The notes under the pieces are model-generated. The model was not told where the DNA came from. It ran no database searches and saw nothing but the letters and a program-made list of their open reading frames with translations. Shown here in pieces: positions 1-64,000 of a DNA stretch of 64,000 bases. The DNA comes from Metallyticus violacea (lineage: Eukaryota > Arthropoda > Insecta > Mantodea > Metallyticidae). Every line of letters begins with the position of its first letter. Position 1 is the first letter of the stretch. Location of the stretch: positions 27,642,001 to 27,706,000 of the forward strand of contig CM060831.1 in the NCBI GenBank assembly GCA_030762175.1, in the 5' to 3' direction. A program made the position numbers and the translations under genes.

Positions 1-107
1 AATCTGCTCATGCTGAGGATGAAAACATAAACTACAAGTTTATCACACTGCCGCCAGAGTAGAATTCACATTCCCACAGCTTAACGAATTATCCAACAGT
101 TGAAGTT

Positions 108-151
108 TAGCCTGGCTGATGATGAGAATGAAATTTCTTGAAACTGGTTTT
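108..151 (+). ncRNA. Hammerhead-like ribozyme motif, PLE-A (left)
   Basis: CTGATGA at 116-122, a hairpin, GAAAC at 140-144, then TGGTTT. Stem II is weakened relative to the better copies (13518). Confidence 0.4.
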
Positions 152-410
152 ATATATTATGACAAGTGAAGTGCAAAGAGTGTGTAGTTCAACTAAATCA
201 TACAACAATTTCAATTATACGATTGAATGCACTGTGCAAGTTCCAATTTACATTTTAATTAGTAAATAGGCTTTCGAGCCGTAGGAACACTGATCCGGAT
301 TAACATTTAGCAACTACTATAAGATGAAGTACACAGACAGAAGATACAATAACCTGAATAACTTCAATTGTAATTTTAACAACTTGAAAAAGGACATTAA
401 AGAGTGTGTG

Positions 411-442
<32 letters not shown>

Positions 443-808
443 AAAGCAGATTCATTTCTGCAGATATTCATTTTTTAAATTAGTGCCTTAAACATAAAGT
501 ATGTCCAAATTTCATTTGGAAAATCGTTAAACATAACCACAATAGTTGCGAGCAGTTAGCTGTCAAGATAAAAGTTATTCAAATAGAAAAGGCAAAACAT
601 TATAAAAAAATTGCAAATATTGATCTTAAACTATACGGAAAACTCTTGCAGATTTCAAAGAGGTTAGGTTGCATAATATGGGATAACTTAATCAGAAGTT
701 TTAGAACACATACCATTTCCAGTAAACACAAAAGTCAACAATCAAAAAAGAAAATTTAGAAATCTTTATCATAAACCAAAGAAAAATCCAGAACCTAAAC
801 AGACTTAT

Positions 809-1102
809 ATGGAAAATCTATCTAATGAAAGTTTCATAAAAGAAGAATTAGCATTTTTAAATAAAGGCTTAAAAACTTGGGTACAATACTCTACTAAAAT
901 CAAAGATTATTTAGTAGATTTGGAAGTGGCTATTGAAGGATTAAAGAACAAAGAAAAAGAAATGGTTAAAATAAAATCAGAAAAAAATTTTAAAGACATA
1001 ATTAAAAAGAAAACAGCAGTAAACAAGACATATAGAAACATAATAAAATTCTTAAATGATAAATTGTTGTTTATACTAAAGTCTATACACAAAACAGAAT
1101 AG
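809..1102 (+). pseudogene. PLE family A N-terminal ORF fragment
   Basis: A 97-codon open frame, Lys/Glu-rich, beginning MENLSNESFIKEELAFLNKG. The pattern of acidic and leucine residues ending in LNKGL resembles the region before the RT in Penelope-like proteins. It lies upstream of and in the same orientation as the RT fragments at 1391. Recognition rests on position and motif only. Confidence 0.45.
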
Positions 1103-1164
1103 TAATATTAGTTAAAGAAGATTAGAATATTAGAATGCAAAATTTGTTAAATAAAAAAAAATAT

Positions 1165-1244
1165 TTATATTTCCATACATTTATGAAAAGTAAGTGAAGC
1201 TTTAAGAGTGTGTAGTTCAACTGAATCATACAATGATATTCATT
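1165..1244 (+). mobile_element. 80-bp solo PLE-A end fragment inserted in the long PLE
   Basis: An 80-bp piece of the family A end repeat (from ccatacatttatg through the aagtaagtgaagc word to the catacaatgat region) sits inside the coding region. It is flanked by a perfect 15-bp direct repeat aataaaaaaaaatat at 1150-1164 and 1245-1259. Apart from eight extra bases (ttatattt), its left edge coincides with the predicted hammerhead cleavage position of family A. Confidence 0.65.
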
Positions 1245-1390
1245 AATAAAAAAAAATATGTTCAGATCGATTCAGAGCCATTGAAGGGGGATGTATTGAT
1301 TCAATCAATGAGGTTCTAAAATCATGCACAGTTAACCCAAAGGAAACAATTACAAAATAAAACAGAGCAACCCTACAATAGCAAAAATAT

Positions 1391-2244
1391 ATGGCTTACC
1401 AAAAATTCACAAGAGGGGAAATGCATTCCATCATTAACAATATCAATACTCCTTCGTACTATTTAGCAAAATGGTTAGCAAATAGATTCAAGATATTACC
1501 TAAATTTCAAAGCAGGAGTATAAAAAAATTCATGTCAGTTAATAGAAAAATTAAGGACATAAAATTACATCCCTCTGACACATTAATATTCTTTCAACGT
1601 AAAATTGCTGTTTCCAAGCATACCAAAAGAAAAACTCACAATCTATCTACATGATTGGCTTAAAACAAATGGAATTAATGATACACACATACAAGAATAC
1701 ATCAGACTCACAGAAATTTGCATAAACCAAGCCTATTTTTCTTTCAAAGGGAAATTTTATAAACAACAAGCAGAACTTACTATGGGCAGCCCCATATCTC
1801 CATTTTTAGCTAACCTCTCATGAGCACATTTGAAACACACATCAACCAGCTTTTCCATTCATATTTAAGATATGGTACAGATATGTTGATGATATATTTG
1901 CCATAGTTAACAAAAAACTCATTGATGATGCCTTAAAACTTTTGAATATACAAGAGAGAAACATATCGTTTACATATGAAACAGAAACAGATAACATGTT
2001 GCCATTCTTGGATATTAAAATAATGAAACATCAAGGAAATCTGGAATTTGGAATATACAGAAAGAATACACATGCAGATAATCACATCAAAGCTGACAGT
2101 TTTAACACCATAGTGCACAAACATGCAGTAATTAACACTTTAACACACCGGCTAGTTAACCTACAAATTAGCAAAGAAGAATATTTTAATGATACAAACA
2201 AATTGAAGAAACAGCAGTTACAAATGGTTTTAAAAAAGAACTAG
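1391..2244 (+). pseudogene. PLE family A reverse transcriptase, frameshifted
   Basis: Three overlapping frames cover the RT domain. They include the [19 protein letters not shown] segment, DWLKTNGINDTHIQEYIRL, the TMGSPISPFLANL strand, a Y-V-D-D active-site region near 1880, and [15 protein letters not shown] with FGIYRKNTHADNHIK. Each join needs a frameshift. The copy is about 70-80% like the minus-strand copy at 6240-7745 by eye. Confidence 0.8.
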
Positions 2245-2810
2245 TACCCAAAAGGTACAGAAATTCAAGAGACAAAAAACATATAAAAGAAAACACAATA
2301 CTTTAGGCAAGAAAAGAAGCTAATTTTTAAAAAATTCACATACCATCAAAGGGCTACAAAAAAATTTCAGAATAATCTTAAAGATTTTAATATCAGGTTG
2401 GTACCAGTTAACAGATTTAATGTTAAAAACTTACTGATATTATATTTATATTTATAGATAATGTTAATGACAATATTACACAAGTGGAAAAAATCAGGTA
2501 TTTACAAAATAATTTGTGCAGAATGTGAAAAAATTTACATTGAAAAAACAAAGGGAAACATAGGCACATGGTAAAAGAAACATTTCAGGAACATAAAGTA
2601 AAAGCAAAAAGAGAAATGAGCAGTAGCACACCATTTTTGGACAGAAAACCACGACATAGTGAATCAAACAAAATTATTAAAATCAGTACAGGACCTACAG
2701 AACTAGCAATTTGGGAGAAAATCTATATCTACAAATACAAAGTTTATCAACTGCCATCAGAGCAGAATGCACATTCCCACAGCTTAAAGAATTATCAGAC
2801 AGTTGAATTT

Positions 2811-2857
2811 TAGCCTGGCTGATGATGAGAAGGAAATGTTCTGGAAACAGTTCTATA
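2811..2857 (+). ncRNA. Hammerhead-like ribozyme motif, PLE-A (right)
   Basis: CTGATGA at 2819-2825, hairpin gag-aag..gttct-g, GAAAC at 2844-2848, then AGTTC. It follows the stop of the endonuclease relic. Confidence 0.45.
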
Positions 2858-2989
2858 TATTATGACAAGTGAAGCATAAAGAGTGTATAGTTCAACTAAA
2901 TCATACAATATTATGAATTATTTTTGGAAATGACCTTGTTTTTTGCAATAATTATTCTAATGGTGTGAGTTTAAAGATCCATTTTTAGG

Positions 2990-3290
2990 CACTTCGCTTT
3001 TCAGAAATATAACGGGCCACAATAGATTTGTGCAAATTTGGATGTGCTTCCATTTCAATAATAATGCACTTCAACAACAGTAGACAAATTTTCAAAATTA
3101 AGCCATTAAGGGACTTTTTCTTTGAGAAGTTTCAAACAGTTTATAAACCAATTCAACAACTTTCTTTGGATGAGCCTGTGATTCCTTCGAAGAAAGACTT
3201 CCTAATCTGTCAAATAAAAAAAAAAAAACAGGGTAGGAGAAAATATCCTTTTAAGGGTGTTGGCATGCTTGGGCTTCTCACAATAAAATG
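2990..3290 (+). pseudogene. piggyBac-type transposase relic
   Basis: Translated fragments include a FHFNNN word, then KIKPLRDFFFEKFQTVYKPI and QQLSLDEPVIPSKKD. This matches the piggyBac DDE pattern in which a K-x-x-P-L/I segment is followed by Y-x-P-x-x-x-L-S-x-D-E. The Asp of LSLDEP would be a catalytic residue. The downstream frame degrades into an A-rich stretch. No terminal repeats were identified. Confidence 0.6.
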
Positions 3291-3833
3291 AATGAAACCA
3301 GGTACCTTTGCAAGTGCTCTATGATACCACTCCATGTTTGCAGAAATTTACACCTCCCAGCAGTATTATGCAACTTTGGTTAGCATTTTTCCAAAATACC
3401 AGTACATAAAAGTAAGTAGAAGATTTATTATCCATTTTTTTAAAAGCAGACGGTGCAAAAGCTAGCACACAAGGCCATATTCCCAGGAATGTGCATTTAC
3501 ATTATTTAAATATGCGATCCCCAATGTGTTAACAGAATGAAGTTTTACTCAAGATAACTAGCTAATAATTGAAAATGGGATTGTCCTTAAACCAGTGAAC
3601 TAAATATTAGAAGTAATAAGTAGCTTTAGCTTAAATCGACTCACTAGGTAATTAAGAGCTTTAGCTTTTCTGATTTCCAGGTACCATATGTAGTGCATGC
3701 ATAATTTGTTATTTCTTAAAACACCAAAATCATCAAACTAAAACCTTTGAAATTGAAAAGAATATTAATGCCCTGGCAGTGAAAGTATTTAGTAAATATG
3801 AAGCTAATTTATGACCTTCACACATGTACTTAC

Positions 3834-3992
3834 TTGTCTTGCTATAGACATGCGATTGAAAACATTCCACATAACAATGCCCACAACCATGTCATGTCGT
3901 AAATAGAAGATAACACCTTTTCCATAATCTTCACCAGGCTGTGGAACAGTGGCATTAGTCTTGTTGACAGCAGGAGGTGGAGGTTTAGCCAC
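3834..3992 (-). CDS. AIFM1: AIFM1 exon 12: C-terminal domain
   Basis: Encodes [20 protein letters not shown] and [20 protein letters not shown] then [13 protein letters not shown]. It starts in the disordered Pro-rich insert and ends in the conserved NIFNRMPIAR-like strand. The donor CAA|gtaagt shows that at least one further exon is needed to supply the final residues. I searched 1-3833 by eye and did not find it. Confidence 0.95.
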
Positions 3993-6900
3993 CTGCAAAA
4001 ATTGCACAATAAGGTGAAAGATATGTGATGGATACCGCAATTTTCCTTCAAATGAAATTTAAATATAAACAACAGTAAAATCAATTACTACTATTCACTT
4101 TAGCAGAGCAAGTTTTAAATAACTATTTTTTGATGCACTTGCATCTTCTGTCTGTAAAACAATAAGAATGCAATAGATTGTTCAAGATGCAGCTTTAGGT
4201 TATTATATTTATGAAATGATTTATAACACTTCATCCCAATACCTCCAGATTTCCTGCAACTTCTAAAGATGAAAAGGCTTAAACACAAAGGACCATTTCT
4301 AGAGAATAAAAGTGAAATGGAGTTTGGCAGACTTAAGCTTGGGTGCATGGTTTAAGGAACTGAATGTCAATCACGTTTCTATTTAGTTTTGGAAATGGCA
4401 AATAATTTTCATTTTCATGAATTTTTATTTTCATGGACTGCATCACTGTTTACAGCTGTTTCCTTCCATTTTTGCACAATGTAACACTTGTTTATTGTTT
4501 AGGGGTTCAGTGTTGCTTTAATAGATTAAATTACTCAAGGTATGGTTATTTACATTCCCCCCTCTCTCTTTTAAACTCTATCAATTATTGTATTTCATTT
4601 ATAAGCATGGATACTTTGCCTAAGAGGAGTAAGCTTAGCATCTTTCTGTGATTTTAGTAGTAAGACCCAGAGACTGATAGTAGCTGAACATAATGTAAGC
4701 TTGGGTGCTGTTAATAACATATTAGGCAAGGAAGTGTGACTGAACAATTTTTCCTCAAAGAAAAAGGGATGTAGAGAAAACTACAGTGTTTTTCAAATAA
4801 AAAGCAATTTGGTTCATAGCAAGTGAAAAGTATGTTAGATGCAAAAGTTAATGGTATATGAAGGTTACCCAAACCCTGCATGGCAGCAGTGCCAAACTAA
4901 GTGGATGCACACGGACAGGAACTTTAAATATATTAGAGAAAGCCTCAGTGACCAGTTCTTGAGTTTTTAATAAGTTGGCACTTGATCTATACTTGGGACA
5001 AAATTATGTTTTTTAAAAATTATTCTCATTATACTACTTTGTCTATGCAATACTGTGTGTGTGTGTGCGCATAGAGAAAGCATTGTTACTTTGTTTTGAC
5101 ATTGTCTATGCAAGTGAACATAGGCACACAAACACACACTTATCTAAACTCTATCTATATTGCAAAGCAGAACTGCAAAATTTTTTGTGTACATATGCAT
5201 CTTGAAAGTGTATTATGTCAACCTCTTCATAGTTTGTATTTAGTTTACTGCTCAGTAGTGAGAATCCAGTGTGAATTAATGACGAATATCTCACTAACTA
5301 CAAACTTTACAGAATGTTCAGAATGTTAAGTTTTTCTGATTATAATACTCCCATAATTGTATTTTAAATATTTTTTGAGCACAAAATAGAAATGCTGCCC
5401 TCTTAATTAATAACGATAGCAAGAATGTACCATATCTGACAACACAGCAGAATACAAGTAAACATATGATTAGTGCAGCCTACAGTATGCCCTGTCTTCA
5501 TATGCTAATAAGTTTTGCATGTATATTAGTTGCAAAGTATTTTTACCAAACGCTTTAATATAAATTTGAATAGTTTCGGATTTTCACAGTGAAATAAAGT
5601 ATCATATTACAAATTATTTATGAGGAAGTCACTCAAATAATTTGTTATATTTTTACCAGATTTCCCTTCCTTCCTTACTGCTCGCTTCACAGTGCAATTT
5701 TTTAACTTCAAATGGTCCTGATTTTTAGTCATTGCACCACAATTAATAAACATGATTATAATCATAATGGTAAATGTGCCAGACTGTGTTTCTATTATGT
5801 TTGAAATGAAATATGTAATTACATTTCAACATAATTAAGATTATTATAAATGTAATTTTGAATGTGTATATTCACACACATATAGTAAAAATTGCAGGAT
5901 ATAATGGTTTCAATAAAGAACTAGTAGATAAAAAAGATGCAGATATTCAAAAAAGAAAAACAGATAAAGGAAATCAATACAATGTCATTGGTAAAGAAGA
6001 AGCAACAGTTTAAAAAGTTTACATACCACCCTTGGGCCTTCCAAAATTTCAAAATATTTTTAAAGAATTCAATGTTACCTTAGCTCCACAGAACAAGTAA
6101 AATATAAAGAATCTCATAACATACAACAGGTTAACAAAATTTCCCCAGAGAAGTAACCAGGAATCTGCTATATTAGCTGTTCAGATTGCAACAGAAGATA
6201 TTTGGGAAAACAAAAAGAAATTTAAACATTAGACTTAATTAATTGATATCATTGTATGATTCAGTTGAACTACACACTCTTAAAGCTTCACTTACTTTTC
6301 ATAAATTAATGGAACCGGTTTCGAGAACATTTAGTTCCCATCTTCAGCCAGGCTAAAGTTCAACTGTCGGATCATTCATTGAGCTGTGGGAATGTATATT
6401 CTGCTCTGGTGGCAGTGTGATAAACTTGTAGTTTATGTTTTCATCCCCGACAATGTCGAAGTTCATTATGCTGTCTATGTATTTGTAGATGTAGATTTTC
6501 TCCCAGGCTGCTAATTCCGTAGGTCCTTGTACTGATTTGAATAATTTTGCTTTATTTATTATGTCGTGATTTTGTGTCCAAAAATGATATGCTACTGCTG
6601 ATTTCTCTATTTGCTTGTACTTTATGTTCCTGAAATGTTCCTTTAACCGTGTGAATATGTTTCTCTTTGTTTTTTCAATGTAGATTTTTTCACATTCTGC
6701 ACAGTTTATTTTGTAAATACCTGATTTTTCTTCTTGTGGAATACTATCATTAACATTATCTATCTGTAAATTTTTAACATTAAATCTATTAATCGGTGCC
6801 AACCTGATATTAAAATCTTTAAGAATATTCTGAAATTTTTTTGTGGCCCATGGATTATATGTGAATTTTTTAAAAATTACCTTATCTTTTCTTGCTGAAA

Positions 6901-9900
6901 GTGTTGTGGTTTCTTTGATATGTTTTTGTCTCTTGAATTTCTGTACCTTTTTAAGTACTAGTTCTGTTTTAAAACCATTTTTAACTGCTGCTGCTTCTAT
7001 TTGTTTGTATTCATTAAAATATTCTTCTTTGCTAATTTGTAGGTTAACTAGCCGGTGTATTAAACTGTTAATTACTGCATGTTTGTGCGCTGTGGGGTTA
7101 AAACTGTCTGCTTTGATGTGATTATCTGCATGTTTATTCTTGCCATATATTCCAAATTTAAGATTTTCTTGGCATTTCATTATTTTAATATCCAAGAATG
7201 GCAGCATGTTATCTGTTTCTATTTCGTATGTAAATGATATGTTTATATCTTGTATATTTGGAAGTTTTAAGGCATCGTCAATGAATTATTTGTTAACTAT
7301 GGCAAATATATCTTCTACATATCTGTACCATACTTTAATATGCATGGAAAAGCTGTGTTGATGTGTGTTTCAAATCTACTCATGAAGAGGTTAGCTAGAA
7401 ATGGAGATAAGGACTGCCCATTGTAAGTCGTGCTTGTTGTTTATAAAATTTTCCTTTAAAAGTAAAAAAGGCTTGGTTTATGCAAATTTCTGTCAGTTTG
7501 ATGTATTCTTTTATGTGTGTATCACTAATTCCACTTGTTTTTAGCCAATCATGTAGATAAATCAGGAGTTTTTCTTTTGATATGCTCGGAAACAGAGATT
7601 CTACGTCGGAAGATATAAGAGTGTCATAGGGATGCAATTTTATGTCTTTAATTTTTTCTATTAACTGATATGAATTGTTTATGCTCCTGGTTTGAAATTT
7701 TGGTAATGTCTTGAATCTATTAGCCAACCATTTTGCTAAATAGTAAGACTTAATATTTCAGGAATATCAGGTATATACAAACATAAATCAACTCTAGCCA
7801 ACCACTTTTGGGAAATTAATCATGAATAGAAAGTAGACAAAAATTGCTAAAATCAGTATACCAACCATTGGAAAAAAATTCACACTTCCTACAATCACAG
7901 TTTTTTTGTAACCTCTCACTGAAAGGCAGCTGTATATTCATGAAGCTATTTGGATCGCCTGCCAGTCAATTAGCAGCCCTACGATGTTAAAGAACGTCCG
8001 TAAATAAACCAAATACATTTTATCCTATCTCAAGAAAAATGAATAGAGAGCAGTACATTCCATATTAAAAACAGCTGCCCCTAAACTGCAGGAACTTAAT
8101 GTCAAGATGATTTTTTCAGCATGAACTTGCCCCTTGTTATGCATCACAGAGGATTTTCATAGTAAGAAATATGTTTCCACACTTGGACTGAACCAAAAAT
8201 TAATCTGTCCTTAACCCAATTGAAGATAATTATTAATATGTTATGATGAATCTAACTAAACACTCTTGCAGTTTCACTTAACTTAATACTTCACTAGAAC
8301 TTGTTTTGCAGACCTACATCTGCCTCCTAAGCTGTTTGTCAACTGTTAGAAGAGGTGGTGTAATCTTTTGAGGACATCTGATGCACTTGAAATTTACATT
8401 TTCTTCCACTGGGCCATTGAGGTTCATTAGCTATCTCTGTATTTGTGGATGTAGATTTTTCCTATGTGTTAAGTTCTATATGTCCTTCTATTTGCAAAAT
8501 TATTATATAACAATTAAAAAAATTAACTGCACCACAATGGAGAAGATATGTTAATAATCAGAAATAAAATGTAGAAAAACTTTAATGACTCTATACTTAC
8601 AAGAATAAAATACTTATTAGCCAAGAGAGGATGCATTAAATATTAAATAGCACATATAAGCAAATGTAAAAGACTTATGAAATAGTTATGAAAATACAAT
8701 TTTTTAAACTGTTCATGTTAATTTCTAAAAGATGATAGGAGTGTTAACTTACTTCTTCTGTCTTAGCTCTGTTGCCTTCCCCAGTAGCATCAACTACAGC
8801 CTTTGGTGTATCCTTCTCTGTGGCCTTAGCAAATACCCCTACAGTAGGCAGGGATGAATCTATGATCCCTATTGCTTCGTAACCCACATCAGGTCCCAAA
8901 TCTGACCAGAACATTGACTGGTGCAAGTATGGTTTACCTACAAAAAAAAAAATTGTGGCATAAGTTGTATTTTCAACATTCACAAATGAGTACATACTTA
9001 ATTGAATTAACTGAACAACATGCATATGCATATACTCTATTTACTGTCCAACAAGACTTTTCTGGTTTTTTGGTCATACATTTTATAAAACATCTCTTCA
9101 ATAACATTCACAAATGAGTACACATTTAAATGAATTAACTGAACAACATGCATCAAGTATCCCTGAGTGCAAATGCATATACTATCCAACAAGACTTTTC
9201 TAGGTTTTTGGTCATACATTTTATAAAACATCTCTTCAATAAATACTGGATCCTTTTGAAAGACAGGAGTTAGTTTTGCCATATAGAATGTGTGTTCATC
9301 TAAATCTGCCAAAACAATCTACATTATTGGAGATTATTTGCATGAAGTAGCGCAGTTCCTAACAAGATGTATAAGATGTATAATATTAAGATCATTATAA
9401 CAAGCTTCACTGTCTGAGTTCCAACAGATTTTTTTAAAAATGTTTTATTTTTCAAAAGGTCTTAAATGAATTAAGATCATTGTTTGAGTCAAACTAACAC
9501 TCTTTTGTTCCACTTACTTGTTTAAATATGTAGGATCAGTTTCACACACCCTTCGTTTGCAATGCTAGCCTATTGTCGACTAGAGAATAAACCGTTATAC
9601 TGTCGAGATGTGTAATTTGCTCTGGTGGAGGTGTAATGAATTTGAAATTTATGTTTTCATCACTTGAAGTGTCAAAGCTCATTAAATTGTCTTTGTACTT
9701 GTAAATGTAGATTTGCTCTCATGTTGCTAATTCCGTAGATCCTTGCACTGATTTAAATAACTTTGTTTTATTCATTATATCATGGTTTTCTGTCCAGAAA
9801 TGAGATGCCACTGTTGATTCCTCCAACTGCTTATATTTTATGTTTCTGAAATATTCTTTTAACCATGTACCTATGTTTCTCTTTGTTTTTTTCAATGTAG

Positions 9901-12900
9901 ATTTTTCACATTCTGTACAACTTATTTTATAAATACCTGCAGAAACATAGGCACATAGTTAAAAGAACATTTCAGAAACATAAAATACAAGCAGTTGGAG
10001 AAATCAACAGTGGACATGTCATTTCCGGACAAAACCATGGCATATTGAAGAAAACACAACTATTAAAATCAGTGCAAGGAACTACAGAATTAGCAACCTG
10101 GGAGAAAATGTATATTTACAGTTTAATGAACTTCTGGTGATGAAAACATAAACTTCAAGTTCATCATGCCCCATCAGAGCAGATTACAAATCCCCATAGC
10201 ATAACTGTTTATCCTCCAGTCAACAATGGGCTGACAATGCAAATGAAGGGTTCGTGAAACTGGTCTTACATATTTAAACAAGTAAGTGGAGCAAAAGTGT
10301 TATTGATATTGATACAGTTCAACTTTAGCCTGACTGAAGATGGGAACTAAATGTTCTTGAAACCAGTTCCAAACATTTAAGAAAAGTAAGTGAAGCTTTA
10401 AGAGTGTGTAGTTCAACTGAATCATACAATGATATCAATTAATATGATTAGCTTCACAGTATAAGTTCCAATTTACATTTAAGTTTTAAAAAGAGAGTTA
10501 CTTCGATTCAATCACACAATGATTTAATATATGATTAGCTTCACTGTGTAATGTCCAAATTAACAATTTTCAGTTAAGATGTATAATAATTATTAGTATG
10601 TTGTGATGAGTCAAACTACACACTCTTACAGCTTCAATAATTTATTTTTTATTAGAACATGTCCTCATCATTAGCTACTTTTCGACTGGTGGAAGGGTAG
10701 CCATAATCTTTGGAGGACATACTTATTATGACAACCCTTTTGACAGTGGACAAATAGCTGATGATGCAAATGTCTATGAAACATGTTCTAATGAAATGTA
10801 AGTTAGTGAAGCTGTAAGAGTGTTTAATTTGACTCATCACAATATATTAATAATTACGTTACTTGCTTCACTGTGATAGTTCTGAATGTATTTTATTTTA
10901 AGATGTATAATGTTATTAAATAACATGTACATTCATGATTTCAATCTTGTAAATAATACTCATGTTTATATGCCTCTTAAGAATAACCTAACTACTTATT
11001 CATTATTACAAAGAACTTTAATGTAATCTAAGAATGTGATCCCTTAGGCTTTGTGATGTTATCAGTTTGTACTTTTGTACATCCTAGCTCTTTTGTTTTC
11101 ATATTAGCTTAGTAATTACTGCAGCAGAATTGAAAATCCTCTATACTCCTACTTCTAGCACTGCATAATTTGGCACAGTTTCATTGAGTTTCTTAAAAAT
11201 ATAATATATAAGTCAGGTTTGATTTCATTTCTTTCTTTTTCATTTTTTGTGCTACCTTACTCTATTTCCACACATACACTCTTACATTTTATAAACCTGC
11301 TTGTCTGCATGGTCAGAGTCAGTGTTTAAGATTACTGTATGATTTTTAGGATCAGTTTTGTTTCTCAGGTTTAAGTCTTGTCTTGCTATTATTTGGACCA
11401 TGTTGCTTATAGTGGTGAGAATTATGGTGCCAAAACTAGCCTCATTTGCTACCTAAATCCAACTGCATACCTGCAGAGGAGCATATAACTAAAAGATCTT
11501 TCACAGCTGAATAACTTGCTTTAAATGGCTTATTCACTGACAATGTAAGCCAGCCATAACAGTAACTCCATCTATAATCATACATATTTTGGTGCATGTT
11601 ACAATCTTCAAATCACTCCTGTGAGCAGTAATGAATGTTTGCATTACTGTAAAGTGCTTATATTGCTGTTGTGCTTATAAAGTGCTTATACTGCAAAGTG
11701 TTACTGTTATCTGTGCTTAGTTATAGTTTTCATAATGCCTTGACTTGTGTACACATTACAAAAAGGAATTTGTATGTACAATTGTTATATGAAAAAAAAA
11801 AATTGTAGTGAAGTTACAAGGCATTTTTTAACAGAATATTAAAATGTACCTGGCCCTCATAGAGATATCACGTAAAGTAAATAAATTTGGAGAATCTGGA
11901 TCTATTCTCATTAAGTAGCAAAGTGAAGTGTAAGGCATGTGCTAACAAAGGAGAAGGCAGATGAAGTTGCTGAATGATTAGAACATTTAGCTCATGAATC
12001 ATTGCATTTGATTCAGGAAATTTCCAAAGATTGAACAATTAATAAGTGTATATGGGTTTGCATGATCCCTGATTTAACTGTATGCAAATTTTAAACACGG
12101 ATTTTTTTTTTTGATTGATTTATTTATGGATGCTCTTTAACAACTCAGGTCATCAGCATCCCATTCAACTCAGGGCGTGAAACTGCCAACAAATTTTGCT
12201 CAGAGGCCTCTCTTTCAGGCTTGAGGTTCTTTTTCGTGCAGTAAATGTACGGCACGGAACCCACTGCTTTACTTCCCTTCCGAAGAAAGCCATACTTAGG
12301 ATTTTTATGCCCGAAAAAATCCATCGGTCCTGGCCGGGTTCGAACCCACAATCTTGGGTTTAGGAGGCAAGTATGGTAACCACTACACCACCAGGACCGA
12401 CTTAACCACGGAGAACTTGAAAAATAAGACATATATAAAAAAAATACCCACACATTAGAGAAACTGGGAGAAAAAAAAAATCAGACGAGAAAAAAATTCT
12501 ATTTTAGCAGATTAATCAATGCACGTCAATGAAAATTTCCTTAAACAATGTCAGAAATGTTTGGATGGAGAACATTTCTAACATTGCCTGTCATAAACAC
12601 ATAGCATACATTTTATTCTTAATTAGATAGTGCATCGATTTAATACTCTTATGCTCGACTTAGCATAAAAGTATTAAATCGACTCACTATCTAATTCATT
12701 TAATTGCTTCACTATATAGTTCAGACACAAAATTAATAACATCTTATTATTATTATTATTATTATTATTGTAATTATGAGACCTTGATTCAGTTATGGGA
12801 ATATTATATCTGATTTGCTGGGAGTTTCTACTGTGACTGGCAGTCGACAAAATGTAATGAAAGACCCTGTGTATGCTCATTGTATAATTATCTCACATAT

Positions 12901-13029
12901 GTCATCAACAGGGAGGCATAAAATTGTCAGCATTACCCAAATATATCATTAAATCAAATAAAATCTGCATTCAGAATTAAGAAATAAATACTCATATCTA
13001 AATAACTGAAATAAATAAAAAAAAACACA

Positions 13030-13069
<40 letters not shown>

Positions 13070-13701
13070 AAGCGTGAAAAACCAGGCAAGTCTCCAAAAG
13101 CAAATTTTACAGAAGAAAGAAAACAAAGTTTGGAACTGTCCCCAAAATTGTGAATTAATGTTTATTAAACAGTTTTTAGGGGGATATAGCATTTAAACCT
13201 GGTTTTTTCAAACAGAAATGTTTACAATTCATGTGCTCTGTAGTTTTTTTTTTTACCTAAATTGCTTTTTCTCTTCTGTTGCATACCTGTTTTGGTGACT
13301 TGACTATTTATGTTCATATTAAATAACACACTTTGAGTTGAACATTAACATTTATTAAAATGTAAATTTGAACTTGCACAGTGAAGCCAATCATGTAATA
13401 TTACTGTATGATTTAGTTGAATTACACACTCTTAATGCTTCACTTACTTATCATAATATACAGAACCGGTTTTGAGAATATTTGGTTCTCATCACCATGA
13501 ACTGAATTTTAGCCTGGCTGATGATGAGAACCAAATGTTCTTGAAACTGGTTCTATATATTATGACAAGTAAGTGAAGCGTTAAGAGTGTGTAATTCAAC
13601 TAAATCATACAGTAATAACAATTATGCGATTGGTTTTACTGTGCAAGTTCAAATTTATATTTTAATGAGAAAGTGAGAGTGAGAGTGAGTGTGCTTGTGC
13701 C

Positions 13702-13732
<31 letters not shown>

Positions 13733-16700
13733 ATATATTATAACTCTATAAACCTTTATTATATGGACACAGTGTTCATACCTGCTCCAGTCATATTTTC
13801 TCCAGCTAGACGTCCTGAAACTACAGCATGATCATGATGTTCTATATGACGTCGGCCAAGCTTAACATCATAAAAGCATGTACAGTCTCCTGCCTAAAAT
13901 AAGCAAAAACAATAATGCCGTGACCAATTACAGTCTACATTATACTAACACAAACATCCAGTCTTTGATGATTTCTGTTAGGTCAGATTATACTGAAATT
14001 ATAGAAAAAATTTAATATTTTTGACAGTTTATTTTGTATCATATGAAATTTAACATGCTGCACAAATAATAGAAATCATTGCTGGGATTTTCTTAGGTTC
14101 TAGCATGTTAATTTAAATTTTTTGCTAATGGGTAATACCTTTAGACTTAAATTTTTTAGAAACTTTTTTTTTTTATTTATTTTTTAAGCACATAAAGAGA
14201 TCCATATACTGCACTGCAGTTTTCTTTACAACAAAATCTCTCAAATATTTCCTCAGCATGTAAGAAATGAACATAAATTGCTCTTAACTTTAATTTTTCT
14301 AATACAAAAAGTGTTCAATACAGTGCTTTTTTTTGAAACATTAAATTAGTATTACTTACAATGAAAAATTTATAAAGCAAAGAATAAAAATGTAAAATAA
14401 TTAAATAATTCTAATAAAGCTAAGAAAAATGATCCATATTAAAATCTTGTGCACTCAAACACTGATTTATGTCTTGTCTATTAAGCATGTGCAATTGGTG
14501 GATGCAATTCCATGAATTACATGATATGCACTATTTTTCCAGTTTTTTTCTCTGTTACAAATGTATATATTCACTAATGATTTTATTTTGTGCTGAAATG
14601 GTAGACAAATGTGTGCACAATATTGTGAATTGCAGTGCTGGAAGAAGACAAGTGATCAGGAAAGTTTTAAATAAATTCTACATGCATACTAAATGCTGAT
14701 TCATATTTAAATAAAATTACATACAAAAATTCATTGCTCTGGAATCTAAGCATCTTCACAAATTAATGATGAGACTGGCAGAGGACAGGCTCAGAAAATG
14801 ACATGACAAAACGGAAACAGAGTTGAAGTACAGGCACTGCCAGCTGCCTAATAGCCTACACATAAAATACAAATATGAGGGTCATTTGAAAAGTTCTTGG
14901 AATGACCCACTGATTGCAGCAGCAGTTCCAAAGCAATTTTGTTATCAAAACCTGCCATCTTCCCTAGAAACATTTGTGCAGTAATGCATGGACTGATAAA
15001 GAAGGGTATAAATGACACAGAAATTCATATAGATATGACAAACACTAGGAACTCTGCATCATCATTTTCAACCATTTCCAAATGGACTACGGTGTTTAAA
15101 CATGGCAGTGTAAATATTGTACTTACGAAGCTGTTGACAATGGAGTGCCAATATAACCTCAACTTGAGTATTCATTTTTTATACTAAACTCCATTCACTT
15201 ACACAAAAGTAAGACGCGTTTCTGGAGAATCTCTCCCTTCTTCAGTTGCTCACTGAACCGCCGTTACTCGAAACTATGGCTGGACAAATGAATGTTCCTG
15301 TGGTGGCCTCTGTTGGTTGAAGTAGGAAGTTGCTGAGCTCATCCATAGGAGGAAATTTGAAATTCATTAGGTTTTCTCTATTTTTTAATATGAAAATTTT
15401 TTCCCAAGTGGATAACTCCAATGGGCTGTGAAGATGTTTCAGCAGTTTTATTCCCAGTTTTATTTCATGGTGTTTGGTCCAAAAGTGAGCTGCTACTGTT
15501 GAGCATACCTATACCGAAACTTATGCTTATACTAGAGAAATGGTGAACATCAATAAATTTAAAAACAGAAGAAATCGAAGGCTTATTAAAACTTACTAAT
15601 ATTTGCATTAAACAAAATTACTTCAGCTTCTACAAAAAATATTACCAACAAGTTTCAGGTCTACCTATGGGAAACCCTTTGTCACCTTTTCTAGCAGAAT
15701 TATTCATGAGCTCATTTGAAATACACATCACAAAAGCTGTCCCTTTAATTTTCAAGTCATGGTATAGGTATGTGGATGACATTTTTGCAATAATACCAAA
15801 GAAACACTCAACAGATGCCCTGAAACTTCTTAATTTGCAACATGAATCTATACAATTTACTATAGAAGAAGAAAGAAATGGGTGGCTACCATTTCTAGAT
15901 TTAAAAATTATAAGAAATGGAGATTGTTTGAATTTTGGAATTTACAGAAAAGAAACACACACAGAAAACTACATAAAAATAAGAGTTATAACCCCATTCC
16001 ACATAAATATTCAATTTTTCACAGTTTGGCACACAGATTGATGAATGTTCCACTCACAGAAGCAGAGTACAAAATAGAATACAAACAAATAATAAAGACA
16101 GTTATAATCAATGGTTTCAACAAAGACACAGTGATAAAAATTATCAATAAATCTAAAAGACAAAAAGGGATAAGGAAAGTTTCCACACTGAAAAACACAA
16201 AAGAAGAATATAAAACTCAAAAGTTTCACCTACCATCCAATTTACACAACAAGTTCAAGAAAATCTTCAAATCTTCAAAGAACATGGAATAATGTTAGCC
16301 CCAAAGAACAGATACAATATCAAGAATTTATTAGGTTGCACAGTAAAAGACTTCATACCACCAGAGCAGAAATCAGGAATTTACGAAACAAAATGTGCAG
16401 ATTGTGAACAGAGCTACATTGGCAAACCAAAAAGAAATTTGGAAATTCAGAGGAAAGAGCATTTTAGAAATATTCAGTTTAAACAGGTGGATAAATCAGC
16501 AGTAGCAGCTCACTTTTGGCCCAAAAACCATGAAATAAAACCGGAAATAAAACTGCTGAAACATCTTCACAGCCCATTGGAGTTATTCACTTGGGAAAAA
16601 ATTTTCATATTAAAAAATAGAGAAAACCTAATGAATTTCAAGTTTCCTCTATGGATGAGCTCAGCAACTTCCTACTTCTACCAATAGAGGCCACCACAGG

Positions 16701-19700
16701 AACATCCGTTAGTCCAGCCATAGTTTCGAGTAACAGCGGTTCAGTGAGCAACTGAAGAAGGGAGAGATTCTCCAGAAACGCGTCTTACTTTTGTGTAAGT
16801 GAATGGAGTTTAGTGTAAAAAATGAATACCCAAGTTGAGGTTATATGCCAGTGTAAGTTTGGAACATAACCCAAACACGGGATGACCAAACTTCATAATG
16901 ACATCAGAAATTATAAGATCATGACATAGTTCTGGAAGATCGATGATTAAAGGTGTCTGAAATTGCTGAAGCTTTGGGCATTTCAGTAGAATGCATTTCA
17001 CCTTTTTGTGCTTGAAAAAACTATTGGCAAAATGGGTGCTGCAACTGTTAACTCAGGATCAAAAGCAAATCAGAGTAATTTCTCAGCAAAGTTTGCTCCG
17101 TTTTCAGAGATCCCGCTGATTTTATCCATCTATTTGTCATCAGTGATGAAACATGGGTACACTATTACATGCCTGAAACAAAACTGCAGCCTAAACAAGG
17201 GAAGCATAATTCTCCACTGGCAAAGAAGGCCAAGTGCATGAAATAGGCCTGGAAGAACATGTCAATTTTCTGAGATTCCAGGGGTATACTGCTCTATGGT
17301 TATCTTCCCACTGGAACATATTATGCTAATCTTTTGGACCTAATGCAGACAAAAATATTCAAGAAAATGTCGAGTTAATCAAAAAAGAAAGTCATCTTGC
17401 ATCAAGGAATGTTCATTCTCACATATGTGTGTTGCAGTGGCAAAAATCAATGAAGTGGGGTATGATTTGCCACCACATCTGCCTTATTCCTCTGGCTTGA
17501 TTCCATTGACTTACATCTGTTTCCTAAACTGAGAAAATTCCTTAGTGGAAAGAAATTTTCGTCTCTTCAATTGTGGCTTATTTTGCAAGCATGGAGGAAT
17601 CTGACCTTTGTGATGGGAAAAGGGCTTTGAAGCAATGCTAGACAAAGTGCATTAATGTCAAGGGGGGCCATATTGAAAAATAAGAATAATTTCTAAATGG
17701 TATGCCATCATTTTGTGCTTAATACCCAGAACATTTTAAATGACCCTTGTATTTATTCAAATTTAAGAATATTTCATTTAAATTGAAAGATTTTTAAACA
17801 TCATAATAGACTTGTCTTAAACAGAAATGAAATAGAAATTTTTTCTTCTTACCTAATGCTTTAGCCATTAAAGGCCTTTACTTAGATTGAACATGATTTA
17901 ATAGATTTTTTTCAGATTCTAAATGTAAGTCAAAGGTGGAAGTTGACGCACCTCCATTTCCCCTCTCTTTAGAGTCAGTACTTTGGCAATCCAATACGAT
18001 TTGAAGTTATTGCCTTTTGAGATCAGATTTTCATGCACTTAAGCTCATATACATTTGTTTCTGTAACTATGAGAGCTACTAAATCCGCAATAAAATACTG
18101 TATAAAATCAACTGATTGACTGTCACTGATGAGCTGCGCATGAGGCTGTGCACCATTGGTTGTACTACGAAAAATGTGTCTTTTTGTGCCGCAATGATTT
18201 TTGGAATTCATAACTCTGTCTTAGTAATTGAAACCATGATTCAAAGTGGGATAACAAGTTTGTAACTATGTAATTTCTTGCCAAGTGAATTCTGCCTCAT
18301 TAGTATTTAACTGAAATGAAAATATTCCCAATAAACAAATCCAAACATATGGTGCCAAAAACAGATTCCAGTATCAAGTTGCTTATTTGTCCATCTCAGC
18401 AGCTGAAAAGTGTATAACTGACCTCAATATAACAAGTTAAGCTTATTGTGTCATGCAAACGCAATCATATGATTCAACCACTTCGTCTACAGCCACATAA
18501 GTGCTATATATAAAAACCTACTCTGTACAATGATGAAGTGTGTGCGGCTGCTTTGTGTTATGTCAAAACTTCAATATTTATTACGTGCTGTATGCTGGCT
18601 CAGCTAAGAGCTTGCAATGCTTATAAACATGGGTGTTGTATGTAGTAGTGTTCGAGAGAAAAAACTAGAGAACTCTTTTAGCTCCACAAATCGCAATCGG
18701 ACATGTAAAATATACTCCAAAATTGAAAGTTCCCCCCCCCCTTTTTCCTTCTCTCTCTGTTTGCAAATAAATACAGTAATACTTGTTGTATTTAATTCAT
18801 TCATTGCACTTAAAGTCCTTCAATTCAGTTTTCGTTTCATTAAAATATAATAAATAAGCAAAATATTTAAATCATATAAATTATTTTTTTTGGCTCTAAT
18901 GATTCATGCCTTTAATTTAATGGTTTGTTCTGCAATGCAGAAATTTAAATTGGGGACCATTTAAATACTTAGATCTGTTTATTGGATATCCGGAAACAGT
19001 CAGTGCGGGGTTTAAATGACCATCGGGCAATGGATTATAATACCATCTTAGGGGAGAAAAATATTATTGATAACTTTGATTATTTACAAAATGGTAACTT
19101 AAAATATTTTTTGGTTGCATGAAATACTCCTCATATAGGAGATGTGAGGGGTAAGGTATCTTTTTAATGCTAACCTGAACTTGTTTTATTAGTATGCAGT
19201 TCTTTTATAGATTATGGAAGTGAATGAAATAATATTAAACACCTTCTTGCAGTGCCTGTAATTTGTTATTTGGTCTGTGTTAAGTCCTGCCTATATCTGG
19301 TTTCTTTATTGTATATATTGAGCTTTTCATGAATACTTCCGAATTGTCTACTAAGAATAAAAGTACAACTGCAACTAGAATGTACTCACAAGCTAATGGT
19401 AAAATTCCAAATGTTTAAATATTGGTTTACAATGAGTCCATCATTTTGCTTCTGCCATTATTCTTTATTCTTATTACTCTCTTTTGCATAGTAAATATTT
19501 TTTTAGCATTTACTGAATTTCCTCAGAACATCATTCCATAAGTCATTAAGCATAATATACTGTTTTTACTTACAGCCCAAAGGTTGGATCTTGCCATAAG
19601 TTCAGCATTAACAAGGAAACCACCATATTCCTCATCTAACTCTAATGAGGAGGTTTCTGCAAGTTCAGTATTCGGATCTACTCCAACTGCAACCACAACA

Positions 19701-19898
19701 TGTGCAGCTTTAACCTGCAATGCACCCCAATGAATAACAATTATGCACTGTGTATCATACATACATGCACATACACATCATATCCTTAAATGTAAATTGG
19801 AACTTGCACAGTGAAGCCAATCATATTAATTGATATCATTGTATGATTCAGTTGAACTACACACTCTTAAAGCTTCACTTACTTTTCGCGTGCGTGCG

Positions 19899-19937
<39 letters not shown>

Positions 19938-22900
19938 ATGTATGTATGTATGTATGTATGTATGTTTTCATAAATTTATGAAAAGTAAGTGAAGCTTTAA
20001 GAGTGTGTAGTTCAACTGAATCATACAATGATATCAATTAACATCATATCCTGTTTACAGGTTACAGATATAAAAAAAAAAAAAAAATGGTTTTAGTGCA
20101 TCATCTCACAATAAAACTACTTTTAAAAAACAGAGGAGGGAAAAAAAAAAAAGGCAAAGAAAAGCACAATACATTCAGAATGTGTCAAAATATGAAGCCC
20201 ATGACTATGGAAGATCATCACGTTAAAATGGATTATTTCTAAACTACACATGTGATCAAACTTATTCAAACTTTACCAAAAGTCATTTGAATGAATGACA
20301 TAATTGTTAGTTAGTCATCTTGCCTTGAAGAGTAAAGGCTTTGAGGGTATGATACTGTGCAATCTAGCAAGCAGTTAAACAACTAACACAACTACATTTT
20401 GCAAACAAACTTGAGTTAGAACTATGATGTGGTAACAGTCAATTTATTTCTCTCTCTTTCCCTCTACAAGGCACACTCCCAACTTCCACAGCAACTTCTC
20501 ACAACTAGATCAACTAATTATTCTGATACAAACTCACTCCACAATAGTGATGTCATTCATTTCAAATAACTTGAATAAATTTGATCATCCAGCACATTTC
20601 AGCTGGTACCAAGTTTGATTTGATTTTGTCAAAAGTCAGTCATCATTGAATACTCTGAAACAGACATAAATTAAGGAGTTAATGCTATCAGGAATCAGTC
20701 AAAATAATTAGGACCTTTTTGGAAAAAATCATTTTATTCCTTTTCATGCGAAAAGGGCTACATAATTTATTCTGCATCTTAAAGTTATTGTTTTCTCTAA
20801 TACATTAATTTCTCTTGTCTTGCTCTCAAGGATAGGCTTATAGCCCATTCCCGCTTCAAACCATCTTTCAAAGGGTCTTCTTATATTTCCCTATCCTATA
20901 AGTTTATAATCATTGGTAGTCACCATTTAACATATAGTCCATATGTAGTTTTCAATTATTTCTTTGTTACCATACTATTCTTTATTGAAATTTTCTCAAG
21001 TCATTTCCTATTTTGCTGTCTGGGACTGCCCATAAGCAAACAACCTTAAAGCTTTCAATAATTTCATTCCCATTGATTCTATTTCACTTTCCTCCTGCTT
21101 TTTATTGGCCCAAGTCTCACTACCATATAATAAAGTTGATACTGCTAAAACCTAATAAACTTTCAGATTTGTCTTTTCTTTTAAAATGCTTTCTAATCTG
21201 CTTATTTTTATTGTCTAACTGTCATAAGATATATGAACTTCTAGTAAATAGGCCATTAAGCAAATATGCTAAAGAAACAAAGTCTCAAGGGGCAATTCAC
21301 TCAAAATCACATGGACAGGCTCCCCATGCTAGTAAAAACTAGGAGGCCCTTGCCCTGCAGGGATTGCATGAGTGTATTATTATTATCATCGTCATACTTT
21401 TTATTATATTCACATACTAATTCCATTCAAAGCATTGAACACTTTTTATGGAATAAAATGTCTTTGTTTGCTAGGCTTGCCTTTCCATTTTTTTTTGATT
21501 GATTTATTTATGGACGCTCTTTAACATCTCAGGTCATCAGCATCCTATTGAACTCAGGGCATGAAACGGCCGACAGATTTTGCTCAGAGGCCTCTCTTTA
21601 AGGCTTGAGGTTCTTTTTTGTGCTGCAAATGTACGACACGGGACCCATGGCTTTACTTCCCTTCTGAAGGAAGCCATACTTAGGATTTTTACGCCCGAAA
21701 AAATCCATCAGTCCTGGCCAAGTTCGAACCCGCGTTTTTGGTTTAGGAGGCAAGTGTGGTAACCACTACACTACCAGGACCGACTTGCCTTTCCAGTTAG
21801 CTAGGTTATTCAGGAAAATGTTTTACATGCCATGCTATTGAGGTATCATGCCATATAGTACATTTCCATTTTTTTACCAGACAAATGATGGGAGAGGAAT
21901 ATGGGTATAAGCAGAAAAGTGCTTAACTTTGGATTAGTAACCAAACATTTAAAATACTATAAGATAGTAAAATAATCATGCAAATATTTATATTATTAAA
22001 CACAGACAGTTTAGTAAGAATAGGTTAGAGAATAAAAATAAAACGTGAATGCAGTTTTGCTGATTTGTAGGTTTTATGTGATTTGTGACTATTATTTGTA
22101 CTTATTTAAGAAATAATATCCATTACTAAACAGAATTACATTTTATACTATTCATCTTTAGTCCTTGTAGACGGTATTCACAGAAGATAAGCAAACGTGT
22201 CATATAATTGATATTATTGTATGATTTAGTTGAACTACACACTCTTAATTAATTTAATTTTTACCCATGTCATAAATCAATATTTTCTGTTTGTGCATGT
22301 AAAAGCATCCATTTGGTATGCCATATAATTATTTCTGAGGAATGTGTTGATGGCTAAATATTTTCTGCCTCTAGAACATTGCTTGTTCAACACTGTTTAA
22401 GTCTAAAAATATATATAAAAAAAAATAATTTTCACTGAAAGTGACAATTAAGCATAGCATTTAAATAAAGTATTTTATTTTAAGTGAATAAAGGTTGATC
22501 AGCTTAAAAACATTATTGTACAAGGACATTTTTCCCTGAATAGTTTTTAATGTCTGTTTTACTACTGTAACATCACACTATGGACACTTTATTTTATTAA
22601 TTCAATCACTGATTATGTTCAGTTTATACATCTTGATTCATCAGTTTTTACATCTAAGATTTATGCTTGCATCACTACAACATGTAAACACTGTGCATGC
22701 ACATACAAAGCTCTATAACTTGGTTTTAAAAATATTTATGCAGCATAAAAATTATAATCTCTCATGAGTTGAGCGGCACTCTAATACAATGAACTAACTG
22801 TAGTTCCACTTAAATGAGATTTACTCTGGACATATGTTTCTTGGAACTATCATCCACATCATCAGCTGTTAAATGACTGTTAGATCATTCGTAGTAGCTG

Positions 22901-25900
22901 AGTAGATAGGTTTCCGGATTCTGGTTGATTCTGATGGTGTAGTGATAAACTTAAAATAAAGTGCTGTCTGCTTCCAGAATGTCAAAATTCATATGGTTAT
23001 ACTCATGTTGTTTTATATAAATCCTTTCCCATAAGTTAAGTTGTTTTGGTTGTTGAATAGTTTTTAATAACTTGATGCCTTTTTCTATTGCATGGTTTTC
23101 ATTCTAAAAATGTGCTGCCTCAGCTGATTTTCTATTTGTTTGTAACGGATGTTTCTCCAATGTTCCTTCAACCTAATGCCTATATTTCTCTTTGTCTTTC
23201 CTACATAGATTTTTTTCACAATCCTTACAATTAAGCTGGTAAATACCAGATTTTTTCTCTTTGGGCCTGGAATTTGTTTTGTTTAATTAATTTAAAGCCT
23301 TAGTGATGTGCATCTTTTCCCCACATTTTTAAGGTTTGGCACAGAAATGTAGACGATATATTTGCTATTATAAACAATAAACATGTGGAAGATGCACTAA
23401 AACTTTTAAACCTGCAAGAGCCTTTAATTACATTCACTGTCGAAACGGAAAGAGATAATATGTTACCATTTTTAGATCTGAAAATTATAAAATGTGTTAA
23501 TAAACTTGAATTTGGCATCAATAGAAAGGATACACATGGAGACAACTATATCAAAGCCCAAGGTTTCAATCCAAGATCTCATAAGGAAGCAGTGTTCAAC
23601 AGTACGATATACAGACTAATAAATATACCACTGAGCAAAGAAGAATACAAGAATGAATATCTACACATAATAGAAGCAGTTAAATCCAATGGGTTCAACA
23701 AACAGGTGATTAACCAAAAAATCCAAAGATTCCAGAAATAAAAAAAGAATTAAACAAATAACAACTTTGAGTGATTTGTCGGCAGAAAAAAACAATTAAA
23801 AAGTGCACTTACCACAGCCAATAAGAAATTTCAAAAAATTTTCAAGCAGTACATCATCATCTTAGCATCTCAAAACCGATATAGTGTAAAAAATTTATTG
23901 AAATTAAACAAAACAGATTCCAGGCTCAAAGAGAAAAAATCTATTTATCAGATTAATTGTAAGGATTGTGAAAAAAATCTATGTAGGAAAGACAAAGAGA
24001 AAGGCATTAAGTTGAAGGAACTTTGGAAAAACATCTGTTACAAACAAATAGATAAATCAGCTGAGGAAGCACATTTTTAGAATGAAAACCATGCAATAGA
24101 AAAAGGCAAAGTTATTAAAAATTATTCAAAACCAAAAGAACTTAACTTATGGGAAAGGATTTATATAAAAAAACATGAGCATAACCTTATGAATTTTGAC
24201 ATCCTGGAAGCAGACAGCACTTTATTTTAAGTTTTCACTAGACCACCAGAATCAACCAGAATACTTACCTACCCAGCAACTACGAATGATCTAACAGTCA
24301 TTTAACAGCTGATGATGTGGATGATAGTTCCAAGAAACATATGTCCTGAGTAAATCTCATTTAAGTGAAACCATAAAGTGTGTTTTAAACATCCAACTCA
24401 GAAGAGATTATTAATTGGTGCTTTACTGTATTCGATTCCAAATTGAATTATTATTAAAATAACTTGTAGCATTTTGTCTATAGGCAAGGCCTTGATGCCT
24501 TCTGTGGATATCATACAATGACATTGACACAACCATAAGGTCTCCTTAATTATTTTAAAATGCTTTATTTACCAACTTAATAAAATAGTACTGAAACTAG
24601 CCACTGTTAACCATACATTTTTGGTACCTCTTTAAAAATCTATCTAACACTGTAGTTTGCATTCAATAGTGCTGGCTACTTTCTGCTGAAAATTTTGTTT
24701 AAATTCTTCCAGGGTGTATGGGTCACAAAGGTTATTACTATTAATTATTAAGAATTTGTCCCTCAACCTTTATCTCTGGCATATGTTCAAAAAAACTGTA
24801 TACAAGACAAACCCACATATCCTCAAGAATTGAAACAAAATATCTGAAATAGCCAGCGTTACTCAATGTGAACTACAGTGAATGATGGACAGTTTTTAAA
24901 GAGGTGCCAAAAATGTATATGAAAGTCACCAGTTTTGACCCCTCCTTTCATAGAGTTGGTATGTAAAACCTTTTAAAATAGTTAAGGAAATATTGTATGA
25001 TTGTGTCAGTACCACTCTGCAATACCCACAAATAACGAGTTTTGTCTTTAGGCAAAACACTGCATGTATTAATAGAAATTCTGAATCATCAAACAATGTT
25101 AACTTTAACAATGTGTTAAAACTTCATGAAGTTAACATCACATTTCCTTTAAAAGTTTAACTAGTAACAATTCAAAAATGGCAGCCATAAATTCAGCTGT
25201 TATGTTGAAATATTTTGGATGTATACACCTCTTACACCAGAAAAAGAGGTGTAAGCTGTAGTGAATTTGAACTTTTTATGGTAAAGAGTAATTTTTACAA
25301 AAATACAGAATATGATAAAGTCATCATAGGATTGTAGACGAAATATGAGAGAGGTTAAAATACTTTTATGTCTCTGCTCCTTTTAATACTCCTTGCATGA
25401 GCTATTGATTTAATTGCTCCATGGAAACAAAAGTACATTGGAGTGCATTCAAAAGTTCGCTCAGTTATGACATGGCTTCTTGATCCGTTCTATTTGCAAT
25501 ATTCAAAAACTTAACATGTTAATTAACAATATGGTTGAAAAGCTTGACGGAATGTAGGAGTCTTGAGAGAGATTGGAAAATTTTTATGCCTCTGCCTCTT
25601 TTACTACTCCTTGCATGAGCAGTATGCTTTAATTATTCTATGCAAACAAAAGTATATCAGGATGCATTCAAAAGTCTTTCAGTTGTGACATGCCTTCTTG
25701 ATCTATGCTATTTTCAATAGGAACCGTAACATGTTAATTAACAATGTGCTGGAAAAAAAGCTTAGTGGAATGCAGGAGTCTTAACATATTGTTACAATAT
25801 TAATACAATGTTCACAAACAACATGCTAGTGTACTTTTAACATCTGTTGATGAAACCAACCCTTAAGATTTTATCATGACAAAAGGATCATAAAACATGT

Positions 25901-28900
25901 CCTGATTAAATCTTAAGTGAAGCTTGGAAGAGCATATTTTTCAAATAATTTGACTCTAAGATCATTCATGTATGTTTCAATGTGTTCGTTTTAAATTTAA
26001 TTAATAAATTAAAAGTCCAGGTGTCTTGTATATAATGGGCTAAAAATGGGATTTGAAGTGAAAAGTATTTAAAAAAGCTATTTGATTTTTTTAAAGAAAA
26101 ATTTCTTAATGTTAACTAAATAGAGTCTGTGGAATTATATTAAATTAACCTATGATGCAAATGAACTTATTACCTGATGGCTCCTGTTCAGAATTAGCAA
26201 TATCTTTGCAATAACATAAACAAGTTATCTCCTGGAAATGAAAATATAAGGTGCCACCTAATGTTACATACTAGTCAAAAAAGAAAATACTCTTAGACTC
26301 TGTTTAATTTATTTTCTTGCAATGTTTTGATTGACTTCAGTTTCTTTCAAGTTTTAAAATTGATAATTTTATATATACAAAAGAGGGGGGAGGGAAAAAA
26401 AAGAAAAAAAAAAATGTTATATTATTTTATATATTCAATCAATCTTCCTTTTTGAAAAAAAATTCTAATCAATAGGTGTAATATCTATTTATGAATTAAA
26501 AAATAAGCTTTTACTCACATTGCTTCCATTACTCAGGCTAAGAATAACTTTATCACCACTCAGTGAGACATCTTCAACCTCAGCATTGTTGATTATGCTC
26601 ACCCCTTCAGCTTTAACTTTATTGGTTGTCCAAGAACTTAAATACTCAGGCAGTACTTTCGCCATGTTACCAGGCTCTCGGTAGATTTGATGAACTGTAA
26701 GTTTTCCTTTGCCTCCTGAAGAGATTATAATAAAATAATATTAACATTCACGACATAAAGAGAGTTGGTAGTTATCCAAAATGTTTAATGAAAAAAGGGG
26801 GGGATACCAATGTATTTTTACACTTGGAGCTATATTAACAAAGTTTTGTGCTGCATAACATAGGTGGTTTTGTTGCCATGCTACTCTTTAATTAACCAAG
26901 TACAAAACATGCTGACGTTTTTTTGAATGGCTGGAATTTTCACAGCGAAATATAGTATAATATAATAAATTATTAATGAGGAAATCACTCAAATTTCACT
27001 TATTTTGTTCTACTTACTTGGACATGTTTCAAAGGCTGTTGCCTTCATCTTTAGCACGAAACATGTCCAAGTAAGTGGAACAAAATTAGTGAAATTTGAG
27101 TGATTTCCTAAATAATAATTTGTTATATTATGCTAGTGTTTATTCATCTAGTTGAATTAAGTCACTTGGTTTTTCTTTCTTTAAAGAGAAAGTTTTTAAC
27201 ATTATCCCCTTTCTCCTCATTGCAATTAAGCACTGCCAATTAGTAATCTAACATGCATTAAGCTTCCTTCAGTATTATGAGCATCGAAAGAGATAAATAT
27301 ATTTCTCTGTTCCTTGCCAAATACAAATCTTTAGTTATGTAAACAGCTACAATTGCACACTTTGGAACATAACCAAAATTATGTGAATGAACTGCACTCT
27401 TCAGCATTTATACTATCCACTCATATACTGCACACTCAAATTTTTAGTGCATCATTTGGGAAAATAAGTGTTTTGAAGATAAAAATCTTTCAGATATACT
27501 TTTTATAAAAATATTTATAACTATTATAATAAAAATTAAATAAATAAATTTTAATGCTGATAATACATTTTCTGCTTCCATTCTTATTTATTGACAATAT
27601 GAACAGTTCACAAACTTATAATTAAAAAGACAATGTTACCAATAATGAAATGGAAAAAAGAACTTTCATAAGCAGTTGATAATACACTATGATCATATTA
27701 TTACTGCAAAAAGCCCTTGCATATTTTATGCATTTGGCTTTTTGAAGAAGAATAAATGCAGAAAGAATGTCCATTGTTAAAATATATTACCTATTGTACA
27801 TGTCTATTGGAAAAGCATGAGTCAAAAATCTTTAGAAAAATTTCTATAAATATCATGTCAAAAGATGTGAATGAATTCTCAGAAAATAATAATATATTTA
27901 TTTACTTGTTTTTGTTTTGTTTCTGACTTTGGAAAGTTATTTGCACAAAACTAGAAAAGTGGGCTTTGTATTAAATCATTATCCTGCATTTTAATGAATT
28001 TCTAATAAAAAATAGTAATAAGCTTTGTTACTTACGCCTTGCCAAAGCACAAGCTAATTCACTACCCAAGAAGCCACCACCAACTATGGCAAACTCCTTC
28101 GCACCATCATTGATTATTTCATTCAGTTCTTCAAAATCACGTATCCCTCTGTACAAAGAAACTTTTTCCTGAACTGCTGATGAAGCATTTTTGAATACTG
28201 GAAGATTTTTTGGAGTAGACCCTGGAATACAAATTTTGCTACAGAATAATGAAATAGACATTAACAAAATGCACTGAACACTTCTTTATACATTTTATAT
28301 TCTTAAATATATATTTTTAGGAAAGGGGAAAAAATAAGTTTTTAACTATTACCGACTTATTGTCCTAAATTTTACCTTAAATGGAGAAATAATGCTAATA
28401 TCATCACTGCAAATAACTTAAAGATATTTAAACAGTCCATACAGTTTACTAGCTAACCAGGATTATGAAAAAATGAAAACAGATCCCATACAAAAATATA
28501 TCAGTACAGTAAGAAAACTATTAACAAATATAACAATTCTGAGTGAGGAAGAAAAGAAGAATATTATACCAGACAACTCTACAACACTTAGAATTTATGG
28601 CCTATCTAAAATACATAAACCTGGTAATAAAATGAGAACTATTGTAGACACAAAAAATTCACCCACATACAATTTAGCCAACTGCCTTTTAAAAAAATGT
28701 AATACCTTACCAAAATAAGAAAGCCAAAGTATAAGGAACTCATCAGAATTAATAGATAAAATCAGACATGTAAAACTAAAAAAGAGGGATTTGCTCATTT
28801 CTTATGATGTGGTCTCTTTGTTTCCTAGCAACCCCAAAGAAAATCTAATTAATATTATAAAGAAATGGCTAACCTCAATAAACCTACCTGGAGAAGTAAT

Positions 28901-31900
28901 AGAACAATATCTGAACCTCACCAAAATTTGCATAAATCAAACCTACTTCACATTCAGGCAATAAATAGTTAATACACAAAAGAAGAGTCTAGTAATGGGA
29001 AACCCACTTTCCGCCATTCTTGGCGGATATGTGCACGAGTTTTTTGGAAATTAAATTAATTGAGGCTTTTCCACATATATATAAATGTTGGCACCGTTTG
29101 TTGATTTTTTTTTTGAATTGTGTTTAACGCCCGTTTTTACTACTGAGGCACCACAGGCTGTGGACACTGATGATACATTAGATGAAATGATATATTGGGA
29201 AAGGATTATTTTTTTAAGGAAGCATTCCAAGCCCTAGTTTAGGGTACCTCCCCGGCATTTGCCAGTAATGAGGACTGAGGAAAACCTGGAAAAAACCCCC
29301 AGTCAGGGAGGAGACGGCCCTGGTGGGATTCGAACCCCAGACCTGCCGTTCACGAGTCCACGCCTTAACGACCTCGCCCACCCATGGCGGTACCGTTATG
29401 TTGATGTCTTTGCAATGGTAAATAAAAATGGAAAGAGGAAGAATAAAACTACCCAATCTACAAGACAGGACTATTAAATTCACAATGCAATTAGAAAACA
29501 ACAAGGTTCTTCCCTTCTTGGATATAAAAATTATAAAAAATTACAATATACTGGAATTTGGCATTTTCAGAAAAGATAACCAACACAAATAATTGTATAA
29601 AAAATAACAGCCACAATTCAAAACAACATAAACTAGCCATAATCAACAGCCTCACATTCAGATTAACAAACTTGCTAATAAGCAAGGGAAAATACAAACT
29701 GGAGTACCAAAAAATCATAGATATAGCACAGAAAAATGGCTAATCTTGTCAACAAGAAAATAGAGAAATTCACAAAGAATAAAGGACATCACCACACTAA
29801 AAAGCTACAAAGGAGATATATAAAAAAAAATTCACATTCCACCCATGGACATACCAAAAATTCCAGAATATTTTTAAAGAGGCAAACATCATTTTGGCCA
29901 CTGTAAATAAATTTAGTTTAAAAAAAAACCACTTAAATACATACACAAAAGACAAAATTCCACCAGGAAAGCAATCAGGCATTTACAAAATTGGTTGCAA
30001 AGACTGCGACATGAAATACATAGGCCAAAAAAAGAGAGAGAGAGAGAGAAACAGAAAAAGAAAGAAAAAAGAAAAAAAAAGAAAGAAATATTACCATACA
30101 TTTTTAGGAACACATGAGAAATGTAAAATATATACACACAGAAAAATCAGCAGTGGCAGACCATTTTTGGACGGGGGAAAAAAACAAAAACAAAACAAAA
30201 AACAAACAAAAAACAAACAAACAAACAAAAAAACAACAAAAACAACAAAAAAAAAACCACACACACAAATTCCAAAAGGAACCAAAACTACTGAAGGCTC
30301 TTCAAAAACCCATAGAATTAACAGTATGGGAAAATATATTTATAAACAAAAAACAAAGATTTTTTGGTTAACTTTGATCTCCCAAACAACAGTTACCTCA
30401 TCAATAAGTTCGTTAAAGCCACAGAGCGACATCTTAATACCACACTGGGAAGTAGCCAGTGGGACCAAGCTGAAGATGGAGGCAAACGCCTTTTGAAACA
30501 TGTCCAAGCAAGTGGAACAAAATTAGTGAAATTTGAGTGATTTCATAATAATTTGTCATATTATATTTCTTCTCTATTTCAAATTTTAGAAAAAAATGGG
30601 CATTACCTTGTGGGAGGAACCATTTCATAAAAACTTCTCTGCATTGATTACAGACAACTTAAAATGTTTTATTTCTGGTAAGTTAATGAAACATAATATA
30701 CCTGTAGCAATGAGGCACTTATCATAATGGATTTCATAATCATCCTCTAGTATAGCCTTTTTCTCTGCCACATCAATTTTTTTAACAGTCCAACCTCGAA
30801 CAACCGCAACTCCACCATTTTCTTTTGTTGTTAGGGACTTGCAATCCACATAAAAATCTTCAGGTTCATAGAAAATGCTGGAAATAAGAATGATCATGCT
30901 TATAGGTACACAAAAAGAATAAATAAAGATCTTTCTTTTCATTTATTCAATCACATTACAAAAATGTAATATGACATTTTTGTATGACATTAACACATTC
31001 ACGGGCAATTCCATGTGAAATAGGATAGAAATTTTGAAAAATTGACCCGATATTTTTCAAATTGAATTATTTTTTTTATATTACAGCATATAAGACAAAT
31101 TATGAACAAAGATCAGCTACTGAAATGCAAAAACCTGGATGATGATGACGACGATGACGACAGTATTGTATTGGGAAGCCAGAAGATAAATGATGCAAAT
31201 CTTCAATATCAGCCATTAGAAACCCACCAACATATAAAAACAAATGTTTTTGTGAAAGATGACATCCCTAGGTTTAATAGTTTACATACAAAAATTTGCC
31301 AGTTGCATATTATTATTATTATTAATATTTATAATAATTTCTTTGATTCATTTCAGCCAACTATGGGCTATGATTACACAACTTACTTCTCTTTCGCAAG
31401 CTGTTTCCTCTCACAAATTCAAATACATATAACTAGCATTGAAGAAAAATATATTTTGTTTTTAATAAGACACATATATCTTATAGAGAAATCTTAAAAT
31501 ATAAATAAATAAAATAGAAATTTGAAAATACCTCATTTTAAAGTTCCTAACTTGCTGAAAACGATTTACACCATAATTATTCATTTACAAGATTAGAAGA
31601 AATCTGTTTTATGCATGTTTAAATGATTTCTCCACAAATATAAAGAAAAATAAAAATGTGGCAAAAACTGCAAATTATTAGACAAATAAATATATCTTTC
31701 AGATTTATGCTCCAAGGTAATAAAAACAGGATTTTATATCTGGGCTTTACATCTGTCTTTTATACCAACAGAGTTAAACACATCCAGAATTCTCAAATAA
31801 AAGCAGTACAGCTGACTTCTCACTTGGTCCCATATGACCATATGTGAATGCAACTAACAAATCCCAAGTATTCCAAATATAATTTAACAAAATAATTTTT

Positions 31901-32773
31901 ATGGGAATGCTTCTAGTTGAAACATTAAAATAATATTTCAACTTTTCCTACCAAGAGAAAGCAATCACTTTATATTTTTTTATTTTACTTTTTCCATGGG
32001 GAAGTTAGTAAAATATAAATTAATTGATTTACATCCCTATAGCATGCATGCACACATATATTAAAACAATAAAACTAATGGACTTAAAGATGGGCTTCCA
32101 TTATCATATATCTAATTTGAAAGGTTCTTAGGTATCTGATTTCTTATGCATATAAGAGATGAACCAACTTAATCAGTTTTGCTACATTTTTCACTGTTTA
32201 AAATGTCGAGTAATAGTAATTCTGCAGCACTTCAACTGAGGTCATTACAAATGAAAGAACAATGTCATTGAAATATTGAGAGAGGGGTGTGTGCGTGGGT
32301 GTGTGTGGGTGCATGTGCGTGAGTGTGTGTGTGTGTGTAATATAGTTTAGCGGCAGTTTTTGCTCCAGTGGATGATATAAGATGAAATGGGAAAGGACTT
32401 CTTTTTTAAGGAATGAAACAATCTTGACCTTACCAGCATTTATTTATGAGGACTGAGGAAAACCTGGGAGGTGGGGGGAAGGTCCTGGTGGGACTTAAAC
32501 CACAGACCTCCCACTCACAAGTTTGTTCTTAATGACCTCAGCCACCTTTGGCAGTATGAGTTCTAAAATGAGTTCTAGTCAGTTTTGAGTAAACAAATTT
32601 AATAAGGTGCAGCATATATTTTAAAGTAAATTTTTCTTTTAAGGTTTCGTTGCACATGCAATTTTATATATATTCAATTACAGAAATAGATTTTCAAAGA
32701 GAGCAGGATGTTTTAAATTATGTTTCAAAACTGCAGGCCAATTCCCTTTTTGAACTAAACACATTGATATTGT

Positions 32774-32858
<85 letters not shown>

Positions 32859-34147
32859 TTGCAAAATTATTTACTCTGCTAACTCACTGTAGTGTTTACA
32901 TAATTATTACTGAAAAGAAAAAGAAAAAATTAATTTACAGGAAAATACAAGTGCATATTTTCAATGGCATTAATGCCTGATTAAATTAGCAATAAAGTAA
33001 TCATTGATCCATATTTCACTACCTGAATCTTCAGATGTTGACTTACATTCTTTAGCATAAAATCTTTCAAAAATGTTTATGAAATAATCACAATGTTACA
33101 CTGGAATTAGAGTGGAATCTCGTTAGAGCATACCTCATTAACATTTTTTCCCATACGGCATATTCTCCCAGACCTAGTCCCAGTTATACAAAATGTGTTT
33201 TAAATTTTCCTCTTAACATGTTCCTCACACCCTGCTTACTATGTTCAACCTTTGGCATACTATTATGTGAATTTTGGCCAATGCTACTACAGAAGGCATT
33301 CAGCAACCAATCAGAGTTATCTAGCATCATAAGATGTTTGTGTGTGCATGGGAAATAGCAATCATAAAGTTGTAGCTTTGTTTGCCTGGTTTTCGTTGAG
33401 CGGTTGTTGCCAATGTCCCTCCAGATGTTAAGATCAATATTGAAGAATGATTCCAAGTGATTGAGGTTGGAAATGATGTCAGCTTCAAGGAGTAAGTGAT
33501 TTGGATGGCAATGTTGCGATTTGTGAGTCCACTACAATAACAAATTTTCAAGGAATAAAATGCTGAGAAAATGCCTGTATTAATACAAGAAGAAAGTGAG
33601 GAAGAACCAGAGCATGAACCACTGCCAACATTGTTACAAGTGGTGCAAGCAAATGGATGTAGTAAAGTGTTACGAATGCAATCTCATTGTGAATGACATC
33701 ATCATGAATTTGTTAACAAAGACAGACTTGGCAATTTTGAAAAAAAAAAAAAAAAAAAACATTATGTTAATTTCTTGTTAAGGTTATGTGTGTTTGATTA
33801 TAAGCAATTCAATTTTGGTGTTTTCTTTTAGTACTTTTTCCTGTTTGTGACATTTAAAATCCTTTGGTCCCTGGAAAAAAATACTGAGATTTCGCTGCAT
33901 TTCAAGCATTTTAGTATTATCATTGGCCTTGACCAACTTTATTGGCACTAAATCAAAATTAGCTTCAGGTATGAATTTAAAAAAAAAATATTTCTTTGCA
34001 ACAGCTGGAACCTAATAAATACAACATTAGCCATAGTTGTAATTAAAAACACTTATTTATATTACTTGCAATAAGGACCAATTTCCCTTGTTGGAATATG
34101 TTCTCCTATTGTATTTTTGTGATCCTTAATTCTTAACTTTCTTCTCC

Positions 34148-34179
<32 letters not shown>

Positions 34180-34918
34180 TTTTTTTGCCACAACCCTATG
34201 CCTCCTTTTTTTTTTTTTTTGCACAAATTCAGGGCAGGAGGCTTCACTTTCATCACTTCTATCTGCCATGCATTTTAACAACAGTGTCTGCACTACCTCC
34301 CTGAGTTAAAAAGTTTATGGAAGAAGCAGATTTGCCTCTTGGCAAGTCACCTTTTAAAACTCAAACATTAGAATCATGGTATGTTTCAAGTGTCTGGCAA
34401 GTTCTATTTTGATGGAAAATTCACTTACAAACACCATACTGCTCTTACTTTAATACTGTAAAATTGTCTACAAGTTCTCTTTTAGACTTAAGCTTCAATT
34501 ATTGCTTATGTTAACATTTATGCTAATTGTAACACAAAGAAAGTCATTAACAAAGGTGAATATGATAAGGTAATATGGAAACCTGGCTGCCTAAGTTTTC
34601 TCTCAGCTCAAATGTGCTTTGTATTAATTTTTACCAAAATAATTGACTAGCAGGAATGTCATTTTATAAAGAAATGAAATAAAAAGTCTATGGAAACCCA
34701 CAAGGGCAAAAGCTTGGCTACCTGAAATAGGGTTTACTCATTAAACACTCCATTGTTTGGCTAATCCAAGTAGAGTATGAAACTCTAATCAAACATCTTA
34801 TCACTATTTAAGTTTTGGTAAAAGCAGTCAATTATGAGCATACTATATATTAAAATTTGGTTTTCTACAATATTTTAACTTTGCTAACTTATCAAACATC
34901 TGCTCTCTGAAAATACAG

Positions 34919-34977
<59 letters not shown>

Positions 34978-37900
34978 GTCATTGCAAAACTCTCATAAAC
35001 TTATTACATCAAAGGGCACATTATTCACCTCATTCTCAGAAGTCACTACTGGCCTAAGAAAGGGTTGTGACATCATTAACTCAGTTTATTCTTTGTCCAA
35101 TGGCATTGTTTTGCAACCAACCTGCATACTTGCTATGCAGTAACATTCAGTTTCAACTGCATATGGAATAGATATCCAATGGTTGTCTGTTGCAGTTGCC
35201 AGACTGCACTCAGTGTTGAAAAAATGAACAGGCTTTAAGAAATGGACAGCATGAAGTTCCAGGTGCTAAAGAAAACCAGGAGCTCTCAACCAGAGGTGAG
35301 ACAAGGAGGAGAAATTTAGATATTCTAAGCAAGCAGTCTCAATAGCTTACTTCCAGCTCTCAAAAATAAATTAGGTGAAGGTTCAATCACAGAAACTGCA
35401 AAAATGTTGAATTTTCCAGATAAACAGTCAATAAATTTGCAAAACAAAGCCAAAAAACTTCACAAAGGCCAAATAATAAAAGAAGAAAAATTTAAAAGGC
35501 CAACAACTTCCTTGTAATTACTACTTGTACATTTGTTGAGGGAAATAAATTTTCCATACAAAAGGTCTTCATTGAAAAAGTTCATTAAACATCTTGGATT
35601 TAGATTCTGAGTGTTCAATAAGCATCCAGTCATCACGAATCTCCACAGTGCCATGGCAATATAAATTTTTGAGGAAAATTATTAAGCTTTGAACCTGTGA
35701 ATATTTTGTAATTTACCTGGATGAAATGTGATTTGACACTCACAATGTGGTAAAAAAAAAAAGATTGGGTTGATAACAGTGGTGGAAGTGCTCTTAAGGT
35801 TGCTCCATCTAGAGACAAAAAATTATGGTGCTACATACAGGCAGTTGTAAGGAATAGGTATCAAGTTGCCTTTACTTGTCTGTAAAAAGAAAATTGGCAT
35901 GCAAAAGCAGAGCCACAATGACATGACTGCTCATATTTGCACATTGCTTCAAATTTTCTCTTTTGGAAAATGTGCCCAAGGTTAGAAAATGTTCAATCAT
36001 CCTAAACAAAAACAGCTATCATTCACAACTTAAATTAAAAATTCCAAACATATCTACACAAAAGGAATGTATATTAAATTTAACATGAGTAGAAATTTAT
36101 GATTGATGAAATAGCTAAATCTGAAGGACTTACATTCTATGAATTATGATTTTTCATTGCATTTTAATGACATTGAATTGGTTTGGGCATTTATCAAGGA
36201 ATATTCAAGGAAGTACAATGTAATATCAGCTTTAAGTGCAAATATGTGCTTAACTCTTTAAGAAGTAGCCAATAAAATTGACAAAGTGTACTGGGATAAG
36301 TGCATTAAAATAATGGAAAAAAAGGAATTACAATATTTTAACATAGACAACAGTAATCAAAACTTTTAACTTTATTATTCATTTAGAAAGTGATGAGCAT
36401 AGCAGCGTGATAAATGAAAAGCAGTAGGAATCTTTTCTTAAATGATTATTTTGTTTAGAAACATGTATTTAATTTAAAATTACTTATGGTATATACACAA
36501 TACCCATATATATTATATAATTATAAACATAGGACAGCATTAAAATTATAACCATAATAAGCTGTTTTAATACATTTGTAATGATGTGGTAATATAGGTC
36601 TTATAAGTATGAATAGTTCAGCAGAAACTTTAATAACCTTGCTCCACATCAATTTGCTCCATGGATCCTAAACTTACATTTCAAAAAGAAAATATATTTA
36701 AAAAAAAAAATAATAAAAAAAAAAACCTGCAGTAACAGCAGCAGGTTGGTTGTTTCTGCAACTATGCTTCCATCTGTGTAAGGCACATGGCATTAGGCTA
36801 CAAAGCTGCTTGATAACTGGGATAATGTACAAACTTTAACAGATAATATAATAAGTTACTTTTAAAATAAACAATTTAATAGTTAAAGGCAAATGCCATG
36901 CTTATATTTATCAATTCATACCTCCTTTCCATACCATTCCACTGCTTAAACTGCAACTTTTTTGTTGTTTCTGCATTATCATTGAACCACATTTCTTTGG
37001 ATAGTGGAGGTCTCATGTAAGGCAGATGATTTTCATTCGACACAACAAGAACCTACAATCACAATTTACAGTATTGGAAATGTATGTGACTGCTGAATAA
37101 ACACTGCAAACTATTTTATATCCAATGGAACCATATATTCCAATGGTGACAGGCATTATTTTTTATACTAAAAAGGGATTTTTTTTAGAAATATATCTTA
37201 CATTTAACTGTTTATTCCCTTAATATTTTGAACTTAAAATACTGCTTTTTACACTAATGTTCACAAAAAGATTAAAAAAATTAATTTCTTTTGTTATTAA
37301 CATTTAAGAGAAATTGAGTCGAAATAGTAACATACACACCACTAAAATTGAATTAAATGGAAGACTAGTTTCGGGAGCCATCGCTCCTATCATCAGTTCC
37401 TGGTCGACTGCCGGCCTCGTTGTTTGTGATAGATCGATTCGTCTCTGGTGGAGGTTTGATGAACTTTTGTATTAGTACATCACTTGGCGGGATTTCGAAA
37501 TTAAAAACTTTCTCCTTATTCTTCCAAATATAGATATTTTCCCAGACTGTAAGTTCAGTTTTTCCTTTAATATATTTAAGTAATTTTGGGTTTTTATTAA
37601 TGTTATGTTGTTCTTTCCAAAAGTGCCAGGCTACCGCCGATTTTTCTTCTTGTTTTTGATTTATATTCCTAATGTGTTCTTTGGCTCTTGTTTTTATGTT
37701 TCTTTTGGTCTTTCCAATATAAACTTTATCACAATCATTGCAGTTCATCTGATATATTCCTGATTTATCTTCATCTTGTAGACTATCTTCTTTTTGTTTT
37801 GAGTTAAGGATATTTTTAATGGAATAATTATTTTTTGGAGTCAGAACAATGTTGTATCTTTTAAAAATCTTTTGAAATTGATGAAAGGTTGATGGATGGT

Positions 37901-40900
37901 ATGTGAATTTTTTGTATGTCCTGTTTTTTTCTTTGATAGGAGTAAGTGTAGTGTTGTCTCTAATTTTCTTTTTCTTCTTCTCTCTGTCTATTTTCTTGTG
38001 TACAACTTCTTGTTTGAAGTCATTCTCTGTAGCTATATGTATTATATTATTCATTTCTAGTTTATATTCCTCCTTGTTCATTGGAATATTAACCAGTCTG
38101 TATGCAAGACTATTTAAAACTGCATGTTTATGGGGAACTGGATTAAAACTGTTACATTTAATGTAGTTATCTGTGTGTGTAGGTTTTCTGTATATGCCAA
38201 AATTTAGATGATTTTCTTTTCTAATTATCTTAATATCCAAGAAAGGTAACTGTTCATTGCATTCTCTCTCCATGGTGAATTTAACTGTTTTTTCCTGTAA
38301 GTTAAGCAACTTTAGTGCATCATCCAAGTGTCTTTCTGGTACTATTGCAAAAATATCATCAACATAATGGTACCAAGTCTTAAATATCCAAGGGAAACTA
38401 TTTACTATTCTAGTTTCCAATGCACTCATGAAAATGTCTGCCAATATTGGTGATAGTGGGCTACCCATTGTCAGACCAAAATTTTGTTTGTAATATTTGT
38501 TATTGAATGTAAAGTAATTTTGTTCTAGACATAAGTTGATTAATATGATGTATTCTTGGATATCTTTTGTGGTTATTCCTACTTTTTGTAACCACTTTTT
38601 TACCAGGGAGTATAAATTTAGTGTAGGAATACTTGGAAACAGTGCTGTAACATCAAACGAAACTAAGGTATCTGTTTTTTCTATTTTTATGCCTTTAATT
38701 TTTTGAATAAGATCTAATGAGTTTTTTATACTAAGAGATTCAAATCTTGGAAAAGTAGAAAGTTTGTAAGTCAACCATTTTGCTAGTTTATAGGTTGGAG
38801 CATCTATGTTATTTATGATAGGTCTCATAGTTTTCCCTGGCTTGTGTACTTTTGGGAGACCGTAGATTGTAGGTATTGCAGGGTTATCTACTTTAATTTT
38901 ATAATGTTCCTTTTTATCTATTAATTTGCAATCAGTAATTGTTTTATTAAATGTGCTTTTGCATTGATTTAGGGGATTAGGAAACTAGTCTTCTAGTTTC
39001 TAGTTTAGAAACTAGTCTTCCATTTAATTCAATTTTAGTGGTGTGTATGTTACTATTTCGACTCAATTTCTCTTAAATGTTAATAATTTACACCACTGTT
39101 ACAAAAGTTCACTATATTTTATACAATTCTTTTGTTACGTTCAAATATTTGCTGTGTACACAAGTATAATTAGATTTAAAGCTAATCCTCTCCTTGGTCT
39201 AGCGTTCAGTATTGCTGTCTGGGAGGTAATGGGTTCAATTCAGATATCTGCTTAAAAATTTATAAGTTAGGGAGGTCTTGTCCTCATGAGGTCCATCCTA
39301 CCCCATGAGGACAATTGGGAAGTTGTCTGATAGAGAAGGTGGCTCATAATACTGCTCATGGTGTCATAAGACAGAGGTAGAGGATGCAGCAGTCACTGTG
39401 GCATGTCTAGGCTCACATTGGGCTGTCACAGCAAGAGAAAGAGATTTAAAGATAGATTTTAAATTCCTTTAACAGTACTGCCAGCATAAATTGCTAACAA
39501 ACTGATTTCATTTCGTTTTACTTTATCACTAGTATTTGTTTGCTTTTACATTAACAGAATTAAGTTTTATGAGCTGAAAATCCTGAAATAAAATGAAAAT
39601 GACTGCTTTAGATCAATTTCATTGTTTTCTTTTCAACGCCTGCACACTCTTGACAGAAATTTTTTAAAAGTATGTTTGAAGGAAAAGGAACTAATATGAT
39701 TTCTACATAGACAATTCATCCTACAATTTTCTATAATTTGACCTTGTATGTTTTTAAAGTGTATTTATTTATTCATTTGCCCTTCTATTACAATGATTTT
39801 AGATATGTCAGTTCAGACGTACGTTACAGGATAATTATCAATTATTGATGGCACAGGTAAATTCAAATGCATATAGAATAACTACAAATGCCTAATTCCT
39901 GTTACAAATTTCCTTAGTATTACAATAACAGGTCTACATATCTTTGAAACATAAAAATATTACAAGTTTCACCATATTTTCTTATTCACAAAGTTTATCT
40001 TTATTTTTTTCCTGTGTATTTTAGTACACATGTGCATGCCTAAATTAATATAATGAAATAAAATAAATTAAAAGCACAAGTTATACAGAAATATTATATT
40101 TAATTAGAGAATTTACTTGAGGTTTGGATCTATTGACATATCATGCAGTAAAGAATGTATTTAAATGTAATGCTATCACCAAGCAAATTGTGCGATGAGA
40201 TGACATTGTAGAAAGTGTGAAACTATGACCTGTACTGTATATATCTGCAAGTAAATATGAACTAAATAAAAACTTTTTATGCAAATCCCCCTCCCATGAA
40301 CTACTTTAATTTATCAGCATCAGCCTTCTAAGGCAAACACCGAGATTTAAAACACTATGCACATATTGCTAACTTAGCCTTAAACCCAATAGCTAAATGA
40401 CAGCTATCTAACCTTTGCTTTAGGATCAGATGATTTGATGGCTCGAAAAGCTGCAAATGAGGCTGTTCCACCACCAATTAGAAGATATGGTACACTATCT
40501 GGAATGTCATGAGATGAATTTGGAATTTTCACCATTGGTGGTGTCTTACCTGGAGGGGAAGAAAAACAAAGAGTAAATCATTACAATTTTTTTCTTAAAT
40601 ATTGTTTCAAATACAAGAATATTGACATTAAAGAAAGGAATTCAAAATTGCCACCAATATTGTAAAGGGAGAAAAAAAAACTTTTGGTTTCAGGGATTTG
40701 ATGATTACCCTAAATGCATCTAAATACTAGATTTTGAATGCATACATCTTTTTTAGCAAGATTGATGAAATTAGCTTTTAAAGCTCCATTCAAACTGCTA
40801 CAGCTTTCAGGACTATGAATGGCATGAATTAATGTCCATTAAGCATTTGACATCAGGAAAAATCATGGAGAATACCACCACCTAGGTAACTTGTCCTTAA

Positions 40901-43900
40901 TCAGAAATTCAACCCATGCCTTTTGCTGACAAGCACTCAGTACTTCAGCCAATAAGATACTGATATTTTAATTATACTACAGTAATTTTGATATACTGCT
41001 GAATTAAAATTTTATTTCTCTTTCCTTATGATTTCATTTTCAATAACCCGAGTGTCTGGGTTCCAGTCTCTCAAATTATCCAGACTCCAATGTATGTACA
41101 CTTATTCCATAAACAGCATGTCATTGTTTCATTTTAATCTGTAACTCTGCATCTAAAATTACACTGATGGTATTATGAAAATATGGCATTTCTGGATATG
41201 TTGATATTTGAAGAAACATTAAGCAATAAAGCCTATGCTAGTAATACAAAAGGTGTTTGCAATGATGATCGTGGCACAGCTGCTGCAGCAATGTCTTAGG
41301 AAATAAATAGGCAGGTCTTCTTCTGATCCAAACAATAGTTATTCTGCTATAATAGAGGCAAGTTATGCATCATTTTACAATGTTTACATTTTTGTCAACT
41401 AGTATATTAACAAATAATTGCCTTTACAAAAAATGAATTTTACAAAAAAAATTGTGTGATTTACTACTGTCCAGGGAATAAAAAAAATTGTTGAAAAATG
41501 GTAGGATGATTGTAGGAAAACTTTTTCCCAGGGATAGATAATTAGCACAGGATACACAATAATGGTAAGATAATTATTCATTGTATTGCTCAAGATGCAA
41601 AAGTCAACACTGATTTATTCTATTCTACCACAATGACATCTTGGCTCTGTGTTGCACAGACACAAACCAAGTCAGCATACATCAGGATAAGGCATTAGGC
41701 CGTACTTCTGGTTCAACCCTTAAAATCCTTGAAGTGATGGAATAGAAAATAGGAATACATGCCAGATTTTTTTGCAACATTTCTATTAAATCATCTAATG
41801 TTTTTAATGAAGATTTTTGCACATATTCAGACTGCTGAAAAGGGAACATGAAAACAGGAGTCTTTGTTCTATAGTTGGCCTATGGAAAGCCTATAAGAAA
41901 AAGTAAAATATGGAGCTACAGCTTATACAAAGGGATATCAAAGAGAACATAGATGGGACATGGCCTTTCCAAACATACAAATGAAATTTATTCCCAAAGA
42001 TTGTAAATAATCTTCCTTATACATATGCTGGAGAATATTATTTTAAATGCAATACCACGAATTGGTCCAGGCTGGCTCAATATACTTTTATTCAGTTCTT
42101 GAGTAGGGTCAAATTCTTTGTTGTATCCAAAGGGTATGATAGCTGTTTCAAATCTAAGTTGTGTTCAAGAGATATAAATCATAGTATTTGGGGATCTCTC
42201 TGCAATACCTCACACAGTACTTGAATCAAGAATGGCCCATCTTGATGCATTTGTTGATGAAATCTTGCTTTGCTTATTGGAGATTAGACCTCAATATAAA
42301 AGTTAAGAGAATGAAATTAATAATGTGCTTTCAGCACTATCCTCCACATAATAGCTATCATAAATATTACCACAATAGCGATGCTTAATGTGAAAAAAGC
42401 AAATTAAAAAGAGTGCAAATTGCTATGCATTTCTTGTTAAAAAAATGTCATGAACCCATTATTTCACTTCAACTTTGGGATGCTCATTTGAAAATATTGC
42501 ATAAATTTTACATTATCCCACAGCAGAAAGCCAAAAACTGTATTAAATTCACCATGCAAACCTGATGTTAAAAATGTCATGAACCCAGTATTTTTGTTTC
42601 TTTTAGCTGTTATTTGTCTCTTATTTCTACACCCTATCACATAAATGAGCTATTGCTATTATTTTATAAATTTTCTTACACCATGAATACACTGCAATTC
42701 TGTTGATTTGATTTAATTCAATTCCATTAAATGGGAACAGCAGTAAGTATTTTGCTTCACTTTGATTTCATTGAATTCAGTGGGAGTGGGCCCTTAAGAC
42801 TTCTCTGACTAAAAATGGCCTTTGCTCTCAGAATGGGTGCAAAATGGTGACAAGATCAATAACCTAAGGTATAGTAAATCCCAGTCAAGAGATAGTCATG
42901 CAGTGGAAGAGTTTTAACAGATGGATCTTCTTTGAGATGAATGCAGAACTTGCTAGGTACAACTGCTACCTTACAAGATACGTCAGTACTTTTAAATTCA
43001 AATTTAAAATACTGTATGAATGAAAGCACGTGAATGAATTAATAATCATATATATTCTTTCCAGGCATTTGATCAATAATTTCTTTGACATCTGGTAGTT
43101 GTAACTAAATTCAAGTGGTTCATATGATCCTTCAGGACTTGGAACGGGCATTAGGCCTAATCCTTATATAAGTTGATGATGTAATCTATCCACATACATA
43201 AGTGCATATTACATTTAAATGGCCCTCATATTATTAAAAAGTACATTGGCTGACATTCATATAAGTCACTGTTTTTACAAAAGATTTTAATTAACTTAAC
43301 TGGTCATACATACTTTTCTTTTTCCTCTTTTCTTCTTTTATTACAGTTGTCTTCTTACTATCAAACAGCCCTGTGTAGTAAAGCTGAAAGAAAACATAAT
43401 CAGCATGCTTTTAATAAATGTAAAATGGGTCAATCATTTGCCAAAATTGGATTATAACTGATTAAATGCTTACAAAAGGAAAATCTCAACAGTTTGTTGT
43501 GCACAATATAATTTTTGCATTATAATAATTGTTATAGAATTTATTCAAGTACTTGATAGTACTCAATTTGGGGTCCAAATCTAATGATATAAATGGCAGT
43601 AAACCAGTAGTGGTCATGTTGGGTATCTTAAAAATCTTAAAATCAAACATTATATGTGGTAGGACAGATCTTGGAGCTCTACTTGTGGCTAGTATGAATG
43701 CATAATTTTCCAGGGCATATAAAAGCAAAAATCACATTTCTACCCTCTATGGTAGGAATTCTATGAATTGTTAAGCATTATCTTAATAGAGACTTTTCAA
43801 GAAACATTTCAAAGGTAAAAGGATAGGCTATTTATGAAAAAATGTATTTTAAATAAAATTCTAATGCCACTTAATATCTTGCTATTTTGATAGTTTGTTA

Positions 43901-46900
43901 TTTTCAGCTGATGTTTAAGTACACAGGGATTTATCAAACAGAATCCCTTCTTTGATAGCACAGCATGAAAATTTAAATTGAAAGATTTGTGAAATCACAA
44001 ATGAGATTAACACTCAGCCTAATTTCTTACTGTACTGTATGCTATAAGTCAGTAAACCAGTGAAATAAATTTGCACTATCCCGGTTAAACTTGCATATTA
44101 GCATCTTAGTACTTAAAAAAATAATGTTGCTTGGCAAGTCTTGTACTAATGAGTCATTTCATAAATAATGCATAGTTGGCAGTATTGCACATTGGATGAT
44201 GTAACACCAGTGAAAATTATGTGTTGCAGTTGAATTTTTCAGAATGAAGCACATATATTCATTTTGTTCATAGCATACTCTGTGCGTACATAACAAGAGT
44301 TCAAAATGAAGCCTGTAGGTATGATGGGTACTGTGAATGTTGAAGATCAAAGGTCATACATTAAAATTGAAAATTTACATGGAAAAAAATCTCCTCAGAA
44401 ATCCAGTGCTTTGAGTGAAGTTCGTGGTTAGTTCACAGTGGATCATAGTGCTATTTCTCATTGGACTAATGTTTGTGTTGGTTGTGGTAGCATAGACCAG
44501 GAAGGATGAAAACATCCCCTCATCAATTAAGTGAATGTCTCTTGAAGAACAGTGGTGTGACATGAGGAAGTTTCAGCAGCCATGGGAATTTTACCATCAT
44601 TAATATTCCGTATTTTGAGGAAGAGAAACAATTTGTGTGCGATACTTCTTGACTATTGAACAGAAGCGAATTGCAAGAACATTGCAAACTTGCTGGAAAA
44701 AGATTTGATGTTGAATGTTAAGCATTTTGTATTGAATTGTCACTATTGATGAATGTGGTTTAGAAACTTTGAGCTGGAGTTGAAGTCACTGTACAATGCA
44801 AAGATTTATCTTCCCCACGACCAAAAAAAATTTGACAAGCCCAAATAAAGGTCAAGATCTTTGAGTTTAATGAGCAAGGAATCATTATGACAGATAAGAC
44901 TCCTATGTGGAATAGGTGTCACAATATGTTGACTTCATTAAAAACTGCACAAAAACTGACCTTACTTGCTAAAGGCTGGGCCACCCATTTTCCATGACAA
45001 TGCTCACCTGCACAATGGGAATGCTGCGACCAATAAGTTATGTGAATATGAATGGGAAGTGTTACATCATCAACACTCCAGTCTGGACATGTATTAACCT
45101 AATTTTGACTTATTTTCAAAGTTTAAAAAATCAACATGTATGAAAATCATTTTCCTTCTCTAGAAGAGTTTTCTGCCTCCATTACCTAAGCCATTCGACA
45201 GATTAAGAGAAGTGGTGTTTTGAATGGAGAATGGAATAACCAACCAAGATCATTTAGAAGCACAGAGACTATACTGAAGAAATGTAAAGAGATAATGTCA
45301 AAAGAATAAATGTGTAAGTAAAAAAAAAAAAGTCATTATTTATAAAATGACTCTTGAAGTAGCAAAGTATGGAAACTGTATTTAGCGTTTACAATTTCTT
45401 TAGGGAATAAGGTTGTGCAGAAAACCAGAAATGACTTAACTTTTCTAAGGGCCAAAAATTAATTGACAAGGTATTTCAATAACCATTATTTATGAATTTA
45501 AGAGGTGGCATTGACACATATGACAATCATGAAGATTGTAATAGCAATGCCAAAGATGAGCACATACCATTTGCTTTGCTCCTTGAATAGAAATTTAAGA
45601 GATATGCTCCTCATATAATATTTTATTAAAATTCAGTAGAAATGATACTGGGCATGTTTTGGTGTAATAACTAGACATCAAACTTTTAGGCACTAACAAT
45701 TATTTTTGGAGCCTAAAATAAATTCTAAAAAGTAAGAAATATGCACTATAAATCTGGAAATAGGCATTATAAATATATTTTAAAACAATTTTTTAAACTT
45801 TCACAAACAATTATGAACTTGGGTAATTAAATTTCACATAACTATAAATCCTATTTTATTCCCATGTCATTTAAAATAAATATTTCAGTAGATTTTAAAA
45901 GTATATTATTTAAACTGATACAACAACAATATGAAAAATTACTTTAATTTTGTACTTGAAAAAAGGAAATTAGAAAATATTCATATGAAACTGTTGTTTT
46001 CACCATAAAAAAAAAAACCCACTATTTCACGTGTTATTTAAACAGTTTATAGTTGTATAATTTGTCGTACTACACAACTTAAAATGAGGATAAGATCTAG
46101 TTTAGATAACTGGGAAACAATAATGACAAACTGTGTAGCTTTAGTCACTTATTTCCCATTGTTCCCTCACAATAAATAATATTACAAGTAAGTTTTCCAA
46201 ATATTCCACCAAAAATTTGTATCTTTTGCCTTTAAGTATAAGCATGGCAGAAGAAGGCAGAAGAAGATCTTTCCACATTTACAGATGCCATTGGAACATA
46301 TTTCATCTTGGGCACATGAATTAGATCAATGGTACAGTCAAATTCAGTTGTGTTTCCTGTAAAAATTCAATCATTCAACATAAACATTAGGGAGGGAAAT
46401 AAATATATATATGATTTAGTGCATTTGCAGTTTCATATATAAATGTGTATATTTTAGCATAAATTTAAGTAATAGACTTTAACATCAAAAAAAGCATTTA
46501 TAAGCACTAATATAACTATAAATTTTAAGCATAAAATGGTGCAAAACACAAATATTCTTAATTTTTTCATCATATTTATTACGAAAAAAATCAGCACTTG
46601 TCTGAAGATCTGCTCTCTAATAATAACACACTTTTCTAGCATATTTAGCAATTTGACGCTGAGTAGAGCAATAGTAAGTTTGACATCACACAAGCACACT
46701 ATTAATACTCACAGAACATCAAGAGATGTGGACCCCATAATAGAATTTGTTCACTATTTAAAATAAAAAGAAGGCTAGTCATACAACAAAATATCCAAAT
46801 TTTATGATATCAATAAGCAGGCAAAGAAGAAAGTGGCCATACGTACCCCAAGTACTGTCACCAACAGTGCTAAGAGTCCAAACACCACCATTCTATTTTT

Positions 46901-49364
46901 CTTCTTTTCAGGCCCTTTAGCTGGACCAGATGAAGATTGTGAAGGTGAACAAACATCTGTTCCAAGTTTGTCACTGGGATTTGTGTTTGTGGTAGAGCTC
47001 TTATCACGTGTAGACATATCTGTGCGAATTGCACCAGCAACACTTATTTTTATGCTACTTTCATCAGCTCTTTTAGGGATTCTATATACAAGGTGACTAA
47101 ACTGAGATTTTGTTTGCACAGCATGATTGTATCTTGTTTTTAAGCAAGCACTGTGCTGCTGAAACAGTTGCACCTTTTCTCTTTGTGCTAAAAACAGTAT
47201 AAAAAAACAAAACAAATATTACATGTGAATTGAATAAGCAATGTCTTTACTGTATAAATGTCCTTATATTTTTAGATATAATTTTCGTTATTATCAAATA
47301 TTAATTAATTATTGATAAAGTATATTTTTAATGTTATTATGCTGTGTATCAGCTACAGCTTTTATAACTCCTCAATTTACTTTTTAATACCTATGATTAA
47401 TTTTTATCCTTTATTTTATACTAGTATTTTAATTATCTAATCTTGTCATAAATATTGTTAGTACATTATCTGTGGTTTACAGAGGTGCATTTACCATAAA
47501 GTCAAATGGTCATGTGACCTCTCAATTGCAATGAAAAAGACATTAGTTAATATTTTCTTCACTTTCTTTTGAAAAGTGCACCCTTTTCTTTAAACATCGC
47601 TGCATAATGTTAGTGGAATGTCTGGTAAGAACTGGCAGCATATTATGATCATAAGTCTTTTGCAGACAATCAGCAAGTCATGCACTTATCTTCAGGGTTC
47701 AAACTGTGGAATATGGTTTGATACTCTTTAAGGGCTCAATGGCCACAATAAATATCTGAACATATCTCCAAAAAGTACTCACTTTTGAAACCAGAAGGCA
47801 CCACCTTACTGAGAACACTATGACTTGCTCAGCTAGGCTCTGGGTATTAAAGAGGGATAAAAAGATATGCCAGTAAAGGGATTGACTTTGCTAGCACAGT
47901 TCTCAGTTTCAGAATTCTTTGTTGAAAATGTAATTAGTTGTAATAAGGAGTTTCATGGAATTTTATTTTAAGTCTTATGTGTAAAAAATGTGCGCATCTA
48001 GAGTGACTTGTATTTTTGTTTAAATTGCCAAATGAAACAATAATAAATATATGTGAATAAATACTATGAAATTTACTCAAAGGAGGACTGAGCTTCTATA
48101 CAAGTTATAGATATTTTTATACAAAGGTAAATTCTGTGACACTGTGTATGAATCCCACAGAATCATGGTTATGAGAAAATAGCATTTAAATTAACAGAAT
48201 TACATGGTCTCTTATGGAAAGATGTACACTCTCTCCTAATGTATAAAATTTGTATTGATTACAGAAATTGCTGCTTGTGATTGTGATTTAAATAATTAGA
48301 GAAATTACGATGAGCCCATTATCTCAAAAGTTTACATTTGAGGTTTAAACGGTTCAAATATGGAGAATTAATTGTAATATCTAATGTGTCTCATAATTTT
48401 AGAGTAGTTATTGGTAATTTAAACATGGAATGGGTAGATTATGAAAACCATGTTGCTGTGATAGCTTTTCATTAATTTGGAAAATCATCAAGCAAAATTT
48501 TTCAAATCCTTTATAAGTTGAACATTTAAGTACCAACACTTCACTGAGACTGGAATTGTTGATGTTCACACAAGACCCAGATGCCCATGCTTTGTGAGGA
48601 CCATAGCTGTTGTTAATACAGTGGTATTCCATGTTCAGCAGAATCCAGTTTTTAAGCAGACAGTGATGGCCCTGAGATGAAAATATTCAGGAGACCCATG
48701 TTTGGTCTGAGAACTTTTTTGTAGTAGTACTGAGCATTTTTAACTGCAGAACTGAAGAGGCAGAGGGTGCTGGGATGCAAATAACTGCTACAGAGTTATG
48801 CTAACGGTCATTTGAAAATTATTTTTACTTTCCTTTTTACTGCACCCTCAAAATTACAGAAGCAGTGGGTTTTAGCTATTGCAAAGCATAATACTGCTCT
48901 CAAAGTAGTAATGTTTTAATACACTTTATGTATGTGTCCATGGCTGGTGAATTAAAAGTGTTAAAGTATATCTTTCATGTATCTCGCCATTTTTTATGCT
49001 GTAATAAAATCATAATATTATAACTAACCAAAATAAAACATATTCATATAATGATACGTGTAAAGTGGTTCACTCACATTTGCTTCACCTTTGCTTTTGT
49101 AAGAACCAAATCTTAATAATCAAAACAAGCCGGTTCGATACTTCTGATTACCCAAAGATATGGGATTAAAAATTAAACGTGTAAGCAAAACAGTTTTTTT
49201 TGCCTTTGAGGTTAAGTTGAAAAATTAAAGATATATAATACTTGTTTACAAAAATTGGTTATATTAAAACATTCAAATATAATACCTGTAATACTCTGGC
49301 ATCCAAGTGCTCCTGGAAGCTGGCGACAGCTCCAAATATAAGCAGCAAACTTGCATCTTATCAT
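3834..49364 (-). CDS. AIFM1: AIFM1 orthologue, mitochondrial apoptosis-inducing factor 1 (12 exons, 3' end missing)
   Basis: The joined exons encode 638 residues of an NADH/FAD oxidoreductase of the mitochondrial intermembrane space. In the known family it supports respiratory-chain biogenesis through CHCHD4 and, when released, promotes DNA loss in the nucleus. Visible in order: a basic presequence (1-26), a membrane segment (about 126-147), an FAD Rossmann motif [17 protein letters not shown], an NAD Rossmann motif [10 protein letters not shown], an FAD-site NLWAAGD and the C-terminal dimerisation domain with [19 protein letters not shown]. Lys, Glu and His equivalent to the human active-site residues K177, E314 and H454 are kept. 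All junctions are GT-AG and every phase fits. Human AIFM1 has 613 residues; this copy has a longer N-terminus. The last 20-25 residues (human ending in the LFNIHE region) were not found, so a further exon should lie left of the window. Introns are 1.3-6.8 kb and full of retroelements. Confidence 0.95.
3993..5880. other. AIFM1 intron 11, unassigned part
   Basis: AT-rich intronic sequence between exon 12 and the PLE remnants that begin at 5880. A short GT run lies at 5056 and a small PLE-E-like end fragment (ggattttcacagtgaaat) at 5578-5655. No gene recognised. Confidence 0.5.
5880..6239 (+). pseudogene. PLE fragment, host of a nested PLE (left part)
   Basis: Decayed plus-strand PLE C-terminal region: [29 protein letters not shown] and a degraded GIY-YIG start. 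It breaks at the 9-bp word agacttaat (6231-6239) and resumes at 7746 after a minus-strand PLE. Confidence 0.65.
6310..6355 (-). ncRNA. Hammerhead-like ribozyme motif, PLE-A
   Basis: Minus strand: CTGAAGA (6347-6341), stem II GGGAAC..GTTCT, GAAAC, palindromic ACCGGT then T. An outer 10-bp stem CAGTTGAACT/AGTTCAACTG encloses it. Confidence 0.5.
6353..7207 (-). pseudogene. PLE-A RT C-terminus plus GIY-YIG endonuclease
   Basis: 284 codons. Visible: [13 protein letters not shown] and [15 protein letters not shown] (end of the RT palm), a basic linker, then the endonuclease [20 protein letters not shown] with its CxxC, the [20 protein letters not shown] helix, [10 protein letters not shown] and [16 protein letters not shown]. 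The usual YIG is YIE here, changing the Gly of the second half of the GIY-YIG signature. It ends just before the hammerhead motif. Confidence 0.8.
7395..7727 (-). pseudogene. PLE-A RT fingers/palm fragment
   Basis: 110 codons, from [20 protein letters not shown] through a [20 protein letters not shown] segment to [10 protein letters not shown], where the frame shifts. The first RT Asp is seen as D-V-E-S-L-F-P. The YVDD box lies in the shifted gap near 7310. Confidence 0.75.
7746..7900 (+). pseudogene. PLE fragment, host of a nested PLE (right part)
   Basis: Continuation of the 5880-6239 fragment: [10 protein letters not shown] then [14 protein letters not shown], matching the EHFRNI..K..KSAVA.HFW block of PLE endonucleases. 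Confidence 0.6.
8215..8505 (-). pseudogene. PLE remnant, C-terminal end (family I)
   Basis: Minus-strand words equivalent to [20 protein letters not shown] and [10 protein letters not shown], followed by an end resembling the solo pair at 10600-10890 (the atgttatgatgaatctaact region). Frames are broken. Confidence 0.5.
8753..8937 (-). CDS. AIFM1: AIFM1 exon 11: C-terminal dimerisation domain
   Basis: Encodes [20 protein letters not shown] and [20 protein letters not shown], then a divergent acidic tail. The His of PYLHQSMFW is equivalent to human H454. The Trp before it in human (PYWHQ) is Leu here. Acceptor ttttgtag, donor GAA|gtaagt. Confidence 0.96.
9037..9310. repeat. Short local direct duplication
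   Basis: The block around cattcacaaatgagtaca, with ttttggtcatacatttta and aaacatctcttcaata, occurs at about 8976-9105 and again at 9108-9240. It is a tandem duplication of roughly 130 bp in intron 11 beside exon 11. Confidence 0.6.
9480..10310. mobile_element. PLE inverted pair (family A-like), coding-end palindrome
   Basis: The left arm (9540-9945, minus) and right arm (9950-10290, plus) are both copies of the PLE C-terminal coding end: the T-E-L-A-x-W-E-K region, the KHFR-like helix and the last residues. They meet head to head near 9945. The right arm ends in GAAACTGGTC and an aacaagtaagtggagc word. No intact frame remains. Confidence 0.65.
10311..10480 (+). mobile_element. PLE-A end fragment with hammerhead motif
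   Basis: Hammerhead core CTGAAGA at 10334-10340, stem II GGGAAC/GTTCTT, GAAACCAGTT, then the family A end with aaaagtaagtgaagc and the catacaatgatatcaatta word. Confidence 0.6.
10570..10890. mobile_element. Solo PLE inverted pair, family I
   Basis: The arms around gatgagtcaaactacacact (10605) and gtgtttaatttgactcatca (10819) are inverted. The inner part has ctgatgatg near 10758 and GAAACATGTTC. No coding. Confidence 0.55.
10891..12090. other. AIFM1 intron 10, unassigned
   Basis: AT-rich intron sequence. A short repeat around aaagtgcttat is seen at 11651-11700. Nothing coding recognised. Confidence 0.4.
12102..12401 (-). mobile_element. tRNA-derived SINE, copy 1
   Basis: Minus-strand head cctggtggtgtagtggtt (A-box region) and gggttcgaacccgg (B box) fold like a tRNA with a cggtcctgg/ccaggaccg stem. 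The body ends in an A tail seen as a T run at 12102. Flanking duplications ttaaacacgga (12091) and ttaaccacgga (12402) differ by one base. A second copy lies at 21488. Confidence 0.85.
12620..12715. repeat. Small inverted repeat, PLE-J-like end
   Basis: atcgatttaatactcttatg and its complement cataaaagtattaaatcg face each other within about 60 bp, followed by cactatctaattcatttaat. It resembles the arms of the pair at 58125. Confidence 0.5.
12748..12769. repeat. (TTA)n microsatellite
   Basis: About eight TTA units in AIFM1 intron 10. Confidence 0.9.
13017..13070. repeat. (CA)n(GA)n microsatellite
   Basis: Adjacent CA and GA runs about 250 bp left of a solo PLE pair. Confidence 0.9.
13335..13665. 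mobile_element. Solo PLE-A inverted pair
   Basis: Left minus-strand end (13345-13500) and right plus-strand end (13500-13660), with the hammerhead core CTGATGA at 13518-13524 in the right arm. No RT or endonuclease sequence between the arms. It lies 120 bp downstream (transcription sense) of AIFM1 exon 10. Confidence 0.75.
13509..13556 (+). ncRNA. Hammerhead-like ribozyme motif, PLE-A (best-paired copy)
   Basis: CTGATGA, stem II GAGAAC/GTTCTT with loop caaat, GAAAC, ACTGGT then T. The outer stem has changed together: upstream TGAATT faces downstream AATTCA, where other copies have GAACT and AGTTC. Confidence 0.55.
13673..13735. repeat. (GT)n-rich microsatellite
   Basis: GAGAGT, TG and GCGC steps ending in TATAT, beside exon 10. 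Confidence 0.85.
13782..13893 (-). CDS. AIFM1: AIFM1 exon 10: FAD site and EHHDHA segment
   Basis: Encodes [20 protein letters not shown] then [17 protein letters not shown]. The basic KLGRRR of human AIF is KLGRRH here, so one Arg of that patch is replaced by His. Acceptor ttattttag, donor GCAG|gtatga. Confidence 0.95.
13894..14875. other. AIFM1 intron 9, left part, unassigned
   Basis: AT-rich intron sequence between exon 10 and the mariner relic. Nothing coding recognised. Confidence 0.4.
15205..15262 (-). ncRNA. Hammerhead-like ribozyme motif, PLE-B left arm
   Basis: Inverted copy of the motif at 16744: CTGAAGA, stem II GGAGA/TCTCC, GAAAC, palindrome ACGCGT then C. Confidence 0.5.
15560..16687 (+). 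pseudogene. PLE-B reverse transcriptase and GIY-YIG endonuclease, two frameshifts
   Basis: Read across three frames (about 15560-16041, 15882-16292, 16292-16687). Visible: [35 protein letters not shown] with the YVDD catalytic box, [29 protein letters not shown], then [40 protein letters not shown] and [16 protein letters not shown]. The start of the RT is missing. The few breaks suggest a fairly young copy, younger than the mariner it interrupts. Confidence 0.85.
16744..16800 (+). ncRNA. Hammerhead-like ribozyme motif, PLE-B right end
   Basis: CTGAAGA at 16752-16758, one extra base, G.A, stem II GGAGA-gat-TCTCC, GAAAC, ACGCGT then C (GUC cleavage triplet), followed by tgtgtaagtgaa. Stem III and the GUC resemble those of schistosome satellite hammerheads. 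Confidence 0.55.
17750..19573. other. AIFM1 intron 9, right part, unassigned
   Basis: AT-rich intron sequence with a C9 run at 18732. Nothing coding recognised. Confidence 0.4.
19574..19714 (-). CDS. AIFM1: AIFM1 exon 9: FAD-binding return domain
   Basis: Forty-seven codons: [20 protein letters not shown], then [20 protein letters not shown]. Human AIF has [20 protein letters not shown] here. The exon ends GCT|gtaagt and joins GCA-GGA-GAC of exon 10, giving WAAGD where human has WVAGD. Confidence 0.95.
19790..20045. mobile_element. Solo PLE-A inverted pair with microsatellite in the loop
   Basis: Left arm from aaatgtaaattggaacttgc to cttcactta, right arm from agtaagtgaagctttaagag to the catacaatgatatcaatta word. 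Between them a (GT)n(TATG)n run (19889-19965) replaces the hammerhead region. Confidence 0.8.
20046..20829. other. AIFM1 intron 8, unassigned
   Basis: AT-rich intron sequence with A runs at 20072 and 20139. Nothing coding recognised. Confidence 0.4.
20830..21210 (-). pseudogene. LINE (non-LTR) reverse transcriptase C-terminal fragment
   Basis: Minus-strand translation gives [20 protein letters not shown] near 21130-21080, the hallmark [10 protein letters not shown] of the post-palm region of non-LTR reverse transcriptases. A further word like [13 protein letters not shown] lies near 20880. Frames are broken and no ends were found. Confidence 0.6.
21488..21783 (-). mobile_element. tRNA-derived SINE, copy 2
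   Basis: About 90% like the copy at 12102 by eye, in the same orientation. Perfect 12-bp flanking duplication cttgcctttcca at 21476-21487 and 21784-21795. A-box and B-box regions are retained. Confidence 0.9.
21796..22754. other. AIFM1 intron 8, mostly unassigned
   Basis: AT-rich. A 45-bp PLE-A end fragment (tgatttagttgaactacaca) lies at 22205-22250. Nothing else recognised. Confidence 0.45.
22826..22872 (-). ncRNA. Hammerhead-like ribozyme motif, PLE-D left arm
   Basis: Inverted twin of the 24302 motif: CTGATGA at 22865-22859, GAAACATATGTCC. Sense to AIFM1 intron 8. Confidence 0.45.
23330..24230 (+). pseudogene. PLE-D RT C-terminal half plus GIY-YIG endonuclease
   Basis: Readable: a V-D-D-I-F-A-I box near 23350, then [60 protein letters not shown], and after frameshifts an endonuclease [15 protein letters not shown] with CxxC and the KSAEEAHF block. 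The G of GIY is S here. Inactive. Confidence 0.75.
24302..24350 (+). ncRNA. Hammerhead-like ribozyme motif, PLE-D right end
   Basis: CTGATGA at 24309-24315, extra T, G.A, stem II TGGA/TTCCA, GAAAC, palindrome ACATATGT then C. The downstream word is gagtaaatc, a weakened version of the usual GTAAGT. Confidence 0.5.
24535..25000. repeat. Inverted repeat with about 105-bp arms
   Basis: Left arm 24541-24645 and right arm 24888-24995 are inverted copies (left ccttaattattttaaaatg against the complement of ttttaaaatagttaagg; left tttttggtacctctttaaaa against ttttaaagaggtgcc). The spacer of about 240 bp has no coding. Likely a foldback or miniature element of unknown family. Confidence 0.65.
25346..25784. 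repeat. Tandem duplication, two units of about 217 bp
   Basis: Shared words tactccttgcatgagc (25387 and 25605), catgttaattaacaat (25515 and 25730) and aatgtaggagtctt/aatgcaggagtctt recur at 215-218 bp spacing. No frame is kept across both units. Confidence 0.8.
25850..25960 (+). mobile_element. PLE end remnant
   Basis: aaaacatgtcctgattaaat followed by cttaagtgaagcttggaaga resembles the post-hammerhead end of the PLE families. The core itself is lost. Confidence 0.35.
25961..26518. other. AIFM1 intron 8, unassigned
   Basis: AT-rich intron next to exon 8 with an A/G-rich run at 26383-26415. Nothing coding recognised. Confidence 0.4.
26519..26715 (-). CDS. AIFM1: AIFM1 exon 8: NADH-binding domain
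   Basis: Encodes [20 protein letters not shown] and [20 protein letters not shown], matching the human stretch around [20 protein letters not shown]. Acceptor ctcttcag, donor AAT|gtgagt, phase 0. Confidence 0.93.
26935..27140. mobile_element. Solo PLE-E inverted pair
   Basis: Arms from ggaattttcacagcgaaat through the gaaatcactcaaatttcact word, mirrored after the centre. The centre holds a decayed hammerhead (CTAAAGA in place of CTGAAGA, then stem II AAGGC..GCCTT, GAAACATGTCC) on the minus strand at 27014-27056. Confidence 0.75.
27141..28035. other. AIFM1 intron 7, unassigned
   Basis: AT-rich intron sequence. Nothing recognised. Confidence 0.4.
28036..28221 (-). CDS. AIFM1: AIFM1 exon 7: NADH-binding Rossmann fold
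   Basis: Encodes [13 protein letters not shown] through [30 protein letters not shown] is the NAD(H) dinucleotide-binding loop. Its Phe and Glu are the equivalents of human F310 and E314, which contact the flavin and nicotinamide. Acceptor gtattccag, donor GGC|gtaagt. Confidence 0.96.
28473..29095 (+). pseudogene. PLE-E reverse transcriptase, left part
   Basis: Readable: [40 protein letters not shown] (the pre-RT I-Y-G-L-P-K-I-H-K-P block), [14 protein letters not shown], then after a stop [10 protein letters not shown] (first catalytic Asp) and a MGNPLSA-like word near 28998. Stops and frameshifts throughout the second half. Confidence 0.75.
29105..29388 (-). mobile_element. Second tRNA-derived SINE type, inserted in PLE-E
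   Basis: Minus-strand head with A-box-like tgggcgaggtcgttaaggcg and B box gggttcgaatcccac, a body with tgtttaacgcc, and a T run at the left. The flanking repeats ggcaccgtttgttga (29090) and ggtaccgttatgttga (29389) duplicate the PLE sequence for W-Y-R-Y-V-D, so the insertion point is inside the RT active-site codons. Confidence 0.85.
29400..30380 (+). pseudogene. PLE-E RT end and GIY-YIG endonuclease
   Basis: After the SINE: a V-D-V-F-A-M word, V-L-P-F-L-D-I-K-I near 29508, then [20 protein letters not shown], and later [20 protein letters not shown] with CxxC. Beyond it the helix is replaced by a lysine/arginine-rich expansion from GA repeats, then [10 protein letters not shown] and [18 protein letters not shown]. 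Confidence 0.75.
30460..30515 (+). ncRNA. Hammerhead-like ribozyme motif, PLE-E
   Basis: CTGAAGA at 30470-30476, extra T, G.U, stem II ending GGC-aaac-GCC, GAAAC, ACATGT then C (GUC), followed by caagcaagtggaac. One extra T lies before GAAAC in this copy. Confidence 0.5.
30702..30877 (-). CDS. AIFM1: AIFM1 exon 6: FAD domain, ENGGVAV and CLIATG
   Basis: Encodes [20 protein letters not shown] and [18 protein letters not shown], ending at DKCLIATG, the conserved ATG motif of two-dinucleotide-binding flavoproteins. Acceptor tttccag, donor ACAG|gtatat, phase 1. Confidence 0.95.
30878..32344. other. AIFM1 intron 5, left part, unassigned
   Basis: AT-rich intron. A short GATGAC run at 31141 and a GTGTG run at 32285-32338 are visible. 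Nothing coding recognised. Confidence 0.4.
32345..32562 (-). mobile_element. Old copy of the second SINE type
   Basis: Shares with the 29105 copy the words gatgaaatgggaaaggact, aatgaggactgaggaaaacct, ggtcctggtgggact and cagacct.ccactcac, with many substitutions. The B-box region is aaccacag where the younger copy has gaaccccag. Confidence 0.75.
32775..32856. repeat. (TAA)n microsatellite, about 80 bp
   Basis: Pure TAA units in intron 5. Confidence 0.95.
32857..36921. other. AIFM1 intron 5, right part, unassigned
   Basis: Mostly AT-rich single-copy-looking sequence with a (TAA)n run at 34920-34978, an (AT)n run at 34154-34180 and T runs near 34185-34220. A weak acidic stretch at 33575-33640 could be an old transposase tail, but this is not secure. 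Confidence 0.4.
36922..37052 (-). CDS. AIFM1: AIFM1 exon 5: FAD domain with PPLSKEMW
   Basis: Encodes [20 protein letters not shown] followed by [20 protein letters not shown]. The Lys of PPLSKEMW is equivalent to human K177, which helps position the flavin. Acceptor gattgtag, donor AGG-AG|gtatga; two bases are carried into exon 6. Confidence 0.95.
37358..37406 (-). ncRNA. Hammerhead-like ribozyme motif, PLE-G
   Basis: Minus strand: CTGATGA (37396-37390), extra T, A.C, stem II GGAGC-gatg-GCTCC, C, GAAAC, palindrome ACTAGT then C. It overlaps the last codons of the PLE-G frame and is in sense with AIFM1 transcription. No GTAAGT follows in this family. Confidence 0.55.
37365..38984 (-). CDS. 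PLE-G reverse transcriptase plus GIY-YIG endonuclease, open frame
   Basis: A 539-codon open frame; the first Met of the long ORF is at 38828 but the frame is open to 38984, after an in-frame TAG. Order: pre-[40 protein letters not shown] (first Asp), [36 protein letters not shown] (YVDD), [28 protein letters not shown], a basic linker, then [26 protein letters not shown] with Cxx[32 protein letters not shown] and [13 protein letters not shown]. All key residues of both domains are present. The N-terminus of a full PLE protein is missing, so autonomous movement is doubtful, but the lack of stops suggests recent insertion. Confidence 0.92.
   Translation of the reverse strand, partial: FPNPLNQCKSTFNKTITDCKLIDKKEHYKIKVDNPAIPTIYGLPKVHKPGKTMRPIINNIDAPTYKLAKWLTYKLSTFPRFESLSIKNSLDLIQKIKGIKIEKTDTLVSFDVTALFPSIPTLNLYSLVKKWLQKVGITTKDIQEYIILINLCLEQNYFTFNNKYYKQNFGLTMGSPLSPILADIFMSALETRIVNSFPWIFKTWYHYVDDIFAIVPERHLDDALKLLNLQEKTVKFTMERECNEQLPFLDIKIIRKENHLNFGIYRKPTHTDNYIKCNSFNPVPHKHAVLNSLAYRLVNIPMNKEEYKLEMNNIIHIATENDFKQEVVHKKIDREKKKKKIRDNTTLTPIKEKNRTYKKFTYHPSTFHQFQKIFKRYNIVLTPKNNYSIKNILNSKQKEDSLQDEDKSGIYQMNCNDCDKVYIGKTKRNIKTRAKEHIRNINQKQEEKSAVAWHFWKEQHNINKNPKLLKYIKGKTELTVWENIYIWKNKEKVFNFEIPPSDVLIQKFIKPPPETNRSITNNEAGSRPGTDDRSDGSRN
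39182..39441 (+). mobile_element. Third tRNA-derived SINE type
   Basis: Plus-strand head ccttggtctagcgttcag (A-box region) and gggttcaattc (B box), then an unrelated body. A perfect 10-bp flanking duplication agatttaaag lies at 39172-39181 and 39442-39451. Confidence 0.75.
39452..40412. other. AIFM1 intron 4, right part, unassigned
   Basis: AT-rich intron sequence. Nothing recognised. Confidence 0.4.
40413..40549 (-). CDS. AIFM1: AIFM1 exon 4: FAD-binding Rossmann motif
   Basis: Encodes the start of the oxidoreductase fold: [20 protein letters not shown], then IKSSDPKAK. The glycine-rich GGGTASFAA corresponds to GGGTAAFAA in human AIF and binds the FAD diphosphate. Acceptor cccctccag, donor AAG|gttaga, phase 0 at the end. 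Confidence 0.93.
40550..43313. other. AIFM1 intron 3
   Basis: AT-rich. Around 40780-40970 the minus strand has a possible tRNA-like head (ggctgaagtactgagtgctt, gggttgaatttc) that could be an old SINE, unsupported by a second copy. No gene recognised. Confidence 0.4.
43314..43383 (-). CDS. AIFM1: AIFM1 exon 3: end of membrane anchor and charged linker
   Basis: A 70-nt exon between tttctttcag and gtatgt. Only one frame is open ([20 protein letters not shown]), and it is the frame dictated by phase 0 of exon 2. The next junction makes a Ser codon from A plus GT. The small size and low conservation make it the least certain internal exon, but splice sites and phases agree on both sides. Confidence 0.75.
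43384..44148. other. AIFM1 intron 2, left part, unassigned
   Basis: AT-rich intron sequence. Nothing recognised. Confidence 0.4.
44149..45355 (+). mobile_element. mariner-family relic, second family
   Basis: Terminal inverted repeats gagtcatttcataaataatg (44151) and the complement of gagtcattttataaataatg (ending 45353). Length about 1.2 kb. Transposase pieces: [38 protein letters not shown], then [45 protein letters not shown] and [13 protein letters not shown]. This follows the mariner pattern in which H-x-D-N-A precedes the third catalytic Asp region. Many stops. A TA duplication is visible on the left only. Confidence 0.85.
45356..46846. other. AIFM1 intron 2, right part, unassigned
   Basis: AT-rich intron sequence. 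Nothing recognised. Confidence 0.4.
46847..47187 (-). CDS. AIFM1: AIFM1 exon 2: N-terminal linker and membrane anchor
   Basis: The acceptor is tgtttttag|CACAAAG and the donor ggg|gtacgt, leaving phase 0. The 113 residues are Ser/Lys-rich and low in conservation. They end in a basic patch (EKKKNR) followed by a hydrophobic run [15 protein letters not shown] that continues into exon 3. This matches the position of the inner-membrane anchor of human AIF. A second GT four bases downstream would break the frame into exon 3, so the first GT was chosen. Confidence 0.85.
47188..49285. other. AIFM1 intron 1
   Basis: AT-rich intron with no recognised element. Confidence 0.45.
49286..49364 (-). CDS. 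AIFM1: AIFM1 exon 1: start codon and mitochondrial presequence
   Basis: ATG at 49364-49362 opens a 26-residue peptide, [16 protein letters not shown] onward. It has Arg and Lys, no acidic residue and amphipathic character, as expected of a mitochondrial targeting sequence. The start is supported by an in-frame TGA eight codons upstream (aag-cca-tac-agc-gcc-ggc-ata-aaa lies between). The exon ends ACAG|gtatta and leaves one base of a codon, which the next exon (CA...) completes. N-termini of this family diverge fast, so identity rests on the phase match with exon 2 and on the presequence character. Confidence 0.75.
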
Positions 49365-50560
49365 TTTTATGCCGGCGCTGTATGGCTTTCAATCAACGTT
49401 AAACTGCAAATTTTTCAAGATTAAAATATATTTAATTTACCATTTCATTATATAACATTTAAATAACTTGGCATTTTTCGCCTCCAATACGAGAATGACT
49501 AGTGGCCTTCATTAATGTAATCCATTTCCTTATTACATATTTCTGTCCACCATTTTTCATTTAATACAGCGGTTACAACTTACAATTAACCGTTTCATAT
49601 TTTAAATATTGGTCACACTGGACAAAAAAGTGCAGCCAATATTTGATTTTAGCAGTACTTTGGATGCACTGTAGTTGGTGTAGTAGGTCACACAATGGTA
49701 CCAACTAATGCTATCAATCTATAAAGAAAACGGTAAAACACAAATTGTAAATTTCTCTTCTCCCTTTTCTAAGACTTCAATGTATTGTATTGCATCATGA
49801 TTAAATGTATAATTCCCCTATAAACTGTCATTCTTGCTTACTTTATTTCTTCTCCCAAGACATCTTTGTATAGTTATGTACTACCATTGAATAGATAATT
49901 CCTCTATAAACTGCCATTCATACTTGCTTTATTACTTAATCAGAGTGAAATAAATAAACAAATGAAAATAAAAACTATAAATATCAAATATATATTATTT
50001 TTATTTCGCAGGAATTTCTAAATACCTGGGTTTATTGACTCCTGCTGTCTTTATGCTATTACATATGTTATATTTTTATCCTTATTACTGTAAATATTTT
50101 GTAAAATTTCCTTTTTATTTTTCACTTACTTTTGATATACCCAAAATGTTTCCAATTATAGTATGAATGATAGCTAGAATAGTAATTGGTGGTAACAACC
50201 ATTATAAATTGCACATCAACTGGATAATTGTGTACCTGTAACATTTTGGAAACATTTAAGATTTAGTAGTTCAGCTTCAGTGATAACTGATAACCCCAAA
50301 CTGAGCCACCATTCATCCTGCTCACCTGTCTGTGACATCTTGTAGCTCAAGAATAAAAACGCTCCATGTTTCATGCGCTCTTTCAAGAATTGAACTCTAA
50401 GGCTTATTGAAAATTCTTGATGTAGCAGAAAAAAAAAGTAATGTATAATGAGCTGATCGTGTTGGGCAACAAACTATACAAAACTTTTTCTCTCTTATGA
50501 AATTAGTCATGTATCATATTTAGAGTACTGAACAAGAACACAATAGAAATGCACAATTGG
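49365..50560. promoter_or_regulatory. Upstream region of AIFM1 (promoter expected here)
   Basis: The AIFM1 start codon faces this stretch, so its 5' UTR and promoter must begin here or beyond. A short GC-rich patch (gccggcgctg at 49371) sits just upstream of the ATG. No TATA element or divergent gene could be assigned, and the rest is AT-rich sequence without recognised coding. Confidence 0.3.
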
Positions 50561-50800
50561 CAGCAATTTATGATAATTAGTAGTTTTTCTTTGGGGATGC
50601 TGGGAAATAGAGAGACCATATCATAGGAAACTAGCAAATCTCTGTTTTCTAATTTCACCTGTCTGATTTTTTCTATTAATTCTAATGAGTTTTTTTATGT
50701 TTTTGCTTTTGTATTTTTGTAAAGTATTAAATTTGTTTAGAAGGTAATTCCTACGATGTAGTTTCTCTGTTTAGGGATGTTAAGATGAGCTTTTGAAAAT
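50560..50800 (-). pseudogene. PLE reverse transcriptase fragment
   Basis: Minus-strand words SLELIEKIRQVKLENRDLLV and SYDMVSLFPSIPKEKLL match the segment of PLE reverse transcriptases carrying the first catalytic Asp (S-Y-D-M). Both ends fade into unassigned sequence. Confidence 0.65.
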
Positions 50801-50896
50801 ATAGTATTTTTGTATGGAATGAAATGGAGAACACTGATTAATGATGAAATGATTTAATTTTGAAAGCAATTTCCATTTCATGTATTAGACTTATGA

Positions 50897-50942
<46 letters not shown>

Positions 50943-51904
50943 TAATAAAACAATATTTCAGGCAAAAATTGTTTGCCTCTTTGTATAAAGACAAAATGTG
51001 ATAAAATATTGGGGTTCTTATATAAAAAAAATGAGTTGACTTGAACCCATTAACTAAATAAAATGTAACTAATGTAATTGTTTTACTCTTCTTTACTATA
51101 AATTGTTTTCTTGAAAATGTATTGCTTTCAGGACAAACAGCTGGAAAGTTTTTTAAAAAATACCCAGTATATATGTATATTAAAAATGGAGAATATGTAT
51201 AATTATTTCAATATTAACAATATTACATTAAAATGCAGACACTCTCCAGCACCAATTAACAGTTGTTTCATTAGCAGTCAGTGTTGTTGAATGGCAGGGA
51301 AGTGAATTTTCATTCAAATTTTTGAAGTAGTTACCTTATTTTGATTTTTGTTAATTGCATGTAAAAAATGAAAATTGTACAACTTACATTCTAAGCTTTT
51401 TTTTTTTTTTTTTTTTTTTTGTAATCATTGAAAGAGGAAATTGAAATTAAAAACTGGGGGACCAGCTCCAAGTATTAATTTGAGTCAAACTGTGATTTCA
51501 AAATATAGAAAGTATACAATGATTCCATACTTACATCAAAGGGTCATGAACATGCTTTAACTGGCATGAAAACCAGGAGAATGGACTTTTTGTTTATATA
51601 GATGCATTGTTACAATACTTTTATTAAATTCTCTTTCTCTCTTTTGTTGTGTGTCTTCAGCTATGCATGTGTCAGTAATAATTTTAGTTATTAACATTTT
51701 AGAAATCAATATTTAGCAGTAGCAGTAGTAAAGTTGTGCACCCCAGCTTATGCTTCTGTGAGCTGCCACTGATGCTTATGACTATTATTCTTAACGTGTA
51801 AAATTGTAGAGTAAAAGAAAGGTTCTATTTTTTCTTTCTTTCTTATGTATTTTACTTCCATCCTGCTAATGACAACATGAATACCCTTTGTTCTAGTTTT
51901 TTTG
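50801..51904. other. Intergenic, unassigned
   Basis: Contains an (AT)n run at 50900-50938 and a T run at 51399-51420. Nothing coding recognised. Confidence 0.4.
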
Positions 51905-52110
51905 TATCTGGGATTTTCACAGTGAAATATAGAATAACATAACAAATTATTATTATGAAATCACTGAATTTTCACTAATTCTGTTCCATGTTTCAAAGGC
52001 GTTTGCCTTCATCTTCAGCCTGGTCCCACTGACCCATGTTCAAGTAAGTAGAACAAGATTAGTGAAATTTGAGCGATTTCGTAATAATAATTTGTCATAT
52101 TATCCTTTGT
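51905..52110. mobile_element. Solo PLE-E inverted pair
   Basis: Arms from ggattttcacagtgaaat to tttgtcatattat, mirrored. Minus-strand hammerhead CTGAAGA (52018-52012), stem II GAAGGC-aaac-GCCTTT, GAAACATG, with the GTC of the cleavage site deleted. Confidence 0.75.
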
Positions 52111-54420
52111 TCTATTTACTTTTTCACTGTACATCCTGATTGTTTGTAGTAGAAGTCAAAGAACCAATGAAACACAATTATTCTTGTAAGTAGGAGATTG
52201 TTTTCATAATCAGTTGCTGATTAATGGAGCACTTATTAAAGGCCTTAAACCTGGTTTCAGTATTTATAGCTCAGCTGTCTTCTTGATGGTCATGTATCTT
52301 ATGGCTTACCTATATAATATAACATTTTTTTAGGAGAGGAACGAAGGATTATCTATAAATAATGTACCACTATTATCTTAAGATGTATAAGTCATTTATT
52401 ATAATAAACATTTTGTATTTTTTATAATATAAGATGAAAGCATTGCACATATTATGTATATAATGATACTTATTATTTTGGCAGATATGTTATAATTATA
52501 AAAATTCATACAATATTTTTTTCAAAGGCAAAAAATGGTGCAGGGAAAAATGTTCGTTGGTCATAGAAACATTTTTTTTTATTTAATAAACAAAGCATTA
52601 TTGTTGTGCTTGTTAGGGTTAGTGCTAGTGGAAAATCACGGTTTGTACTCAAGTGAGGAAATTGAATAGCCTGCACCTCTATAAGCTATTTCTCTAGTTC
52701 TCTTCTAACATCTTTGCAACAATTGAATAACAATTTAATAAAGATTGTTAATGTCAGTCAGTCAAGCAGCAAATTTTTGCATTAATTCTGCCCAATTTTA
52801 TGCCCATTTCTTGCACTGGTCACAAATTAACAAATAGTTTTTTGTCAGAAATACTTCATATTAGAGGAAATTGTATCCCTTTTTGTTGCACATTCTCAAA
52901 GAAGAAGGTGTAATATATTTTGCTGTGTTAATCACGTTTTAGAATAGGCAAAAAATATTTCCTAGTTCATTTCATTTGGTGTTGCAATTAATAGTTATTG
53001 ATATTAGAAAATCACATGCTTATTTATCACAGATCTTTAATGAAATCAAAAACATTACTAGACATTTCTTGTAAAGAAGCAGTAAAAGTAATTATTTACA
53101 TATATTAGCAGCTAATAACAAAAGAGGGGGAGGGATCAATTTTCCCAAAGGAAGTAAAGAAATATAGAGTTGGTTGTTCAGAAATGCTTTGAGAAAAAGT
53201 GATTTTATTTTAATAATATTCATACAGAGAGCTATAATTATATACAAAAATACTTGCAACATTTGAAATAAACAAAGAAATTAAATAAATAAACTTGCAA
53301 ATAATAAATATATCTCTTAATACAATTTATTTCTTCGTGAACAATAAGTTATTTTGCCCAAAAATTTATGGAGATATGTTTTAAATATTTTTTATCGAGC
53401 TGAATGTGGGGGCATGACTATTTCAAATGAATGATATTCTGCAGTACATCTTATACAACATTTATATTTCATAATTTACAGCACAGCTTTGCTGAAAGTG
53501 TATCCAAATGAAAATATCATATGTAATGGTTAAATTAAATTAATCTGTTATTCCTTGTTACATTCTTATAGTTATATATCTGCAAAGAAAGTGAAAAACC
53601 AAGTAAATCTAATTTTGGTTGTAAATGAATCATTGGCATCCAACAATTCTCTGTGAGGAGTTTCACATCCTGAAGAATCGAGTGTCTAATTTCAATTAGT
53701 TGTAGAGATATTGAAATGTGAAAAAATGTAGGGAACACAGTTTGCAGTAAAATTGTAAGTAAATTGACTGAGCTTATTTTTCACCAACAGAATGTGAATG
53801 GGAAAAACATGTAATTTCAGTTACTTGAGCATTTCCTCCTTGTTTCTTCTATTTGGTTGCGTGAAATCCTGGATAAGTCAATTACCCGGTTACTGCAGAT
53901 ATTTATCTTTGTCTAAGAAAGTGAGGGGAGCAATTAAGTTCTTTAATTAGCTTTTTCATACCTGTGTTATTGTGCCAGCATCAGGTAGCAAACATTTTAA
54001 TCACTTTTTTACAATGAAAACTACTTTTAATCACTATTAATCTTAAGAGTAATATCTATAAACAAATGAGTGGCAATAATCTATACTACAACTTTATTAA
54101 AAGCTGTTGTCACTTTATCTATTTTGACATGGAGGCAAACAGTTCAGCTTCTCCACAATAAACGAGCCTACCCAATCATGCAGTTAACAATGCATACAGC
54201 CTGCCATCTGATTACCATGCCTTTTTATACACAATTTTGTTGGTGCCATACGAAAGCAGAAGCGAAGGTGTTCAGTTCGCGTATGATTGTGCACATCTTT
54301 TAAGCAGTTTCTGTCATCTAATCTTTGTCTATGAAAGATGTATAATATTTATAAAGAATATATAAAAAATCCTGTTTCATTGAAAAATTATTCCAGATGT
54401 TTCCATAATCTTGACCAAAA
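52111..54420. other. Intergenic, unassigned
   Basis: AT-rich sequence without recognised elements or genes. Confidence 0.4.
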
Positions 54421-54423
54421 CAA

Positions 54424-55477
54424 GACACTTGCCACAAATGTGACATATTAAAAATGGAGATCAAGACTTTGCTAGAAGCCAGAGATTTGAGCATTCAGAA
54501 ACAAGAAGCACGTCACAAGGCTGCCAAGGAATCATACGAAGCCAAGAGACATGATAAAGAAATAGCACAGAAAAGTGATAAGATGGCTGTATATACCTTT
54601 GATCTGCAACAGTGCCTGCTGACATCTTACTTTACTATATCTTTCTCATTCTATAAAAGACAGTTGTGGACATTCAATCCATAATTTAGTCACAATGAAG
54701 CTATTTGCTTTATGTGGAATGTAACAATATCAGGAAAAGATGCTAATGAAATAGCTTCTTGTCTCTATGAATTTATTCTGCAGTTACCAGAAGCTGTAGA
54801 AGAGATAATATTTTATTCCGATGCTTGTGTGGGGCAGAACGGGATCAGTAGTGTGGCTGCTATGTTCAGCTTCCTTAGTGAGAAGAGGCACAATATCCAT
54901 GAAATGATCACAAATTTTTGGCAAGCGGACATACCCATATGGAATGAGATTCAAACCATGTTGTTATTAAAAGGGGGGTTAGAGAACGAGAATAAAAATT
55001 ATCCGCCCTAATGACAGCTACTAGTCATGTAAACACAAGAAACCATTCCTAGTTTTCATGATGGAAGAAAACATTTCTTAGACTTCAGCTCCTTAACAAA
55101 AATCAGTGAAACATTCCTAATAAATAAAATGGACACCGAAGGTAACAAATTCCTTTGGATCAGAACTCACTAGCTTAAATACACCTGAGAGTCCAGGAAA
55201 ATATTGGAGTATTTCCTCTCTCAAGAAGAACATATTCAGGAACTTTCCATAAGAAGGAGCGGAAAAAGTTTGTCATCACCCCCATTAGCCAGTGATTCAT
55301 GATGGTCCTGTTCCTGTAAGTGCTGAAAAGAAGAAAGACATCTTGAACCTGTTACCACTGATCAACAGCGCTTTCCATAACTACAATAAAAATTTCAAAC
55401 TAGACAATATTCCCATTATTGACTCTGACTTGGAACAACTAAATGAAGATGTATGCAATGCAAACTGCAACATATAA
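54424..55477 (+). pseudogene. Uncharacterised DDE-like transposase relic
   Basis: Broken frames read CHKCD-like start, KAAKESYEAKRHDKEIAQKS, MAVYTFDLQQCLLTSYF, SFYKRQLWTFNP, then (after a stop) DANEIASCLYEFILQLPEAV, EEIIFYSDACVGQNG, FHDGRKHFLDFSSLTK and VIHDGPVPVSAEKKKDILNL. The order VYTFDLQ..L, FYKRQLW, then YSD-x-C-x-GQN is one I associate with a repetitive, uncharacterised transposase-like protein family in invertebrates. I cannot name the superfamily. Confidence 0.5.
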
Positions 55478-55602
55478 TGAAATTAATATAGCAAACATCT
55501 TGTTTTTGAAATTTTCAATAAGAATTCAAATAAATACATTTTGAATGTTTGAGTTAAAAAGAGGAAAATCAAAGGAAATATGTGAAATGAAATATTTGTA
55601 AT

Positions 55603-55810
55603 ACTAATTGATATCATTGTATGATTTAGTTGAACTACACACTCTTAAAGCTTCACTTACTTTTCATAAATGTATGGAACTGTTTCGAGAAATGAAAAGT
55701 AAGTGAAGCTTTAAGAGTGTGTAGTTCAACTGAATCATACAATGATATCAATTAATAAGATTAGCTTCACTGTGCAAGTTCCAATTTTCATTTAAGTTTA
55801 AAAATTTGTA
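55603..55810. mobile_element. Solo PLE-A inverted pair, hammerhead lost
   Basis: Left arm tgatatcattgtatgattta... to ggaactgtttcgag, then directly the right arm aaatgaaaagtaagtgaagc to the caatttacatttaag-like end. The hammerhead part between the arms is missing. Confidence 0.8.
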
Positions 55811-56690
55811 ATACTATTATGTGCAGTTTTTAAGATGTAATTTAAAGCATGTTCTTAGATGTATGATTCAAAAAGAGTTGACTATAACAAAATATGTGCA
55901 ATTAAATAAGCTGTAATACTCCCTAGTTTATACATTTGAACATTTTCTAACAAGAATGAAAATAAATGGTTAAAGTTTGACTCTAGTGTGCTGTTTAATA
56001 TGAACATAAATAGCTAAGTCACCAAAACAGCTATACAATAGATGAGAAAATCCAATTTAGATCAAAAAAACTACAGAATGAAGTGAACTATAAACATTTC
56101 TATTTGAAAGATCCTGTTTAAATGCTATATCCCCTGAAAACTGTTTTTTAAACATTAATTTATAATTTTGGGGCAGTTCCAAACTTTGTTTTCTCTCTTC
56201 TGTAAAATTTGCTTTTGGAGACATACCTGGTTTTTCACGCTTATATATAATTATTAACTTATCCATATCATATACTCTGAAGAAATATTAATGTATTGGA
56301 TACTAAAAAATTAAGAAATCATACAAATTTGTTTCCAAATCTGGTTTAATGTTAAGTAACAATGAAAAGGAAAAAATGAACATGTTGTATGCATATAAAC
56401 AAATTACCATAAATTAGAATCCTGTATAATACTACACAGTAGTTCACACTGGATAGTTTTTTTGTTTTATAGTAACAATTTGAAATATTTTCTCATTCTT
56501 AACTTGGCATCTATTATGGTACACCACTTGACAGACTTGCATTAATACAAAGTGAGTTAAATGAAAAAAGGTTCCATTTAGTTCTATATTTTAGTTTTTA
56601 TAGTAGATAATATGCAAAAACATGTAGGTAAAAAGTGGAGAGAGAATATGTTATATTTAAAGATATGATAGAAATGATTTTATGCAGATG
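55811..56690. other. Intergenic, unassigned
   Basis: AT-rich. Nothing recognised. Confidence 0.4.
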
Positions 56691-58640
56691 CAGGGGTGAC
56701 CAGACTGTGGTTTATGAGCCAGCACTGGCTCCCCCAAGGCACTCCCTTCATGACTCATTTTTGTGTGACTTAACATCAAAAACAGCCTTGATAGTTAAAT
56801 GAAAGAATGAATAAACTTTTGTCTTATGGTAAGCTTTTTCAAAGCAGTATAGGCAGTCCCAAGAGTAAGAGGAATAAGACATTGATAACTTATCAGATGT
56901 ACCAAATGACATGGAACATCTTGGGTTTACTTTAAAGTCAGTCTGGAACACCCTGGCAAAGGAGCTTAGGTAACTGAAAGATTTTGCGCTACCATCTACT
57001 ATTATTTGTATGTACAACTTTATAACAAGGTTTCGTAATTGACTATCTAACTTGCCCACGTTTGCTGCTCCTTTTACTGATCACATAACATCAAACATCT
57101 CAAATGTCACCACTTCCTAATCCTGTTCCCCTTCCTCTGGGGCACTAATGTTAACAAAAGCAGAAGGCATTAGCAGAATAAACAGTAAATCCACCAAAGT
57201 AGCATTGGCAGTAATTTGCAAGATCCTTCAATGAAGCAGAAATGTTTTATCATTGATCTCATTATCCCATATTATGGAATGTAACAAATTAATGATCAAA
57301 AGTACACTTATACACATACAACTCTTATTCACTTGAACTATCAAAGATTCAGTCCAAAAACTCTTTAATTTATCTTTGGTAGAATGTAAAATATTTTACT
57401 TAATACTAATATTATTACATGAATTGCTCTAGTTATTTATTGTTAGGTAGTATGGACACCTGATTAAGCTTCTTTGATATTACAATGCAAGCCAATTAGG
57501 TTAGATTCCTCAGTGCATACATTATCTCCCCATGCTTTAAGGTAAGGCTACCAGACACTCCCAAATTTCTCCTTTTGTCCTCAGAAAATATTTTATTTAA
57601 TTACTTATCCCTAAATTTTCAGTGTTCATTATTAGTATGAGATTATGTCTACAATAACTTTCTATGGCTTTTCAATTCATAATTTTTATGAAATATATGG
57701 GTAAGCAAATCATATATGGTTTCTCTTTGCTGCAACTTTGCAAAGTAGAGAAGGTTATTCCACCAACAATTAAGCAACTTCTGGAATCTTTAGAAGAAGA
57801 GAGTTCTTATTCCACCAGCATTTCTTGTAAATTTTATAAAAAATGTTGCTGCATATCTTGATGTTTGGGTTGTTCACACACAAGATAGTACAGCTATGGA
57901 ATGTATACTACCAAGATTTCCTCCTGAAGGAGTAAAATTTGAAAAAATTTCCCATGATTTTTCTTTAAATGTAGATGGCCTTGACCTGAATGAAGATAAT
58001 ATGTTTGATAAAATCTCTTCCTTAAAGCAGTATGTGAATTCAGAAAGGATAATGAAGTGGGATGAAGAAAATGCAACACTTTAAATTTAAACTAATTTTG
58101 TGTTGAAACTAATACAGTGAACTAATATATTCTTAATTACCTGGTGAGCAGATTAAATACTCTTGTGTTCCTTTTAGCATTGAATTATACAGAATATGTT
58201 TCACAGGCCTTTTCCCACATTAATTGATATACAGCTGATAATGAATGCAAAGGGCTGTGAAACATGTTATGATAATTCAAAGGTAAGTGGAGTAAAGAGT
58301 ATTAAATTGACTCACCAGTTAATTAAGAATATGCAATACTTTGTTCTAAATTTAGTGAAATTTTAAAATTTTTCAGTGAAAAAATAATTTGATATGCACA
58401 ATTCCATAAGCTCATTTATCTCTGTATCTCTCTGGAAGTAATGCTTCATTGAAAAGAGTTTACTCCTCAAAAAATATGAAATGAACATCCCAGAAGTCTA
58501 GAATGAGTTTAAAAACTGTTTCAAATATACTTGCCATCTTAATAAACTTAAATATGACCTGTCAAGAATTTGCCATAAATTCGAATCCAAGAAAACCTGC
58601 TGAAGAAGATTCACTCTTCAGAAAAATATCATTAGTTAAG
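56691..58640 (+). mobile_element. hAT-family transposon relic, interrupted by a solo PLE pair
   Basis: Left end caggggtgacc resembles hAT terminal repeats. Transposase-like pieces: VEKVIPPTIKQLLESLEEES (57750), LPRFPPEGVKFEKISHDFSL and SLKQYVNSERIMKWDEENAT (57900-58084), and after the PLE pair LSGSNASLKRVYSSKN with SRMSLKTVSNILA (58430-58540), the hAT C-terminal dimerisation pattern (S-x-N-A-x-x-E-R-V-F-S). Lys replaces the usual Glu. No right-end repeat was found. Confidence 0.6.
58125..58330. mobile_element. Solo PLE inverted pair, family J, inside hAT
   Basis: Arms ttcttaattacctggtgagc and its inverse gactcaccagttaattaaga. The centre has ctgataatg, GAAACATGTTATG and an aaaggtaagtggag word: a decayed hammerhead plus the GTAAGT word. 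Confidence 0.65.
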
Positions 58641-60794
58641 TAAAATAAATATTTTCAAGGTGCTGGAATGAGTATTTTCATCCTTTAAATTATATATGAA
58701 ACTATGTAACGAAATGGCAAAGTAATATTCTTCTCATTACAATAGTTGTTATTACTTATGTTTATATCTGTCCTCAGAAATTGAAAAAAAAAATCTGATA
58801 ACCTTACACTAAGGGATCCGTGTCTGCACTAACTAGCAGCTTGCACTGCTATTCTATAATGTACAGAATTGCTGATGAAGGTTAGCTGTTATTGTGTACA
58901 ATATTGCATTAGGTTTAAAAGCAGAAGGTTTGTCATCGTGTACAGTGTTAAATTTAATTTCTCTATGCCTGTTGCTAAATCATGGTTCAGAGATTTAATA
59001 TAGAACAAAGTAATTTCATTTATTGTAAATTGTTAAAATACAAATCACCTGCTCAATGTCATAGAGAATTTTAATAGATTTTCCTGGATTGATTCACCTG
59101 AAAGATCTATGCATCATAAAATGATAAATAGATTCAAAATAATGGAATAAATGTTGAACATCATGTTTTGACAAAGGAAAAATTGAATAATAGGATTACG
59201 ATTAGGATAAAGGCAGTGAAAATCTCTCAGAAAGCTATCACAACAATTGAGGATCAGTTATATATCAGCATATAATGCTACAAATGACTAAAATTATCCA
59301 TATTAGGTTTATTTTCAGCATTATCTTTGAGAGATGTAAGCAAGTTTTCTGTATTTTGTATGTCATGCATCAAGGGCTGTGTGTACTACTACTTACTCTT
59401 TACTTTCATGAGCATGGAAAGATGAAATATATGTACTATTTAAAAGGAAAAACCTAAGGAGTATACTCCACTGTTTCCATAATTTTCAATTTAAAAAATA
59501 AGTAATGAGCAATGCTATAACTTATATGCTAATGTGTGCCTTAATTTTTTGCAATATGTCTACATTTTCTCTTTCTTTAATTATTTTTTATGCGGAATGT
59601 TTCCATAATCTTTTGTAAATGCAGGTAAAGGAAAAAGGTAGGAGGGCAAGAGGGAGAGGGGAGAGGGAGAGAATAATAATTAAAAATGGAAAGCTAAAAC
59701 AGAATATGAGGCAGAAAATGAAATAAAATATTTAAAATGAATTTTTCTTTAAAGCAGTTAAATTATGAGATTACTAAAAAGTCAAAGTTTAACTAGTTGT
59801 AAGCTAACTTTGGTTATTTCTCTTAATTATGTGTAATGATCGATCTTGAAATTGAATTATTTTGGTAAATACTTGTAAGATATTCTTAATTAGTTGGTGA
59901 GTCGAACTGATACTCTTAAGAGTTTCATAAAATTATATTATATTAGTTTTTTTTTCTTTCCCCCTGATCTTAAGTCTTAACACTACTTGGTCATTATACT
60001 CAGCTTATCCAAGTATAAATACAACAAAATTCTCAAATATAGTAAATAGTTTCAAGTTTAATCACTTTTGAATCATTATCTTTCCAATGCCAATTTTAAC
60101 AATTTAAAAGTTTCAAATGTTTATTTCCACTCCTGAAATAAATACAAAGTGCACCAATTTAAAAGTCATATTACTAAATCCAATTTTATTTCACAAAATG
60201 TAAAAATGTTATTATAAGAAGAACTGACCAAATTTGGAAAGCACAGCTTTTTTTGGTTTCTAAGAACATTATTATCTTCAAATAAAAGGAATACAACCCC
60301 TTACTTCTCTAATGTTTCCTATGAGAACAAACTTTGATAGAGATTCTAGGAGGCATCTAGTTTCAAAGTGAATCTTTTTCACTTTTCCTGAATGTTGATT
60401 TAGATACCTTAATGGAAAGGTGGTGGGTTTAAATTGTATCCTGTTATGATACTGAGTAGCATACTCTGCTCCATTCTGTTTAAAAAGCATATGAAATTGA
60501 TGAGATAGTTTCAAAGCACAATCTTTCCAGCAGTTAGCTGCTTTCAGAAACCAATATTTCAAAATAGTCAGTCACAAAGCAGTATCTAAAAATGAGAGTG
60601 AATCCAAATCCCAAAAGATTACATGTGAAAATTAATAGTGTTATATTTTTGTGCACTTACATGATAATTAGGGTATACAAAAACCTGAAATTATATTTTA
60701 AATGGCAGGACATAATTTTATATTATCAGATGTTTGGTAATATTTTTGTCACAACTAAAGAAAATGACTATAAACATCAATCCAAATTAATACA
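58641..60794. other. Intergenic, unassigned
   Basis: AT-rich with a GA-rich run at 59640-59672 and a PLE-J-like end scrap (gttggtgagtcgaactgata) at 59892. Nothing coding recognised. Confidence 0.4.
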
Positions 60795-61065
60795 GTACTA
60801 ATTGATATCATTGTATGATTCAGTTGAACTACACACTCTTAAAGCTTCACTTACTTTTCATAAATGTATGGAACCGGTTTCAAGAACATTTAGTTCCCAT
60901 CTTCAGCCAGGCTAAAGTTCAACTCAGTTGAACTCAACTCAACTCCATACATTTATGAAAAGTAAGTGAAGCTTTAAGAGTGTGTAGTTCAACTGAATCA
61001 TACAATGATATCAATTAATATGATTGACTTCACTGTGCAAGTTCCAATTTACATTTAAGTAATAC
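60795..61065. mobile_element. Solo PLE-A inverted pair with hammerhead in the left arm
   Basis: Left arm from attgatatcattgtatgatt to the hammerhead (minus strand CTGAAGA 60906-60900, GAAACCGGTTCC), a short cagttgaactcaactcaact spacer, then the right arm to caatttacatttaag. Confidence 0.8.
60868..60920 (-). ncRNA. Hammerhead-like ribozyme motif, PLE-A solo pair
   Basis: CTGAAGA, extra T, stem II GGGAAC..GTTCTT, GAAACCGGTT. Confidence 0.5.
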
Positions 61066-61700
61066 AGTACTGTTTTCTCAAAATTTGTAAACTTTTCAAT
61101 ATAGAAACAGATTATCAGTTCTTGACTGGAAAACTAATGTTAAATATGTGAGCATTATCTTACATAGAAACTTAAAAATCTAATTGTTATAAAGATATGG
61201 AATTAACAACAATATTTTCTGCTTCAAAACAAAATCTGCACATGGTAGTACCTACGAAATGTGGTTGCTCCGTATTTGCCTTTCTTTTAATTTTACTTAT
61301 ATATTTTCTCCCAAAAAAAAAAAAAAAAAAAATGATTACAGTTAAAAGAATTTCTGCATAATACTCATTATTGAAATGTTCTTCATTGGGTCTTTACATA
61401 ATGGTATAATGATATTTTTAGAGGTACATTGTTGTAAATTTCTAGTACTCCTTTAAAGCCAATATACAATTCTATATATTTGATCCAAATGCAATGAGGT
61501 AGTTCGACTGGTACATCATGATGACAAATAAAAACATGTGGTTAGAGTACCAGAAAAAAAATTCTATAATTGAAAATACTCCTTCTATATTTATCAAACA
61601 TTGAAGTTATTTGATAGCTGTTTGAAACTTTTATAATTAGCCTGGAGTTATTATAACCATTATTTTTATTTTAAAAATTGCATTTTATTCCCTTTGTTAA
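61066..61700. other. Intergenic, unassigned
   Basis: AT-rich with an A20 run near 61312. Nothing recognised. Confidence 0.4.
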
Positions 61701-61761
61701 ACCACTTGTTTGTTATAACAAATTATTATTGAGGAAATTACTCAAATTTCACTAATTTTGG

Positions 61762-61825
61762 TCCACTTACTTGGACATGTTTCAAAGACTGCTGCCTTCA
61801 TCTTCAGCAGTGATTCCACTGTCTG
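61762..61825 (-). ncRNA. Hammerhead-like ribozyme motif, PLE-E left arm
   Basis: CTGAAGA (61807-61801), stem II GAAGGC/GTCTTT, GAAACATGTCC, then aagtaagtgga. Confidence 0.5.
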
Positions 61826-62275
61826 CTTCCCACCAAGATGTGACTCTGTGGATTTTACGAACTTGGTGATGAGGTTTCTATTATTTGGGAGAACAAAATT
61901 AACCAAATTTTCCTTGTTTTTGTGTATGAATATATTTTCTTACACCCTTAATTCTATGGGTTTTTGAAGAGTTTTGGTTCTTTTTGGAATTTGTGGTTCT
62001 TTTGCCAAAAATGGTCTGCTATTGCTGATTTTTCTGGGTGTTTATATTTTACATTTCTCATGTGTTCCTTAAATCATATAGTAATATTTCTTTTTGTTTT
62101 GCCTATATATTTCATATTGCAGTTCTTTGCAACTGATTTTGTAAAATGCCTGATTGTATATCTGGCAGAATTTTGTCTTTTGTGTTGGTCTTTAGGAGAT
62201 TTTTTAAACTACATTTGTTTACTGGAGTCAAAACTATACTTGCCTCTTTAAAAATCTTCGGGAATTTTGGTACGC

Positions 62276-62614
62276 CTATGGATGGAATGTGAATTTCTTA
62301 TATATATGATCTTCTTTGTAGCCTTTTAGTGTGGTGATATCTCTTTTTTGTTTTTGTTTTTTGAATTTTTCTATTTTCTTGTTGACCAGATCTATTGTGT
62401 GGCTATTTTTCCATGCCATATCTATGATTTTATGGTACTCCGAAATGTATTCTGTCTTGCTTATTGATAGGTTTGATAATCTGAATTTGAGACTATTGAT
62501 TATGATGAGTTTATGTTGTTTTGGATTATGGCTGAAAAAGGCTACACAATAAATGTGGTCAACAAGAAAATAGAAAAATGCAAAAAAACAAAAACAAATG
62601 AAAGATATCATCAC
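62276..62614 (-). pseudogene. PLE-E RT/endonuclease linker fragment, minus arm
   Basis: KQHKLIIINSLKFRLSNLSI, then KTEYISEYHKIIDMAWKNSH and KGYKEDHIYKKFTFHP, the same segment as 29620-29860 in the long PLE-E. The first about 35 residues of the frame cross the palindrome junction and are not PLE. Confidence 0.65.
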
Positions 62615-63010
62615 ACTAAAAGGCTACAAAGTAGAACATATATACAAGAAATTCACATTGCACCCATGGGCACAACAAAAATTTCAGAAAATTTTTAAAG
62701 AGACAAACATAATTTTGGCTCCAGTAAACAAATGTAGTTTAAAAAACCTCCTAAAAACCAACACAAAAGAAAAATTTTGCCAGAAAAACAATCAGGCATT
62801 TATGAAATCAGTTGCAAAGACTGCAATATGAAATATACAGGCAAAACAAAAAGAAATATCATCATATGATTGAAGGAACATATAAGAAATGTAAAATATA
62901 AACACATGGAAAAGTCAGCAATAGCAGACCATTTCTGGTACAAGAACCACAAATTCCAAAAGGAACCAAAACTCCTAAAAGCTCTTCAAAAACCCATAGA
63001 ATTAAGGGTG
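62513..63010 (+). pseudogene. PLE-E linker and GIY-YIG endonuclease, plus arm
   Basis: TLKGYKVEHIYKKFTLHPWA and QQKFQKIFKETNIILAPVNK precede a degraded endonuclease with CKDCN-like and KSAIADHFWYKNH words. Frameshifted. Confidence 0.65.
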
Positions 63011-63107
63011 TAAAAAAATATATTCATAAACAAAAAACAACAGTAACCTCATTACTAAGTTCATAAATTCAACAGAGTGACATCTTAATACCTTGCTGGG
63101 AAGCAGA

Positions 63108-63165
63108 CAGTGGAATCAATGCTGAAGATGAAGGTAACAGCCTTTGAAACATGCCAAGTAAGTGG
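63108..63165 (+). ncRNA. Hammerhead-like ribozyme motif, PLE-E right arm
   Basis: CTGAAGA at 63122-63128, stem II AAGG/CCTT, GAAACATG with the GTC altered to CC, then aagtaagtggaac. Confidence 0.45.
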
Positions 63166-63274
63166 AACAAAATTGTGAAATTTGAGTGATTTCCTTAATA
63201 ATAATTTGTTATATTATACTATATTTCACTGTGAAAATTCCAGCTATTTAAAACTACTTGTTTGTTAAGTAAAA

Positions 63275-63510
63275 TTGTACTTACGAAGCTGTAGACAATG
63301 GAGTGGTAATTTATCCTACATTAATGTGTTCAAGTTGTTAACACTAACTCCACTTACTTTTTAAAACTTAGGACTAATTTCGAGAGAGCTCCCTCCCATT
63401 ATCGGCTGCTATTGACTGCAGCAAGGGAGGGACCTCTCCCAAAACTAGTCCTAAGTTTTAAAAAGTAAGTTGGGGTTAGTGTTAACAACTTGAACACATT
63501 AATGTAGGGT
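63275..63510. mobile_element. Solo PLE inverted pair, family H
   Basis: Arms tacattaatgtgttcaagtt and the inverse aacttgaacacattaatgta, inner words aaaagtaagttggggt and aaactagtcctaag. The hammerhead core is decayed (GATAA). Its left end shares a near-identical 29-bp stretch with PLE-B (15120). Confidence 0.65.
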
Positions 63511-63559
63511 ACTTGGTTGTTTGTTTACGGAATGTCGGAATCCACACAGTGAAACTTTT

Positions 63560-63745
63560 GTTAATCTTATTTTGATTTAAAGTAAAACACTAAAAATCAC
63601 GTCGTTTTGGTTGACAATGTGAGGAATGTACCTCATGAAACATGTTCCAAAATTACTTTTATAAGTGTGTTTGTGAAACTTAAAGAGAGTTTTATTGTGA
63701 CGACATTATTTTTAGTGTTTTACTTTAAATCAAAATAAGATTACT
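63560..63745. mobile_element. Solo inverted pair, family K, with decayed hammerhead
   Basis: Arms aatcttattttgatttaaag and ctttaaatcaaaataagatt. Centre TTGACAA, TG, TGAGG-aatgta-CCTCA, T, GAAACATGTTCC: the same frame as the hammerheads with stem II intact but the core mutated (plus strand, 63608-63655). Confidence 0.6.
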
Positions 63746-64000
63746 TGGTTGTTGTTTGCTTATATTGAAAACCATGGACAGTCACCTCAAATATTATTGT
63801 GATTTTATGGCTTATCCTTGAATTGGCAAATTCACATTATACTTACAGTGTGGTACCTCAAGAATTAATTAATTTAAAAATTTGCAGCTTGTCTTCTAAT
63901 TGGCAAAACTAAACTTATAGTGTGGTTGTAATGGAAGGGACATTATTGAATGATCTGACTATTGTAAATACAAATACTGGTCTCTGAAACACAGGTTGTG
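63746..64000. other. Window end, unassigned
   Basis: AT-rich; nothing recognised. Confidence 0.4.

Follow-up and report, generated by a model that had tools for sequence, protein, structure and literature searches.

Candidate minimal type I hammerhead ribozymes with covarying stems in Penelope-like elements of Metallyticus violacea

Background

Hammerhead ribozymes are known from Penelope-like elements (PLEs) of other animals; the earlier note on the DNA studied here stated this, and it is already in print (PMC7761336). The literature cited here places minimal type I hammerheads in the pLTRs of PLEs and suggests that they may cleave as dimers (PMC7761336; PMC6155905; PMC7229834). Such motifs are credited there to Cervera & De la Pena 2014 and Lunse et al. 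2017, and a passage of PMC7761336 calls their role 'still a mystery'. A coral is reported to have over 6,000 type I motifs, which fall into 16 families (PMC7229834).

In PAc, the Poseidon element of Anolis carolinensis, the hammerhead overlaps the start codon at stem II. Protein-assisted cleavage of this hammerhead was shown, and cleavage was not needed for insertion in vitro; zero RNA-seq ends were seen at the cut site, and both DNA strands were extended in vitro (PMC11167929). As described in parts of PMC3846280, the Penelope element of Adineta vaga has, like the elements analysed here, inverted pLTRs and short target site duplications, together with an optional 31-bp tail on one inverted pLTR that resembles the one-sided tail found here. 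Its palindromes lie at mostly head-to-head junctions and were read as the result of self-priming; hammerheads are not named anywhere in the main text (PMC3846280).

According to excerpts of PMC7229834, the satellite and retrozyme hammerheads of newt and axolotl have a very short helix III and are more active as dimers. The stem III most like that of the present copies is found in the axolotl type, which retains loop-loop contacts together with a palindromic tetraloop; unlike the PLE copies described below, the newt and axolotl hammerheads are not attached to an RT gene (PMC7229834, same excerpts).

Here we analysed a 64-kb stretch of the Metallyticus violacea genome, from here: the window (C2:27,642,001-27,706,000; C2 is a 172-Mb sequence in an assembly of 2.32 Gb). 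Its GC content is 31% and PLEs are abundant throughout. Two 300-bp copies at 12104-12403 and 21488-21786, 90% identical, each include a minus-strand segment that resembles a tRNA, at 12326-12397 and 21710-21780; this repeat is probably a tRNA-derived SINE.

Methods

Positions refer to the window unless another sequence is named. Hammerhead-like motifs were searched with the pattern CTGANGA-N4..25-GAAAC and with a covariance model (R1) built from 19 chosen copies. At E≤1, R1 gave 59 matches over 344 kb, of which 20 fall in the window, 6 in L001 and 33 in the left 80 kb. Of these, 52 were carried into the copy-by-copy counts (the n=52 figures); the low-scoring matches at window positions 10231, 58235 and 63611 and at L027:655, L027:5455, L001:4904 and L033:44 were left out. 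For family G, 80 matches were scored from 123,631 first-look candidates; they were 98-100% identical with zero internal stops. Target site duplications were read by eye in three family A copies and four family G pairs.

Hammerhead motifs in the window and extent of the cluster

The earlier note, made from the sequence alone, had placed a hammerhead-like motif at 13509..13556, and all parts of it were found there: the core CTGATGA at 13518-13524, an extra T at 13525, stem II GAGAAC/GTTCTT at 13526-13531 / 13537-13542, GAA at 13543-13545, stem III at 13546-13551 and T as H17 at 13552 (Table 1). Stem I is formed by TGG 13515-13517 with CTA 13553-13555, with one wobble among three pairs, and cleavage is predicted after 13552. 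The left arm of the palindrome that surrounds this copy bears a partial inverted copy of the same hammerhead. The order of core, hairpin, GAAAC and stem III, said to recur across families, does so: the pattern matches 16 times in the window, compared with a mean of 0.45 and a largest value of 2 in 100 dinucleotide shuffles. Family K, listed in the note as decayed, was confirmed as such at 63611, where pairing is intact in stem II (TGAGG/CCTCA), in stem III (ACATGT) and in the 6-bp stem I (TTTTGG/CCAAAA).

Table 1. Hammerhead copies and carrier features in the window
Feature	Coordinates	Strand	Details
Family A hammerhead, 5' side of tandem unit 116 to 2819	116..148	+	direct repeat 30-218 / 2733-2921
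Family A hammerhead, 3' side of tandem unit 116 to 2819	2819..2852	+	stem II partly decayed; R1 21.5 bits
Family A hammerhead, stem III ACCGGT	6314..6347	-	ORF stop TAG 6353-6355 just upstream of core
Family A hammerhead	10334..10367	+	R1 match
Hammerhead-like copy, shortened stem II, stem III ACATGT, stem I TAG/CTA	10758..10786	+	R1 26.8 bits
Palindromic tail-out element without ORF around the 13518 hammerhead	13354..13666		self-blastn 84.6%
Family A hammerhead (site of the earlier note)	13518..13552	+	core CTGATGA, 6-bp stem II, GAA, stem III ACTGGT; R1 46.0 bits
Family B hammerhead on inverted arm, stem III ACGCGT, extra base A	15214..15245	-	R1 match
Family B hammerhead at the 3' end of the B element, with A as extra base	16752..16783	+	R1 match
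Family D hammerhead on inverted arm, stem III ACATATGT	22832..22865	-	R1 match
Family D hammerhead	24309..24342	+	R1 match
Family E hammerhead in palindromic fragment, core CTAAAGA, decayed	27022..27054	-	R1 match
Family E hammerhead	30470..30503	+	231-codon frame stops at TGA overlapping GAAAC
3' tail arm of window G copy, short tail	37294..37372	-	100% inverted repeat with 39008..39086
Family G hammerhead	37364..37396	-	stem III ACTAGT; A9 triplet ATA, not ATG; stem I GGAA/TTCC
Family G PLE reading frame, RT + GIY-YIG, 5'-truncated	37365..38984	-	539 aa, RVT_1 E 2.3e-11, GIY-YIG E 1.9e-5
Inverted tail arm of window G copy	39008..39086	+	long tail continues outside arm
Family E hammerhead, stem III decayed (ACATGG)	51986..52018	-	R1 match
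Family A hammerhead in palindrome	60873..60906	-	11-bp flanking repeat AATACAGTACT, read by eye; R1 match
Family E hammerhead on inverted arm of palindrome 61714-63213	61775..61807	-	R1 match
Family E hammerhead	63122..63154	+	R1 match
Family K hammerhead	63611..63645	+	decayed core TTGACAA; R1 18.5 bits

In the left 80 kb the pattern matched 20 times, including L031:721 and L030:4764, which R1 missed. The right 200 kb held five pattern matches, three of them hammerhead-like and all within the first 6 kb; the other two do not exceed chance, for which ten simulations gave 0-3 per 200 kb. Because R1 matches occur in the window, in L001 and in the left 80 kb but none in L002-L020, the 190 kb to the right beyond L001, the hammerheads form a local cluster that ends on the right near C2:27,711,300. 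Genome-wide, 39,957 exact matches to the pattern with an extra T were counted, compared with 117 for the reversed-pattern control. The comparison with Rfam hammerhead models that the earlier note had proposed as a check came out negative: no Rfam hammerhead family matches the window at E≤10 and none matches L028:4600-5400. A genome search with RF00008 gave no match, but because the control genomes gave none either, it does not count as evidence.

Pairs of hammerheads on opposite strands were observed at L028:95-182 and L028:5134-5244, one convergent 22 nt apart and one divergent with 45 nt; both strands therefore encode one.

Covariation of stems II and I

When the one base after CTGANGA stays unpaired, stem II consists of six pairs with a weak closing pair, which in 35 copies was G·U 16 times, G·A 8 times and G-C 8 times. 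The stem II pairs that the earlier note named for families A, B, D, E and G are present as it gave them. A single copy is weak evidence, with shuffle p-values for stem II of 0.006-0.16 in the copies of these five families and 0.91 in the one at 10758; the support comes from comparing families. At stem II positions 2-6 of the five families, 24 of 25 pairs are standard, and when arms were swapped between the families only one of 120 pairings reached the observed score, which was the true one. In a 19-row alignment of copies hand-chosen out of 39 pattern matches, 92% of the stem II cells are paired and covariation is 0.736 versus 0.373 for shuffled rows (0/500), and sliding the 3' arm by 1-3 columns gave scores of at most 0.308. 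Counts of double-change pairs (82/500) and of further pair types (45/500) did not stand out against the shuffles in this alignment. Among unselected genome copies, namely the first 100 listed of the 39,957 matches, 75 of them distinct and all on contig C1, 313 of 375 stem II pairs were found versus a shuffled maximum of 264 in 5,000 shuffles; read without the bulged base, the same copies gave only 206 of 375. Judged from the sequences, the hammerhead reading of the earlier note and its claim that stem II covaries between families are supported and become stronger.

Two features were absent from that note, a covarying stem I and the extra base after CTGANGA. Stem I has 28 of 33 Watson-Crick pairs over 11 families, with families and H17 position set by hand, and 0 of 20,000 shuffles reach this value. 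Its variants are GGAA/TTCC, TGG/CCA, CAG/CTG, TTGG/CCAA, TGCAA/TTGCA and TAG/CTA, and pairing is weakest in family B2 (1/3) and in families B and E (2/3 each).

An extra base and an AUG in the core

Of the 39 pattern matches, 35 have a clear stem II, and one unpaired base follows CTGANGA in every one of these (35 of 35); the base is T in 32 copies and A in 3. A canonical hammerhead has zero nucleotides between A9 and stem II (G10.1-C11.1), and most copies here may differ from the published minimal type I hammerheads of PLEs in the U at this place. Genome counts, which cover T, A and no base, gave in addition to the T-bearing matches 813 for an extra A (control 191) and 710 for the canonical core without an extra base and with a next base other than G (control 378). 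De la Pena & Flores reportedly described in 2001 that the hammerhead of the chrysanthemum viroid CChMVd is active with an extra core nucleotide, A, next to CUGANGA; in this viroid, an unrelated element, the extra base is A as opposed to mostly U here.

Together with G10.1 the extra U makes an AUG that starts at A9, so that the core reads CUGANG-AUG. An AUG is found at A9 in 46 of 52 R1 matches; the genome counts are the better evidence for it because R1 was trained on AUG-bearing copies. The PAc ORF starts at the hammerhead AUG (PMC11167929), whereas here the reading frame from A9 closes after 1-58 codons, the triplet at this position is ATA in the window copy of family G and AAG in family B, and the main ORF of family G lies further downstream. 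The cut site is 26 bp after the start codon in PAc (PMC11167929), and the predicted one is 28 nt from A9 in families G and E.

Analysis of these counts suggests that the extra U may be kept because A9-U-G10.1 is an AUG, in which case the core would double as a start codon. A bolder proposal, possible in our eyes and yet rather doubtful, is that the extra U exists since the core is a start signal too, with the hammerhead as a switch between translation and template. Translation from the core AUG, which has an A at -3, would unfold the ribozyme and protect the RNA. Untranslated RNA would instead pair through the palindromic stem III and be cut 28 nt after the AUG, and the cut RNA would lose the start codon and, at the 3' copy, the RT-priming tail.

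A GTAAGTG(A/G)A-like box lies 1-25 nt past the model match, for example at 60849-60854 on the minus strand of the window and at L028:4774-4779 on the plus strand. GTRAGT occurs within 45 nt in 34 of 52 R1 matches versus 2.8% of random places. The box resembles a splice donor or an RNA signal of the PLE, and it may be a donor that joins a first exon to the main ORF. The frame from A9 is open up to the box in 22 of these 34 copies, compared with 15 and 15 for the other frames and 44% at random, and in 9 of 10 chosen family representatives; as sequence evidence for a donor that would end a coding first exon this is only suggestive.

As a separate observation, families A, B, D, E, F, G and K share a recurring CAGT some 10-24 nt before CTGANGA. 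It is found within -24..-9 in 22 of 52 R1 matches versus 5% at random, and families G, E and A place it, by eye, in different frames with respect to the coding end.

Stem III and the cleavage triplet

A palindrome follows GAA in 27 of 43 hammerhead matches, compared with 16 of 410 other GAAAC occurrences in 154 kb. The palindromes include ACCGGT, ACGCGT, ACATGT, ACATATGT, ACTAGT and ACTTAAGT. The stem III list of the earlier note needs one correction: in the window, the ACCGGT that it gave for family A occurs only at 6318 and 60877, and the stem at the site it described is a wobble palindrome. In the 27 copies with a palindromic stem III the triplet is GUC in 15 and GUU in 12, and the base after the palindrome is C or T in all 27, which is the NUH triplet of hammerheads; the core blocks CUGANGA and GAA(A) stand in hammerhead order, and the stem III is of the diminished, palindromic form of the minimal type I PLE hammerhead.

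The predicted secondary structure is that of a hammerhead with a stem III that would suit two copies pairing together. A loop-less palindrome of 6 or 8 bases is not expected to form a stable stem inside a single molecule; two copies on the same tandem transcript or on two RNAs would pair through stem III, and cleavage after GU(C/U) would yield a 2',3'-cyclic phosphate and a 5'-OH. We infer from the sequence that the RNA folds, cleaves and acts as a dimer. RNAcofold predicted the stem II hairpins with an intermolecular stem III for families A and D; for the other five of the seven families folded (B, E, F, G and H) its best structure was a different one. To our knowledge, tertiary contacts between loop I and loop II are absent in minimal PLE hammerheads.

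Carrier elements and coding ends

With the 539-aa family G protein as query, tblastn found further PLE copies across the window. The family G frame has 1,661 protein homologues; among the 120 listed, most carry the same Pfam RT + GIY-YIG domains, arthropod proteins show 37-41% identity and the best matches reach up to 62%. Viral contigs contained no relatives at the protein level, and the bacterial and archaeal contigs gave five distant RTs (27-30% identity), which were set aside. PLE copies of family G that are 98-100% identical in protein are found, for example, at C16:47912625-47916275 and C5:50292233-50295754.

The pLTR holds the hammerheads, with the coding end on one side of them and the 3' tail on the other, and the elements have direct or inverted pLTRs with an optional tail and target site duplications. 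Several palindromic copies have no ORF (13354-13666, 60796-61020, 55602-55757), as would be expected if the hammerheads belonged to small non-autonomous retrozymes with short tandem repeats instead of PLEs. We regard this as very improbable, in view of the hammerheads of families A, B, D, E and G that are joined to PLE reading frames and of the ORF-less copies themselves, which share family A tails and, at 60796, 55602 and 19785, have flanking direct repeats. The ORF-less palindromic family A tails of the window are those at 19785-20047, 55602-55797 and 60796-61060; their flanking direct repeats of 11-13 bp (AATACAGTACT, ATTTGTAATACTA and ACATCATATCCT) were read by eye as target site duplications.

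The place of the coding end varies between families. The family G ORF stops with TAG inside stem III in the window copy, in 8 of 8 3' ends of pairs and in L065, whereas the stop is at GAAA in family E and before the core in family A. Overlap of the motif with coding ends (G, E), its location at inverted-repeat junctions and stem III palindromes that could be DNA sites would also agree with conservation of the motif merely as DNA or protein, that is as a coding end, an endonuclease target or foldback DNA, rather than as a ribozyme. Such an explanation has very little likelihood in our judgement: the coding end is placed differently in each family, yet the RNA pairs are kept by double changes, and in its unpaired blocks and its NUH triplet the motif matches a hammerhead.

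Insertion structure of families G, A, B and D

Among the 80 scored matches of family G, all of which reach the last residue before the stop in stem III, 18 pairs of neighbours lie within 20 kb, and 18 of 18 are head-to-head with tails outward. Ten of 12 fetched junctions are palindromes whose arms, 135-521 nt long, match perfectly and enclose spacers of 13-112 nt; one of the remaining two is palindromic through its centre (420/420 bases, 99%) and the other has unequal arms that share only 52 nt. The two outer ends differ in length in 4 of 4 pairs, one reaching 106-109 nt past the cut site and the other 60-67 nt, and a short direct repeat of 6-12 bp, read by eye, is common to both flanks. This head-to-head palindromic structure is known in kind from Adineta in the passages cited; unlike there, the G palindromes are numerous and nearly identical (PMC3846280, in part). 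PAc resembles family G in having two 3' end positions, one of them with a longer tail; RT in PAc starts about 85-92 nt after the cut, compared with the 60-67 or 106-109 nt at which G insertions end (PMC11167929). Inverted arms are also seen in the window in the elements of family B (15151-15502 / 16496-16846, 95% identical) and family D (22803-23288 / 23902-24371, 92% identical).

In one copy, coding end, hammerhead and tail stand in direct order before an 834-aa frame, and an inverted tail precedes them. Every inserted copy that keeps the coding end, the hammerhead and the tail together would therefore stem from template RNA uncut at that 3' hammerhead. This is in line with the insertion in vitro without cleavage reported for PAc (PMC11167929).

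An origin of the short inverted arm from hammerhead-cleaved RNA was mostly not supported, as most arms cross the site or stop elsewhere. An inner arm end at the cut site was seen in the family A copy 60796, where the arm opposite to the hammerhead 60873..60906 starts within 1 nt of the predicted cleavage site, and within 2 nt in the single G copy L058. In the rest of the eight G singles there was one without a junction, three inner ends lay in the ORF, one in the tail and two about 18 and 43 nt inside the cut site; in the window copy the inner end is about 10 nt inside. That each arm derives from an RNA of its own may be so but was not supported: in two unequal-arm copies the arms are 100% identical, along 336 and 327 nt, while departing from the window copy by about 0.9%, which fits one template or snap-back copying. 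The arms of a third unequal-arm copy differ at 2 of 278 positions, no less than they do from the window copy.

Family G looks recently active, to judge from its sequences. Its preservation bears on whether the copies are decayed relics of a ribozyme that mattered in an ancestor and is not functional now. Some cores are indeed broken, with 8 of 52 copies examined departing from CTGANGA and an H-like family reading CCGAAGA or CCAAAGA, and cleavage of the anole element is dispensable in vitro (PMC11167929). We nevertheless consider the relic explanation quite unlikely, given that 8 of 8 fetched family G 3' ends keep the core and stems I, II and III, that every scored G match runs to the last residue before the stop and that exact cores are so many genome-wide.

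Conclusions

With a probability of roughly 0.9, the motifs in the window are minimal type I hammerhead ribozymes of canonical (GIY-YIG-bearing) PLEs, located in the pLTR. This assignment rests directly on the conserved core, on covariation in stems I and II, on a palindromic stem III whose sequence varies, on the NUH triplet and on the location in PLEs, together with about 40,000 genome matches. Compared with the published minimal type I PLE hammerheads, as far as the cited sections describe them, the copies are alike in their pLTR site, diminished stem III, thousands of copies and proposed action as dimers. Because papers already describe minimal type I hammerheads in the pLTRs of PLEs, the hammerhead is of a kind already known, with interesting details such as the extra U.

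With about 40,000 pattern matches and many families with covarying stems, the function of these hammerheads becomes approachable by comparison. The AUG-making extra U, the stop inside stem III of the young G family and the insertions from uncut RNA each narrow the possible role of the ribozyme in PLEs, and the core AUG and the young G family are the most useful leads.
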